NCBI GenBank assembly: GCA_026075535.2
Contig: AP026538.1
Location: 12,090,001-12,154,000, forward strand
Reading direction: 5' to 3'
Length of the DNA: 64,000 nucleotides
Source of the DNA: Tricholoma matsutake
Lineage: Eukaryota; Basidiomycota; Agaricomycetes; Agaricales; Tricholomataceae
Positions 1 to 64,000 of this stretch are shown here, piece by piece (position 1 is the stretch's first letter; each line of letters begins with the position of its first letter). The position numbers and the translations under genes are program-made. Below the pieces are notes generated by a model that worked only from the letters and a program-made list of their open reading frames with translations, had not been told where the DNA came from and did no database searches.

Positions 1-853
1 TCGAGTACGATCTGTGTGTCACATCATGTCATCACGTGCTTTCTTCAATGCCGCCTCTGCTTCCTCTTGTACCCTTTGCATCTTAGATACAAAATCTTCT
101 ACTGACTGTACTTTGACTTCCCTTCTGGGTTCTACTCCCATGCGAGGATGTTATCCATAATTCGCGAAAAAGGGTGACACGTGTAGCTAAATGGAATTTG
201 TTATTGTGGGAAAATTCAGCAATTGCCAACCATTCGGGCCAGTTGGTTTGTCGGTAGTTGACAAACATATGTAGGTACTGCTCCAACTCCTGATTCATTC
301 TCTCTGTCTGCCCATCAGTCTGCGAGTGATATGCCATAGATAATTTAGTTTGAATTCCCAATATGTTGTTTAGTTCTTGCATAAACATGGAAGCAAATTG
401 TGGTCTGTGATCGGAGATAACGGTATTGGGTAACCCATGTAACTGCCATACCTGATGTAGATAGAGGCATGCCAAGCCCAATGATGAGGTTTCTGTAGTA
501 GTAGGAATAATATGGACCTCCTTTGTAAAGTGGTTGCATACTACGAATATTGCATTGTACCCTTGAGCCTTGGGTAATCCGGTAATAAAATCCACAGATA
601 TATCTCGCCACGGTGCTTTAGGTATAGGGTTTGGCATTAATTTTCCTGCAGGTTTCTCTGGAAATTTCTTCCCCCTCATGCACGTATCACATCCATCCAC
701 AGACCCCAACACATACTTCGAAATTCCAGGCCACCAATAATTTCTCATTACTAATTCCAACGTCTTCCATCTTCCTGGGTGTCCGGCAATCAGTGTATTG
801 TGATGTAACCAGACAATCTCCCTTCGCAAATCCTGATCCTTCAGTACATACAC
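1..853 (-). pseudogene. pol: Integrase of gypsy element A, frameshifted at C-terminus
   Basis: The frame 853-83 has the HHCC-type start (LHHNTLIAGHPGRWKTLELV, CDTCMRGKKFPE) and the catalytic core: SVDFITGLPK (first Asp), ISDHRPQFAS (second Asp) and QTDGQTERMNQELEQYL (Glu), so the D,D-35-E triad is present. After AEFSHNNKFHLATRV the frame turns to nonsense. The expected continuation (PRMGVEPRREVKVQ and so on) is in the next frame and is itself cut by TAA at 151-153 and ends in TGA near 12-25. Integrase inserts the cDNA into chromatin; this copy cannot give a full-length enzyme. Any chromodomain would lie outside the window. Confidence 0.85.
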
Positions 854-859
854 TTTTCC

Positions 860-2245
860 TCAAAACAACACCAACCCTTGTTCCTCAGCCCATTCGTCTC
901 CTTTGATATTACCTTTCTTCTCTCCCTTCAGAGCTTTCACGGCTTCCACTACTTCATCGTCCATTTCCAAACATTGTCTAATTTTAGACAACATTTCCGT
1001 TTCCGAGCTATCTATTAATAGATGCCCTTGACGCATAGCGCAAATGCGAAGGTATTTGGGTTTGAGTAAGGTAACATTTTTATTGTCCTCCTCCACCCCC
1101 CTTTTATGATCAATACGTCTGGATAATGCATCTGCTTTCCTCATTAAGCTTCCCGCTTTGTGGACCAAGTGAAAATTGAAATGGGATAGGAATAGTGCCC
1201 AACATGCTTGCCGGTGATTAAGCTTTTTAGTGGACATGAAGTATTGCAGATTTTGATGATCCGTCCAGATCTCAATTTGATGCGTACATCCCTCCAAATA
1301 ATGCCTCCACGCCTCCAATGCTCGTATTATCCCCAACATCTCTTTGTCATGCACATCATAATTCCTCTCCACATCATTCAACCCTTTTGACAAGTATGCA
1401 CAAGGATGCCATTTGTCATCTTTGCACAGCATTGATAATACTGCTCCAGTAGCAAAATCGGATGCATCGGATTCCACTTGCAAAGGGCATGTGAAATCTA
1501 CTGGGGCTAATATTGGTCCCTCCACAAACTTCCTCTTCAACTCCTCAAACACTGTCTGCTGCTGCTCTCCCCACCTCCACACTACTCCCTTTTGCGTAAG
1601 GTTATGTAAGGGTGCGGCAATTTTAGAAAAATTGTGCACAAAGCGACGATAATAATTTGTGAGTCCCAAGAAGGCTTGAACCTCCTTGACACGGGTGGGC
1701 GCAGGCCAATCTGTGATCACCTGTACCTTGATCGGATCCATTTTGATCCCATCAGGGCTGATCAATAATCCTAGGAACTCGATCTCGCTTGCCCCAAACA
1801 CACACTTCTCTGGTTTCAAAAATAGATCGTTCTCCACCAACCTCCGTAACACCTCTTGCACTATTGCTTCATGATTCTCTTCATCCTCCGTGAATATCAG
1901 AATGTCGTCAATAAATATTATTACCATGCCTTTGTCTATTACGTCCTTGAAAATGTAGTTCATCATATTTTGAAAGGTCGGGGGACTATTAGTCATCCCA
2001 AAAAACATGACAAGCGGCTTGAAGGATCCTCGACACATGGCAAATGCAGCCTTCCACTCATCTCCTTTCTTTATTTGTACATTGTTGTATCCCCATCGTA
2101 AATCCAATTTTGTAAAGACCTTGACCTTTCCCACCTTATCAATTATTTCTGAGATCAACGGCAGGGGGTATGCATTCTTCACTGTCCACTCATTCAGATA
2201 CCTATAATCGGTACACATCCTCTTCCTGTGGTCTTTTTTGGGCAC
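860..2245 (-). pseudogene. pol: Reverse transcriptase and RNase H of gypsy element A
   Basis: The 461-residue frame starts inside RT (CTDYRYLNEWTVKNAYPLPL), has KLDLRWGYNNVQIKKGDEWKAAF, the active-site FIDDILIF (YxDD class, about 1895-1918), then the connection (FLGLTNYYRRFV) and an RNase H domain (DASDFATGAVLS, YDVHDKEML, WTDHQNLQYF). The LSRRIDH segment near the end leads toward the integrase zinc-binding region. RT and RNase H residues look conserved, but the frame lacks the RT N-terminus and is separated from integrase by a stop, so it cannot be a complete product. The order and motifs are those of chromovirus-like fungal Ty3/gypsy elements. Confidence 0.88.
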
Positions 2246-3357
2246 GAAGAATATTGGTGACGTCTGCGGTGATTTCGAAGGTTGTCTTTGCGCAATTGCT
2301 CCTTCAGGAATGCATCCACTTCTTCTTGTTCCATCGGAGATAATGGATATACCTTTGACTTCTTCGGCACAAACCCTGGCTTCATCTCAATCGCATGATC
2401 CCATGGCTTCCGCACCGGCATTCGCTCAGACTCCTTCTTTTGGAACACTGACAAATGTTCATGATACACTTTTGGCACCCATTCCTCCACTGGCTTCTCC
2501 ACCTTCACGATATTCTTGTCCCACAGCTGTCCTCCACGAACTGCTCTAAAGGTTTGCTTCTGCTCTTCTTTCTCAATCATGATCGGAACATCCCCATTTG
2601 GCATTTCCTCATCCTCCACTTCCTCCATCGTAACAGAATACTTTTTCGGACCTTCTTTCTCTTTCTTTTTCCTTTTTTCTTTCTTCATCTTCCTCCCATA
2701 CACATTACATTCCTTAGGACAACGAGTCATTTGTACTTTCCCAGTTTTCCAATCAATTTCGGGATTATGCTTCCATAACCATGGACATCCTATTATTAGA
2801 TTGGTTTTCCCAAGATCGCACACTTCGAATATGGCTCGCTCCTGATGCTCCTGATACTTTAGTACCATAGTCACCTCCTCCTTGATAGTTCCTCCACGAT
2901 TGACTGTTCCATCAATATTGTACACCATTATAGGTTGCGCCAGCTTGCATGTGTTAATACCATTTCCGGTAATTAAGGATTGATTAATAAATAATCCTGT
3001 AGCACCACTGTCAAGCAACGCTTCCACATCAATAGCTGCATGCGTGTCCACTGTCTTCAGTCCCACAGTCAAGGTGATTTCGGGTTCTATTCGCGCAGAG
3101 CGAATAAAGAGTTTAGGGGTTTTCGGAAATGACATGTGACAATTTTCTTTGTTGCGTGATTCGCAACAGTTGTACTCCTCCTCGATTTCCTTTTCTGATT
3201 TACTCTGGGTTTCCTTGGATACTAATACATTGTGACGATTCTGGGTCACCAATGGGGAAACCTTCACTGGGACTCTTCCACAAAATTCTCCTGCTTGCCT
3301 TCCTCCTGCTTCACTTCCTTGATTGTAGCTCCCCTGATCTTTCTCTTCTGCTTGCAA
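2246..3357 (-). pseudogene. pol: Aspartic protease and N-terminal RT region of gypsy element A
   Basis: The open frame runs 3357-2194 and carries the retropepsin-type motif DSGATGLFINQSL (about 2995-3035) followed by IIGCPWLWKHNPEIDW, the usual second half of the gypsy protease. It continues into the linker before RT (HLSVFQKKESERMP, HAIEMKPGF, YPLSPMEQEEVDAFLKEQL). After that the reading jumps frame: the expected RT start is in another frame and continues in the 860-2245 frame. The protease would cut Gag-Pol. No ATG supports an independent start, so it should be read as part of pol. Its frame differs from the Gag/zinc-knuckle frame, which may be a natural Gag-Pol shift or decay. Confidence 0.8.
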
Positions 3358-3407
3358 TACTTAGAAATGTGTCCTAACTGCCCACAGTTAAAACATTTAA
3401 GTGGGGC

Positions 3408-4361
3408 TCATCTCCCCACTTGATCAACCTCCATTGCCTCTGCTGGTGCTGCTGACTCCATAACTATAGGTGTCACTGCCATGGCCAGTGGCTGTGCCCT
3501 CGGAGCTTGCACCTGAGGCGCCTTTCCTTTCTCGGACTTTCCTCCTGATGACTTTCCAAATTTACTACTTCCGTACATCAACTTTGACTCCACCTGTTCC
3601 TGCCGATATTGCCGGTCAAGGTGCATTGCCCAATTATACCACTCATCCAACTTCTCTGGCATAGAAGGTAGTCGGTAGATAGACTTGAATAAAGAGGGAT
3701 TTAATCCTGCTTTCAAAAACTCTACCAATGTGGCTTCTCCCATGTCCGTTTGCGAAGCTTCTGCTTTGAACTGCAAAATAAATTCATCCGCCATTAAGGA
3801 ACCTTGGTGCATGGTCTTTAATTTAGCATTGGCTGTCGCCTTTGGATTAGGGTCTCCAAACTGTGCCTCCAATCTCTCCAGAAATTCCTTGAAGGTTGCA
3901 AATGGTTTATTTCCCACGGCAATTTGATTAATAGCCTCATTTCTCCAGAACTGTGCTTTCCCCCCCTGAATGTATGAGAGAGCAAACATAATCCTAGACT
4001 CGGCTGTATGAAACTCTGGCTTCCTCCCATGGATGTACAATACTATAGAGCTGATGAAGGATTTTGTATTCTCCATGGTACCATCAAAGATTTGCGGGGG
4101 CGCATACTTAGGTAAGCACCCTTTTCCATTTCTGGATTTCTCCACTGTCTCATCCTCCTGCGATATCCACTCCACCATCTCCTCCATCCCATCATCTCTT
4201 TCTCCTGTCGTCTCTGGCTGTACTTCCACTTGTCTGGGCTGTGATGCTGCCAATACTGACACTAATTGCGACATTTGCGCTGTGAGTGCATCAATCTTCG
4301 CCTCTAGTGCTGGTATGGGAACAGGATTAGGACCAGGATTAGAAGTTGAAGGTTCGGACAT
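3408..4361 (-). pseudogene. gag: Gag of gypsy element A, stop before zinc knuckle
   Basis: The 317-residue frame begins MSEPSTSNPGPN and has a charged N-terminal region followed by a capsid-like helical segment (about residues 95-250, with KAQFWRNEAI and EFLERLEAQFGDPNP), as in retrotransposon Gag. It ends VDQVGR-TGA at 3408-3410. In the same frame, right after the stop, lies a CCHC zinc knuckle (CX2CX4HX4C, KCFNCGQLGHISKYC, about 3354-3398), which a complete Gag would include. The TGA therefore most simply replaces a CGA Arg codon. Gag packages the element RNA into virus-like particles; this copy would lack its nucleic-acid-binding knuckle unless the stop is read through. Confidence 0.8.
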
Positions 4362-4497
4362 AATTGTAGAATCTGTGATGAATCACTTCTTCGACAAATT
4401 CAAAATTTTACTTCGAGACCTCTCCAAACATCTACGGGTCACGTGATGAGGTTCGTCGAGGTTCGTCAATGGTTCGTCATTCGTCGGGCGCCTATTT

Positions 4498-4860
4498 TGA
4501 CACTTCGGATCAACAACCCTTCCAACAGTGCCTGATCTCGGAGATATCACTGAATTCGGCTTGTAACTAAAATAGTCGTCCGAATAGAGTGATGTAAATC
4601 GTAACTAAACCAGATCTGATCGGTTGTCTGGTTGCAGCTGTCCTAATGACGAGCGCTGCCTCTCGATCACTGGCAGTCACAATGTAAGGCGAGGCCTGGC
4701 ATCGGCTTACGAAAGAAAAGGTAGATTACGTATATACAAGTACTTCCGGCTCGTGCCGAAAGGATGAGTAATCGGATGTGGCGCAGTGAAACAATGACGT
4801 ATGCGCAAGTAAGAGAAGGCGCACTGATATGGGAAGTTGTGTTCTTCTGTTAGGGCGACA
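4498..4860 (-). repeat. Candidate 5' LTR of gypsy element A
   Basis: On the minus strand a block beginning TGTCGCCCTAAC (4860) and ending AAGTGTCA (4498) has TG..CA ends, lies upstream of gag and contains a TATA-like TATATACG. The other LTR is outside the window, so the edges are a guess. The stretch 4441-4497 between it and gag has four GGTTCGTC-like repeats. From 4861 to 5229 I see no gene. Confidence 0.35.
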
Positions 4861-5229
4861 CCCACTATCTGCTAGCTAAGACCGTGTGGGTTCTCTCTAC
4901 AAGAAGGGGGCGGGATCCGCGCGCGTGATGGGGAATTGATGGTTTTGATGCGAGGGGTTATTAATAGGTGAGTTTGTTGAGATAGGCCTTTCACACCGAA
5001 AACATAGGTGGAATACCTAAGAGAACACAACTGGGGTCCCCTAGGCATATATTTAGGGTTTATATACTATGTTACATATATTGTACATTGTTGTTACCGA
5101 TGCACTCATACATGCGCATACATTTTGATGCGTGTGAAATAAAATTCTCACACTATCAAAATGTAGCGTCATTTGGCATCATGTAGCATAATTTGACATA
5201 ATAAAATAAAAATGAAAGTTTATTAGGTA

Positions 5230-6260
5230 ATGGGGTGGTCTCCTAACAATCTCGCCTACCGTGCCTCAAAGAAAGAACTCGATGCAATAGAAGACATTGA
5301 AACTTGGATTCACCGCATCATCCTCCTTGACCTCCAGCTAGCTACACATGAAAAACAGATCTCCACAAGCATGGCCCAGGCGGTCAGGTATGCTGCAAAG
5401 AACTCACAGTCATCCAACTGCACCACACACATGAACACTTTGAATACTGCTATGACTGCTACCACCAACACCAACACCTCATCGAACTCCCTTGTTGCCT
5501 TCATTGCCATTCCAAAGCTGAGCCAGCATGAGAAGGATCTCCTCGACCTTCATCAAGGATGCTGCAAGTGCCGCACATTCTATGCTGTCCACTTCTCCTG
5601 TACCTGCACTGCCGACTGCCCCTTGTTAGATACTTGCAAGAAGGTTACTGCCACCTACGCTGCAAAAGCAAAGGCCGCCTTCGAAAACAAGTCCATCCCT
5701 GTTGTTGTGGCCATTTTTGGCGAGGACATGGATGAGGACTTCATCAACAAAGATTTCATCAACTCTGATGAATTCAACGAGTACGTACCTCCTCATCCTA
5801 CACCCCCCCTCCCCAAACACTTGTGGTGGGATTGCTACATTGATGCGCCACTCACCTGTGCACCTTCCCCTATATGAGCGCTAATCGATCATGGCGCATC
5901 TCCAGTTCTGATATCTGACAACACCGTCGAACTCTATGGCCTCGTCCGTCGCACACTCTTCAAACCTTTCGCTGTATCTGCTGCCTTTGTTCCTGGCCAA
6001 TCAATTGCCAAGCCTGTTCTCTTAACACAGTATTGTAGATTAAATGTATCTTCCCTTGACACACGCTGGAAATCATGAATGCTAAATGCCATCATTTGTC
6101 CCAACTTACAAGCAGATGTGATCCTGGGACTGGCTTTCCTCATGAGAAACAAAATAGTAGTCGACACCAAACTGTGAATTGTAATTGCTAAAGAAATGGG
6201 CTACGACCTTCTTCACCCACCTGATCCCATCAATGCTCATGTACAACCACAGATTTCACC
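5230..6260 (+). pseudogene. Gag-protease fragment of a second gypsy family
   Basis: The open frame 5230-5877 has a Gag-like N-terminus (SPNNLAYRASKKELDAIEDI), a Cys-rich knuckle-like segment (CCKCRTFYAVHFSCTC, about 5560-5610) and an acidic linker ending at TGA 5875-5877. Past the stop, shifting frames carry protease-like sequence: LIDHGASPVLISDNTVELYGL (about 5881-5940) and VILGLAFLMRNKIVVDT (about 6120-6165), the two halves of a retropepsin. This resembles gag-protease polyproteins of agaricomycete gypsy elements as I remember them. No RT or LTR follows, so it is a fragment. It is unlike element A in sequence. Confidence 0.6.
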
Positions 6261-7081
6261 ATGAAGAAAGCAAACACTTTTGTGCCATGGATCTCATGCA
6301 GCAAGTATTCCTCCTCCCCACCCCTAGTTCGCTTTTTTGACTATCTTATCCTATGTAGCTTTGATGGTAGGCTCTCCCCATCGTTTGTAAGGTCTCTATG
6401 ATGCATTTATGATGCTCATTCATGCAGTGGGATGAACAGGAGAGCTGGTGAGTCACCATCTCTGATATCACACTAACACATAATTTGGCATCCACCCACT
6501 GGCCCCCTAGTCTCTATACTTGGTATACAACTCTATATGGTACCCTCACACCCTTTTAGCTGTACACCTTTGGTCCTGATCCAAATGCCAGCTCAGCAGT
6601 GGGTACCCTCTCCTCCTCCCCTACATTTTCGCTTTTTTCCCACTGTAGTCACTGCCTTATGGGCTAGAGCACTTATCCCTATCATGTACATAGACCTTGA
6701 CATGATTTTATTGGCCTGGATATCAAGGGAGAGCCTCATGCATAAGTACAACAATCTCTCATTCTCACTTCAAGAAGGTAGTGCTCTAGCAGGCTTATCA
6801 GGGCAGGTAAAGTGGAAAGGATGGCAGGTAGTCATTCTATGTACACATGTAGTTAATGTAAGCAAAAGAAACCAAGGGAAATGGTGCAGAATGAAGGAAA
6901 TAGTGAGCTCGCTGTCAGAGACAGTGAGCACAATGTTAGCCAACATGGGCGGACATAAGCTGACAGTGATGGGAGAAACTGATGGCCTTGATGGTGACAG
7001 TAGCCAATGACATTGATGGCAGGTACTGAAGTCTGATGTCTGGCACATGCCATAGATGTCTTGGAGGAGTCTACACTATAT
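6261..7081. other. No supported gene
   Basis: Open frames occur (for example 6537-7010, plus) but show no domain, no splice-consistent continuation and no codon pattern that convinces me. Probably degraded repeat sequence. Confidence 0.4.
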
Positions 7082-7408
7082 TTATTCAAGGTTTATTGGA
7101 GGAGGGCCATACACATTTAATTCCCTCTTATTAGAGGAGGACCTCATATTTAGCTCCACCTCTAATAAGAGGTGATTGGTGGGATTATCAGGTGTTACGA
7201 TGACTGGTTTGTATCCATGAGAATGGATCAGCTCCTTGATGAGCAATGGAATGGCTGCTACTGTAAGAATCGGCTTGGGAATCTGCACAGTAATTGGCTT
7301 TGTCTCATCATCAATCACTTCCTCATCTGTGTCCATGTCCATGTCCCTCCAGCCCATGAGCCTAACAAAGTTGAGGGCAGAGACTTTGACATAGCTTGAG
7401 GCGACCAC
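7082..7408 (-). CDS. Unrecognised ORF, possibly part of a decayed gene
   Basis: A 108-residue minus-strand frame with a mixed, non-repetitive composition (DMDMDTDEEVIDDETKPITV acidic stretch). I recognise no family. The region also contains small inverted repeats (CCTCTTATTAGAGG at about 7124 and its mirror near 7160), so it could be repeat sequence. It lies head to head with the plus-strand pseudogene that follows. Low confidence that it is coding. Confidence 0.2.
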   Translation of the reverse strand: MVASSYVKVSALNFVRLMGWRDMDMDTDEEVIDDETKPITVQIPKPILTVAAIPLLIKELIHSHGYKPVIVTPDNPTNHLLLEVELNMRSSSNKRELNVYGPPPINLE

Positions 7409-7495
7409 AGGTTTGTGTCTGGTGTTTACTCAACAATTCTGCAGCAAAAGGTATCTTGTTATCCATTTTCTGGCATGCCTCTGATGCTTTCACAG

Positions 7496-8225
7496 ATGAC
7501 GTTTGATCAAGCTCTTATGCCAAAGAGAATGCAGCTTGAAGAGCACTATCCTGAGAACAACAATTCACTATATCCCAACAAGTGGGTTTATACTGACATC
7601 AAGACAGGACATGCTTGGGAGTTGACGATGGGTAGACTCAATGTCTGGGCAGCACATTTGGTGAGTCTGGTCTCTATCAATGTTGTAGGCTAACATACAT
7701 CAAAGGCTTGAGGATCAGCAACCAGCTGCCGCCACCTTCGACATGAATCAGAGAATCAAGGCCACCCCTCCAACCGCTCTGCCACCAAATGTTTTACAAG
7801 TTGCCGCTGCTCCTGCGGCCCCAGCAGCTACAGTGACACCAAGTATCACTGATCTATTTATGCTCCACATGCTACAGCAGTCCCAGTTTCTTGCTAATAG
7901 CCAGCCTCCTGCTTCTACTGCTACTGGGCCTCTCCTCCCCATCCAACGTACAACCTCTATCTCTGCCACCACTGCCCTCTTGGCTCCCTCTTCCCCAAGC
8001 AAGCATTGTTGAGTGTCACTCGATGAATTCTTTGAATTTTATGAGATTGAGCAAGTAGATCATGAACATCTTTCAAAACTCGATTATCGCCCTGGTGACA
8101 CAATTGGAAAACTACCTGAGGCTGAGTGGCGCGAGGGTGCAGGCTTTTCGACACTGGCATGGGATCAAATGCTCAACATCAACTGCCGCTTCTTGAAAGA
8201 TGTTCATAGTGGACTATGGTCATAG
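7496..8225 (+). pseudogene. TE-linked fungal protein of unknown function, one intron, in-frame stop
   Basis: Exon 7496-7660 (after a CACAG acceptor; MTFDQALMPKRMQLEEHYPE to GRLNVWAAHL) joins in frame to 7713-8225 if a 52 bp intron 7661-7712 (GTGAGT donor, CTAAC branch, GAG acceptor) is removed. The second exon has a Pro/Ala/Thr linker, then SLDEFFEFYEIEQVDHEHL and LPEAEWREGAGFSTLAWDQ, a C-terminal module I remember from many uncharacterised agaricomycete proteins near transposons. An in-frame TGA at 8010-8012 stands where an Arg CGA would fit. The N-terminus is probably upstream of 7496 and is not resolved. Function unknown. Confidence 0.45.
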
Positions 8226-8385
8226 ATTTTACTGTGGTATGGTGCTCTCTTGTAATGGAGTACTTATTTTTGTTCTTCTTGCCAACTCAGACTGCTTGAT
8301 GTTGCTAGTGATGTTGCTATTGTACATTCTATGATTTCCAAGTCACTCTCTGCAACACTGTTTTATAGTATGAATGAAGAAGTGT

Positions 8386-9531
8386 TCAATTGTCAACCAT
8401 GTATCCAGCATGTCGAAACCATCCCTCAGCCATCTCTGCCATAATTACACTGCAAGCTTCAAGTAAGACGAGAATTGGATCTCCAGCATCTCTGATTATC
8501 GCCCCATTGCATCTAAGGTATGCTTTCCCTAGTATGTTCTGTAAGCTTTGGTGATAGGTTGTGAGTGTATGTGGCACTTACAAATGCTAAAAGACTCTTT
8601 GATTGGGTTCAGATCCAGCAAATAAGGTGGCAAATATAACAACATGACACCTGTTGGTTATGTAAATTAGCCAATTCAACTGTCAATACATCTAATTTCA
8701 ATTACCTGAATCATTCAACACATCTTGAAGCATATCTGTATGATGGATTCGGCAGTTATCCATGATGAGAACACTGTGATTGTCAGGATATGGATTCACC
8801 TGTGGGAGCTTGGGGGATCAAGGCTGAATGAGCAGATTGCGTAATGAAGCATATTGGATTGTACATACCACGTCGTCCACAATAAAATCAAAGAATGCAA
8901 AAGAGTTGAGGGATCCAGGAACAAGACGTGTCGCTAGGTATCCAGTTACACTCATTGCTGCCACCAACAAGTACCACCTTCCATGTATGAATGGATCGAC
9001 AAGATCTGCTGAATTTCCAGCAGGGGAGCGCCCATATCTTTGTGCGACATCATGTTCATTATTGCTAGACTCGTCAATGGCTACAAACTTGCCTCCAGTG
9101 CCAGAAAAGCCATTCTGAATGCAGTGGCAATATGCGGCTCTGTGTTCTTCCTCCCTTTCCTTTGCTATTTTGTGAAGGATCTTCTGTGTGAGGCCAGCTT
9201 TGTTGAGATTGACCTGAAGGGCAGATATGGAGATGACAATGTCATGATGTATGGCCAGGAACCACTGTAATTCATTGAGATAAGTGTCAGTATGCTGCTC
9301 ATACAGTGGTTTGACAGCGGTAAGAACAGCAAAAGTGATGATGTGAGGTCGACCACAAAGCAGCGAAGGTGGACATGTTGTAGAGCCAAACTCCTCAAAG
9401 ATGTGCATCCAGCGATAGAGGCTAGCCTGGGAGACATTGAATGCCCAGCAGACCTCGGAACAATCCCATCCAGCTTCCCAGAGCCACAAGGCACACTCCT
9501 TGATATCAGGGCTGATGCGACATCCAACCAT
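8386..9531 (-). CDS. Tc1/mariner-type transposase, four exons
   Basis: Exons 9531-8869, 8799-8706, 8650-8582 and 8528-8386 give a continuous 322-residue protein. The introns are 8868-8800 (GTATGT..CAG), 8705-8651 (GTAATT..CAG) and 8581-8529 (GTAAGT..TAG), and all three joins keep frame. The N-terminus is helix-turn-helix like ([26 protein letters not shown], about residues 18-43). The DDE_3-type core has [13 protein letters not shown] (first Asp, about 155), [12 protein letters not shown] (second Asp, about 230) and [15 protein letters not shown] (third site, about 262-276). The usual third motif is SPD(F/L)NPIE(E), so the catalytic Glu appears as Lys, with S-to-L and P-to-L changes beside it. 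The C-terminus GWFRHAGYM is typical. Splicing is intact but activity is doubtful. Terminal repeats were not found. Confidence 0.8.
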
Positions 9532-9549
9532 AGTGGGTAACAAAGCAGC

Positions 9550-10180
9550 GAAGAGCCTTGAAAATTATATTCCATATTTGGTTATTACACACAACCCCCC
9601 AAAAAAAACAAACTCGTGATTCTCATCAATTTCAAAAAGTCCTGTAAGTTGAGAACGACGTTCTAACTCCACAAGATCCGCCACACCAACAACATGGGAA
9701 CAATCAACAGCAAATGCCATGTTTTATCGGACATGACCTGTAGCATCTGAACAGCACACTTGATTTCACTTCAGAGTCATTATTATACATTCAAATACTA
9801 TATATACTTGTCCAGTGGAAGCAAAACACATCCAAGGTCCCAATCACTTAGCCAATATCGTGACATCAACAATGTTTCATGTGTCAGACAAGTCCTGTGA
9901 CAATGACATGTCTGGGGAGGGGTTGAGCTAGGGTCAAGGGGATGTCAGGATGGGAATCCCGAACCAGACATAGGGGGGGATTCCTGCCAAAGGCTGAAAT
10001 TTTTTTTGACCATAGTGAAAATGACACTGATAGGCATCGTTGAGTGCTATTTTGTTGTGGTTAGGGTCCTGGAACAACCAAATAGCATATATCACACATA
10101 TTATCTATTACTACAAGTAGTATTCCACCAGAAGTTTGAACCGAGTATATATAAATTCAAAGTTAAAATGACTCTCGCAA
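9550..10180. other. No supported gene
   Basis: AT-rich and low-complexity patches only. This may include the right end of the Tc1/mariner element, but I could not identify a TIR. Confidence 0.4.
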
Positions 10181-10187
10181 GTAAGCT

Positions 10188-10612
10188 AGAACTTATACCA
10201 CCCAGTGAGGATGCTGCCCACAAATACTGAGCACTGGTGGAAATTTAAATGGACCTCCTTGGCAACCAGGTCACTGACATCAGTCATCACCGTTCTCAAC
10301 AGGCCAGAGATCTTATCGCTGTTATTGGGTTCGGTTCCTGCACTGTCCAACTCGGAGTCGATAAGAACATACTCGCTCTTTGAGATGTTGTCATCCCAGT
10401 GTTAGCTGCTGCAGGCTCGCTGTCCTGCCTAGTTGGATTGTCGTGGATGATTGTGGTACCTGTCTCATGGCCCCGGCATTGGCATTGTCATTGTCATTGT
10501 GTGATGCGGGGTATGAGCACCCCAGTTGCCTGCCTGTTCTGAGATGCAGGGCAGTAAAAGGTGGTTGCATGGGTGTAATGCGTACCTCACTCGTAGTAGT
10601 ATCCCACTCCAC
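10188..10612 (-). pseudogene. Unrecognised gene fragment with one frameshift
   Basis: A minus-strand frame from 10612 ends at TGA 10391. One base off, the reading continues open for about 67 codons to 10188, with protein-like composition (SEYVLIDSELDSAGTEP, KISGLLRTVMTDVSDLVAKE, LNFHQCSVFV). I do not recognise the family. The acidic/helical character and the good join across a single-base shift suggest a decayed exon rather than chance. The stretch 10613-11120 shows no further gene. Confidence 0.3.
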
Positions 10613-11120
10613 AAGGGTCTGAGAAGCCTCTTGTTGTATTTCCTGTTTAGACAGGGAGAAAGCATGGCCATGTGGGCATTAATCATTGTAGGTAACAGCA
10701 GCTTGTAAACTACAGAAAAAACATTGTATTAGTTAAAAGAGTCAGTGAATGAAAAAAAACTTATTTTGTTTTGGACCTTGGGTGATGCAGGCTATGGTCT
10801 CGAATTCGTTTGAAGTGGCACATTTGTAGCCACGGGGTTTGCTATTTAGCCAGGCCAAAGGGTGCGGCAGTGGTTGAAATGGCCAGTTATGAAGAAGATG
10901 GGATGGTGGGCATGATGGGGAGAGTGGGGAAGGAATGCGACCATGTCGTCGTTGGAAGGATCATGGGATTGTTTTCAAACAGCACGTGATCGAAACATAC
11001 CATATATGGGTCTGGCGAGCTGTGAAAAAAAAAAACCGACGTCATATGAAAAATTCCCGTCCCGCCACCCCCTTGGCTAGGGTTGCTACGACTCTCGGTC
11101 AAGTTCAGCCTCCAATCATC

Positions 11121-12454
11121 ATGACGTCCAAGAGAATACGGCTCGGCGCTCCTGCGACGGATCCTCTCTCACAATTGCAGACCCCTGATGCTGCCGAAGC
11201 TGCTATTCGCCAACTCATGACAAAATTTGACATCGACCCAACAACATTTGAAGGTGATTCTGGTCTGTCCAACTAACTATCATCTCTGCCTTGAAATCTA
11301 GTTTTACTATTAATTCATCGTAGAAGATGGCGTTGGAGTTAGCGTCTCAAATGTCACATATGACCAAGTTGCTCCTCATGTCGGACTCCAACCCTGGCAA
11401 GAGTTGACAGACATCGAGACGTTCGAGCTCCATTGCTCTCGTATTCCCACCGACGTTTTCAAGTCCATCGTAGTCGACATGGACATCATGTTAATGCAAT
11501 ATGGTCCCCTTTCTCAACATAAAACGGAAGAGGCGCGATCCAGATTCTTCTCTCCGGTGAGATACCCCGATTCTCTCATGATCTCGAAAGTTCACCATGA
11601 TCCACAGGTTTTCAATCATCTCGTAAAGTTGTTCACCTTCATGCTGAGGAATCAGCCAGAGACGATGATCGAAGGTCGCATCGGTACAAGGGGTCGCATC
11701 GAGTACTTCTTCAAAACATTTGGCGCCGTCGCTATTCTCTGTGTCGAGTTGAAGCTCAAAATAGGAAATGATGATGAGCGTTTAGCTGCGATTGCTCAAG
11801 TCATAGCAGAATGTGATGGTAAGCTTGATACGCTTTGGGAAAGCTATCCGTTGTGCCGACGACCTATTGAATTTACAGGTTGTGACCTCAATAACGCCAA
11901 AAATGAATTTTCTCTACCTATCTACTGCATACTCTGTGATGGGTTATCCTTCGAATTCTTCAAGTTCGAAAGAAACCCAAATCCAACTTTTCGCCGTGGT
12001 TGCTTTCATGGAGATCCGGAGTACCTCCAATGCGGCCTTCGAATCCCCGACTTCCAAGCGAAAAGCACTCTTCCGTTCATTCTCCACCTTCGCTGCGTAT
12101 GCGAGACGATCTTTGATGTCATGCTGAGCGCATATATCTCTGGATTGGAAGCATACCATAAGCGATCCACAGTAAACGGGCAGAAGCAGGGCTCGAAGAG
12201 ACCGAGTCTTGATGGGTGGGATCCAGCACTGAAATCTGCTGAAGACGCATTAGCGATGTTTAGGAAGGCCGACGATGAACGCCGGGGCGGTGATGTTCAT
12301 TCAGCCAATACTACCGTTGAAAAGGCTCTTTTTATGCTGAAGGACAGGTATTGCCTCCATTCATCGGTTCCATCCATTGTTTCTTACTCTGTCTCAGTAC
12401 AGGAGCAGTTCCGACTATGTACCATTCGAAGCTCATCATGAGTGGTTGGGATGA
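11121..12454 (+). CDS. Hypothetical protein with PD-(D/E)XK nuclease-like motif, three exons
   Basis: Exons 11121-11253, 11324-12347 and 12403-12454 (introns 70 and 55 bp, GT-AG, the first with CTAAC) give a 402-residue protein with no internal stop. Without the second splice the frame would run to 12441, so the last 18 or so residues depend on that intron. The centre reads GRIEY (about 168-172), then AVAILCVELKLKIG (about 179-192), then LAAIAQVIAECDG (about 199-211). A D/E, then E-x-K on a hydrophobic strand, then a Gln-containing helix is the PD-(D/E)XK layout, seen in fungal and Crinkler-like proteins. This is motif-level inference. Codons contain ordinary CpG and there are no decay stops, unlike the surrounding transposons, so I take it as a live host gene. 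Confidence 0.7.
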
Positions 12455-13119
12455 TGCTGAGGTTGAGAAGAGAACCGTTTCTTTCTTTTAAATTCGTTTT
12501 CTCTCTCGATGAGCATGGTCGGTCAGCAACTTGTCGTCCTCTCCTTTCTTCAGACATTTATGGTCATCGACTTTTGAGGTTAGTGGTTCGTAGTTGAAAC
12601 GAGGCGACCCCGTGATGGGCGGTACACGTGAAAGGACCAAGTACATAGTGGCGCAGCTGAGAGGCCTACGAAAAGGCTCCTTACCCTTGGAACCCTCCTT
12701 TACGACGAACATTTCCCACTACGCTAAATCGGATACTCAATACTTACAGCCAAACTCATATCGATAGGCCCCTCTTGAAAAAATACACGCAGGGGCGTTT
12801 GATGGGCGGTGCACTATTCAGGCCTATTTTCGATTGTTTTTCGACGTCCGACAGACTTTTATCGTACGATTTCCTTAAAAGCCTCAGCAATCAAGAAGGT
12901 GGGATTCAGCTACGTGCGTATTTTTTCAGAAGAGGCCTATCGATATGAGTTTGGCTGTAGAACTCGGAACTTACAATGTACATTTGATGATTACTTATAA
13001 GTTATAACGAGGTACATATAGTAGCAATCCTCAGGACCTCAATAGAGTCCGTTATGATCTCTACAGATTTTTCCCTTGGCCGACATTACCTAATCGACAT
13101 ATCACACTACATTTTACAG
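12455..13119. other. Intergenic region between convergent genes
   Basis: Lies between the 3' ends of the nuclease-like gene (plus) and the kinase-like gene (minus). Short open frames here have no support. No repeat structure seen. Confidence 0.5.
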
Positions 13120-15544
13120 TTACAACCATTGTAATGACCTTTTATCATAATTAATTTCCCGACCATTAGACTCCTGACTGGACGACCGGCCAAAATCAAT
13201 CAACCTGAAGCTTCGTTCGCCTGGGCCCTCGGTGTTCTTGCGCTCTTTTGAAAGCACATTGAGAGGTCCTGGTTGAACGACAATGTTCCGTTCAGCGACG
13301 GACTGGTGTGCCCAGCCTGCTAGGTTGAAGCGGAGGACGAGGGCGACCACTTCATTTCTGTAATAGCATATGTAAGAAGTACACATACAGTGCATCGAGT
13401 CCACTCACTGTTCATGAACGCTGAGCTGACGGAAAGAGACGCTTTTCCCGCAGTCCTCAATCAAAAGGATGGGACTTAGATAACCGCGGATAACTTTGGG
13501 CATTTCTTCTCCTCCTTCAGTTTGGTTATCGCCCTGGATGCTGCAATGTCTCGTTACATGCCCCTCCTTTTCATCGTCCTTTAATTGCGGCACATAATAC
13601 CCATAGAATTGCGGTACCAGTGCACCTACAGAGCAAAGATTTTCCTCCGGCAACTTGTTCAGTCCGCTCCAGTGCTCAAACATGTGCTGGTCGAAAGTTT
13701 GATAATTCCGCGCTTCGCTCCACAAATGGTAATCACCCTCTAGGGATAGTTTTGCCATGACACGGAATTTAGCTGTCGGAGGGGTGGGTAAATGTGCCAA
13801 GAGATGTTCACAAGTGGGATTCGAGGGGTCTTGCCATCCAACGGTAGTTCGGATAGGCCGTACAGGACCGTTAATTTCGACCCGGCAGGTCGTCTTTCGG
13901 GGGTCGATTGGATAAATATCATCTCCCACGTTGCTCTCCTGAGCGGTATCAAGACCCCCGTCATAAGCAAACTTGACTCCAATTGATGGACTATCCTCGC
14001 TTACGGTCCTTCGAAGTACAGCACTTTTCTCCTTCCAACGCTCTTCCATCTTCTCGCCGTTCTCGCCATCTTCTTCAAGCAAGATTCGTTTCACGTCCGC
14101 GCCAACACAGTCTTTACACAGGACAGGGTCAGTACGGAGAGGTGGTATGAATGCCGTGCGAGGGAGCTCCCATTCACCCTGGTATACAATCGAATGATTT
14201 CCATCCCCAGCTATATATGCGGGAGAAAGATAAAGATGAGCTTCGTTGGTGGCTTCGTAATCTTGAGTTGGTTCTTTCTCGACCGGATCGCTAGGGTGGA
14301 GAGTCGGTGGAGGATCATGAACGACGAAAACGGGAGGAGCGATCGGGCCAGGCGAAACATCAGCGTGTGCAATCAAAAAGTACCCATGTAATCCTGTGGG
14401 ACCTCCCGCGCTTTCAGCCATCTTTGGCACTGGCGACGTCACACTTCGGGCCTTGGCTTCTAAAATTTCCTCTCGCAGGCGAGCTTCACCGGCTGCTGAT
14501 AGTTGAAGGTTATACGTGTGAACGATATCTGGTTTCTCATTCCAATTAGCTTCGTCGACTTCCATCTTAGCAGAACCGTAGCGGTTTCTACTATACATGG
14601 CGAGGAGATTCCACGGGTCGTGGACCGTGATTTTCTTCGGCAGAGGAATACGGGTCTGCAGACATTCTGTGGGGTAGCTGAATGGAACGAGAGGCCATGG
14701 GCTTGGATAATTCGAAGTATTAAAAATCGACTGGGCAAGAAATATTAATATGGATGCAAGAGCATAGGGGGCGAAATCATACATGGTCTGTAGCGAGATC
14801 GATGGAGTTCAAGACCGCGCCCTTGCCATTGTGCATCGATATCCCCCATCCTTCTTTCCTAGCCTTAATATTCTCCTCCTCGGCCAAAAACGTATAAGGA
14901 GCACACGGTTCAATCACATGGGGCTCCTCTTCCCGCTTGGCCCACTCAATCTCGTCCTTAGCCCAATCTTCTTCTCCATTCGCCTGTGACCACTCCAAAA
15001 GCTGACTCACTGTGCAAACTTTCCATGCGGGGCAATGATCTGGTTGTCGAATGTAATAAAAGTCAAAGACCGTCGCTCCCCAAGGCAAGCCATTCGGCGT
15101 CGTTTTTCCACGATAATCGCGGTCGCGGGGTGATGGCTTGGAAGAGGGGGATCGTGGCCAGTACCTGAAGATCGTGCGTTTAGGGGGCCCATTGGCAACT
15201 ATGTCGTCGAAAACATCAGGCTGCCAGATTTTGACCGTAGTAATCGCGTCAGAATTTGGATTTTGGGGCCGATGGTCGCTGCGAATTGCAGTATTGTAGT
15301 AAGAGAGAATAACAAAAAGGTCAGGCACTGTGAAACTTCGAGGTTCTTCCTTGCAAAAATTGAACGCTAGCTCAGGCAAGTCAACGCGCTTTCCAGAACC
15401 CACGATCACGGTAGCTTGATCGACGGACATCAAGACACCCATCAGCTGACAATCTCTGAAATCGCAGTTAGGAAATCTCAGAACACGACGGGTCGAAGTT
15501 GATGAATAGGTCGACGACACTGAGGAGTCACGGAAAAGTGCCAT
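13120..15544 (-). CDS. Fungal protein-kinase-like protein, three exons
   Basis: Exons 15544-14783, 14730-13409 and 13357-13120 join in frame (introns 14782-14731, GTATGA..CAG, 52 bp; 13408-13358, GTGAGT..CAG, 51 bp) to give 773 residues. Only the C-terminal 100 residues or so show family motifs: GYLSPILLIEDCGKSV (hinge-like region), then GWAHQSVAERNIVVQPGPLN as the catalytic-loop equivalent, then SFRLIDFGRS as the DFG magnesium-binding motif. The canonical HRD Asp is replaced (HQS), as I recall for a large agaricomycete family of kinase-like proteins, so activity is uncertain. The N-terminal 550 residues are family-specific and I assign no domain. No decay stops; probably a functional host gene. 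Confidence 0.75.
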
Positions 15545-15984
15545 TAATAGATGGTGCTTCTATAAGCCGAATAAGCGTACCAGTGATGGTGGAACCTTGG
15601 TGGAACCGTGAAGGGAAAAGCAGAAACCGAGAACTTAAAGGAGGTATGACAAGTAAGTTCGAATTCAAAGACAATAGGGGCGGTCAAACTAGGGCGATTA
15701 TTGGCGGATTATGTCCAAGATTATAGCAATGAATGCAGAATCTTTGCACGATTATCAAAGACACACTCGCATTAATCCGAGGGAGCACAAATCGGAGTGC
15801 GAAAAAGAGAAGAAGGGTAGAGCCTCTGGTTGACCTCTGGTTGAGTATTATCATTGACTTGCGCTGTGAGGGCCGCTGCTTCGCACGAGTTCTTTCAGGG
15901 GAGGTAAAAATATAAAAATAAATCTGAATCTGAATCTTTGCAAGAGTTTTGCAAGGGTGCTTGGGAATCGAAAAAGAATATACA
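15545..15984. other. 5' flank of kinase-like gene, no gene seen
   Basis: Upstream region of the minus-strand kinase-like gene. No open frame with support. It ends where repeat sequence begins. Confidence 0.5.
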
Positions 15985-16014
15985 GGGTTGATACAGGGTC
16001 GATTTTTTTGTTAA
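15985..16014 (+). repeat. Transposon-terminus-like sequence (GATACAGGGTCGATTTTTTT type)
   Basis: Sharp change from host flank to CpG-poor sequence. A near match, GATACCGGGTCGATTTTTTT, occurs at about 55964-55985 and both are soon followed by ACTAACTAAC. This suggests the outer end of a transposon. No partner end was found on the other side. Confidence 0.35.
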
Positions 16015-16034
16015 GGGCAGTTGCTCTGGACTAA

Positions 16035-16967
16035 CTAACTACTATCAAGGGTCACCATCTTGGCCACCCTGAGTACTTGGCCAATTCCATCTTTAGAGTC
16101 TGTACAGCAAGGAATCCATAATAATGTGGATCTCAATATTGAGAAGAACCTCATAGGAAACCATGTACCAAAACAAATCCACCAGTGATGGTGCATTACT
16201 GAGATATGGTGATGGCAGTGTGGCATTTCAGCCTCCTTGGCATGTTTGTTAATCTTGCCCAATATGGAAAAACCTCCCACCCCACTGTAGCCTTGTATTG
16301 AAAAACTTGCCACTGTTATGGCTCCCCTCAATCCTTTGCCCATTATCTTTATTTTTTGGGTCTCACCCTGTACAATGAAGTCAATGTGTATTCTGTAGGC
16401 CATGACTGGCCAACATGGCAGGTTTGCTCAATTTGGCAGCCACTCTCAAATAATACTCACAGGAAGCAAAGCACTCCAGGTAAAACCATGGTAAGCATGT
16501 CAACTTCTTCACAGCATCACAGACAACATACAAGCCAAGTTTGAAGACTTGAAAGTAGCTACTTTACTCTCAATTCTGTCTGATACCCTTAGGTGGCCAA
16601 GAACCCAACCTCTGATAGTACATAATCAGGCACAATTCCCAAAATGGTAATATGATGTCACTTCCACAGGCGCTTTGCCCGCGCTGGCCCCCCAGATCAC
16701 AAGCCTCGCAAATCCATTTTGTTGGAGTAGTTTCAAGCATGGTATTCACCCACAAGAGCCATCTTCACCCTCTCAAGCAGCTGCTCCAAGCTCCAGTGTC
16801 GGCACTTCAAATTCTTGAAGATACAATGTAATGCTGGAATGTTGTGGGTGCCAACAAGCTCAAGAAGTTCATCCCAGGTTACTTCGTGGCCATGAAGTCG
16901 AGCAAGTGCTTTGGAATCCTTAAGATACTATGCAAAGAAAGTCAGATAACACTCTAAGGCATGTTCG
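16035..16967. other. No supported gene; possible downstream part of the broken minus-strand gene
   Basis: A 122-residue minus frame (16403-16035) is open but I recognise nothing in it. The next feature may continue into this area. Sequence is CpG-poor. Confidence 0.3.
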
Positions 16968-17047
16968 TCATGTGTGAACAAGAACCTTGAATGTTAGATC
17001 CTTTAGATTCTGCTCCATAAGTTTCAGCTTCTCTCTAAGCGAGGTCT

Positions 17048-19202
17048 TCACACTGCCCCATATATTCTGCGTGGATCCGCACAGAATTACATGGACTCCA
17101 CGCAAATTTGCAATCCATACAAGAAACCATTTTAGCTGTGCAACAGGGTGTGCCAGTCTGCATGGATCTGTGCAGACTAACACAGATTCTGCATATTTCG
17201 TCCGTCCACATCCGTGATCAACCAGGTCGGACCAGCAAGGACATTCCGCATGCATCTGAGAAGACCATTTGAGCTTAGCAAAATAATGTCACAAATGGTG
17301 TTTGAACTTGTAGCCTCATGGTCAACCAATAAAGTACAGATGCACATTACCATTACACTACGCAGCCAGTGGTATGTTGTTGCTATTGATGCAACTACAT
17401 ATGACTGTTTGGCTTTGTATGACAAAGCACATAGCCGCATCATCAATGTTGCCAGCTCATCACTCACCACCACCACCATCGACGCTGGCAGCTCCCTCCC
17501 TCTCTTACCACCACCACCACTTCGTTACCCACCAACCCCACTCCAATGCCCTACAGACACCCATGATGACAAACACAGGGCCGGCAACACCATGCATGGC
17601 CACAAATGAGCCACCACATGCACAATGTGGCCCAAACGACATTTCACGTCGTTTGGGCTGCAGTAAGTTTTTTCTTTCATTCTCTCATATTCAATTTAAC
17701 TAATTTCTTTGTTTTCTTTGTTAGCACCAGCACGAAACCCCGGAAACGAGCATGCCACCTGGAACGTGGGTCCAAACAATGCAATCTGCATCGTTTGGGC
17801 CCTAGGTAAGTCTTTTTTTCCATTTTCTTTTTGTTTTTATAAACTAATTGATTTGTTTCTGTTGTTTTCTAGGTTCTAATCTACTGGTAATGACGGACTG
17901 ATGCAAGACAACCCAGACCCAACAACACCCATGCCAACGTCCTCCTCCCCATCCAAATGGGATATGAGGCTTTTGATAAGGGGTAGGAGGGTACTGGGAG
18001 ACCTGCAAAGCAGGATACCCACCTACCTACCCTCGCATGCTACATCACTGCCACATCACTGACCCCTCCAAACTAGCAGACCCCCAAAACAGATGATGCA
18101 CCCACCCCATGCCTGTGAGCCTCTGCTCGTAGGGTGGATCGTGAGTGTGTGCAGGCAATGACAACAATGACGCCGCCACCTACCAGCACCAGCACCCCCA
18201 GAACGCGAAGTATGGCCACCAACCATGATGGACGATGACAACAGGGCCAACGACACAACACCCGCCTCCAGCCCCATGAGCAACTGCTCGGGGGGTGGAT
18301 TGCAGGTGGAATGGCAATGATGACGAAGGGAATGCACAGTGGGAAGCATGACAACGAGCACCAAGGGACACAGGATGATGGGAATGACACAATGACAGCA
18401 ACCATGCAGGACAATGGGGACCACGATGGCAACAGAAGTAACAGATGAAAGCCACCCAGGACAACCCCCCGCAGGATGATGCAACCAGGAAGATGCACCA
18501 ACCATGATGCACCAACCACGACACTGAGGACAGCGCACCAAGGGCAGCTGGGGCCATAGGTAAGTTTTTTTCTTTTCTTATTTCTTTTACCACAGCAATG
18601 CATGCAGGACAATGGGCACCATGACAAGACACCACCAGGCCACCCCCTCCCCCACATTTTGCATGGGGAGGGTTTGTTTTTTGTTTTCTATACCCCCTCA
18701 CTCATGTTTTATGTAGGCGAGGGGATTTTCTTTTTGATTTATAATTGTCACCTTCCCCTCACATTGAATGCGAGGGCTTTTAAATATAATTATAGTACTC
18801 TTTAGTTAATGTTATTTGATTTTAATTATATAACAATGCACCTCCTTCGAGAGGTTTAAATAATTGAGTTTGAGTTTGAGTTTTGAGTGTCATAAATAAA
18901 CTTTATATTAGTAACAAATAATTCTCTGGTGGCTCAACTGGTTAAGCATACTTGTTTGTTATGTGAAGTTAGCATGAGGTCTTTAAGTTCAATCCTTGCT
19001 CTGCACAATCTTATTTTGTAGGCACTTCATGACTTTCATACAGTCTGAGAGACTCATGAGATATTAACTTGATAACATGAATTCTGCGTGGACTTGCCTG
19101 GATTCTGCATAGTCCGTGTGGACTAATACAGATTCTGCATAGTCTGTGTGGAGTCCTCATAGTCCATACGGATCTGTGCAGAACATATTGGGGAGTGTAA
19201 AT
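17048..19202. mobile_element. Non-autonomous TIR element 1 (2155 bp, TA target)
   Basis: The left end TTCACACTGCCCCATATATT and the inverted right end ATTTACACTCCCCAATATGT match imperfectly and continue into related subterminal repeats (TTCTGCRYRGATCC blocks). The right flank is TA (19203-19204); the left flank is TC where TA is expected. Removing the element with one TA rejoins the minus-strand reading frame on either side (SNDQLRA then TSLREKL), strong independent support for the edges. The interior has no convincing protein: Cys/Gly/His-rich open frames at 18056-18701 are low-complexity by-products. It shares interior blocks with element 2 (48503-50205). Confidence 0.75.
18926..19005 (+). 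other. tRNA-like (SINE-type) module inside element 1
   Basis: An A-box-like TGGCTCAACTGG (18930-18941) and a B-box-like AGTTCAATCC (18986-18995) have tRNA spacing. No full cloverleaf is evident, so this is a tRNA-derived internal promoter, not a tRNA gene. The same module lies at the same relative place in element 2. Confidence 0.6.
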
Positions 19203-20812
19203 TACTGCTCTAAGCTGGTCATTGCTCATTGCGTTATGATCAAGCCTCACCATGGGTTTTGTAGTACGTTCTTTGACGGCCGCAACAAGTGCACTTGTGT
19301 TCTGACATGTGAGACACGAATCAGACTTGCTAGGAGACATTCCACTGCAGTGAGGAGAGCAAATGCAAATGGTCGAGTTAAGGTGTTCAACAAAGATGAG
19401 GTTGTAGCCTGGCATGAAACACAATCTGGGATTGTGGATGGCAAATGGGTAGGTCACATATGGTGATCCCAAATCCCAATGAGACCCAGAACCTGGGCAT
19501 TGCAAGGGACCAGCTGGAGGCTGGGGTTGAAAGTGGCTGGGATCTTTGAGTATTCGGTCTAATTTGACTTCTGATGAGTAAAGTGAGTGAGCTTGAGATT
19601 GGTGTTGTTATGCACCTGGAAGCCCCAACTTGCATTTCTGTGTCCCTGCATGTTTATTAAGGGTATTGGTGCCAATTCTATCCTTTCCATGATTTACATA
19701 TTCATGACATATAGTACATAGGACTAGGTGGTTCCCATTTGAAGGGTCAAGCTTCTCGAGAGGTAGGCCAGACAGCTCAGCATCAGGATTGGTATAGTTC
19801 CATCATTTGATGAAAATGAAGATATATGAACAGAAGCATGAGAAGAAGGCTTTGATACATTATGTACAGTATCAATCCTCCATGATATTAGTGAAATGTC
19901 GGGTAGATGCATCACTCAGAGATAAAAACATGTGTCAAGAGCAGGAGAGATGTGTGTCACTTAATGGATGCCACTTTGATCATCACATACACCAACAATC
20001 TCCTTATTTGGGGGGCTGGGACATCAACCATGTCCATGATCACCTGCTTGTCTAAAACAAGCTCCAGATATCAAATTTTCCCCAAAGTTTGGGGGTTCCA
20101 ATTTTTTTTTTGCAGCCTGGGCTGGACTTACTAGCTGGGTCCATGTCCAGCATCCAGATTCCCAAGCACCCTTGGAATTTTGGCCCAGGGATCATGATTG
20201 GCAATAGCAATGTTTGAGCTGAGCATCATGCAGAAGACAGCAGATAGAAGGCCATGACTGCACCATCTTTACAGATTGAAGCAACATCTTGAGCCTCATA
20301 AGCTAATGATGCACCTATCAACAATCCATCATGAAACCAGGCCATACTGGTGCTAGTGATCACACATGATGTTAGATGTTCATCTCCATGGTAAACCACT
20401 CCTCTCAGGGTGTATTGAACATGGGTGGTGTTTCCACAGGTAATCCAGAGAACTGGAGAAAGAGATGGCACACTGGTTCCTAAGGTAGGTGTCACTCAGT
20501 TTCAGCATGTCATTACATAATCAAATAGTTGTCACTTGCCGCCAGTGAATGAGTGGCAAGGCCAAGCAAGCATACAAGGTTGGGCAGAAAAGCATGAGAA
20601 TCCGACTTGGTACACTAATATATATAATGTGGAATATCGAATGATTAGGACTGTACAATTTTTATATTTTGAAGCTGCAGCACTACAACAACTAGGTCAC
20701 TGTTACTAGGATTATAGGGATTATGTCAGACTATATGGCCAGTCATGTGTGTTCAAATGTGATCAGGCTTACAATCTGCTCATTGCACTCCTTACACCAT
20801 GTCTACCTTTTC

Positions 20813-22824
20813 TCGTGCAGTGTCCAAGTTCCTTTCTGAGATAACCTGGCACATCATTCTTGGGCGACAGGGTATGCAAGATCCATCCCTTGATGTGCAT
20901 GCAATAACCTTCTATTACTGTGACAATTGATATGAACACAGTTAATACAGGGTTTTTCCAGAAAGATTGTGGAAGCTGAACAGGAACTCACTGGAAATTC
21001 AGCTGATATCCAAGCAGCTCAAAAGGTCTTGTGGATTGAACCCAGTCGTATTGATAAAATTGGTGAGGGACATCTGTATAAAGCCGTCAACTGCGTGCTT
21101 GCTTACCGCATCCTGTATGTTTGCCAATGGGTCAAGAGTCCATCTGCTTCATTGCAAACTGCAGCAGTACCAACTTTGCTTGGCGCTCACAGTGATCTTC
21201 TCCAAAAGCTGGTGCATATGAATACCCTCCCCTGTCGAATGTAATCCATTGCCTTTTACTATTTGCAGAAAGCACAGAAGATGCAAAACTGGCCCAGCAT
21301 GCTCATGCAGGCCAAAACATCCCTCCAAAGCATTTTAGCATCCAACAGTGACTTGCCTGGATTCAATCCTCCACAAGACCCCATGCAACACTTGCTGAAC
21401 TCAATCATCAATTTCACAAAACAGAACAAGGGCCAGAAATGGCTCTCCAATTTTGAAGTCGCAGCAATGCATCTCAGTGTTCATCTGAAGGCATGTCTCT
21501 CAACACTCTGTTCGATCTAGAATAAATATGTTGCCATCTAGGGGCACTGGGACATAGTTGGCTCTCCACTAGAAGTTGCTGTCCAGAGGCAGGTGCAAAG
21601 CTGTCAAACAAATCACCTGCTCTCATCATTTCTCTTCAGTCAAGCTTTACAAATCCAGGGGTCCAGTCACAAGCGAATGAGTTGCCTGCACAACCCACTC
21701 AACATTGCGCTTTCCCTCTCGCCAATTGCACTCCTGCAAGACAAGATTATATGGAATGGGTTGGCTGGTAGCAAGTTTGTTCTAGAAGTTGGTTGCGACC
21801 ATTTTTCCTATTATGCTGCTTACTTACATTTGTTTATAGACACTACAGGTTTTTTCTGGTAATAAACCCCAACTGATGCTTGCCATTGAATTTGAAATAT
21901 GGGCAGCATTGATCGATGTGGCCAATGGCACCGCAGAGACTCTCCCATGATTGCAGCAAGCCCTTGCTTGCATTGAGCATATACTTGTGAATGAAAGCAT
22001 CGAAGAGATGTCAGGATGGATTGGTGGTGCGTTTATTACTGTGGGATGAGTAAGCCCTCTGACCAGCTGCCAGAGTGCAAAGAGTTAGCAAGACATGCAG
22101 CTGTTGAAGCAATGCATACCCCAGATGCAGCCCCTGGGAACAATGAAGAGGGCACACCTCATGAAGACTTGGCCACAACACAGGATGTAGGCCCCAGGCC
22201 AATGGTCCCGACACCATCACCACCACAAATCCCAGCGGGTGAACATGGCAAGTTGTGTTTTAATCTTGGAGTTAGTTGTAAATTGACAACTTGATTGCAG
22301 AGACAACTGGTGACAATTCCCCGCAGTCTCCTACACACAACCCTGAACCAGTGGAGGTTGAGCCCGAAGGCAGCCATTTGAATGCACCTGATGACATGTC
22401 AGAAAAGAGGAGAGGCAAGCCAGAGAAGAGAAGAAGCAGAAAAAAGATGAGAAGAACAGCGGCAACAAGAAGCAGTGAAATTGGCTGTGGCAAGAGCAAG
22501 AAAAGGCAAAGGCTGCCAACCTACAGATGCAGAAAAAATTGCCAAACTGAGAAAAAGATGATATGAATGTCAAAGACAAGAATGCAAAAGGGCAAAAAGG
22601 GAAAGGGAAAGGGAGAAGGGAGAGGGAGAGGGAGAGGGAGGAGCAAGACCAAAGACCAAGAGACCGATGATGAGACAGCGTTGAAATCCATGAAACTCGT
22701 GGATCTCAACATGAGCACCCCCATTCCACGCTTCATGAATGAACTCACCATCTTATGTTCCACTATGGTTGATCCCACCCCACCAGAGGAGGAACCAGTC
22801 AACCCTCTGATTGGTGATGAGTAG
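20813..22824 (+). pseudogene. Decayed multi-exon gene of unknown family with basic C-terminus
   Basis: Successive plus-strand blocks look like exons: about 20833-20913 (FSRAVSKFLSEITWHIILG), 20969-21244 (ADIQAAQKVLWIEPSRIDKI, HLYKAVNCVLAYRILYV), 21263-21510 (MQHLLNSIINFTKQNKGQKW), 22046-22249 (Pro/Glu-rich) and 22302-22824. A GC-AG or decayed GT-AG intron at about 22250-22301 joins the last two in frame. The C-terminal part is strongly basic (KKGKGKGEGRGRGRGRSK). Other joins need single-base corrections, so it is probably a pseudogene. I do not recognise the family. It faces away from the minus-strand gene at 16.9-20.5 kb and may belong to the same mobile or lineage-specific unit. Confidence 0.4.
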
Positions 22825-23535
22825 GATGCTTGAAACCCACCTGTTTCTCTCTCAAGGTCTCAAAGCATCTGATTCCATGTCTATGGACCTGGTTGGATAT
22901 ACACTAGGTGATACTTGATCAGTCCATTATTGTCTATAATTCTATTTCAGAAAACACAAGGACGTCAACAAGTCCAGGTCTTTGGACCATCAAGTCAAAC
23001 ACAGTCATACTGTCCATTGTTCCATGTATGTCCTATCCTGTACCCCTCATACAATTCCATCATGGTGATACTTAGATACCGTCTAAATATTGGGGCTATT
23101 CTATAGAGATTTACAGCACAGGCTCATGCCTTAGGCTCAGAAATTCTTAGGTTATATCATGGAAATGTCAGATTCCATTTAGGGGGTTTCACCTTGACCT
23201 GAGGCTGGTCAACGCGATGAACATTTGAAACCTCATTTAACTACCAATAATAGTCCCTAAATTATGCCTTTGACTTGACCTCATTCATCAGGAAATTGTG
23301 GAGATGCTGGTATTTCCAGTCAATAGTGACAAATAGCTATCACAATGTTATATAATGAGACCTGATTAGATACTTTTATCTTTACACTACTAGTAATTTA
23401 TTATCAGAGCTAACATTGGAATGTTATGACAGTATTTGAGTTCTGGGCTATTTTAGACAAGTCTGATGGAGGCATTGCAAAGCATGATATGTAGCTCACA
23501 ATTATGCTGGAAAATTGGAAAGCCATATGAGTATC

Positions 23536-25335
23536 TGTCAAGAACCGTTCCTTGCCCGATCAGAACCCACATTCCATCCGACTCTTTCCTGCATGTCTAA
23601 CCCGACATTTGTCTACTCCTTCCGATTTTGTTCCTGGCCACCTTGCACTGCCCACACTGCTGTGCACCAGGCCGCCTTGTACAGCATCTATGGCTGCCTT
23701 CCCAAGGCTGCTGTCTCTATTGCAAATTTGACTATGGTGATGATGCTCAACCCAGAAACCCAAACAAAACCCACAAAAAGGCTTCAGATGGTATAACACG
23801 AGTCAGAGGAAGGATTCCCTAACCCGACCGTCAAATAGTCATAAAAGGACTGCTTGTCAAAGCAGTTCAAGGCTTAAAGAATGTGTTTCGAGGACTTGCA
23901 ATGCTTTTTGAGATGTTGCAATATTTTTCGAAGAGGTTTTGAGTAATTTCGAGTGGGTAGATATGTTCAGACACAAGATCAGGGGACTAGACGAGTAGTA
24001 GAAGTGAAGAAAAGGCTAATCGAGGGAATTGAGAGCAAAAATAGTGTAATGTGAGGAATTTTGAGGAATTTTGAGGAAGTTTAGCATAAAACACCAAACT
24101 TCGGACTGAATAAGGCTAAACTGTACTCTCAAATCACTGTGATCTGGGAGGAAGACGACGACTTTCTTGTTTTCTTTGTATCTAGTACATCATTTTATAT
24201 AAAATAAAGAAAGTACCTAAAAAAGGCTAGAGAACATGTGTAGAACATGAGGCAAAAGATATGAGTTAAGGCACAAGGCCAAAAAGGAGACTGGAATCCA
24301 AACAAGAAAGATATATATCATATGATGAAAGAGTAATAAAGGGTATAGAACTAAAAGGGGACTGTCCTTTGTATATAAACTGTGCTAAGTCTCGCAATAA
24401 TGCATCCAGTGGGTTCTGTGCACGATAGGGACTTGGAATGAGGCTGACCTACTATCAGCAGGTTTGAGCACAAGTTGGAATACTTCCTGCCACATGGTAT
24501 TCCACCATATAGATAACAAATGTGGTGCCCGATGTCGCTCACAGTCTCTCGATATCGATCAATGAGGCTCGACGATGTTTAACGATGCTTGACCGCATTC
24601 AATACGATATTCGACGATGTTTGATCGTGTCCGATATGATGCTCAATTGCATTTGATGATGTTCGAAGATGCTTGATGATGCTCGACCATGTTCGATACA
24701 ATATTGCGCTTGGTAGACTTGGTCGGGAGTGGTCGCGCTGCTTCTGGGACCTTGTGCGAGTTATCTGATGTGATTAGAATTTGGCCGAAATGGTGAATCG
24801 GCCTTTGAGCCAAGGGGACAACTTATCAACGGATTCCTGTGTGGCTCCCGCTAGATAATTTATCTACGCAGTCAAGACACTGCCGCAATCTTCGTTCCTG
24901 TTCTGCATTATTCCAGACTACAGTATTTAAGCTTAGTTAGTTTTGCCTTGTATTCCTCATTCGTATATCGACATAGACTCGACTTTATCCTGTCAATCTA
25001 AACCTCCTTCTACTCCAACCTCAGTTCTCTAAGAGTCTAAACTCCATTCGACTCGACCTCTAGTCTCCTTCTGAAGTTCTAAGCTCTCCTGAACTTAACC
25101 TAAGTCCCTCTGTACTCCTCCCTGCGTTTACCCACACTTTCCCACTCCTACCTCTAAACTTTCAACTTGAAATTAGGACACCAGATGAGGTGAAGGGCGC
25201 AGCTTCTTACAAGCTGAAGCCAAGTCCTTTCCATTTCCCCTCCCGCAGAATTCGCATTGACCCGACAACTCCCACTATTATCACCCACAGTGTCCAATCG
25301 GATTCTGACATGCACTCTAGGATCAGTTCTTAACA
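23536..25335 (+). repeat. 5' LTR of gypsy B (1800 bp)
   Basis: The outer parts match the 3' LTR, but about 1094 bp (about 23741-24834) have no counterpart there. The extra block includes degenerate repeats around GATGTTCGACGATGCTTGA (about 24560-24710). The two bases GG occur at both junctions. Either the 3' LTR lost the block by short-homology deletion or this LTR gained it. Confidence 0.85.
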
Positions 25336-25392
25336 GTATATACAAACTCACACTTCACTCGTCTCTTTTCCTCCTATGACCCCAACTGAAAC

Positions 25393-26760
25393 TTGCCAGC
25401 ACAAAACCAGACACTCTCAGCGCGCCGGTACTATCCCAGGGATCTCTGCAATCCAGTGATCACCCTTTCCGACCCTCATCCCACCACTACTTTTGGAGTG
25501 TCTTCCAGACCCTCAAACATATTCCATCAAATCGGCTCAGGAGCCCCTTCAATCAGTGCCAATCTCATGTCCACCCATGCCTCGCACCCTTCTGCTAACC
25601 CAGAAGGTTTTCGATCAAGAACTCCCCTTGAGTACATAGGAGGCATCAACCAGCCTGAACCCTTTGGGTTGGAAGATCCTGGTCTAGAGGACGGACCCCC
25701 CAGCGGACCCGACAACCCTAGCGGTCCTGACAGCCCTAGGGGTGACCTCAATCCCAATGATCCTGAGGATCAACCTCCCGCAGGGGAAAACCCTGACCCA
25801 GGGGATAGGTTCATAGATGTCCTTTACAACCTCTTGGAGAGTATCTGCACCCTTCGTCAAAATAACACACCCAAGACCGAGAAAATCAAAGTTCACGACC
25901 CTGACACTTTCAACGGCGCCAATCTGAAGAAACTTAGAGACTTCCTAGTCTCCTGCAATCTTCATTTCTGTGACCATCTGCACATATTTTCCTTGGATGA
26001 GAAAAAGATCATATTTATCCTTTCTTATCTTAAAGGATCAGCTCTCAGTTGGTTTGAGCCTGGTCTTAATGACCCAGCAGATTCCGCACACTGGATGTGG
26101 GACTACAAAGCTTTCCTCGCCAAGCTGGAAAGTAACTTCAGCCCGCATGACCTGGTCGGAGATGCGGAAAAAGCTCTCTCTGACTTAGCAATGAAGAAAG
26201 GTGGTCATATCACGAAATATAAGGTTGACTTCTGGGAATTAGCTTCTAGGGTCAATTGGAATGAACCAGCCCTTTGTGACCACTATTTCCATGGCCTTCC
26301 ACTCCAGCTTCACATAGAAGTTCTCTGGGGTGGTAAACCCAACACTCTTGCAGAACTGCACTTGAAGGCGCAGGACAGCGATGACATCTACTGGATGCAA
26401 GAAGATGAATCCTGTTTTGAAACAAAGAATTCCAGTAACGTCACTAACTCTAGTCAGAAGGACTCTTCCAAAAGTCCTTCCCCATCGACAAACCAAGCCT
26501 CTTCAAACTCCACCTGCAGTAATACCTCCAACCAGCAGTCTTCTGCGACAAAGAACATTCCCCAGGACAAGCCCAAGTCGTCCATCTCTGATAAGTTGGG
26601 GAAGAACGGCAAGCTTACTGGGGAGGAATGAGAACATTGCATGAGAGAACGACTTTGTCTCTACTGTGGTGAGGAAGGGCACATAGCAGGAAACTGCCCG
26701 AAATCCAAAGCCACAAAAGCCCATGCCTCCGTTGTTGTTCCTGACACTACGGACTCAGAA
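25393..26760 (+). pseudogene. gag: Gag of gypsy B with stop before zinc knuckle
   Basis: The 412-residue frame 25393-26631 has a Pro/Asp/Asn-rich N-terminus, a retrotransposon Gag domain (about residues 165-320: YLKGSALSWFEPGL, YKAFLAKLESNFSP, YFHGLPLQLHIEVLW) and a Ser/Asn-rich linker. It stops at TGA 26629-26631; the same frame then reads EHCMRERLCLYCGEEGHIAG, a CCHC zinc knuckle. The stop fits a CGA-to-TGA change. A TAG at 26764-26766 and a frame change follow before the protease. The first Met is uncertain; another lies near 25567. Confidence 0.8.
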
Positions 26761-26928
26761 AGATAGTCTGCAACCCTCAAGAAACAGCCATTGGGGCTGG
26801 GGGTTGCATTGACCTTACCCACTTGGCTGCCTATGTTCATCTCAATGTGTCCGCTCTTTCCGACCCTGACTCCCTGACCATTCCTCTAACCTTTTCTGAC
26901 TCTTCCACCCCTTTCTGAACCCTTATCG

Positions 26929-27635
26929 ACTCTGGCTCCTCCCATTGCTTCCTTGACTCCTCTTTCATGTTGAATAACCAACTCAGCACGGAATCCATTA
27001 ACCCGATCAGATTACGACTCTTTGATGGATCTTGCAACTCCACCATAACTCAGGTCATCAAACTTCCAATCATCTTTCCTGCTGGGGAAGTGTTCAATTT
27101 GTCATTCTATGTAACCTCGCTCAACTCTTCCTGTTCCACCATACTCGGTCATAACTGGCTGAAGCAATACAATCTGTTGATTGACTGGTCTTCAAGCCAA
27201 CTTGCTTTCTGCTCTGCAGATCATAGAGGTCCAGCACCCCTGATGTCCCCTTTGCCCCCGAACCTTCCAGTAGAAATCCTCGACTCCTGTGCACTTTCCG
27301 AAACCACCATTCCTCCCAAGTTTACACCTCCTGACATCTCTTTCATCAATGCTGCCGCTTATGCGTGTGCTAGCAAACTTCCTGGGGCAGTAGCTTATCA
27401 GATGACCTTCGCTCCAGAAGGGTTATCCGCCCGCTCCACCCAATCCGCTAACCCATCTGACCTTTCTGATATTCTGCCTGAGTATCACAAATTCGCTGAT
27501 GTCTTTAATAAGACTAAAGCAGACACCCTTCCTCCGCACTGGTCTTACGACCTCAAGATAGAGACAGAAGACAACACTCCTCTGCCTCTGGGCCACATGT
27601 ATTCTCTCTCTCCCTCTGAATTAGAAGCCTTATGA
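26929..27635 (+). pseudogene. pol: Aspartic protease region of gypsy B
   Basis: The retropepsin motif TLIDSGSSHCFLDSSF (about 26922-26970) is preceded by an in-frame TGA that stands for an Arg before TLIDSG. The open frame from 26967 contains TILGHNWLKQYNLLIDW (second half of the protease) and the linker into RT (YHKFADVFNKTKADTLPPH, YSLSPSELEAL). It ends at TGA 27633-27635, again where CGA would fit. No independent start; part of pol. Confidence 0.8.
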
Positions 27636-28860
27636 GTCTTCGTTGACAAAAACGTCCACTCAGGTTTCATCTGCCCATCCAAGTCTCTGCATGGCACTCC
27701 AATTCACTTTGTCAAGAAGAAGGATGGTAGTCTCTGACTTTGTGTCAACTACCGAGGACTCAACTGTCTTACGAAGAAAGACTGCTACCCACTTCCTCTC
27801 ATTTCTGACCTCCTCGACTCCCCCCAAAAAGCCCGCTTGTTCACCAAGATAGACTTGCAGCACCCTTATCACCTAGTCCACATTGCTGATGGTGATGAGT
27901 GGAAAACCACTTTCCGCACCCACTATGGATCCTTTGAGTGGTTAGTGGTTCCCTTTGGACTCACTAATGCACCTGCAGCCTTCCAGCAGTTTATTCACGA
28001 CATCTTCAGCGACATGCTGGATGTGTGTGTCATCGTATACCTCAACGACATCCTGATCTATTCAGATGAAAGTGCCAGCATGGGGATCACATTAAAGAAG
28101 TCCTCCGCCGTCTCTGGAAAAATGGACTTTACGCCTCTCCACAGAAATGTGAGTTCCACAAAGACACCATTGAATATTTAGGTTTCATCCTTTCACCAGA
28201 TGGACTCTGGATGTCTGAGGATAAAGTCAAAACCGTGCTCAACTGGCCCGAGCCTAGGAAAGTTAAGGATATACAATCCTTCTTAGGCTTCTGCAATTTT
28301 TACCGCTGCTTCATTAACAGCTATTCAGACATTGTCATTCCACTCACCCACTTGATGCAGAAATCCGCACCCTGGGACTTCAACAAGAAGTGCCGTGACA
28401 TGTTTGAAAAGCTCAAACAAGAATTCACTCATGCCCCCATCTTAACTCAATGGGTACCCGACTCACAAATGGTACTTGAAACTGATGCTTCCGACTATGC
28501 CCTAGCGGCAATCCTTTCAGTTTACACTACGGATCTATGGATGGAGAAATCCATCTGGTCACTTTTCACTCCTGCTCCTTTAATCCCACTGAACTAAATT
28601 ATGACACCCATGACAAGGAACTCTTGGCCATCTTTGAAGCCTTCAAACACTGGCGGCAGTACTTTGAGGGTTATGCAAACCTGGTTGATGTGGTCACTGA
28701 CCACAAAAATCTGGAGTACTTCAGCACTACTAAGTTGCTCACCCGCCGCCAGGCCCATTGGTCTGAATACCTCTCCCAGTTCAATCTCATCATCTGCTTC
28801 TGCCCTCGAAAATTAGGGGCCAAGCCAGATGTGCTCACTAGACGATGGGACATCTACCGC
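27636..28860 (+). pseudogene. pol: Reverse transcriptase and RNase H of gypsy B, active site changed
   Basis: RT segments are spread over frames 27636-27835, 27837-28181 and 28211-28597: [21 protein letters not shown]; then [20 protein letters not shown]; then [11 protein letters not shown]. The catalytic YxDD is YLND, an Asp-to-Asn change. A frameshift near 28080 and another near 28530 break the connection and RNase H (ETDASDYALAAILS; YDTHDKELLAI; VTDHKNLEYFSTTKLL). The domain order is canonical for chromoviruses. With the altered active site, stops and shifts, this copy cannot reverse-transcribe. Confidence 0.85.
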
Positions 28861-30180
28861 AAAGGGGGAAATAGCGACTTTGCCTCTGTAAACCCAACCA
28901 ACTTCCGACCTGTATTCACACAAGAACAGCTCACCTCTTCCCTTCAAGCCACCTATTTTGCCACACCCGTCCTTCGACAAGCAGTAATCATGGATGTTGA
29001 GAAACTTCACAATGACATCCACACCTCCCTACCCCTTGACCCCTTATCATCCGCACATCTTCCGACACCTGTCGACCCCAACTGGACCATAGATGAGGCA
29101 GGTCTTCTCCACCACTTCGACCAGATTTATGTTCTGGACATCATGGATCTCTGCCTCAAAGTCCTTCAATACAAACACAATCATATCCTCTCTGGCCACT
29201 TCAGACAAAACAAAACCCAGCAGCTTGTCTGCTGGGAATATGTCTGGCCAAACCTCCACACCTTTGTGCAGGAATTCTGCAAATCCTGTACAACTTGCAA
29301 GTGATCCAAATTGCCTCAACACAAGCCCTACGGGTTCCTAAAGCAACTTCCGGTTCCAGAATGACCTTGGAACTCCATCTCCATGGACTTCATTGAACAA
29401 CTACCCGACTCCAATGGTCACACCGCTATCCTGGTCATCATTGACTGCCTCACCAAGCAAGGCATCTTCATCCCAACTGTCAATAAAATCACAGCCCAAG
29501 AACTAGCCAACCTGTTCGTCCTCCACGTCTTCTCTGAGCATGGCATTCCATCGCACGTCACTTGCGACCAGGGATCCAAGTTCGTCTCCCATTTCTTCCA
29601 CTACCTCAGAAAAGCGCTCGACATGCAGATCCACTTCACTTCCGGTTATCACCTGCAAGGTGATGGTCAGACAGAACGACTTAATCAGACCTTGGAGTAG
29701 TACCTCCAGATCTTCTGCAATTATCAGCAGGATGACTGGTCTCACCTCTTACCCTTGGGCAAATTTGCCTACAACAATGTTCCCTCCACATCTACAGGCA
29801 TATCTCCTTTCTTTGCCAACAAAGGCTATCACCCAAACATTTCCGTCTTCCCCAAACACAACTTAGCCTCACAGCACGCCCGCGAGTTCGTCATCGACTT
29901 AGACGACCTTCATCAGGAACTTCAGAAACAGCTTGTGGCTGCTCAAGAGCGTTATCAAGGCCCTGCAGATAAACATTGGGCACCCGCACCTGACTTCAAC
30001 ATTGGTGACTCTGCCTATGTCACTGCGGAAAATATCTGCATCACTCGTCCTTCCAAGAAACTTTCCAAAAAGAACCATGGTCCTTTCGAAATCATCGCAC
30101 CCCAGGTACTCACTCAGTCACCCTGCAGCTTCCAGACCACATGCGGGCGATCCACCCTGTCATCCATGTCTCTCAACTAG
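28861..30180 (+). pseudogene. pol: Integrase of gypsy B
   Basis: The zinc-binding part is HNHILSGHFRQNKTQ ... SCTTCK, followed by TGA (29302-29304) and a second TGA in VPE-PWNSISMDF (29362-29364). The catalytic core has SMDFIEQLPDSNGH, VTCDQGSKFVSHFF and GDGQTERLNQTLE, so D,D,E residues are present. A TAG at 29698-29700 stands for Gln before YLQIFCNY. The C-terminal region continues to 30180 (ALDMQIHFTSGYH; later PADKHWAPAPDFNIGD). All four breaks are of the CGA/CAG to TGA/TAG kind, or small shifts. Confidence 0.85.
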
Positions 30181-30458
30181 AGAAACACTCCCCAAACACC
30201 ATTCCAAATTGGATACAACCTCCACCTCCTCCCATCACTATCGATGATGAGCTTGAATATGAGATCGCTGAAGTCCTCGACTCCAAGGTCGATAATCGAC
30301 ATCGATGCAATATTCTCTACCTTGTCCAATGGGAAGGCTACCAGGGAACCAATGAGGGGACCTGCTGGCTACCTGTTACAGAGCTTGACCATGCCCAAGA
30401 ACTCCTTGCAGATTTTCACACTTGCTACCCGCAGAAACCTGGACCATTACCCACCTAA
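30141..30458 (+). pseudogene. pol: Integrase C-terminal chromodomain of gypsy B
   Basis: The frame reads HPVIHVSQLEKH, then EYEIAEVLDSKVDNRHRC, YLVQWEGYQGTNEGTCWLP and ELDHAQELLADFH: a typical retroelement chromodomain with its aromatic residues (Y, W). It would target integration to marked chromatin. It overlaps the preceding integrase frame by 40 bases in another frame, so a shift lies between. This domain makes gypsy B a chromovirus. Confidence 0.85.
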
Positions 30459-30744
30459 AGTCTATTCACGTTACTTGTTCACTCAGTCTGAACTCAGAAA
30501 CAAATTCATTGAACAGTTTTTGGATCCGACCAGATCCCTACACTACCTCTGCTTCTCCCTCTCCATCTTCATCACCCTCTCCCCCAACTTCACCCTCTTC
30601 TCCACCCTCATCCTTCTCTTCACCCTCCTCACCTCCACTCTCACTCTCCTCCCTGTCATCTGCCTGCCTTTTCTCCAGATACCTCTGAAAGGCTGCCCAG
30701 TCATCTCTGGACTTGTGGATCCCACATCTTTCTTGCTGGGACTC

Positions 30745-31526
30745 TCACACCACTCGCTCCACCTCTTTATCACCCTCGTCGCTCTCCTCCTCGGGGCTTT
30801 CTTCCTCCACCCACTCTGGGTCCAAAGCATCCTGGATCTCCCCCATCAACTCCCGCACTGCAGTAGCCACCTCAGCAAATCCCTTCCTTATCAGCTTCAT
30901 CAGCTGCTGCATTACTTCCAGGTTTTCCCCGCTAATCCCTGTTGTTCCCGCCAGTTTTGCTGCAGGGGCCTCCTGCCCCTCCCACACTACCTCCTCACAC
31001 TTATGTTTGATGCGCATGCAGTTGTTGCACATGCATCCCCTCGCACCCATCTTGAAACAAGCAATCTTCTGATATTTGCATCTATGCCACTTATCAGTAA
31101 GAGAAGACTGAGAAAGGAAACAAGTATGCACCTTTTGCAAGGCAATGTGGCCTGCACCCACACCAGACTCTCTGACTCCTCCAACCCCACTCGCGCCTTT
31201 GACTTGGTGACTTTCTTTTTCTTAGGGGACTTGCTCCCCTCGGCCTCATCCTCCAAACCTGTGGCCGCAGCTGCCCACTTCTTCTCCACTTGTTTTGTGT
31301 CTGATGCCTCCTTTTTCTGTGCCTCTGCCTGGCACACCTCCTCAGCCTTTGCAGCCTCCTCTGCTGCCTTTTGCACCTCCTACACCCAGCATTCCTCCTC
31401 CCTCTCTGCTTCCTCCAGCTCCTTCATCTCCCATTCCATCTGCTCCTTCATTGCCCACTCTCTCTGTTCATGTTGGGCCCTCATTGTGGCCAATTTGATC
31501 TGCATGGATACTGCTGGAGGGGACAT
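30745..31526 (-). pseudogene. Antisense ORF with Cys cluster between pol and 3' LTR of gypsy B
   Basis: The minus-strand ATG at 31526 opens MSPPAVSMQIKLATMRAQ, a charged coiled coil (EQREWAMKEQMEWEMKEL; QKAAEEAAKAEEVCQAEAQK). A TAG near 31381 fits a former CAG. A Lys-rich stretch (SPKKKKVTKSKARVG) follows. Then a Cys cluster appears in two frames: PCKRC, and IACFKMGARGCMCNNCMRIK HKC. It ends with an acidic helix and WVEEESPEEESDEG. The shift between the two Cys parts coincides with an intron-like GTGCAT..CAG. Similar CxxC..CxxC..KxxC proteins occur in agaricomycetes as I remember. Role in the element unknown. Confidence 0.55.
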
Positions 31527-31661
31527 AATTGATCGTTGATGGGGGAAGGAAAGAACGTGAAAATTTCTCAACCAATTACTGCATTCAGAAATTCAACCAA
31601 CTTCCTCATTCAGACTCAAACCCTCACGTGCCTCATAGGCTTGGCACTAAGGGGGAAATAC

Positions 31662-32367
31662 TGTCAAGAACCGTTCCTCGCCCAATCAGAACATGCATTC
31701 CATCCGACTCTTTCCCGCATGTCTAACCTGACATTTGTCTACTCCTTCCGATTTCGTTCCCAGCCACCTTGCACTGCCCACACCGCTGTGCACCAGGCCG
31801 CCTTGTACAGCATCTATGGCTGTCTTTCCAAGGCTGCTGTCTCTATTCCAAATTTGACTATGGATTCCTGTGTGGCTCCCACTAGATAATTTATCTACGC
31901 AGTCGAGACACTGCCACAATCTTTGTTCCTGTTCCGCATTATTCTGAACTACAGTATTTAAGCTTAGTTAGTTTTGCCTTGTATTCCTCAGTTCATATAT
32001 TGACATAGACTCGACTTTATCCTGTCAATCTAAACCTCCTTCTACTCCAACCTCAGTTCTCTAAGAGTCTAAACTCCATTCGACTCAACCTCTAGTCTCC
32101 TTCTGAAGTTCTAACCTCTCCTGAACTTAACCTAAGTCCCTCCATACTCCTCCCCGTGTTTACCTGCACTTTCCCACTCCTACCTCTAAACCTTTGACTT
32201 GAAATTAGGACACCAGACGAGGTGAAGGGCGCAGCTTCTTACAAGCTGAAGCCAAGTCCTTTCCGTTTCCCCTCCCGCAGAATCCGCATTGACCCAACAA
32301 CTCCCGCTATTATCACCCATGGTGTCTGATTGGATTCCAACGTGCACTCTAGGATCAGTTCTTAACA
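31662..32367 (+). repeat. 3' LTR of gypsy B (706 bp)
   Basis: Starts TGTCAAGAACCG after the polypurine tract and ends TTCTTAACA. Followed by the GTATC duplication. Differences from the 5' LTR are mainly C/T and G/A. Confidence 0.9.
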
Positions 32368-32719
32368 GTATCCATCAGTCTTGTATCTAGTTGTAGCCTT
32401 ATTGCCAGAATTGGTCCTCTTGTCAAATATACTCAAACAACTTAAAACACTGATAGTGCTATATCTTTCATTAGCAGAGGATGTATAAGAATTAGACATG
32501 TCATACTAAAGATTTAGCTTATCAGGCCTTGTATAACATAGTCTGACATTATTATTTCCTCCTTTTTTTCCTGATGTTGGAGTTGAAGAACATTCCCAGA
32601 TCTTGTTTCATACGATCTCCGATAGAGTAAGATTTACATGGTTTATTGAATGTGCCTCGACTCACCACGCTTCGAGTTGAGGGACTTCTATAGTGTTTTA
32701 CTTGCTACCAATATTGGTC

Positions 32720-35114
32720 CCTAAATTATGCCTTCAACTCAACGTTGGTGCAGTTGAAGAACATTCCCCGATGTCATTTCATGTGATCTCTGATAGAGTA
32801 AGATATACATCTTTTACTGAATGTGCCTTGGCTCACCACCCTTTGAGTCGAGGGACATGCTGGCATCATTAGTGAGACTTATATTTCACCATGAGTGGAA
32901 TGACTAGTTGTGTTGTTTACACCATTGTATCTTCAATGGCCATACATCTGTATTACAGTGTTGATGCAAGGTGACAATCACATTTGACCTCGACTCCCAT
33001 CCCTTCGACTTGAGTCATATTTCAGACATTGGTCAAGAAAATGTTCATCAAACAGTCGAGGTCAAATGTGATTGTCACCTTGCATTGACACTGTAATACA
33101 GATGTATGGCCATTGAAGATACAATGGTGTAAACAACACAACTAGTCATTCCACTCATGGTGAAATTAGGGTGTAGCACGGGTCACACTGTGGGTCTCAC
33201 TTACAATACCATACCTGCAACCTGTAACACCGTACTGGTACACACACCGCACCCGCAGGTACAGGTTACACCTGAAGGTTTTAATCAAACACTGCGGTAC
33301 CGCAGTATACTGTTGAAGTATTGATTTTTTTCATGAAACTAACTAACCTCCCTCATGCATAGTGAGGGAGGGGCTATGAAATTAATTAGTGAGAGCAACA
33401 AAAAAAGCTCCCTCGTGGTGGTTGGATTCCCTCTCTCTCGTCTCCATTGTGCCATCCCCTCCCCCTCCCCATTGCTCCCTGTTTCCACCCCATGATCAGT
33501 TGCTCGCAGCAGTGGATGGGGGTGCTGTTGTGGTAGTGGTGGTGGTGGTGGTGGTATGTTGTCATTGTCCCTATCCTCCCCAGCATTGTCATCGGGTCCT
33601 CGCTTTCTTCTGGTCCTCATTGTTGTCTGTCCCTTGTCCTCTTTGTCGTTGTTGTCAGTAGTCCTAGTTAGTACCTAAAAAGTTTGTTAGTTAACAAAAA
33701 ATCAAATGAGAAGAGAAAGAAAATACCTACAGCCCAAGAGATGTTGTCAACGTCTCTTGGGCCTTTTCCCCTCGGGATTCCCTTGTTGTCCCCATTGTCC
33801 CCATCCCCACCGCTCCCTATTTCTACCCCATGAGCAGTTGCTCATGGCGGCAGTTGGGGGTGCTATCATGGTGGTGGTGGGGTACTGGGATCCCGGGTCC
33901 TCCTTCATTGTTGTTATCCCCCTTTCCTGGCATGGCAGTGGTTCCCTCCTCTCCCTGCCTCCTCCCCGCCTCCCGTCGTTGGTTGTTGTCCCATCCTCAT
34001 CCTCATCCCTGTTGTCCTGTTGTCATCTGGTTCATTGTTGTCCTTTCATTGTCATTCATTGACTCGTCTCCTGTTGGCCTGATCGTTCCCATCCCTCCTT
34101 GTCCCTGTTGTCTTGTTGTTGTCTGGTTTGTCATTGTCCTTTCATTGTTATTTGTTCCCTCTCATCTCCCATTGGCCCCATTGTTCCCATCCTGTTGCTC
34201 CCCATTTCCACCCTGTGAGCAGTTGCTCACAGCGGTGGAGCAGGGTGCTGTGGTGGTGGTGGTGGTCTGTCATCATTGTTGTTATCATCCCTACCCTCCC
34301 CATCATCATCATCTGGTTCCCTAACCTCCCTGTCATCATTGTCATTGTTGTCTGGTCCTTATCCTGGACCTGGTTGACCTGACAGTCATCATCCTTGTTG
34401 TTCTCATCACCCTCATTGTCCCATCGTTCTTGCAGTTGCTCTCGTGGTCTTTGTTGTTGGTGATGGGTGGTCATAGATGGTGGGTCATTGGCTGGGGGTG
34501 CTGCTGTGTGGGTGGTACCCCTCTTCTTTGTCCTCCCCATCATCGCTTTCATCCACCATCTCTGTTGTTGTCAAGTAGTACAAACTGTAATCTAGAAAAA
34601 AGAACAGTTAGTTAATTGAACAAAACAAAAAACTTACCATTGTTGAGCTGAACCACTGAAATCTGGAAAAGACAACATTTAGTTGATCAAAAAAGATGAA
34701 CAAAACTTACTATTATGATGGGCGATGCAAAGTCGAGCTCATGGGTGAAGAGGAAAAAGTCCAGCTGGTGTTGATTGATGTCTGGCAATGGCCAGATCCA
34801 GCAATTCAAGCAACCCATCAATACCCGTGACACCACCAAAACAGGTATGGTATGTCACAGGTCCGGCATTTTGGCAACCATACCTGCACCAATCAAACCT
34901 GTGGGCCATTTACCGCGGGTTTACCCATACCCATGCTACACCCTAGGTGAAATATGAGTCTCACTAATGATGCTAGCATGTCCCTCGACTCGAAGTGTGG
35001 TGAATTGAGGCACATTTAATAAACCATGTAAATCTTACTCTATTGGAGATCACATGAAACAACATCTGGGAATGTTCTTCCTCCAATGAGGTCAAGTCAA
35101 AGGCATAATTTAGG
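32720..35114. repeat. Palindrome (foldback) with 275 bp arms, right arm split by an insertion
   Basis: The left arm 32720-32995 and the right arm 33054-33166 plus 34954-35114 are inverted copies of nearly equal length (276 and 274 bp) around a 58-bp spacer. Outer ends read CCTAAATTATGCC and GGCATAATTTAGG. The right arm is split by element 3. Partial direct copies of the arm lie at 23241-23281/32586-32719. On the right it abuts gypsy pol sequence. Confidence 0.8.
33167..34945. mobile_element. Non-autonomous hAT-like element 3 (1779 bp, 8-bp TSD)
   Basis: Terminal inverted repeats TAGGGTGTAGCAYGGGT, flanked by a perfect 8-bp duplication GGTGAAAT (33159-33166 and 34946-34953). An 8-bp duplication and TAGGG-type ends are hAT features. 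The interior has no transposase; it holds GT-rich ORFs, three GAGCAGTTGCTC-type hairpins (33492, 33829, 34216) and intron-like blocks also seen in elements 1 and 2. Confidence 0.85.
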
Positions 35115-35620
35115 TCTTGTGCTGCTACCTGAGATGGGCCGAATTCAAAGAGCACATCTTTTCGAGTAAGGTTGATTGGCACAGCTGCTTGATGTGCAAA
35201 ACTCTGAATGAAAATTTGACAAACTCCAATCGTTCCTAAGAACACCTTAACTTCTGTGAGTGTACGACATGGACCCCACTTCTGAATCTTCTGGATACAC
35301 GTCGGGTCAGCCATTCAACCTTGAATATTGCATCAATGACCTAAAATGATTATTTCGGTAACTGAAGCAAATAACTTGGGCCCTGAGAACGTTCCACCAC
35401 AATACTTCATGCGTTGGACGATACGATTCAGATTCTCGAGGTGCTCCCATATGAATTGTCGAATGCCTGAGTTGTCAGTGATTGTTTCGTAAGACCCACC
35501 AATCATTTGATATTCCGATTTTGGGCCCTTCATTGGTGTGTCATCAATATAAGGGATCGTGATATGAGGGACCTCGGGTTGTAGGATGAAAGGCATGAGC
35601 TTGTGCTGTAAATCTGTATA
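35115..35620 (-). pseudogene. pol: Gypsy pol fragment C (RT palm to connection)
   Basis: Two minus frames. 35596-35333 has HITIPYIDDTPMKGPKSEY (YIDD catalytic motif), IRQFIWEHLENLNRIVQRM and KYCGGTFSGPKL. 35314-35115 has IQKWGPCRTLTEVKVFLGTI, VCQIFIQSFAH and PINLTRKDVLFEFGPSQVAA. This is a distinct gypsy clade from A and B. The sequence breaks off at 35115 where the palindrome starts. A frame break lies near 35320. No LTRs identified. Confidence 0.75.
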
Positions 35621-35869
35621 GAATTGTCAGTTCAGACAAAGTTTATGGACAGAATACAATACTATTTAGTCAACTGCAGCAGTTTTCTAAGTAGGAGAGT
35701 AAATCTCTGAGGGGGGTGAATTGAATTAATTTTCTTTGGAGGAACAAACACCCTCCTTATATACCTAAAACTAAGAATAGATTTGTAAGCATAGATGAAT
35801 AAGGATGCCCTAAGGCCCTACAAATCATGACAAAAAAGTTCCTAACTGAGTCATTGTGGCATGTGTTTC

Positions 35870-36035
35870 AGAACATCTTCATGTGTTTCAGAAAATTCAA
35901 AGTCTACATGTGCTTCAGAAAAACTACATGTGGTTCAGAAAATCTCACGTGTGCTTCAGACAGAAAATCTCCATGTGCTTCAGAAAGTCTACATGTGCTT
36001 CAGAAAATCTCCATGTGCTTCAGAAAACCTACATC
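35870..36035 (+). repeat. Tandem repeat, CATGTGCTTCAGAAAATCT unit
   Basis: About seven imperfect copies of a 19-24 bp unit. Confidence 0.85.
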
Positions 36036-36054
36036 TATTAGGTTTCTTCATGGC

Positions 36055-36175
36055 TGTGCAAGGCTATGCAATAGCTGTGGAATGCTGTGGAATGCTGTAG
36101 AGTGCTGTAAAATGCTGTAAAATGGCTGTGCAAAGCTGTAGAAGGCTGTAGAAGGCTGTAGAATGCTGTAAAATG
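36055..36175 (+). repeat. Tandem repeat, GCTGTARAATG unit
   Basis: About ten imperfect copies of an 8-13 bp unit. Next to it, GATTACTTTGAT (36178) and ATCAAAGTAATC (36251) form an inverted repeat, and about 50 bp starting TTACTTTGATATGTA recur at 36356. Confidence 0.75.
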
Positions 36176-36841
36176 GCTGATTACTTTGATATGTACCTGG
36201 TGTGTGATTTGAATTACTATGAATTTCAGGAATTATGCCAAATTTCATGAAATCAAAGTAATCAGGGTGGGGTGGCAAATCATTAACCTGAGATGAAACC
36301 TAAACCCTATCTCTGTCCCATTTTTATTTATTTGAATGAAATATATCAATCAATTACTTTGATATGTATCTGGTGTGTGATTTGAATTACAATGAATTCC
36401 AGTGAGTTACGCCAAATTTCATAGAATTAAGCCAGATTTTGTGGAATTACATCAGATTTCATGAAATTATGCTGGATGTCTGCTATATAGTTGTATGTAA
36501 AGGAAATTATCACATAGATTGTTTATATAAGACTTTGAGTAATGGAATTCAATAATGGTCTTCAGATGTGTTGTAGGCTCTTGGTGACTTTAATGTCACA
36601 CTTGTCACATTTCATCACAAGCAAATGAAAACACCATATTTTGTGGCCTCAATTTCTCAACAACTGTTCTGCCAATTCCTTAGCTATTTGGTAGAGCTTA
36701 TCTATCATATACTACCTACATTTCGTCCCTCCAAAGCTTTCCCAATTTTGTGTTTCACTCTATAAGATAAGTCTTATAGAAGTGCTGTATAATGAATTGT
36801 ACATAGGTACTTAGTACATAACTGGTCAGGACTGAAGTTGG

Positions 36842-36869
36842 TTCTGGACCAGTTCTAACTGGTCCAGAA
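36842..36869. repeat. Perfect 13-bp inverted repeat (hairpin)
   Basis: TTCTGGACCAGTT and AACTGGTCCAGAA separated by two bases. It sits in a GGTCCAGTCC-rich patch (36830-36960) resembling the ends of the hAT-like element at 39778-42202. Otherwise 36270-36970 holds nothing I can name. Confidence 0.7.
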
Positions 36870-36972
36870 ACTGCTCAAAACTGTAGTGGACCAGTCCTGT
36901 AGGGTCCAGTCCACCCTCAAAGAGGGTGAAAAACTGGACTGGACTGGACCTGAAAGCACTAGTACTACATTC

Positions 36973-37575
36973 TTTCCTGTTGCCATACTTCTGAGTCGTT
37001 TCTATCAGGTAAGAACTGGAGCTATCTTTGAAGCGATGGTGACCTTTACTGTTTATATACTTTATCACTTAACAGATCACCCACTTCAATGTTAACATAT
37101 ATGATTACATATGTATTACCTACAAGATTCTTTTCTGTCCCATGCTTTGTTTCTATCAGGTAAGAATGGGAGCTATTGTCAAAATGGTCATGCACCTTTA
37201 CTGATTACATGCATACTATCACTTATAAGATCACCCTCTTCAACCTATGCAATTACATATTAACATACATGGTTACATAGGTATCACCTACAAGTTCACT
37301 TTGGGCATCATTATCTTATACACTTTATCACTTATCAGATGATTGTGCACTTTACTGATTACATGCCTATCACTTATCAGATCACCCTCTTCAACATTAA
37401 TGTATCTGATTACATATGTATCACCTACAAGATTCTTTTCTGTTGCCGTGCTTTGTTTCTATCAGGTAAGAATGGGAGCTATTGTCAAAACAATCGTGCA
37501 CCTTTACTGCTTACATGCCTATCACTTATCAGATCACCCTCTTCAACATACGTGATTGCATATGTATCACCTAAC
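36973..37575 (+). repeat. Tandem repeat array with splice-site-like core
   Basis: Three copies (about 36973, 37133 and 37437) of a unit of up to 304 bp that begins TTCTGTTGCC and contains TTTCTATCAGGTAAGAATGG and CACTTATCAGATCACC. TATCAG/GTAAG resembles an acceptor touching a donor. Confidence 0.75.
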
Positions 37576-39392
37576 TTTGGGTATCATCTTGTAGTAGACC
37601 CCACTCGGTATGGCTTGACCTTGATACAAATTTTGGCAGTCAAATTATGTACTGATACTTGGACATCACTGGCAGTCAAGGAGATATATGAGATATTCAT
37701 TTCTTGTGCCATAGGAGTTAGCTAGACCCAAGTTTCACATGACATCAGTGTACATCAATCTGCCTTGCATTCAGCATTCAGGCTATTCTGACTTAGCACA
37801 ATGGTCCATGAAGATTGTTCCTACTTTTCTATCAGGCACCATCACCTTTGATCTAATGATTCCCGTCAGTCGGTGCTAAAGCCCAGGTGATCGTTGCCAC
37901 AATGAAGAAGGCAAAGGGGACCAACACACCGATGGGACATTGGTCACTTGATGTAGAGAGTATCAACTCTTGGTGTGGGCCAAAGTTGCTGAAGAAGAAC
38001 ATGACATGCAACCTTTCAAAGTATGCCTATGCAAGCGTGATTGAGGAACAAATCGTCACTGAGTACAGGGAGGATATGTTTGAAGAGATACCAGAGACAG
38101 CAACTCTCCATTGGGCAACAGCACTTGTGCTGCAGGATGCACTTGTGCTGACAAAGATCATTGTCAAGAAGCAGAATAAAGCCCCCATGTTAGGCTTGTC
38201 AGTATTCACATTCACGGATGGTATTGATGCACTCCATGTCACTCAAACTCACACCAATGTTGAACCTTACATTGACAAGAGACACACATGGACAGCATTC
38301 CTACATTATCACAAAGAAACTCAGGATATCATCCAGGTGGTCGAGCATAAAGATGTGGCGGTGGCTATCCCTGGCTGAAAGACAACCGCAGTGGCTGTTC
38401 ATAACAAGATTAATGAGCTCATTGAGGTGAGTCAAATGTCCATACTACTGCCATTGATCATTCAACAAGCATACAAAGGTGTTAAATATACAAGCGGCCA
38501 TACATCGCAAAATGGTGGACTCAGGGGATGCAGTAGAGGATATTGACCCTTATGATGAGAAGTGGGAAGTTGATGATACCGATATTGTGGTGATGGGTAA
38601 CCATCAGAGAAAGGCCATCCACCCAGAGTTTGAAGTACATGATTCAGTGACCAAAACTCTGACAATATATCTAACAAGGCAGCAGGAAGACAATAATGAA
38701 GATTGAGAGAAAGAAACTGGTCAAGAAGGTGATCAAGAGTATGACAGTCATTGTCCATTCACATAATTACATCACTGAACAAATATATCTACATCAGAGC
38801 AGGCTGAGCCTGCATGCATAATCCAGGACACAGTTGAGCAAGCACAACAATCCAGTCATTTTGACATGATCATGGCAGATGAAGCTGCACCAGATGTATC
38901 AGCAAAAGTACACCAACCATGTGGCAAAGATCGGCCCCAGAAATCAATGGCAGTGGCAGACTGAACCCACCACAAATCAATGGATGTGGACTCACAGGTC
39001 AAATCCATGTCCAAGGGTGTAACCGATATAACTCCAGGTATGGACTGCTCATGGTCATACTAATATATACGCTAGATGGATTGACATATATAAGGTGGCC
39101 ACATGCAACATGAGAAGGGTTTGATGAACAAAGATATGCAACATAGCCATGAGGCAACAGAACGTGAGTTGCGGTGTTCTATGTCCAAAGGTCAAACACC
39201 CCCAGCAAGCGATGCCGATATATCGGACAACAATGAACATGGTGAAGAAGGCCACAAGCCAATGGATTGTGACTCATGGCACATCTGGCCACTTCAGACA
39301 GCAGGTATGTCAACAGAGTGCACCACACTGTCATAGACAAAGGATAATGATAACACATATTGAACTAGGTGTAAACACTCAAGATCAATTGT

Positions 39393-39650
39393 CAAACAGC
39401 CATGAGTCAACAGATGTTGAGTTGCAGCATATAACAAGGATTGTTCCAGGTCCAAAATCATCAAACAGCCACGAGTTGACACATGTTGAGTCATGGTGTA
39501 CAATGCAGAATGTTCCAAATGATGTAGCATTGAACAGCTGCAAGTCAACTTGTGTTGAGTCATGGCATATAACAAGGATTGTTCCAGGTCCAATATCATC
39601 AAACAGCTGCGAGTCAACACATGTTGAGTCACAGCATATATCATCCACTG
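39393..39650 (+). repeat. In-frame 69-bp tandem repeat in the large gene
   Basis: About 3.7 copies, each encoding a 23-residue unit related to NSHESTDVELQHITRIVPG. The unit length is a multiple of three, so frame is kept. Confidence 0.85.
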
Positions 39651-40610
39651 TGCAAAATCCAAGTGCCAGTGATGCCCACTCAACCAGCGATGATGATGGT
39701 ACTAGCAATATTATACTGGCCCTTGAGCTACCATTAATTTTATCCAGGTGCCATGTCCCTGATAGTGCTGCAAAACTAGGGATGGTAATGTTCAGTTCAG
39801 AACCATGGTTCAGAACCTGAACAAACCTGTAGATTGTATGTAGTATATGGGACATAGGTACTATAAGTTAATCCACAAATCATGGTGCTCGCATGTAGGT
39901 GCATTGTTTATGTTACTAGATCATGTGTCCTTGCATACCCATTGTTTACATCTGTTTATCAACATCACTGAACAATTGGCAACTCACACTAGAAAGTTCA
40001 GCATAACTCCTCAGACCAATGGCTATGCATCATAAGACAACACATAGCAAGGCACCACCCTCAACTATGTTGAGGTGCCATTTATCACACCATAAGTGTA
40101 CATGATCACATCTTTGATGCGTGTACTATTTTTAGCACATCCCTTTGATGCACCATCTCATAGACACCTTTGTGTCTCTTATCCCTTTGACTCTTTATGT
40201 AGCTGAACTCACTTATATATAGGGTAGGTAGTTATCCAATCACCTCAGTTGCTGTACAGAGACTGAGGTGAGTATTCTAGACATTATGATATTACAGACC
40301 AATACTTACTGTACTTATAGCTATACTCTGATTACGCTAGGTACAGTTATTGTATTCATATAGTTGCTTGTACAGACAGCTATACTCTGATTATGCTAGG
40401 TTGATTTTCTACAAACTATACAACGTACACATCATATAGTCAGAGGTATAGTCAAGTCGTCAGCATCAGCACATGGATCAAGCTGGTACAAATATTAGTC
40501 AGAATACAACCATGCCACTAGTACTTTCACATCCACTTACTTGAGTCTTTGGTGTTTTATGCTAAAGAACAAGGGAATCGCCACAGAGTTACTGCCTCTT
40601 AATAACATCC

Positions 40611-40950
40611 ACTTGGCATGTACACTAAGTGGTTTCTTGTTCTCTCATTTCCATTGCTCGGTGTCACCTGTTTGTTGAATATCTTTAGAACACCATATCA
40701 TCCACTCGGTGTGTACGCTAAGTGGTTTCTTGTTCTCTCATTTCCATCGCTTGGTGTTGCCTGTTTGTTGAATATCTTTAGAACACCATATCTTCACTCA
40801 TCAGGTTTCCATGAGCCGTGCATGTTTTCTTCCTCTTCCACCCCTCTTCCACATGTTCCTTATGCATTTTCTACATGTTCCTTATGTGCATCTTCTATGT
40901 GTTCCTTACATGTTTTCTAGACATTCCTTACATGTTTTCTATGTGTTCCC
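40611..40950 (+). repeat. Two tandem repeats inside hAT-like element 4
   Basis: Two copies of an 87-bp unit (40611-40697, 40698-40792; TAAGTGGTTTCTTGTTCTCT core) followed by several copies of a roughly 20-bp ACATGTTCCTTATG unit (40849-40950). Confidence 0.8.
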
Positions 40951-41132
40951 TGCTCCACTCTAGTAGGAGTAGGTGGCAGCTTTGGACTCTGCTGAAACTG
41001 TTGGAGTGGGCTGCTGCATTATGCTGCTATGCATTCTCTGCTTCACCCTGGTAGAAATAGGCAGGGCCGGCTTTGGACTCTGCTGAAACTATTGGGGTGG
41101 GCTTTGTCTGTCTTACTGTCTATCTCTTTTTA

Positions 41133-41469
41133 CTGTCGAACACTGCTGCAAACCAACTAGCCCTTGAAGAGCTGTTCAGGGACCCCAGCATCAAGAGAAT
41201 TGCTGGGCATGCATCATCATTGTTTAAAACCTACTTCCCTCAGATGCACACTTATTATCAGGAGACTCTGGAAGCCCTCCTCAAAGCACATCCCCATCTC
41301 CTACCTGCATTTCCCCATGCTGCTCCAGGAGGGGGTCATATTCCTTGGTGTGCTGCCAGCTCAAATGTTGGTGAACAGTATTGTTTTTAGCTGTCCTAAT
41401 TTTTTTGCAGAAGCTTCTAATTTCAGCAATGTTTTGAGTCAATCTGAAAACTTGAACTTTCTAGTGTGA
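41133..41469 (+). pseudogene. Fragment resembling TET/JBP-type dioxygenase proteins
   Basis: The frame 41073-41390 contains LALEELFRDPSIKRIAGHAS, FKTYFPQMHTYYQETLEALL and HPHLLPAF, similar to what I remember of the region before the iron-binding core in agaricomycete TET/JBP-like 2-oxoglutarate dioxygenase proteins, which are often transposon-linked. Another frame then reads FAEASNFSNVLSQSENLNF, vaguely like the start of the core. The iron-binding HxD and later His are not seen, so at most this is a decayed fragment. The match is from memory and short. Confidence 0.3.
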
Positions 41470-42889
41470 CTGTTGATTGAACTCCTGATCATGACATTGT
41501 GTACTGGGTTACCAGATGCAACATTCTTACCTGCTTTTCTACACTACAATTCATGCATTATAGTTTTCCCTGTCTTGTCTCCTTTGCCAAACTTAGTCTA
41601 CAATTCGATGGTCTACAATTGTGTCCAAGTCCGAGTCACCATCACTGCATTGCTTAACTGCTTATGGACTTAGCTTGAGGTGCTGTGCTGTGCTTTTGAT
41701 GTGCCGATTGTCCCTTTGGCCACATTGCACTATGTATATCATGTCTAAATTGCTGTAGGCTTTGGGCTTGTACTAAAGGTGGTCATCAGAACACCCACAC
41801 ACCCACCTGAATGCTTTTGTGTGCATTGTTGTGGGATCTCTTTCAAATTTCTAGTTTGACATTTTGCACTCGGGAAATCGGTCCATATCTATTCTATTTT
41901 ACTGCCTTGAGCATGCACTGTGAGAGTGAGCACAATTCTGGACATAATTCTGGATTGTGCACCAGACTTTGTGCAGCGTGCAGTGCATTGTCTTCAGAGA
42001 AAATTTATTGTTGTTGTTTTTAATACATATCTACATCCAGTTCATGGTTCAGACTGCTTGAGAACCAGAACCTGACCATTTTGAACCAAACCAATGGTCC
42101 AGTCCAAGGTTCGCTAGAATCTACAGACCAAACCAATAGTCTGGTTCTGGGTTCTCCAAAATCCCTTAAAGAACTGGACTGAACCGAACCTTACCATCTC
42201 TATGCAAAACACACACAAGTCATTGAGCAATGGCTCGGAGCGGGCATCATCAGAGTTGACAGCTTTGACAGAGCATGAACTTGCAGGGTTCCCTGTGGAT
42301 CAGTCTCCTGGTAGTGAGATCATGGACTATGAGGTCACCCTGGGGGTTGGTGATGATGGTGTCAGATGAGGACCACATCATGGATATCAACACTCCAGCG
42401 GGTAGATACTGCCATTTGTTTTAGTTCATGCTATGTTGTTGTATGATACTAACATTTAGAACTGATATAGATCCTGATACCAATACCCCTCCTAAACCTA
42501 ACCATCGGTCAACATCCAAGTGTGCTCAGCCTGAGAGTGGTCTCAGTCCTCGTGCATCCATGTAATTCATTATGCCATCTTTTCATTCTATTAATGTTGT
42601 TATCATTATAATCCAGCAAATTGCACTGCCAATCGTCAGTGCTGGAAGAACACCACCGATGAGAGTGATGATGGGATGGAGGATGACACCATATGCCAAC
42701 ATACAAACTTATAACTAGTTGTAAGTGCACTCCGTCCTGTATTCCCTCCCTCATTTATCATCTATGCTTTCTGATTATTACTGATATGTAATCGATTCTG
42801 TACATGTACAATTACTCATGTCCCTGTACACTGTACATCATATTGGCCTGGTGAACAGTTCTGCCTGAAAAAAATGTGTTATTGAGATC

Positions 42890-45800
42890 ACTGAATTGAC
42901 ATGACATCAATACATGTTGGCTGCAGGGGTTATTGCTTGCCAGCTCAACGTCCCCTTGTTTATACCCCCATCCTCCAATCTAGACAACATCTTCGCGTAC
43001 ATCTCTGTCTTGTCTATTATGATGGACTTTGAGGCTCAAGAACTGTTAACAGTACCCTTCTATGTTGGGCTGTCTCCACTCAACCTTCAGGCTGATGATG
43101 CACCAGATCAGAATGTTGCCCTTGAAGCAGCATTCTGTGCAGTCTCTGCACTCAATCCAGATGGTGACAAGTTTTTGGATGCTCCTGTTATGATGAAGAC
43201 CTTGGGTTATTTCAAACACATATACAACACATGCAACACTTTGATTGCACTGGAACTGCTCACTAAACACATGAATATCGACACGTACAGTACTGATTTC
43301 ACAACGTCACCAAACAACAATATGTTGGCATGGGATCCAGACCACCACTTCATCGACTTCATGATTTGTGTACTGTGTGGGTTAGGCTTAGCCACACTTT
43401 TGCTGAATCATCATAGGGATCATCGATTCAAATTTACATTTGAGCTTTCACATGTGTATTGGACATTCAGCCCCAAATATGCGAAGTTGGGTTTTAATCC
43501 CTCAGGCACGATGCTTTGGATTGGGTGCTCCACATCATCAGAAGATGTGTGGCTTGGTTGGGCTCTGAATGGGTCATTGAATGCTCAATGCAAGGATGTC
43601 AAACCTCCCACTTGTGAAGGGAGCATGACACTCTCCTGCCAGCATTACTGGACAACTATCATGTTTCTGGCATTGATGCTGAGTGCAATAGGCTATTGAG
43701 ACATAATCGTCAGGGACACATACCCTGATCTTGAAAAGGAGGATGATTATCTACATGCTACAAATTTAATGTGAGTACAGCTATTTGTCATACTCTGCTG
43801 CAAATCAAGAATTCTTGACTTGCGGCTCATGTCAAAATGAAATGAGGGACAATGGGGAGCACTATTCATGCATATATTATGCAGCCAAAAGCTGTGAGGC
43901 AACCAATGGTGGCTCACAGCTTGATATGTCATTTTGTGTGGGCCCATGCATTGTATACCGCACATGGGTGAGGCTGTGAGTAGATGGTAGTTGGCCCCAC
44001 AAGACCATGTGATTCATCAATGAGATCACATTGTATACTGACAATGCTTTCATACAGGATTAGGACTGTGTCACTCAAGTTTCTCAAACTCCGGGAACTA
44101 GACTGAAAAATACAACTTGGCTTTGCCAGGTGGGTTGATGGTGCACCCATTGCATATAAGGATGATGGGTTCATTGTAGACTGAACACCCATGGTAATTA
44201 CATCACATTATGGGCAAAATCAGGACATTGGCATTACAGCAGCAGATGTGGCAGCTGATGAAGATAACTGGTGAACTGACCAGGACTTTTCCCAGATACA
44301 ATATATTACAATGGAACTTGCTACCCATGTTGTGTAAGTCAAGTACATTTCTTCTTTGAAAACTATCAAATATGACATTTGTTCACTCAGCGTGCACAAA
44401 GCGAGTGCCTGGAAAGACCAGAGCCTTGATGACTTTTGGGATGTATACCATGAAGGGGTTTGGACATCTGCAGATCGGACATACAGAGAAGAGATAAGTA
44501 TGGAAGAACTTGCAGATATGGACATGTTGGATAAATCAGGACACAAAGTCCCAGTTTATACTGAAAATGGATATCAAATCCAATGACGGGTTGTGCAGTT
44601 TAGGAAAAGTGTAAAGCCACATGGGGTTCTGATGGACCTTACTCGGATTAATGAGTTATTCAAAGAAGATCTAGATGATGTGTATCTAGAAGGCCAACCA
44701 GGTCCATCTTCATCTGAGTATAGTGTGTATCCCCAAGCAGGAATGTGGACTGCTGGACATTTTCAAGTGCATGGCTTGATGACAAGATTTTATTCGAGGG
44801 TGGACACTGGAGATTATCAATAAATGTATTGCAGAGGCACAGGGGCAAGCACAGGATGTTAGGGATGAGATGGACAAGGAAAACATCAAGGAGATCTCTG
44901 AAACAATAAACCCAGCGATTACAGGAGTATTGTGTCAAGGGTATAATGCGGTGATGCATTCAACTTGAGGTCGGTCAAATCAACACCACAATGCACAGTT
45001 TGCTTGATAACCAATGCACTTGCTGAGGGGTGGGCCACTACTGATATTACCAAAAGGGCTGCAAGAGATCTCAGGACTACATGTGCATACACACTGCCTC
45101 ATAGCAGCTTCTGAGAGAAAATTGCCAATCCAGAAATCAAATGCGATCTACAGTTGGAGAGTGTGTACTTTGTTGACATGTTGGCATTACCTGTGGAAAT
45201 GCAGACCAGAGAGTAAGTGCATATATTGTGCCATCACATGATGAATCTGAATTGACGGTCCCCATCCAGTGGACTTTCAAATAACATTATCCAACCATTG
45301 GCGAGCATGTGGGGCAATTCAACACTGATTGATGAGCTGAAAAGATGTGTTGTGCTCATTAAACCAGAGGTAAGATGCATTTGAATTGTCCACAATTTTC
45401 TGACATGTTAAATACAACATTGAGGCATACCCACAAGTTTATGTTTGGATGACATATCCTATCATGATGCTGCTGGAGCAACTTTGGAAGGATGGCAAAA
45501 TGGAGATGGCTAATAACTGGACACCATCACCCATTACAGTGGAACTGTGTTCTGTTGTAGAATGTGCTCTCAATTACATGCACATGGGAAATGCAGCAGT
45601 GATTGCAATGTTGGTCATGAATTCACTGTGGATCAGGTGATCCATTGTGCAAGATGGCCTTCTGTGCTTCAACCCGAGCATTGTGACCATCCGGGCAGGC
45701 AAATCACCTATTGTCAAGATGGATAAGTGGGCATTTGATGAACAGAAAAACCAACCATGGACTGCATCAAAGCAGGCCCAGTGTCTCACATATGGGGGAA

Positions 45801-47636
45801 GGGCACTTCAATGTACATTCAATCCTGTTTCTATTTCAGTTTCATGTCATTGGTAATCCTGTCCCTCACCATTTATTGGTTCATGGATTGACTGAGGGAT
45901 TGTATTTGTTGGATCTAATAAAATGTCACAACTCATCTGACCTCGACTTGTTGAGTGGCATTGACAATGCGGCGGGAGGCTGCAAGTCACAACATCTCAA
46001 CTCACGGCATGATAACACAATCTTTTGATCATCATCAGAGGTGGTTCGGTTGATGATCAATTTGCTAAGATCTCTTGACAGATCTTTTTTTGCCAATTTT
46101 GCCATGGCAGTTGCTGCGATCAGGCCGATCCAGGGGATAGTCATGCATTTGAGCCCTATGGTTGCCGGAGCACAGTCCATCACATTCCATGCCATTTCCA
46201 TGTTCATCCAAGACTGTAAAGATCTGGTCACAAGCAATGTCACCATGTCAATCAAACAGGCTCTACATGGTATCGATGAACATCAGCAACCCCATGCAGA
46301 ATGTTGCAAGCTGGCACTGAGCTCCTGGAATAAATGCCAACATCCACTGGTATGGACAAATGAGGGTGGACCACATAATGGAACATATCAGAAACTTATC
46401 ACATTGCTCAACAAGAACATGGATGAGGCGCCATCCACACTCCCAGAGGCAGGTGAGAACCTCAGGTATCACCAGCTTACATCAAAGCTTTATAAGATGG
46501 GTCATGCAGAAAAACCACTTGCAGTGGTGGCACCCATCACAGCCAATGGGGCATTCATCCATGCTTTAGGAGTTGCAATAAAAGTCATTGGATGTTGGGC
46601 TCAGTGTGCAGAACTTGCGGAAGCATTTACCATATCAATCTTTGAAACCATGCTATCCAAAATGCAAATCCAGTTTGCACGATTGCACAATCCAGGGGGT
46701 AGGGCATACACTGTCTGGCATGACCATTGGTTGATTCTGCAGCGGGCACCAGCTCAAGGAGCTGCAGTATTGATGATAACAGACTCTGAAGAAAGGGAGA
46801 GTGCATCAGGTATTGTGGCAAGTCAGGCTGCTGATACAAACAAGTCAGTGCCATGGACAATACCAGCAAACCTGAGTAACATGGGAGTGCTTTGGGAAAA
46901 AACAGTACTGCCATGTGAGTGGGAGCTAAAGCATGCCTCACTGGACCAGACACATACAAAAGCAGGGGCAGGATATATTTGGGATACATATTCATATGTG
47001 TTTAAAGAATATGATGGTAATGTATGGTGGCACAATATGTCCTTGGTGTGGGTGATACTGTTCACCAAGATGGCACCACATGTTTTCATGGAATTGGATA
47101 AACCACTGGAGGGAAGGAATGAGAAGGAGCTAACTGCAGCAGTATGTCAGATGCCATGGGTAGAAACTTGATCAAAAACACACAAGGGGGTGACAGGCAG
47201 ACCTCAATATGTTATGATGTTGTCAACCACAATCATGGCACTGCTGGACACTAATTTGCCACTTTTGGCATATATGAGGACTAACAAGAACAGTTTTGGG
47301 GAGCCATGGACAACTAAACATGGTATGTAAATATGGCATCATGTGCTTTTGATGTTCTGAAGAGTTATACAGGTATGAAAGAAATCAATGCCAAAAACAT
47401 TGTGTATGGGGTTTGGAAGAGTAAAAACTTCAGGATTCTTAGTGTGAGCTAAGTTCAATTTGAACTGGGAAATGTTTTCACTTGCAGAGCTGAGGCCCAC
47501 ATATGTCAAGGTGATGAAGATGTTACATGAAGGCCCATGTGGGGAGTATTGTGCCATGCAAGTGATCTTTGGGACAGAGGTAGCAGTCCATGCTGGGAGG
47601 CAAGGGTATGTTATTGCACCAGCGTCGGCTACATGA
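42890..47636 (+). pseudogene. Very large multi-exon gene of unknown family, C-terminal part
   Basis: Blocks: 42890-43765 (ELLTVPFYVGLSPLNLQADD, VALEAAFCAVSALNPDGDKF, LGYFKHIYNTCNTLIALELL, TMLWIGCSTSSEDVWLGW), 43798-44331, 44356-44823, 44824-44990, 45000-45210, 45270-45371, 45420-45795, 45839-47320, 47374-47440 and 47487-47636. The longest open run is 46041-47171 (IRPIQGIVMHLSPMVAGAQS, AYTVWHDHWLILQRAPAQGA, PHVFMELDKPLEGRNEKEL). At least eight stops are TGA where Arg is expected (for example 43697-43699). The last exon ends at TGA 47634-47636, directly at a LINE tail. No catalytic motif recognised. I have a vague memory of similar long proteins in agaricomycete genomes, none with a known function. 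Confidence 0.5.
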
Positions 47637-47741
47637 TCATTATTTATTTATATTGTATTCTTGGGTACTACGGTCTGGCTTATGGTCAGGAATGTTTAGG
47701 ATACTCCCACAAGGCTCCAAGGTTTTCTAATATAAATGTCT
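47632..47741 (-). mobile_element. 5'-truncated LINE copy (3' end only)
   Basis: About 100 bp nearly identical to the 3' end of the LINE at 50376-50480, ending on the minus strand in an A/T-rich tail (AATATAAATAAATAATGATC). Typical of an aborted target-primed insertion. Confidence 0.7.
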
Positions 47742-48009
47742 TGGGTATGACAGTCATACTTAGCCTTAGAAATTCCTAGCCCAGCAGTGCCAATATGCCA
47801 TGATCCAAGTAATCTTGAGTGGCTGAATTATATTGTCCTGTGTATTATCACAGTAAAGATGCTAAGCCATAGCAATTTATATAGTGCTCTGGAGCACTAT
47901 GGTTCAGGTTATGTTTACCATACTCCTGTAGTCCCAGGCATATTGTCCCACATGTTTCTGTAAGTCAAGAGTCATTGAGTGACTGCCTTTTTGACTGCCT
48001 CAGTCATTA

Positions 48010-48345
48010 CACCCAGACATGTATAAAATTTGTTATGACAGTTAGTACACATGTTATGAAAAATGTGTACTGGACACTTCATTAGGATTTCATGGGCATA
48101 TTTCCCCACATATTGCCACAATTCACAGGTTGTTGGGTCGTGGCTAGTTTCTGGGAATACTTGCTCTATCTGTTATTTCACACAGACATGTATAAGATTT
48201 GTTACAACAGTTGGTACATAATATGTTATCATGCAATGAGTATGAGACTTGGTTAGGAATACATGTGCATATATTCCCACATATGTCCACATCTCACAAG
48301 TTGTTGGCTCGCAGCTATTTTTGGGAAATTCTGCTACATATGAAG
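48010..48345 (+). repeat. Diverged tandem duplication of about 170 bp
   Basis: 48010-48170 and 48180-48345 share GACATGTATAARATTTGTTA and CACARGTTGTTGGSTCG blocks in the same order. The surrounding 47.74-48.50 kb has no supported gene. Confidence 0.65.
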
Positions 48346-48734
48346 CAGTCATACATGGCATTGCATGCAAGTGCATACTGGAGTTGGATGAAATCAGTGA
48401 GTACCCAGTTATGACTGGTTCAGGTTAGCTGTCACAGTTACAATTTACCAGATATGAATGTATACCAACCTTGGGGGGCTGGGGGGATGAATGGAGGGAG
48501 TACTTTACACTCCCCCACCTATTCTGGTTGGATTCCAGTTTGTCCAGCCAGAATTTCTGGAATTTCTGGAAGCCGGTGGAATTTTTTTTGTATGTAGTTT
48601 TCCCTATGCAGCACAATTCCGGTTGGAATAAGATCAAATTTACACCCAGAATCCCCAGAATCTGACTGGACTCATCACAACTGGAATAACTGGAATAACT
48701 GGAATGCATGTGCTTTCCCAAATAAAAGTTTGAC

Positions 48735-48805
48735 ACACATCAAGAATTGAACCCTCGACCTTGGGTTTGTATATCACAGCATGCTTAACCACTGAGCTAC
48801 CAGGT
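48735..48805 (-). other. tRNA-like module, left side of element 2
   Basis: On the minus strand, GGTAGCTCAGTGGTTAAGC (A box, 48789-48803) and GGTCGAGGGTTCAATTC (B box, 48744-48760). Good internal Pol III promoter match; acceptor stem not evident. Confidence 0.65.
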
Positions 48806-49605
48806 AATTGTTCCTCTACATACATTCAATACCTTTATGACCAAACCAAGGTGCGCAGTCAACTGCAGCCATTAACAGAATAATTAATAAGTACGCATAC
48901 ATGCATGACACATGACACATGACTGCCACCTCACAACCACCACCACCATCATCAATGCCGCCTCCTCCTCCTCTCCACTCTACCACCACCACTGCATGTG
49001 CACCCACCACCACCACTCCCATGCCCACTGCCACCATCACCACCACCTTCAAACGAGCCAACTGGATGGAACATGGGCCCAAATGATGGCAACGTCATTT
49101 GGGCCATAGATAAGTTTTTTTTTCTTTTTATCAATCAACTAATTGTAATTTATTGCTTTTCAGGTTGTATACTACTGGGGATGACCTGCCACGATGAAAA
49201 ACACGCAACCCACGCCCATGCCCACCCGATCCCCTCCTCCCCATTCACATGGGATGTGAGGCTGTCGACATGGGCTAGGAGGGTGCAGAGGGATGCCAGG
49301 AGACCCCAGAAGGGGGGTACCTGCCTAGTAAGCACCCACCAACCTCTGTACTCATGCCACGTCGCACTGACATGCCCAAACCCCCCCCCCCCCCCCAAAA
49401 AACAAACAAGAAAAAAACAGAAATTTAAACAGGGGATGACAGTGACAAATGATGACAAGCCACCCACCCCCAGCCTCATGAGCAACTGCTTGTGGGGTGG
49501 ATTGCAGGTGGAACAACAACAATGACAAGCCACCTACCCCCAACCTCACGAGCAACTGCTCGTCGGGTGGATCATGGGTGGAATGACAGACAACAGTGGT
49601 GTCGT

Positions 49606-49880
49606 GTCCCCTCCCCCTCCCCTGCACTTCGTGTGGGGAGGGATTTTTTTTGTACTTTTAATTATTTATTAGTATTGTGCCCCCCCTCCCCCATTTTGTG
49701 TGGGGGAGGGATTTTTTTCTTCATGTTTTTACCTCCCCCCTCATGTTCGGCGCAAGAGGTTAGCTTTTTATGTATATAAATACAACTCCCTCTCGCATCT
49801 TGTGAGAGGGAGGATTTTTTGTTTATGTATATAATCACAATCATCCCCACTCCCTTGCATTCAATGTGAGGGATGTGGTT
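49606..49880 (+). repeat. Array of hairpins each followed by a T-run
   Basis: Five G/C-rich stem-loops in a row, e.g. CCCTCCCCC/GGGGGAGGG (49683-49712) then ATTTTTTT. Three similar units lie at 18640-18785 in element 1 and one stem (CCTCCCTCA/TGAGGGAGG) at 33347-33373 in element 3. Confidence 0.75.
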
Positions 49881-49960
49881 AATTAAAAATTTTTGATCTC
49901 AACTACTTTGAAAAAAATTAGAGTGTCATGAATAAACTTGATATTACTAACTAATAATTC

Positions 49961-50050
49961 TCCTGTGGCTCAACTGGTTAAGCACACATGTTTGGTTTGT
50001 CATGTGATCACTCTAATCAAGATGTCTTGAGTTCAATCCTTACTCTGCAC
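49961..50050 (+). other. tRNA-like module, right side of element 2
   Basis: A box TGGCTCAACTGG (49966-49977) and B box GAGTTCAATCC (50029-50039). Same position and flanking sequence as the module in element 1. Confidence 0.6.
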
Positions 50051-50848
50051 ACATATATTTTGTAGGCACTTTGACAACTTAAGACTTTGAAATTTGACTA
50101 TCCATTAGGGTATATACTCTAAGTTGAGCATCTGGAGTAACCGGAATCTGGTCAGAATAACCAGAATAACTGGACTCTGACCGGAATAGGTGGGGGAGGG
50201 TAAATTACAGAATGGAGGTGGCAGAAACTTTTGGGTACAACACATAAATCACCAGGTAGGTTTTTATTGTTACTCACCATGTGTTTTTGACTGAGAATGA
50301 CATATCATTGAGCAATTGTTTGCAAGTGCAAAAAAACAATTTTAAGTTAGCTTATGTAGGCAACCAATCAACCCAATTAATCATCATCATTTTATATTGT
50401 ATTCTTGAGTACTACAGTCTGGCTTATGGTCAGGAATGTTTAGAATACTCCCGCAAGGCTCCAAGGTTTTCTAATATCATTATTATTATTATTATTATTT
50501 ATTTATTTATTTTAATCCAATTATTCTCTTTTGTGGTGGACCATATGTAAGAGATTAAAATACATGGTATGTGCAATGCGTGTCATCCCTCTTGTCCAAT
50601 GTTTCTTTGTCAACTGCTTTGAGAGACCACAGAGTGGTCCTCGAAGTGCCGGTGGTGCTGTAATAAGTGGTGCTGAGACCTGGTGTAGGTTATTTGTAGT
50701 TTGTTGTGTGTGAAAACCCTCCTCCATCCGCTTCTCTTATCTCCAATTTCTCTCCTCTATCCTCTTTCCCTATGTCTTTGCTGTTCTTCTCTCAGTAATG
50801 GTATATCTCCAAAGCTGCTGTGGAATTGGCCTGTTGCAGCAATGTATC

Positions 50849-51955
50849 TCAATAGTGCCGGTAGTGTTTTGGGCATGGTGAGGAGCTTTGTGATTGTCTG
50901 GCTGCCTGGTGTGCCGTGCAGTGTAGCATGTAGTGTTGTATAGTCTCTTCGCTTCGTTGACAATCTGGGCAGATTGGTGAGTTGCTTTTCCCTATATGGT
51001 TTAGGTGCTTAGCTAGTGGCGTGTGTCCCATCCTCAACTGTGATATTATGCTGGCTACCTTCCATGGTAGGCTCGTAATCAGGTCGATGTACTTGCGCGA
51101 TGGGGTAGTGGGGTTGGTCTTCTTCATCCTCTTGTATCATGTAGATTTCTGCCATGCCTTCTGAGTGTTCCATTTTAGTTTCTCCCCGTATGTGCATTTC
51201 ACCGCGGATTTGCTATGCGGTAGAGTTTTCTTAAGCAGCTTCGGTAGTTCTGACATGGCGCTGCTCCCCTCCATTACTGCCTTTTTCGCCTGCTCATCCA
51301 CTAACTCATTACCTTCAACCCCCTTGTGTCCTGGTATCCATTGGATAGCGATTCATATGCCGCTGTGTCTCTTTCTTAGTGATTCGATGTTGTCGTGGAG
51401 GGCGTCGAAGATATGATGACCTGCATTGGGTTTTGTTAGTTGTGTAGCCATGATAGTACCTTGGTTGTCAGTGTAGATAGTGGCTGACTGTATTCCCCAT
51501 TCTTTGGAGATTAACTTCACCCCCAGTATCACTCCCACTCCTTCCCCTTCGTAAACCATGTGGTGTCTTTGCGAGCCTAGTTGGTAGCGTAGCATGGTTT
51601 TCGCTCTCCCATTTCTGTATAAAACTGCTGCTGCACCAATCCTTTCTGCCATTCCTGAGCCATCGGTGAAGATTTTTACATCCAAGTTGTTGCTGTTTTC
51701 ATCTTCTATTGCCTCGTCGGCACTAGTTGCAATCCTGGTTCTGATTTTTGGTTTCCACTCTGTGTCAAAACATACTGCCTTGATGGTTTCAAGAGATTGG
51801 GGTTGTATGTTGAATCTATGCATAAGATCATGCAATGGGGTTGCGTGTTGTTTTACTAGCCTGCTTGCCATGTTTTTGATGGGCCCGTGGAGGGGGTGCA
51901 TTTGTGGTAATGTTGCAAGTTGGATAGCTGCCCATTGGCGTGGCGTAAAGGGCAA
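50849..51955 (-). pseudogene. LINE RNase H and zinc-knuckle C-terminus
   Basis: The frame 51955-51353 begins in the post-RT linker (IQLATLPQMHPLHGPIKNM) and carries RNase H: KIFTDGSGMAERIGAAA (first Asp), VYEGEGVGVILGVKL (Glu), ATIYTDNQGTIMAT (Asp). A TGA interrupts before IAIQWIPGHKGVEGNELVDE, which holds the last Asp and continues in shifting frames. The frame 51127-50849 has LITSLPWKVASIISQLRMGH and CPDCQRSEETIQHYMLHC, the CCHC motif typical of LINE C-termini. Active-site residues are present, but stops and shifts make it a pseudogene. Confidence 0.82.
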
Positions 51956-52903
51956 GTGGCATCAACACTCTTCCTAGATGTCAAAGCTGCCTTTCCCAGC
52001 GTAGACATCAACAGGCTCGTTTACAACATGAGAAAGAGGGGAATACCACAAGAATACACGGAATGGATGGACAGAAGGCTCGGAAACCGACAAACAACCC
52101 TATCCTTCGATGACTACCGAACATCCATTTTTAACGTGGTAAATGGTCTGGATCAGGGAGACCCGTTCTCAGGAATCTGTTATCTGATCTATAATGCTGA
52201 CCTGACAAAAATACCAATCTTGAGACTAGGTAAACAGGTACTGCTGTTTGTAGATGACACAGCGATAATTGTCACTGGAAAAGACTTCTTCGAAACTCAT
52301 CAGAAGTTACGCGACATCATGAACCGGATGGGAGGCATCTTTGAATGGGCCAGAGAACACAACTGCGAATTTGGCATTGAAAAATTCCAACTGCTCGACA
52401 TCACGAGGAGACTCGCCCCACACCCCTTAAACCCCAGGAGAAGGGTGCCAACACCAAGATGAAACTTGATACTTGGAGACAAATGCATACCATTGAAGGA
52501 CACAGCAAGATTCTTAGGGGTGATAGTCAACAATAAGATGAGCTGGAAAGGACAATGCGCTGCAGCTTTAGCAAAAGGACAGGACTGGTTGATCCAGTTC
52601 AGCAGATTGACACGGACATCTCGAGGAACACACACAAGCTACATACGGCAACTATATCTATCTATCGCAGTCCCCCACATGTTATATGCCGCTGACATAT
52701 TTTTGACCCCACAACAGAACATCGGCAAGAGGACAAAGGATGGGCACTCAAAGCAGGCCATTGTGAACAAACCAGCATCAGTCCAGAGGAGGGAGGCTAT
52801 TATGATAATGGGCACGATGAAAACTACAGCGGCTGACATAGTAGAAGTCATGGCAAACCTAATTCCATTCAACCTGCTTGTCGACAAATATAGCCACATA
52901 TAA
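51955..52903 (+). pseudogene. LINE reverse transcriptase segment (inverted)
   Basis: The frame starts within RT: LFLDVKAAFPSVDINRLVYN, GLDQGDPFSGICYLIYNADL, LLFVDDTAIIVTGKDF (the FVDD active site, about 52249-52260). A TGA at 52460-52462 (CGA expected after TPR) precedes FLGVIVNNKMSWKGQ, YIRQLYLSIAVPHMLYAADI and MIMGTMKTTAADIVEVMANL. It ends at 52903, then unrelated sequence. The N-terminal half of the ORF, including endonuclease, is missing (5' truncation). Confidence 0.85.
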
Positions 52904-52965
52904 TGAACAGAGTACATTTCAAGAGTACAGAAGCTGGCTACAAAGTCATAACATTCGATGAAAAT

Positions 52966-53127
52966 TTAGTATGACTAAAGCCGCGGCCTGAGCCGCTGGC
53001 TTTGGCTTTCAGCTACTCTGGGCCGGGCCAAAGCCAGTCCTGGGCCGTCATCAATGGCCTGGCTTGGCCTGGCTCAAACAGGCTCGGCTTGGCCGGCTCA
53101 CGGCTTTGAGCCGGGCCAGGCACATCA
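52966..53127. mobile_element. Small GGCC-rich MITE-like repeat
   Basis: Starts TAGTATGACTAAAGCC and ends (inverted) TAGTGATGTGCCTGGCCCGG, with many CTGGCTTGGCC-type repeats between. The inverted right end matches the hAT end at 55388 (TAGTGATGTACAGGGCCCGG). No clear 8-bp duplication. Confidence 0.45.
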
Positions 53128-53280
53128 CTAGACAGGGAGGACGAATGGGGACAATGAAACAATGGGGACAACAAAACAACAGGGATAACAAAACAATGGG
53201 CACAATGAAACAACAGGATAACAAAGCAATGGGCACAACGAAATGATGGGGACGACGAAATGACAGGGACAATGAGACAA
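53128..53280 (+). repeat. Minisatellite, CAATGGGGACAACAAAA unit
   Basis: About eight imperfect copies of a 17-20 bp unit. The stretch 53281-53640 shows no gene. Confidence 0.8.
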
Positions 53281-53642
53281 CGGAACTTCCGGATCAGCAT
53301 CTCGTATGCAGGGAGGGCCATTGACAGAGTTGGAGTCGAAACATTACCTCATACAAATACAATATGCGAGTAGTCATAAGATATGTTGATGACCAGCGTG
53401 TTTCAACATCTCGTAAGAGCTGAAGATTGAGCATCCATAGACCTTTCTCGTTAATAGTTACCTTGCTGGATTATGTGTTTGAGTTGGTTTGAGGTCATCG
53501 CGGGCCGGGGTGTTGTCCTGATTTGTGACATGCAGAAACAAAGTCTCAGGTGCGCCCAATCGGATCCTTTTCCAGAGCGTCAACATAACCGCTTAGTTCT
53601 GACCATGCTTCAGGATAAAGCACAACTTCATACGTGAATGCA

Positions 53643-53843
53643 ATGGAGGACAGCAATCCTCTCGATATAGTCAACGTTATCGAAGCGATTGCGAACGGAC
53701 GTTACCCTGAAGGATTTGCTGTTCGTCCAGCAGGCGGCCTCATGTCGGTGGTAGGGAGATTAGACACTGAGCTCATAAGAGAGGTCGAGAACACAGATCT
53801 GGGACATGGAAAGCCAATCCGAAAAGCTGTGCAACTTATATGA
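53643..53843 (+). CDS. Small hypothetical ORF
   Basis: A 66-residue frame from ATG 53643 with balanced composition (NPLDIVNVIEAIANGRYPEG, GLMSVVGRLDTELIREVENT). It lies in a CpG-containing, non-repetitive stretch, unlike its neighbours. It may be an exon of a larger gene; no splice partner found. Function unknown. Confidence 0.35.
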   Translation: MEDSNPLDIVNVIEAIANGRYPEGFAVRPAGGLMSVVGRLDTELIREVENTDLGHGKPIRKAVQLI

Positions 53844-54209
53844 TGATGACTCAGATACGGACGTTGAGTGCCATGGGCCGCATGATCAAGTAGAACCAAC
53901 CGTTACATCCTTGTATATACTTCGCGTCGCATTCACCCCTATAGTAGGGAAACGAAAAAATAGATTTTAAAGCTAAAAAACTGAAAATCTAGCTCACCTT
54001 TGCCGATCCTCGTTGCAATCTGTGACCCCTGCGACCTTCCGTCGATGCGACTGCCCTTGACCACGGCGTGATGACGAATTGAATGTGTTGACATTTTTTT
54101 TGGGCCGTCCCTCCTTCTATCTATAGATGGTAATTCTTTGTACGAGTTTAATTTGTTCTGATAATTAGTAATCAAAAAAAATCTTCACTTCATCAGTAAT
54201 CCTGCATTT

Positions 54210-54505
54210 TAGTTTTTACTGGTTTCTGAACCCAAAAAACCAACAAAAACCAACAAAAACCAACAAAAACCAGAAAACCCAGAAACTTGGACACCTAGGT
54301 CTCATTTCCCAGAAACCTCACATGTCTGTGTATCGGAAAAACCTAAGAAACCAATGGAAACCCTAGAAACCTATCTAAACCCACTACTTACTATTAGTGT
54401 AAACTAGCTTTTCTTAGGGACTCTTTCAAGGTTTCCAGGTTTCTGGTTTCCAGGTTTCTCGAAACCCAAAAACCCCCCAAAACCACTGGAAACTGGAAAC
54501 TAAAT
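54210..54505. repeat. GTTTCCAG/CCAGAAAC-rich repeat, possibly a MITE
   Basis: The left part has AACAAAAACC tandem units (54240-54272); the right part repeats GGTTTCCAGGTTTCTGG and its complement. Ends TTTTAGTTTTTACTGG and (inverted) ATTTAGTTTCCAGTTTCC are weakly alike. The rest of 53844-54800 has no supported gene. Confidence 0.4.
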
Positions 54506-54804
54506 CGACAGATTGCTGATGCTTTGAAGCTCCTCGAGACTTCCTCAGGTCCCGGTTTATGACCACAGTCCAAACGAAGCCATTCTGCATCACTTAGGTC
54601 TTTTTTTTTCAGCCTCCGGCGGTTCCCTCACCGTTCAGGATCATTCCCGTTCCGCAATGGTCAAAGTTCCGTCACTGACAACCGCTACTTCGTATGATCC
54701 TATCGGTTAACAATGGCGATGCATAATGTCCTCCATGTGACAATTGTCATTCGCCCTAAATTTTTTCGTCAAACTAACCGTTGCTTCATAAACACTGCCA
54801 AGGG

Positions 54805-54817
54805 TATACTATAAAAA
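54805..54817 (+). promoter_or_regulatory. TATA-like box of the secreted-protein gene
   Basis: TATACTATAAAAA lies about 145 bp upstream of the ATG at 54952 and about 85 bp upstream of a 5'-UTR intron. Confidence 0.45.
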
Positions 54818-54890
54818 CCAGCTATGTTTTAACTGATATTCCTTGGCTGGGCCCAAAACCACAACTGACTTCTCTCACTATCCATAAACT

Positions 54891-54946
54891 GTAAGTCTTC
54901 CACTATCATGTATGATGGCGCTTTGATGATTCAGCTCACTGCTCAG
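54891..54946 (+). other. Likely 5'-UTR intron of the secreted-protein gene
   Basis: GTAAGT donor after CCATAAACT and a GCTCAG acceptor, 56 bp, ending five bases before the start codon. Confidence 0.5.
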
Positions 54947-54951
54947 GTTAG

Positions 54952-55308
54952 ATGCGAATCAACTCCATCATCGTGATGATAGCCTTTGGGGCTGTTTCTG
55001 TACTGGCAAGAACGTGGTACTCTGTAACGCCATTAGACTTGGCGGACATAGCTCGCCTCCAAGTCGAGATCAGACAAATACCAGTGGAACTCTACTTTGA
55101 TACCGAAATCAAGAAAACACTCGTGAGAAAACGCATAAATGGACCACATGACGATGGTGCTGGAGTCTACCATACTTCAAGTGGAGAGTGGTACGAACTC
55201 AACGCCATAGCAGAAAATGCCAAATATGGTCACCATCCCCAGAACAACAACTTCCTGGTTCAGCTATACATCGCCGGATCCAATGGCAGACTCATACCCC
55301 CACCCTAA
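54952..55308 (+). CDS. Small putative secreted protein
   Basis: A 118-residue frame with an N-terminal hydrophobic signal (MRINSIIVMIAFGAVSVLA, likely cut before RTWYSV). The mature part of about 99 residues has no Cys, is rich in charged residues and contains YFDTEIKKTLVRKRING and SGEWYELNAIAENAKYGHHP. The frame is intact and the stretch keeps CpG, so it is probably a living host gene between transposons. A TATA-like box and 5'-UTR intron support the start. No family recognised; small secreted proteins of this kind are common in fungi that live with plants, but that role is only a possibility. Confidence 0.6.
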   Translation: MRINSIIVMIAFGAVSVLARTWYSVTPLDLADIARLQVEIRQIPVELYFDTEIKKTLVRKRINGPHDDGAGVYHTSSGEWYELNAIAENAKYGHHPQNNNFLVQLYIAGSNGRLIPPP

Positions 55309-55387
55309 GTAGGTCCAGAGCCTTCTCGGTTATATGCATACGTACCCCCATATCCCTCCGCGACTGTAGCTAGTTAGACAGTCACAT

Positions 55388-55940
55388 GTAGTGATGTACA
55401 GGGCCCGGCTCGGCTCGACAGCCCAGGCTGGGGCTCAGGCCTCGGCTTTGTAGTGAAAATTACCGTGAAATTTGTCTACAGAGTCACTACCATACATCTT
55501 GCACAAATATATCATCTTCATCGTGATCGACAAAGCCCTCGTCATCAACAAGATCCTCAACCAATCCATCCCAGCCCACCTGTTCTGCATCGTGTAGATT
55601 GCTGTCACAAGCTTCTTGAAGGTCATCATATTCCTCCACCTCGAGCACTGTGCTTGGCTCTTCACGGAAGAGGAGTTCATGATGGTAGATGCACTTGAGG
55701 AACTGTAATGCCTCGATGATATCGGGTTTGAGTCGATTGCGACGCTTAGTAATCATTATCCCCGCAGATGAGAATGTGCGTTCGCTTGAAACTGATGACG
55801 CCATAATTGGGAGCACATCGCGTGCAAGAGATGCCCAGACATCATACCGGGTAGTATTGCACTAAGCTGTAAGTCAGAAGATCAAATGAGGCATGATATG
55901 ACACGTACCCCCCACCACTCAACAATTGTCATATTGCCAA
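55388..55940 (-). pseudogene. hAT transposase C-terminal (dimerisation) fragment with one terminus
   Basis: Minus frame 55816-55487 carries the hATC dimerisation motif (IMASSVSSERTFSSAGIMIT, RRNRLKPDIIEALQFLKC). Just upstream, IVEWWG and, after an intron-like GTACGT..TTAG, QYYPV lead into it with a small frameshift. The left end TAGTGATGTACAGGGCCCGG (55388) looks like a hAT terminus, shared with the MITE at 52966-53127. The rest of the transposase is missing. The acidic tail (DDEGFVDHDEDDIFVQDVW) is typical of fungal hATs. Confidence 0.7.
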
Positions 55941-56269
55941 CAAGGGGGTGTCAGAAAAAAATTTAAGGATACCGGGTCGATTTTTTTTTTAAGCCATGAA
56001 GTGAGGAACTAACTAACCCACTGTGGGAACTAATGTCCTAATAAGGCTTGCATTGCAGCTGCTTTCACAGTGACTTTCTGGCTTAACTTTGGGTGAAGGA
56101 AATGTAGATAAAGTATCTCAGAGGACCTGTGTCTGTAAAATTAACTCTCTCTTGCCTGTGTCACATGCATAATTCTGAACAATTTCTTGAAACCCATCTA
56201 TTACAAGTTGAAAACTAGTTTGGATTCACATCTGAATAGAAAGGAACATTCATACATCATTTTCTCCAC

Positions 56270-57967
56270 CAAAAAGAAATGGCAAGGGTGGTTTAAAAGT
56301 CAGAAATCAAGGTGGACACAAGTGGCAGGCATGCAGGTGCTACAATCCCTTCCACAACACATTTCAAACTTCATCTTGGGAGATGCACAGGATTCGATAC
56401 CATCATTACTGTCATCATCGTCATCAGATGATTAGTACGCCAACTTTGTGCATTGCTGATTTTCCTGTTTGCCGTGCCAGTGGTGCCAGTGTCAAACCGT
56501 TGCTGTACATTTCAAGATAGCATTGTTTGTACTGTAATATTGTGAGTGCACACTGAAACGCTTGAATTCCAGACACAGACTGTTTCTTTGGCCTCCTTGA
56601 GAATGCTTTCCAACTTTCCCTGACCCCAATATTTGTGAATATGTTCTGTTTTCTGGGAGGGATCAACCACTAAACTGGGGTCAGAGTTTTTTAGTGGACA
56701 CAGAGAAGTAATCGAACACATAGCAAAGGTATATGCATCAGAATCAGCTGTATGATCATAGTATTCTGCAATTTTTGCCAGACCAGCATTTAAGGCAGGG
56801 ATGAAATCAAAATATTTGATGCGTTCAGCTCGTTTGGTCCATGACTTGTGTAATGCTTCAAGAGCAGGCAATGCGAGATGAAGGGTGCTCCCCTGATCTG
56901 ATGAAAATGCTTGCTGTGCATTATCAGCATGCTATACCATATCAGCGAGTTACAGATAACCTGAAAATGCAATGGCATACTGCAAGTAGATCATTAAATA
57001 AGCCAATCCACTCCCATTCAGCATCTGAGAGCCACAGATCATCAATCTTTTTCCTTTTTGAGAGGTCCTTCTCCTCTCATCCAATCTCATACACAAATGT
57101 GTCGACGAACTATTATTTTTCAGCATAGCTTATGAGCTGCATGGAGAAAGAAATACATACCAAATGTTTGGCCTCAGCTCGTGATGTCATTACATAGGTG
57201 GAAGACCAGCGCATGGCCATATCAAGAAGGAGTTGATGGATGTCTTTGCACCGCCTCATGTTTGTATATCAGTGAAGAGTTGTTTATGTTTTGTGGAGGA
57301 GTGTGCCTAACAATGGGAACAGTCAAAATGAAAAAATAATAATAATAATTGAACAAATGAATATCTTGACACAAATTGCTCGCACAAGTCCCACCTGGTC
57401 ATGTTCAGGTCCAGCAAGATCAGCATCAGGGTCTGCAGGATTGTAATGCTTTGATTTGCTATATGTAGCAATCAATGCTTGAGTCGCTAGGTTGATGATA
57501 TGAGCAAGGCACCTAGTTCATGGTTAGCATTTACATATCAAAAGAATAAGGTAGGTTACTGAATGTGATGTTGTTTTAGATTGAATACCTTCCCATTGTA
57601 TGCTAGGATATGCTTGGCAAACTTGATCAACATGGTGTTATAATTTATTGTTCGTGGCATTGTCGCATGTCACCCATCCAATCTAGATCATATAAATTAT
57701 CCTTGTGAAAATAAAGCACTACCAGCTGACACATACTTTGTGGCCTATACAAATGTGCGACACAATTTTGAACAAAGCTTGACCAAGCCTTGTTCTGCTG
57801 TGTGCATTGTTCAGCTGCATGAAGCCAAGCAGCGCTGTTTGAACCTGCCACTTACCATTTTCTTCTTCTATCCAAGAGCCCATTACTGCAAGATATCTGT
57901 TGCTATTTGAAGCCTGGCATGCATCACATGTTAGGCTTACCTTTCCCATCGCCCTATCACTCTGAAG
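56270..57967 (-). pseudogene. hAT transposase, core to C-terminal part
   Basis: Minus-strand order: SLTCDACQASNSNRYLAVMG (core start, 57910-57850), NGKWQVQTALLGFMQL, GWVTCDNATNN (about 57665-57630, the conserved hAT CDNA motif), IRCLAHIINLATQALIATYS (about 57520-57460), DMAMRWSSTYVMTSRAEA (about 57230-57170), LPALEALHKSWTKRAERIKY (56870-56815) and AEYYDHTADSDAYTFAM (56770-56720). Intron-like gaps separate blocks. The hATC dimerisation motif is not seen in this copy before 56270. Core acidic residues look partly kept; several shifts make it a pseudogene. Confidence 0.7.
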
Positions 57968-57972
57968 GAAAG

Positions 57973-58233
57973 TGTTGGAGCAGACTATACACACTGCACA
58001 GGGGAAGAGACTACATGTTCCTTACAACCTACCTGGGGTTTAGTTAGACTTACAGCTAGGGTTAGTAGAGGTAAGAACACTATATTCCTACTATGGTACA
58101 GGTTCTCCTTATATACATAGTAATAAGGATATCACATGACTCCAGAGGAATATGCATATGAAACATGTAACACTATTGGTAATTAGTGTGGGAGAATATG
58201 CATATGCAACAACATTGGTAATTAATTTCAACA
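57973..58233 (-). repeat. 3' LTR of copia element
   Basis: 261 bp, TG..CA ends, next to the GAAAG duplication. Confidence 0.93.
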
Positions 58234-58265
58234 CCCCACCTCAAACTGTACAGTGCTCTAAGCAG

Positions 58266-59600
58266 CTAAGTTTGAACCTCAAAAGTAATTCTGAGAGAGT
58301 CTCTAAATTTCCTGAATAGGATGGCACTGAGGTTCTTTGTGAACATGTCAGCCGGATTATCACTTCCAGGAATGAAAATGACTGTGACTTTGTCATTTTC
58401 TATGCATTCATGGGTATAGTGATAGCAAATGTCTATATGTTTGGTCCTTCTTTCCTGAACTGGATTTGATCCGATAAAGATGGATCCCTGATTATCAATG
58501 CAGATCGGTATGCGCTTCAGTATATATCCAAGTTCCTGGAATACGGACTCTATCCACACTACCTGCTGACAAGTGTCAGGGAGAGCCATATATTCAGCTT
58601 CTGTGGATGACAGTACCACAGTTTTTTGTAAACAGGACTGCCAGCACACAATGCCACTCACTAGAGTAGCAAAGTAACCTGTTGTAGATTGGTGCTTGAC
58701 CCTGTCAGCTGTCCAATCAGAGTCTGTGAAGGCCTGTAGCCCTTTGGATTTCTCTCCATCGTAGACAATGTTATATTTCTGGGTTCCCACCAGATAGCGC
58801 ATGATGTACATCACTTTATCTAGATGTTCTTGGCTAGGATTAGCCGAGAATTGTGACATCTTGATTACTGCATAAGCAATATCAGGTCGTGTTCCAAGCA
58901 TCACATACAATAAAGATCCGATCACAGACTGATATTTTGATCTAAGCGCTGTGTTTGGCATTGCTGTGTTTTCCGACGGTTTGTAACCAGTTGGGAGCGG
59001 AGTGGGGGCAACTTTGGCATTTGTCATCTTGAACCTCTCAAGCACTTTGGCAAGATATTCAGTTTGATTGAGTTTGACTTTATCTGTGGTCTGGGTGATG
59101 CGCATGCCTAAGAATTCCATGACTTTTTCAGTACTATGGCACTCCCAATGCTTCAGAAAAGCATTCTTCTTTTCATCCACAAGTTTCTTGTTCTTCCCCA
59201 TGAACAAGCCATCATCAACATAGACCAGCACAATAACAATGCTGCCTGTCTTAGGATCCTTGTGTATGAAAATGCCAGCATTGGAGCTGGCATGCACAAT
59301 CCCAATGGTGCACATAAATGCCTCTAGCTCTTTCCACCATGCTAGTGAGGCCTGTTTAAGGTCATACAATGCTTGGCATAAGCGCATTACTTTGCGCTCT
59401 TTTCCCTCAAGTCTGAAACCCTTGGGTTGATCCATATAGATCTCCTCATCTAGTTTGCTGTATAAAAATGCGGTTTTTACATCTAGACCAGTCATAAGAG
59501 ATGCAAGTGCAAACATGAGGCATATGGTCTTGTAGTGGACTACTGGTGAGAAAATCTCATCAAAGTCAACACCTTTGACTTGTGAAAAGCCTTTGGCCAT
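58266..59600 (-). CDS. pol: Copia reverse transcriptase and RNase H
   Basis: A 444-residue open frame: MAKGFSQVKGVDFDEIFSPV, LDVKTAFLYSKLDEEIYMDQ, ALYDLKQASLAWWKELEAF, IVLVYVDDGLFMG (YVDD active site, about residues 137-141); then RNase H with FTDSDWTADRVKHQSTTGYF, LSSTEAEYMALPDTCQQVVW, ERRTKHIDICYHYTHE and a C-terminus ADMFTKNLSAILFRKFRDSL. Catalytic residues look intact. The N-terminal RT fingers lie upstream in a broken region, so there is no complete product. Confidence 0.85.
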   Translation of the reverse strand: MAKGFSQVKGVDFDEIFSPVVHYKTICLMFALASLMTGLDVKTAFLYSKLDEEIYMDQPKGFRLEGKERKVMRLCQALYDLKQASLAWWKELEAFMCTIGIVHASSNAGIFIHKDPKTGSIVIVLVYVDDGLFMGKNKKLVDEKKNAFLKHWECHSTEKVMEFLGMRITQTTDKVKLNQTEYLAKVLERFKMTNAKVAPTPLPTGYKPSENTAMPNTALRSKYQSVIGSLLYVMLGTRPDIAYAVIKMSQFSANPSQEHLDKVMYIMRYLVGTQKYNIVYDGEKSKGLQAFTDSDWTADRVKHQSTTGYFATLVSGIVCWQSCLQKTVVLSSTEAEYMALPDTCQQVVWIESVFQELGYILKRIPICIDNQGSIFIGSNPVQERRTKHIDICYHYTHECIENDKVTVIFIPGSDNPADMFTKNLSAILFRKFRDSLRITFEVQT

Positions 59601-59889
59601 GAGTCTGGCTTGTTATCTTTTGAATATAACCTGCTTTGTCTGGTTCCCCCATTGGGTGATCATGTTCTTGATTATTGGAATCAGGCACACTCTTGTGGGG
59701 TGCCAAACCTGGTCCAGCAACTGGTTCTTGCTGTTAAGATTGTGGTTGTGTTCGGTTATGATCCAAATCTTGACCCACAGATCTCTTCCAATGTTGATCA
59801 CGTGCAATGTCTCTCTCTATGTCAGAGGGGAGTCACTTCTCTCCATAGGTATTGCCAGGACGGTTTGGGATGATCCTCTGCCTGCCTGA

Positions 59890-60279
59890 TCAACGGGGCA
59901 ATTGCTGCCATTCCTGTTGATTATCACGTCTTGGATGAAAGTCCTCAGTGGTTACTGGAGGCAGCGGAGGAGTGTCAGTCACATCATCATGCACCTTTTG
60001 CTCACTTGGTACATCATCATCAGCTTTTTCTGATGATGGAGGAAGGGGCAGATTTTGTGGCGGTATAGAATCATCACCATCCATTCCAGATGAGTGGTTG
60101 TCATCTTCTGGTTCTGGAGGTGGAAAATCACCAAGGTCTGTTTTGGCAGGAGTTTTAGCTCCAGGACAGCATGGGGAGAATGTTTCATCAAATAGTGCCA
60201 TAGCACCAATGAATATTGCACTACTAAGTTGCATGAAATGGTATGCTTTAATGCCATCTTCTAATCCTAGGTATGTCAT
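59890..60279 (-). pseudogene. pol: Copia integrase-RT linker
   Basis: The frame has YLGLEDGIKAYHFMQLSSAI and FDETFSPCC, then an acidic Pro-rich linker (PPEPEDDNHSSGMDGDDSIP) as between copia integrase and RT. Broken on both sides; 59601-59889 and 60280-60501 carry further linker sequence in shifted frames. Confidence 0.65.
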
Positions 60280-60501
60280 TAACTCCGATTCAGGAGCTAA
60301 TGTAGTTGGATGTTTCTCCTTGGGTAGATAGATATAAGCATCGCAACCAAAGACCTTCAGATTGTTTAGATGTGGGCAGACTTTATTCAGGTCCTCAAAA
60401 GGTGTCAGCCATTTCAGGCACCTTATTGGGGTTCAGTTGTATAGGTGTGTTGCATGTTCAATGCAAAATTTCCACCATGATTGTGGTAGACAAGTGGTAA
60501 A

Positions 60502-60940
60502 TCACAGGCTTTGCGACTTTTCCATTATTGTCCTTATGGCATGCTCTGCACACCCATTCTGTTGGTGAATGTGGGGTGCGGACATCTCTATTTTGATGCC
60601 TAAATTCTTGAGCATATTTTGTAGCTCACAATCTTTGAACTCCCCCCCTGGATCAACATGCCAGCACTTGATTGTAGTGCTATACTGGGTCAAAGCCATT
60701 GCCTGAAATTGTCTAATCACTGCAGCAGTGTCAGACTTCTTTCTAAGGCACTGGACCCAGATATGTGACATTTTGTCATCCAGAAATACAATAAAGTATT
60801 TATGTTTGTGGTACAATAGTACTAGGAGTTCCTTTAGATTGGAATGTATTAGTTCAAAGGATTTCTCTGCATGTGAATTTGATTCGGGAAAAGATTTTGA
60901 TGTCATTTTCCCTTCAGTGCACCCTGGACATATAATTTTA
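60502..60940 (-). pseudogene. pol: Copia integrase core
   Basis: Frame 60906-60502 has FELIHSNLKELLVLLYHKHK, where the first catalytic Asp (usual HSDL) is Asn; then CWHVDPGGEFKDCELQNM (second Asp kept) and SAPHIHQQNGCAEHAIRTIM (Glu kept). The frame ends soon after. The Asp-to-Asn change (GAY to AAY) alone should block integration. Confidence 0.8.
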
Positions 60941-60954
60941 TCTTTAGGAATAAT

Positions 60955-61587
60955 TCAATTCCTTGGGAATTTTATGGTGCTGTTAGGCATTTCCCCTAGC
61001 ACCTCTTTGGATGGGTGTCCAAGTTGCCTATGCCAAGTCAAGTAGTCAGTGACATATATGGCCATGACATTGATCCCCTTGGTGCTCAATATATGAGTCC
61101 GATCCCAATAGATTGTGTTGTGTCTCCTAAGAGGGACACAATCCATTATTGGGTTTCCTTTCTTGAAAAATGAAATGTGTGCAGAGGAACCACGCACATC
61201 ACTTCTGTCTTGTAAAAAGATGCCCATTGACAGTAATTGAGTATTACAGTCGGGTATGTAGTAGATGGGGTATAATTGTGTTTCACGTGTCTCTGACTTC
61301 CCATGACATACTACCTGATGTCTAATGAAGACTGCTCCTTTTCCTACTATATGAGTAGTACCTGTGGCTGTTTGAACCAAGGTAGAGTCCTTTCTTGGTA
61401 AAGGCTCATAAGAAGCAAAATCTTTCATTTCACCAGTGAAGTGCTTTGATGCACCTGAATCCGTGATCCAGTCGGCACCTTTCTTACAATTTCCGTTTGC
61501 ACACATAACACATATATTAAGATCTAAATAGTTCCATGATACATTTAATAGCAGTAAGATTTCACATGAAAAGTTCACTGTAATCAT
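60955..61587 (-). pseudogene. pol: Copia protease and integrase zinc region
   Basis: The 210-residue frame has KGADWITDSGASKHFTGEMK (protease DSG motif, about residues 35-55) and, at its end, DYLTWHRQLGHPSKEVLGEM (His pair of the integrase HHCC). It stops at 60955; the Cys pair (CPGCTEGK) follows after the break. A stop lies between Gag and this frame. Protease active site is intact. Confidence 0.8.
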
Positions 61588-61869
61588 TGGAATATTAATC
61601 TTTGTGCTTGTGGCAGGGAAAATGACTAACCTGTCATCATATCCTCCTGTTTCAAGCAGTTAATCAATGAGCATCTCATCCACAGTTTTCCACACTTCTT
61701 CATCAGAAACTGGAAGCTCTGATCCAAGGGAGATGGTATTGTCTTTGACCTCCACAATCCTAGGTTCTGGTTTGATCCTCCTTCTCTTACCTTCTCACAC
61801 TGTCAGGTGCTCTTCCAGCAGTCACAGATTTTTTGCACTGCATGGAAGTTGCATTTGCTCAAGGGTGTC

Positions 61870-62853
61870 TCAAGCTTGCTGATATTTGGCATAAACTGAA
61901 TGAGAGGTAGAGGCTGCACCCATATATGCCTGTGCAGGCGGTCGGCGGCGAGGGTCCCTTGTGGGAGTGTGGTCACACTGTTTGATGCGCTGAATGAGCG
62001 GCATCAGGGATATGATGGTGCCATTACCATTTATGGTGGTAAAGGCACTGGAGGCAAGGTGGGTATGCTTCTCTTTGGGCTTATCCTCCTTAGTCTTCTT
62101 GTCCCCATGTCGTCCACACTTTTGGGATGACTCTCCATTGTTGTTTTGCCCTTCTTTGGGCTGCCATTTGGGGTTTCCCCCTTTGTGCTTGACAGCTGAA
62201 AGCTTATTGGCCTGAGGTGGGCCAGTGGGCTTTCCAACTGCCATGCACCTAGAGGCTTCAGTGACAATGGAGTCCTTGACATGTTTAAACATCAAGGCAC
62301 TAGTAGCAGTCATGTTAAGGACCGTGGCAGATAATAAATCATATTGGTGCAGCATTGCAGCAAGTAGGATCATTACCTGTACTAGTTCGGGGATGGCAAC
62401 GTTGGCAGCTGTGAGGCACTTGAACTTGTCAGCCATCTTAGCAATCTCTGGCACAGGATTTGCAGCTGGGATTTTGATCGCTATTGTGGACCTGAAGTCT
62501 GCAAAGACTTGGGAGGGGCCATTGACACCAGAATCAGTGTGAATGAGGTCCCGCACCTCCTCAGCAGTGTCCTTGGTGTTGGCACACTGCTGAATGGAGG
62601 GGGCCAGGTGGAGCACTAGGCTACCAATGGCCTGGTCATTTTTGTTGCTCCAGGTCTGGAGCTTGGCAGTAGCATTCGCTACAAGAGTAGCATTTGTCGC
62701 TGTCAAAGGAGGTGCTGGAGGTGGTTTGATTTCTGCCCCGCTAGTTATCTGCCAGAGGCCCTGAGACCTGAGCCATGCCTTCATTGAGTCAGCCCATTGA
62801 ATGTAATTGGATCCATCAAAAGTTTGTACAAGTTTTTCAAGAGTTGAAGACAT
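61870..62853 (-). CDS. gag: Copia Gag (UBN2-like)
   Basis: A 327-residue open frame beginning MSSTLEKLVQTFDGSNYIQW with ADSMKAWLRSQGLWQITSG, the standard copia Gag opening. The middle is helical (EIAKMADKFKCLTAANVAIP); the C-terminal region is Lys/Gly-rich (SQKCGRHGDKKTKEDKPKEK) with only a partial knuckle (C, H). The start is the first ATG and lies about 250 bp after the 5' LTR. Frame intact; ends at TAA/TGA near 61870, after which protease is in another frame. Confidence 0.8.
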   Translation of the reverse strand: MSSTLEKLVQTFDGSNYIQWADSMKAWLRSQGLWQITSGAEIKPPPAPPLTATNATLVANATAKLQTWSNKNDQAIGSLVLHLAPSIQQCANTKDTAEEVRDLIHTDSGVNGPSQVFADFRSTIAIKIPAANPVPEIAKMADKFKCLTAANVAIPELVQVMILLAAMLHQYDLLSATVLNMTATSALMFKHVKDSIVTEASRCMAVGKPTGPPQANKLSAVKHKGGNPKWQPKEGQNNNGESSQKCGRHGDKKTKEDKPKEKHTHLASSAFTTINGNGTIISLMPLIQRIKQCDHTPTRDPRRRPPAQAYMGAASTSHSVYAKYQQA

Positions 62854-63102
62854 GATTTGTGGTGGCAGCTGTTAAAAGTGCTCAATCAGTCTTTTTACTC
62901 AATAAAACACATTTTAATGATCTCAGGAGAAAACACTCCTTCGGAGTGTGTAATCCTAGTCAACCTAGGCTTTAAGTGCAGCTCACAGGGAGTGCGATGC
63001 AGCTGATGAAGAGTGCAAGGTTATAATTTGGAGACAATGAAGTCAACGTCGTTCGCAGCCAATTAAGGTGCATTTCCAACATGCCCAGCAGGGCCCATAA
63101 CC

Positions 63103-63363
63103 TGTTGGAGCAGACTATATATGCTGCACAGGGGAAGAGACTACATGTTCATTACAACCTACCTGGGGTTTAGTTAGACTTACAGCTAGGGTTAGTAGAG
63201 GTAAGAACACTATATTCCTACTATGGTACAGGTTCTCCTTATATACATAATAATAAGGATATGACATGACTCCAGAGGAATATGCATATGAAACATGTAA
63301 CAATATTGGTAATTAATGTGGGAGAATATGCACATGCAACAATATTGGTAATTAATTTCAACA
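63103..63363 (-). repeat. 5' LTR of copia element
   Basis: 261 bp, same ends. About ten differences from the other LTR. Confidence 0.93.
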
Positions 63364-64000
63364 GAAAGATCAGAATGAGGCTGGCAATAGAAATAATGTG
63401 GCATTCTCATACATTCAACCTGTCATGCAGTGATGTCAACTGCTGTTTGAATGTGTCAATGATAGCCTGTCAAGTTTGGTGGTGATCAGGGATCTTAACA
63501 CCATTTGTTGCACAGGCAGCTATATGAATCATGCTTTGGAAAGACAGGTGTTCAAACACTTGAATTGGCTATGGTTTAAATGGTACACTAGTTATAGTTA
63601 CCATTGACTTAAGAATTATGTTGGGATATTTGGTCAGTCAATACAAGCCACTTGATGGCTGCTTCATGGAAAATCTCATTGGTATATGGAACTGTCCTCT
63701 CTTTCTGCGGCTTCTCCCTAAGATGTGAATCAAGGCATGACTGCACCTCACTAGCAGCCTGTGCATCTCTGCAGCATTTCTGGGCATCTCTCAGTAGCAT
63801 TGATGAAAATTTGTTCTTTTCTGCCCATGTCTGGTATACCACCTGGCAGGTCACACATCACATTATTCAATAGCTCATACCAAAAAAGTTATTGACATAC
63901 TTTATGGTTTGATTTCATGTGTCGTCTCAGCGTAGACACATCTGCAACCAGAGATACAGGATGTTGTGGAGACCATTTACTAATATTACATTGGCATGGC
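63364..64000 (-). pseudogene. hAT transposase, N-terminal part
   Basis: Near the edge (about 63907-63975) VSTLRRHMKSNHK resembles the end of a BED zinc finger, followed by a GTATGTC donor. The frame 63854-63609 has RTVPYTNEIFHEAAIKWLVL, the usual fungal hAT segment before the core; other frames at 63470-63600 give QVFEHLSFQSMIHIAACATN and KIPDHH. These continue on the far side of the copia element. Small shifts and stops show decay. Confidence 0.65.

What the first reader, a model, noticed from the sequence alone, without database searches (positions are those of the whole stretch)
37911..47636. A very large, undescribed-looking many-exon gene (candidate new family or element)
After removing the hAT-like insertion, about 7.3 kb on the plus strand reads as 15-20 exons separated by 50-65 bp GT-AG introns, with most joins in frame. 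Exons on both sides of 42.7-42.9 kb also seem to connect (ITELT, stop, HQYMLAAGVIACQ), so the two halves may be one protein of roughly 2000 residues. I see no known catalytic domain. It carries the same CGA-to-TGA decay as the transposons around it, so it may itself be mobile or belong to a multi-gene element with the genes at 16.9-20.5 and 20.8-22.8 kb. The link to those genes is inference.
Basis: partly seen in the sequence, partly recalled or inferred. Interest (0 to 1): 0.8.

Follow-up and report, generated by a model that had tools for sequence, protein, structure and literature searches.

The report
Decayed two-gene relic in matsutake
The stretch most likely holds the broken remains of two neighbouring mushroom genes, one of them from an uncharacterised gene family with unbroken relatives in other sequence collections, rather than a single giant new gene.

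Summary
The many-exon coding relic is real, but is best read as two adjacent genes.

Gene B (43,022-47,636; about 1,266 codons, 11 exons modelled) belongs to an uncharacterised family tagged PF26608. A profile search found 21 relatives besides the matsutake copy; 17 are near full length for exon 1, and 16 of those begin 7-20 residues before the same motif, as the window does. Its 8 internal stops are all TGA; CpG observed/expected is 0.18.

Gene A (37,860 to about 42,700) is split by a 2,426-bp hAT-type insertion. It is weakly, collinearly similar to a gene just upstream of another B copy on C2. A third locus (C4) probably repeats the A-then-B order, but most A copies lack B.

The only DNA-level copy found is a 14.2-kb duplicate (98.6%) that includes the hAT and stops inside gene B. 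No shared element ends were seen. The link to 16.9-22.8 kb is not supported. No known domain was found and both structure models were unusable. I rate it a decayed member of an uncharacterised family, with a possible A-B cassette as the interesting residue.

The parts
37860..42700 (+). Gene A relic (5'-truncated; 6 exons modelled before the hAT insertion, approximate tail after it). Exons modelled: 37860-38426, 38479-38627, 38686-38738, 38798-39037, 39095-39304, 39369-39529
   Evidence: Gene model; weak collinear similarity to the gene upstream of gene B at C2:12.97M; 69-bp tandem repeat inside; the end at about 42,700 is inferred
39777..42202 (.). hAT-type insertion inside gene A, many copies in the genome; 22-bp TIRs alike at 19 of 22
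39769..39776 (.). Target site duplication TGCAAAAC, left copy
42203..42210 (.). Target site duplication TGCAAAAC, right copy
43022..47636 (+). Gene B relic (PF26608 family), about 1,266 codons in my model, with internal TGA at 43697, 44104, 44182, 44272, 44584, 45112, 45638 and 46026; the last codon (47634-47636) is also TGA and may be the true stop
43022..43770 (+). Gene B exon 1: the conserved ~250-residue PF26608-tagged part
   Evidence: end read from the sequence
44058..44333 (+). Gene B exon 2 (three TGA)
   Evidence: tblastx to the C2, C5 and C8 loci; frame
44391..45781 (+). Gene B middle exons: 44391-44722, 44787-44933, 44999-45212, 45270-45369, 45425-45781 (junctions approximate)
   Evidence: Gene models; collinear matches to C5
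45842..47145 (+). Gene B longest exon; the junction with the previous exon is not resolved
47197..47636 (+). Gene B last exons: 47197-47322, 47373-47420, 47488-47636 (stop included)
   Evidence: Matches to C5 and C13:944k; model
33054..47241 (+). Segment duplicated at C1:9,769,794-9,783,974 (98.6%), including the hAT; right end cuts gene B

Best explanation
The interval is the decayed remains of two adjacent, same-strand genes. Gene B (43,022-47,636) is a member of the uncharacterised PF26608 family and encoded a protein of about 1,266 residues. Gene A (37,860 to about 42,700) is the 3' part of a larger gene whose relative at C2 carries an N-terminal half (missing here), a long repeat-bearing tail and a basic end. 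What the sequence shows of the history: CpG-type decay put TGA stops into both genes; a hAT element entered gene A; later a 14.2-kb stretch carrying A, the hAT and most of B was copied 2.35 Mb away on the same chromosome, and both copies have changed since without visible constraint. The order of the hAT and the first stops is not known. The working mechanism is inference only: A acts on DNA through its N-terminal half, whose motifs (PWNQRPL...GGHH in the C2 copy, GGGRHH in the C4 copy) remind me of ParB/sulfiredoxin-like proteins, and B is its large partner or scaffold; the pair is kept at low copy and is repeatedly duplicated and silenced. That the family belongs to mushroom-forming fungi is also inference, since the sources of the relatives are not named. 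Subjective probabilities: two separate genes 0.9; B in the PF26608 family 0.95; A and B a functional pair 0.5; ParB-like action 0.2.
For: Two genes: of 21 relatives of B exon 1, 17 are near full length; in 16 of these the start Met lies 7-20 residues before the conserved [PH]F motif (window: 11), and the exception (P0014) has an internal Met 13 residues before it, after a stretch that is not conserved. At C2 the A-family DNA similarity ends at 12,972,745 and B starts at 12,972,011, with stops in all three frames between. At C2:13.58M an A copy ends at the same place with nothing like B in the next 2.2 kb. B as one gene: C5 is collinear with it from exon 2 to the end. Pairing: A then B on one strand in the window, at C2:12.97M, and probably at C4: an A relative (E 4.2e-4; residues 32-475), then a 39-residue B fragment (E 1.3e-6) 9.4 kb downstream. 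Window A against the C2 A protein: score 68, reached by 1 of 2000 shuffles; against its collinear part by 0 of 2000. Decay: CpG o/e 0.18 in B, 0.42 window, 1.02 at 11.3-15.6 kb; 146 of 163 substitutions between duplicates are transitions. Differences: 36 in 3,524 B-exon bases, 5 in the B introns, 30 in the hAT; codon positions 11, 14, 11 (exon 2 one base out of frame). hAT older than the duplication: in both copies.
Against: Of the 10 close A-family loci, 9 have no B hit within 100 kb among those listed, one of two distant A hits (C2:665k) likewise, and the C8 B copy has no A in the 5.5 kb upstream that I searched. The window A similarity is weak: 19% over 186 residues; phmmer leaves it below its inclusion threshold (E 0.033 in a one-sequence search) and tblastn gives E 0.11. 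The C4 pair rests on a short, stop-ridden B fragment and most of the DNA between was not read. A gene caller's start is not proof of a true start. No profile supports the ParB reading: Pfam, NCBIfam and PDB sequences gave nothing relevant. Both AlphaFold models are too poor to interpret (mean pLDDT 47 and 32).
Confidence: 0.5

Rival explanations
1. Ordinary host genes: B is a vertically inherited, shrinking paralogue family with no partner. The A-B neighbourhoods are accidents, and the copies died because they lie in repeat-rich methylated DNA.
For: B is low copy: about 10 places counting fragments. The tree has four starred groups, and the T. matsutake copies fall in three of them next to proteins from other sources (at least 3 label changes forced by starred branches, from which P0021 and P0023 were left out). 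No element ends were found. Nine of 10 close A loci lack B.
Against: None of the roughly 10 places was seen to hold an intact gene, odd for a needed host gene, though only parts were read. The A-B order recurs at C2 and probably C4; 12 A loci and 10 B places in 161 Mb would give about 0.015 pairs within 10 kb by chance (my arithmetic, assuming uniform placement).
Confidence: 0.4
2. A and B are the core of an undescribed low-copy mobile or selfish element, here truncated.
For: Dispersed positions, CpG decay like that of the surrounding repeats, and multiplication of the A family: 10 loci (the query's own included), most pieces about 80-90% identical; 7 of 10 lie within 0.3 Mb of a chromosome end (expected fraction 0.048).
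Against: No shared termini, TIRs or target duplications were found; no transposase, integrase, helicase or polymerase domain; nine of the ten close A loci lack B. Copies at chromosome ends can spread by recombination between ends. The duplicate of the window is a truncated segment, not an element copy.
Confidence: 0.2
3. One protein of about 2000 residues.
For: Same strand, short gap, an open stretch leading into 43,022, and one doubtful 24-residue tblastx stretch to C2 upstream of B.
Against: Start Met of B in relatives, an A copy that ends without B, and stops in all frames between A and B at C2.
Confidence: 0.05

Closest known systems
Pfam PF26608 (uncharacterised; model not held here, its name and description seen in no call)
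   Same: Gene B exon 1 aligns over its full length with 17 near full-length proteins that carry this tag; invariant residues in the 20-row alignment include W107, H112, D115, GLGL (123-126), N132, E177, D178, W180 and W183 in P0011 numbering
   Different: The window copy has 8 internal TGA stops; the ~1,000 residues downstream of exon 1 are not part of the tagged stretch
KDZ (Kyakuja, Dileera, Zisupton) and Plavaka transposons
   Same: Described in agaricomycete genomes, where transposons face methylation-based silencing (abstract and passages of PMC12730594); that their genes are large with many exons is recalled
   Different: No Pfam match to any transposase in gene A or B; low copy; no TIR or TSD found
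hAT DNA transposons (the insertion only)
   Same: 8-bp target duplication, short TIRs, many dispersed copies
   Different: Only 2.4 kb; its own coding capacity was not examined
ParB/sulfiredoxin-like fold proteins (lead from memory, for gene A relatives)
   Same: GGGRHH motif in the C4 copy, GGHH and a 'WTVKVYD' stretch in the C2 copy
   Different: No relevant profile match at E up to 10; this part is missing from the window copy

Membership tests
PF26608 family (gene B) | Sequence similarity of the ~250-residue first exon to tagged members | tested here: met
   22 rows at E <= 5e-10 including the 99%-identical P0002; 20 of 22 rows carry the tag, P0021 and P0023 do not
PF26608 family (gene B) | Score above the curated cut-off of the Pfam model | not testable with these tools
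   Model absent from the held Pfam copy; the tag is the collection's precomputed one
PF26608 family (gene B) | Start and end of the exon shared with members | tested here: met
   start Met 7-20 residues before the motif in 16 of 17 near full-length relatives; ATNLM-type end; in the window a GTGAGT donor there
Mobile element (any) | Several DNA-level copies with the same two ends | tested here: not met
   One duplicate only among 40 of 888 scored candidates; right end inside a conserved exon
KDZ or Plavaka transposon | Transposase domain | tested here: not met
   Pfam scans of window exons and of spliced models with X at stops: no family at its cut-off. Of the window's gene A only the first exon was scanned
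KDZ or Plavaka transposon | TIRs and target duplications | tested here: inconclusive
   The ends of the only duplicate show none by eye; the ends of an original A-B unit, if there was one, are unknown
hAT (insertion 39777-42202) | 8-bp target site duplication and TIRs | tested here: met
hAT (insertion 39777-42202) | hAT transposase | not tested
   Insertion not translated separately
ParB/sulfiredoxin-like fold (gene A relatives) | Profile match | tested here: not met
ParB/sulfiredoxin-like fold (gene A relatives) | Fold | not testable with these tools
   The loci that hold this half are not among the sources the folding tool lists as accepted; none was sent

The most novel reading that the evidence does not exclude
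Gene A (N-terminal DNA-acting half, long disordered tail) plus gene B (PF26608) form an undescribed two-protein selfish or genome-defence cassette of mushroom-forming fungi that moves at low copy, favours chromosome ends, and is silenced by cytosine methylation soon after it lands.
Probability: 0.15. Interest if true: 0.7.

Novelty: new member of a known kind. Interest (0 to 1): 0.35.

Why it matters
Gene B ties a family known here only by a Pfam tag to a full gene of about 1,266 residues with a likely start, an exon order and a possible recurrent neighbour. That turns an anonymous domain into a testable two-gene system. If the pair proves mobile or selfish, it would be a fungal element type with none of the known transposase domains. 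If it is only a dying host family, it is a clear example of CpG-decay-driven gene loss in a repeat-rich mushroom genome.

Tried and rejected
Structure route: exon 1 of B (first row P0011, 20 rows; P0021 and P0023 left out) gave mean pLDDT 47, and the long-exon protein P0001 alone gave 32; no fold search was run because low-confidence models give meaningless matches. Sequence routes to a function: Pfam, NCBIfam and PDB sequences gave no match at a curated cut-off or a convincing E-value; MmgE/PrpD (E 0.023 and 0.085), Pkip-1 (0.0057), Zw10_N (0.086) and coiled-coil hits (0.019 and up) are below cut-off and were rejected. Viral contigs: two scans with single relatives (P0015, P0007) found nothing. 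Single-sequence searches with window exons found one 99%-identical protein each; the profile search did better. Literature searches: PF26608, 0 papers; DUF8190 or DUF8191, names that I recalled as possibly belonging to this tag, 0 papers; ParB, Agaricomycetes, transposon and mushroom terms, nothing relevant in the rows listed. Only these searches stand behind 'undescribed'. One protein across both halves was rejected on start-codon evidence; the link to 16.9-22.8 kb.

Full report
Where this is. The window is contig C1:12,090,001-12,154,000 of a genome with 161,040,721 bases in 13 contigs. That total, and every contig length that I saw, are those of Tricholoma matsutake TMA_r1.1 (PMC10211490, passages seen). 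Repeats make up 71.6% of that genome according to the paper.

The observation. A home-made splice-aware scorer (then hand adjustment) recovers exon chains on the plus strand in both halves. Chance is excluded by protein-level collinearity with loci that do not appear among the DNA matches (40 of 888 candidates scored). C5 matches ten stretches from 44,110 to 47,630; C2 matches 42,558-44,331 and C8 43,046-44,247. The first C2 stretch (42,558-42,629) lies upstream of gene B and is doubtful. C5 also has part of exon 1, separated from the rest by several kb that include a copy of the retrotransposon at the start of the window.

Two genes, not one. A profile from five copies of exon 1 found 22 proteins in the large collection; 20 carry the tag PF26608. 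Twenty-one are not the matsutake copy; I fetched 20 of them, and P0023, a 61-residue fragment, was read only from file. Seventeen are near full length. In 16 of the 17 the start Met lies 7-20 residues before the conserved [PH]F motif (11 in the window, from the Met at 43,022); the seventeenth has a non-conserved extension and an internal Met 13 residues before the motif. A start chosen by a gene caller is not proof. Two further facts agree. At C2 the A-family similarity stops at 12,972,745 and B begins at 12,972,011, with stops in all three frames between. At C2:13.58M an A copy ends at the same place with nothing like B in the next 2.2 kb.

Gene B. It spans 43,022-47,636, with 11 exons and about 1,266 codons in my model; the junctions near 44,950 and 45,800 are not resolved. 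It holds 8 internal stops, all TGA; its last codon is TGA too. A 99%-identical protein from another source (P0002, organism not named) reads through exon 1 without a stop, and so does the duplicate, so that stop is not in every copy. CpG observed/expected is 0.18 in B, 0.42 in the window and 1.02 in the open genes at 11.3-15.6 kb. This fits decay of methylated CpG, with CGA turning into TGA. The tree of 25 rows has four starred groups; matsutake copies fall in three (the deepest branches are weak, 75/67). Places in this genome: seven exon-1 places, one more fragment, and later exons at C5, C13:944k and C4:9.656M. None was seen intact, although only parts of most were read.

Gene A. The first half runs from 37,860, in six modelled exons, to the hAT insertion and on to about 42,700. 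Its first exons are weakly similar (19% over 186 residues) to residues 615-770 of the gene just upstream of B at C2; 1 of 2000 shuffles reached that score against the whole protein and 0 of 2000 against the collinear part. phmmer leaves it below its inclusion threshold, and tblastn of the C2 protein gives E 0.11, so the link rests on collinearity and position as well as score. Both continue into a stretch with internal repeats. The first 600 or so residues of the C2 model have no counterpart in the window; instead there are dispersed repeats at 33.2-35.6 kb and, from 35.6 kb, sequence matched only in the duplicate (40 of 2832 candidates scored). The C2 gene A belongs to a family of 10 loci (itself included; most pieces about 80-90% identical) plus two distant hits. 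Seven of the 10 lie within 0.3 Mb of a chromosome end (expected fraction 0.048, binomial tail 6.6e-8), although copies at chromosome ends are not independent.

Do A and B belong together? For: same order and strand in the window, at C2:12.97M, and probably at C4, where a distant A relative (E 4.2e-4; residues 32-475) lies 9.4 kb upstream of a 39-residue B fragment. Against: nine of the ten close A loci and one of the two distant ones have no listed B hit within 100 kb, and the C8 B copy has no A in the 5.5 kb searched upstream. I put the pairing at about even odds.

History. The hAT insertion (39,777-42,202; TSD TGCAAAAC; TIRs 19 of 22) is in both the window and the duplicate, so it is older than the duplication. 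The duplicate covers 33,054-47,241 at 98.6% and stops inside gene B. Its left end lies in a short inverted repeat, with 58 bp inverted between the two copies. Of 163 substitutions 146 are transitions. B exons differ at 36 of 3,524 bases, 11, 14 and 11 on the three codon positions (exon 2 one base out of frame), with no sign of constraint. Of 117 DNA matches listed, only the window and this duplicate go beyond the hAT interval.

The proposed link to 16.9-22.8 kb. That stretch is made of dispersed repeats: a roughly 2.2-kb unit at about 17,041-19,209 sitting inside another repeat, and a third from about 20,540 to 22,900 (40 of 3404 candidates scored). None of the 93 matches listed lies within 100 kb of a gene-B place other than the window. 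A direct comparison found relatives of the 17.0-19.2 kb unit (71-88%) downstream of B at C2 and about 33 kb upstream of the duplicate; a 43-bp match at C13:944k is negligible, and the 20.5-22.9 kb unit was at none of the 12 fetched loci compared nor in the 100 kb around the duplicate. With a high-copy unit on differing sides, the link is not supported.

Function. No library match helps, and both predicted models are unusable. The only lead is a motif resemblance, recalled and borne out by no profile, of A's N-terminal half to ParB/sulfiredoxin-like proteins. My committed guess is a DNA-acting protein (A) with a large partner (B), at about 0.2.

Verdict. A real, decayed and mostly unexplained two-gene relic. 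B is a new, broken member of an uncharacterised family. It is neither a giant new gene nor, on present evidence, an element.

Noticed in passing
33054-47241 and C1:9769794-9783974: 14.2-kb segmental duplication at 98.6%, 146 of 163 substitutions transitions; left end in a short inverted repeat with 58 bp flipped between the copies.
   Followed up: partly
39777-42202: A 2.4-kb hAT-type family; 115 of the 117 DNA matches listed fall within about 15 bp of this interval.
   Followed up: partly
39392-39640: 69-bp tandem repeat inside gene A's coding tail; the C2 gene A has its own protein repeat (DSWD.VSNTD.LLEVMQS) in its tail.
   Followed up: no
L036, L038; ends of C2, C11, C12, C13: The gene-A family is concentrated at chromosome ends: 7 of 10 close loci within 0.3 Mb, one 17.5 kb from the end of C11.
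   Followed up: partly
16800-22900: Nested dispersed repeats: a ~2.2-kb unit at about 17041-19209 inside another repeat, and a third at about 20540-22900; relatives of the first near gene B at C2 and upstream of the duplicate.
   Followed up: partly
11314-15559: Open, CpG-normal stretch (o/e 1.02) with no Pfam match in the three ORFs tested: possibly intact genes amid decayed DNA.
   Followed up: no
33166-34946 and 35115-35611: A dispersed repeat, and a ~480-bp element with 31 further copies listed, upstream of gene A.
   Followed up: no
L023 and L024 (C4:13.371M, C13:9.511M): Two loci alike over 3 kb (95.6% and 98.5% in two pieces), one 39 kb from a chromosome end, carry the same truncated piece of gene B exon 1.
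   Followed up: partly
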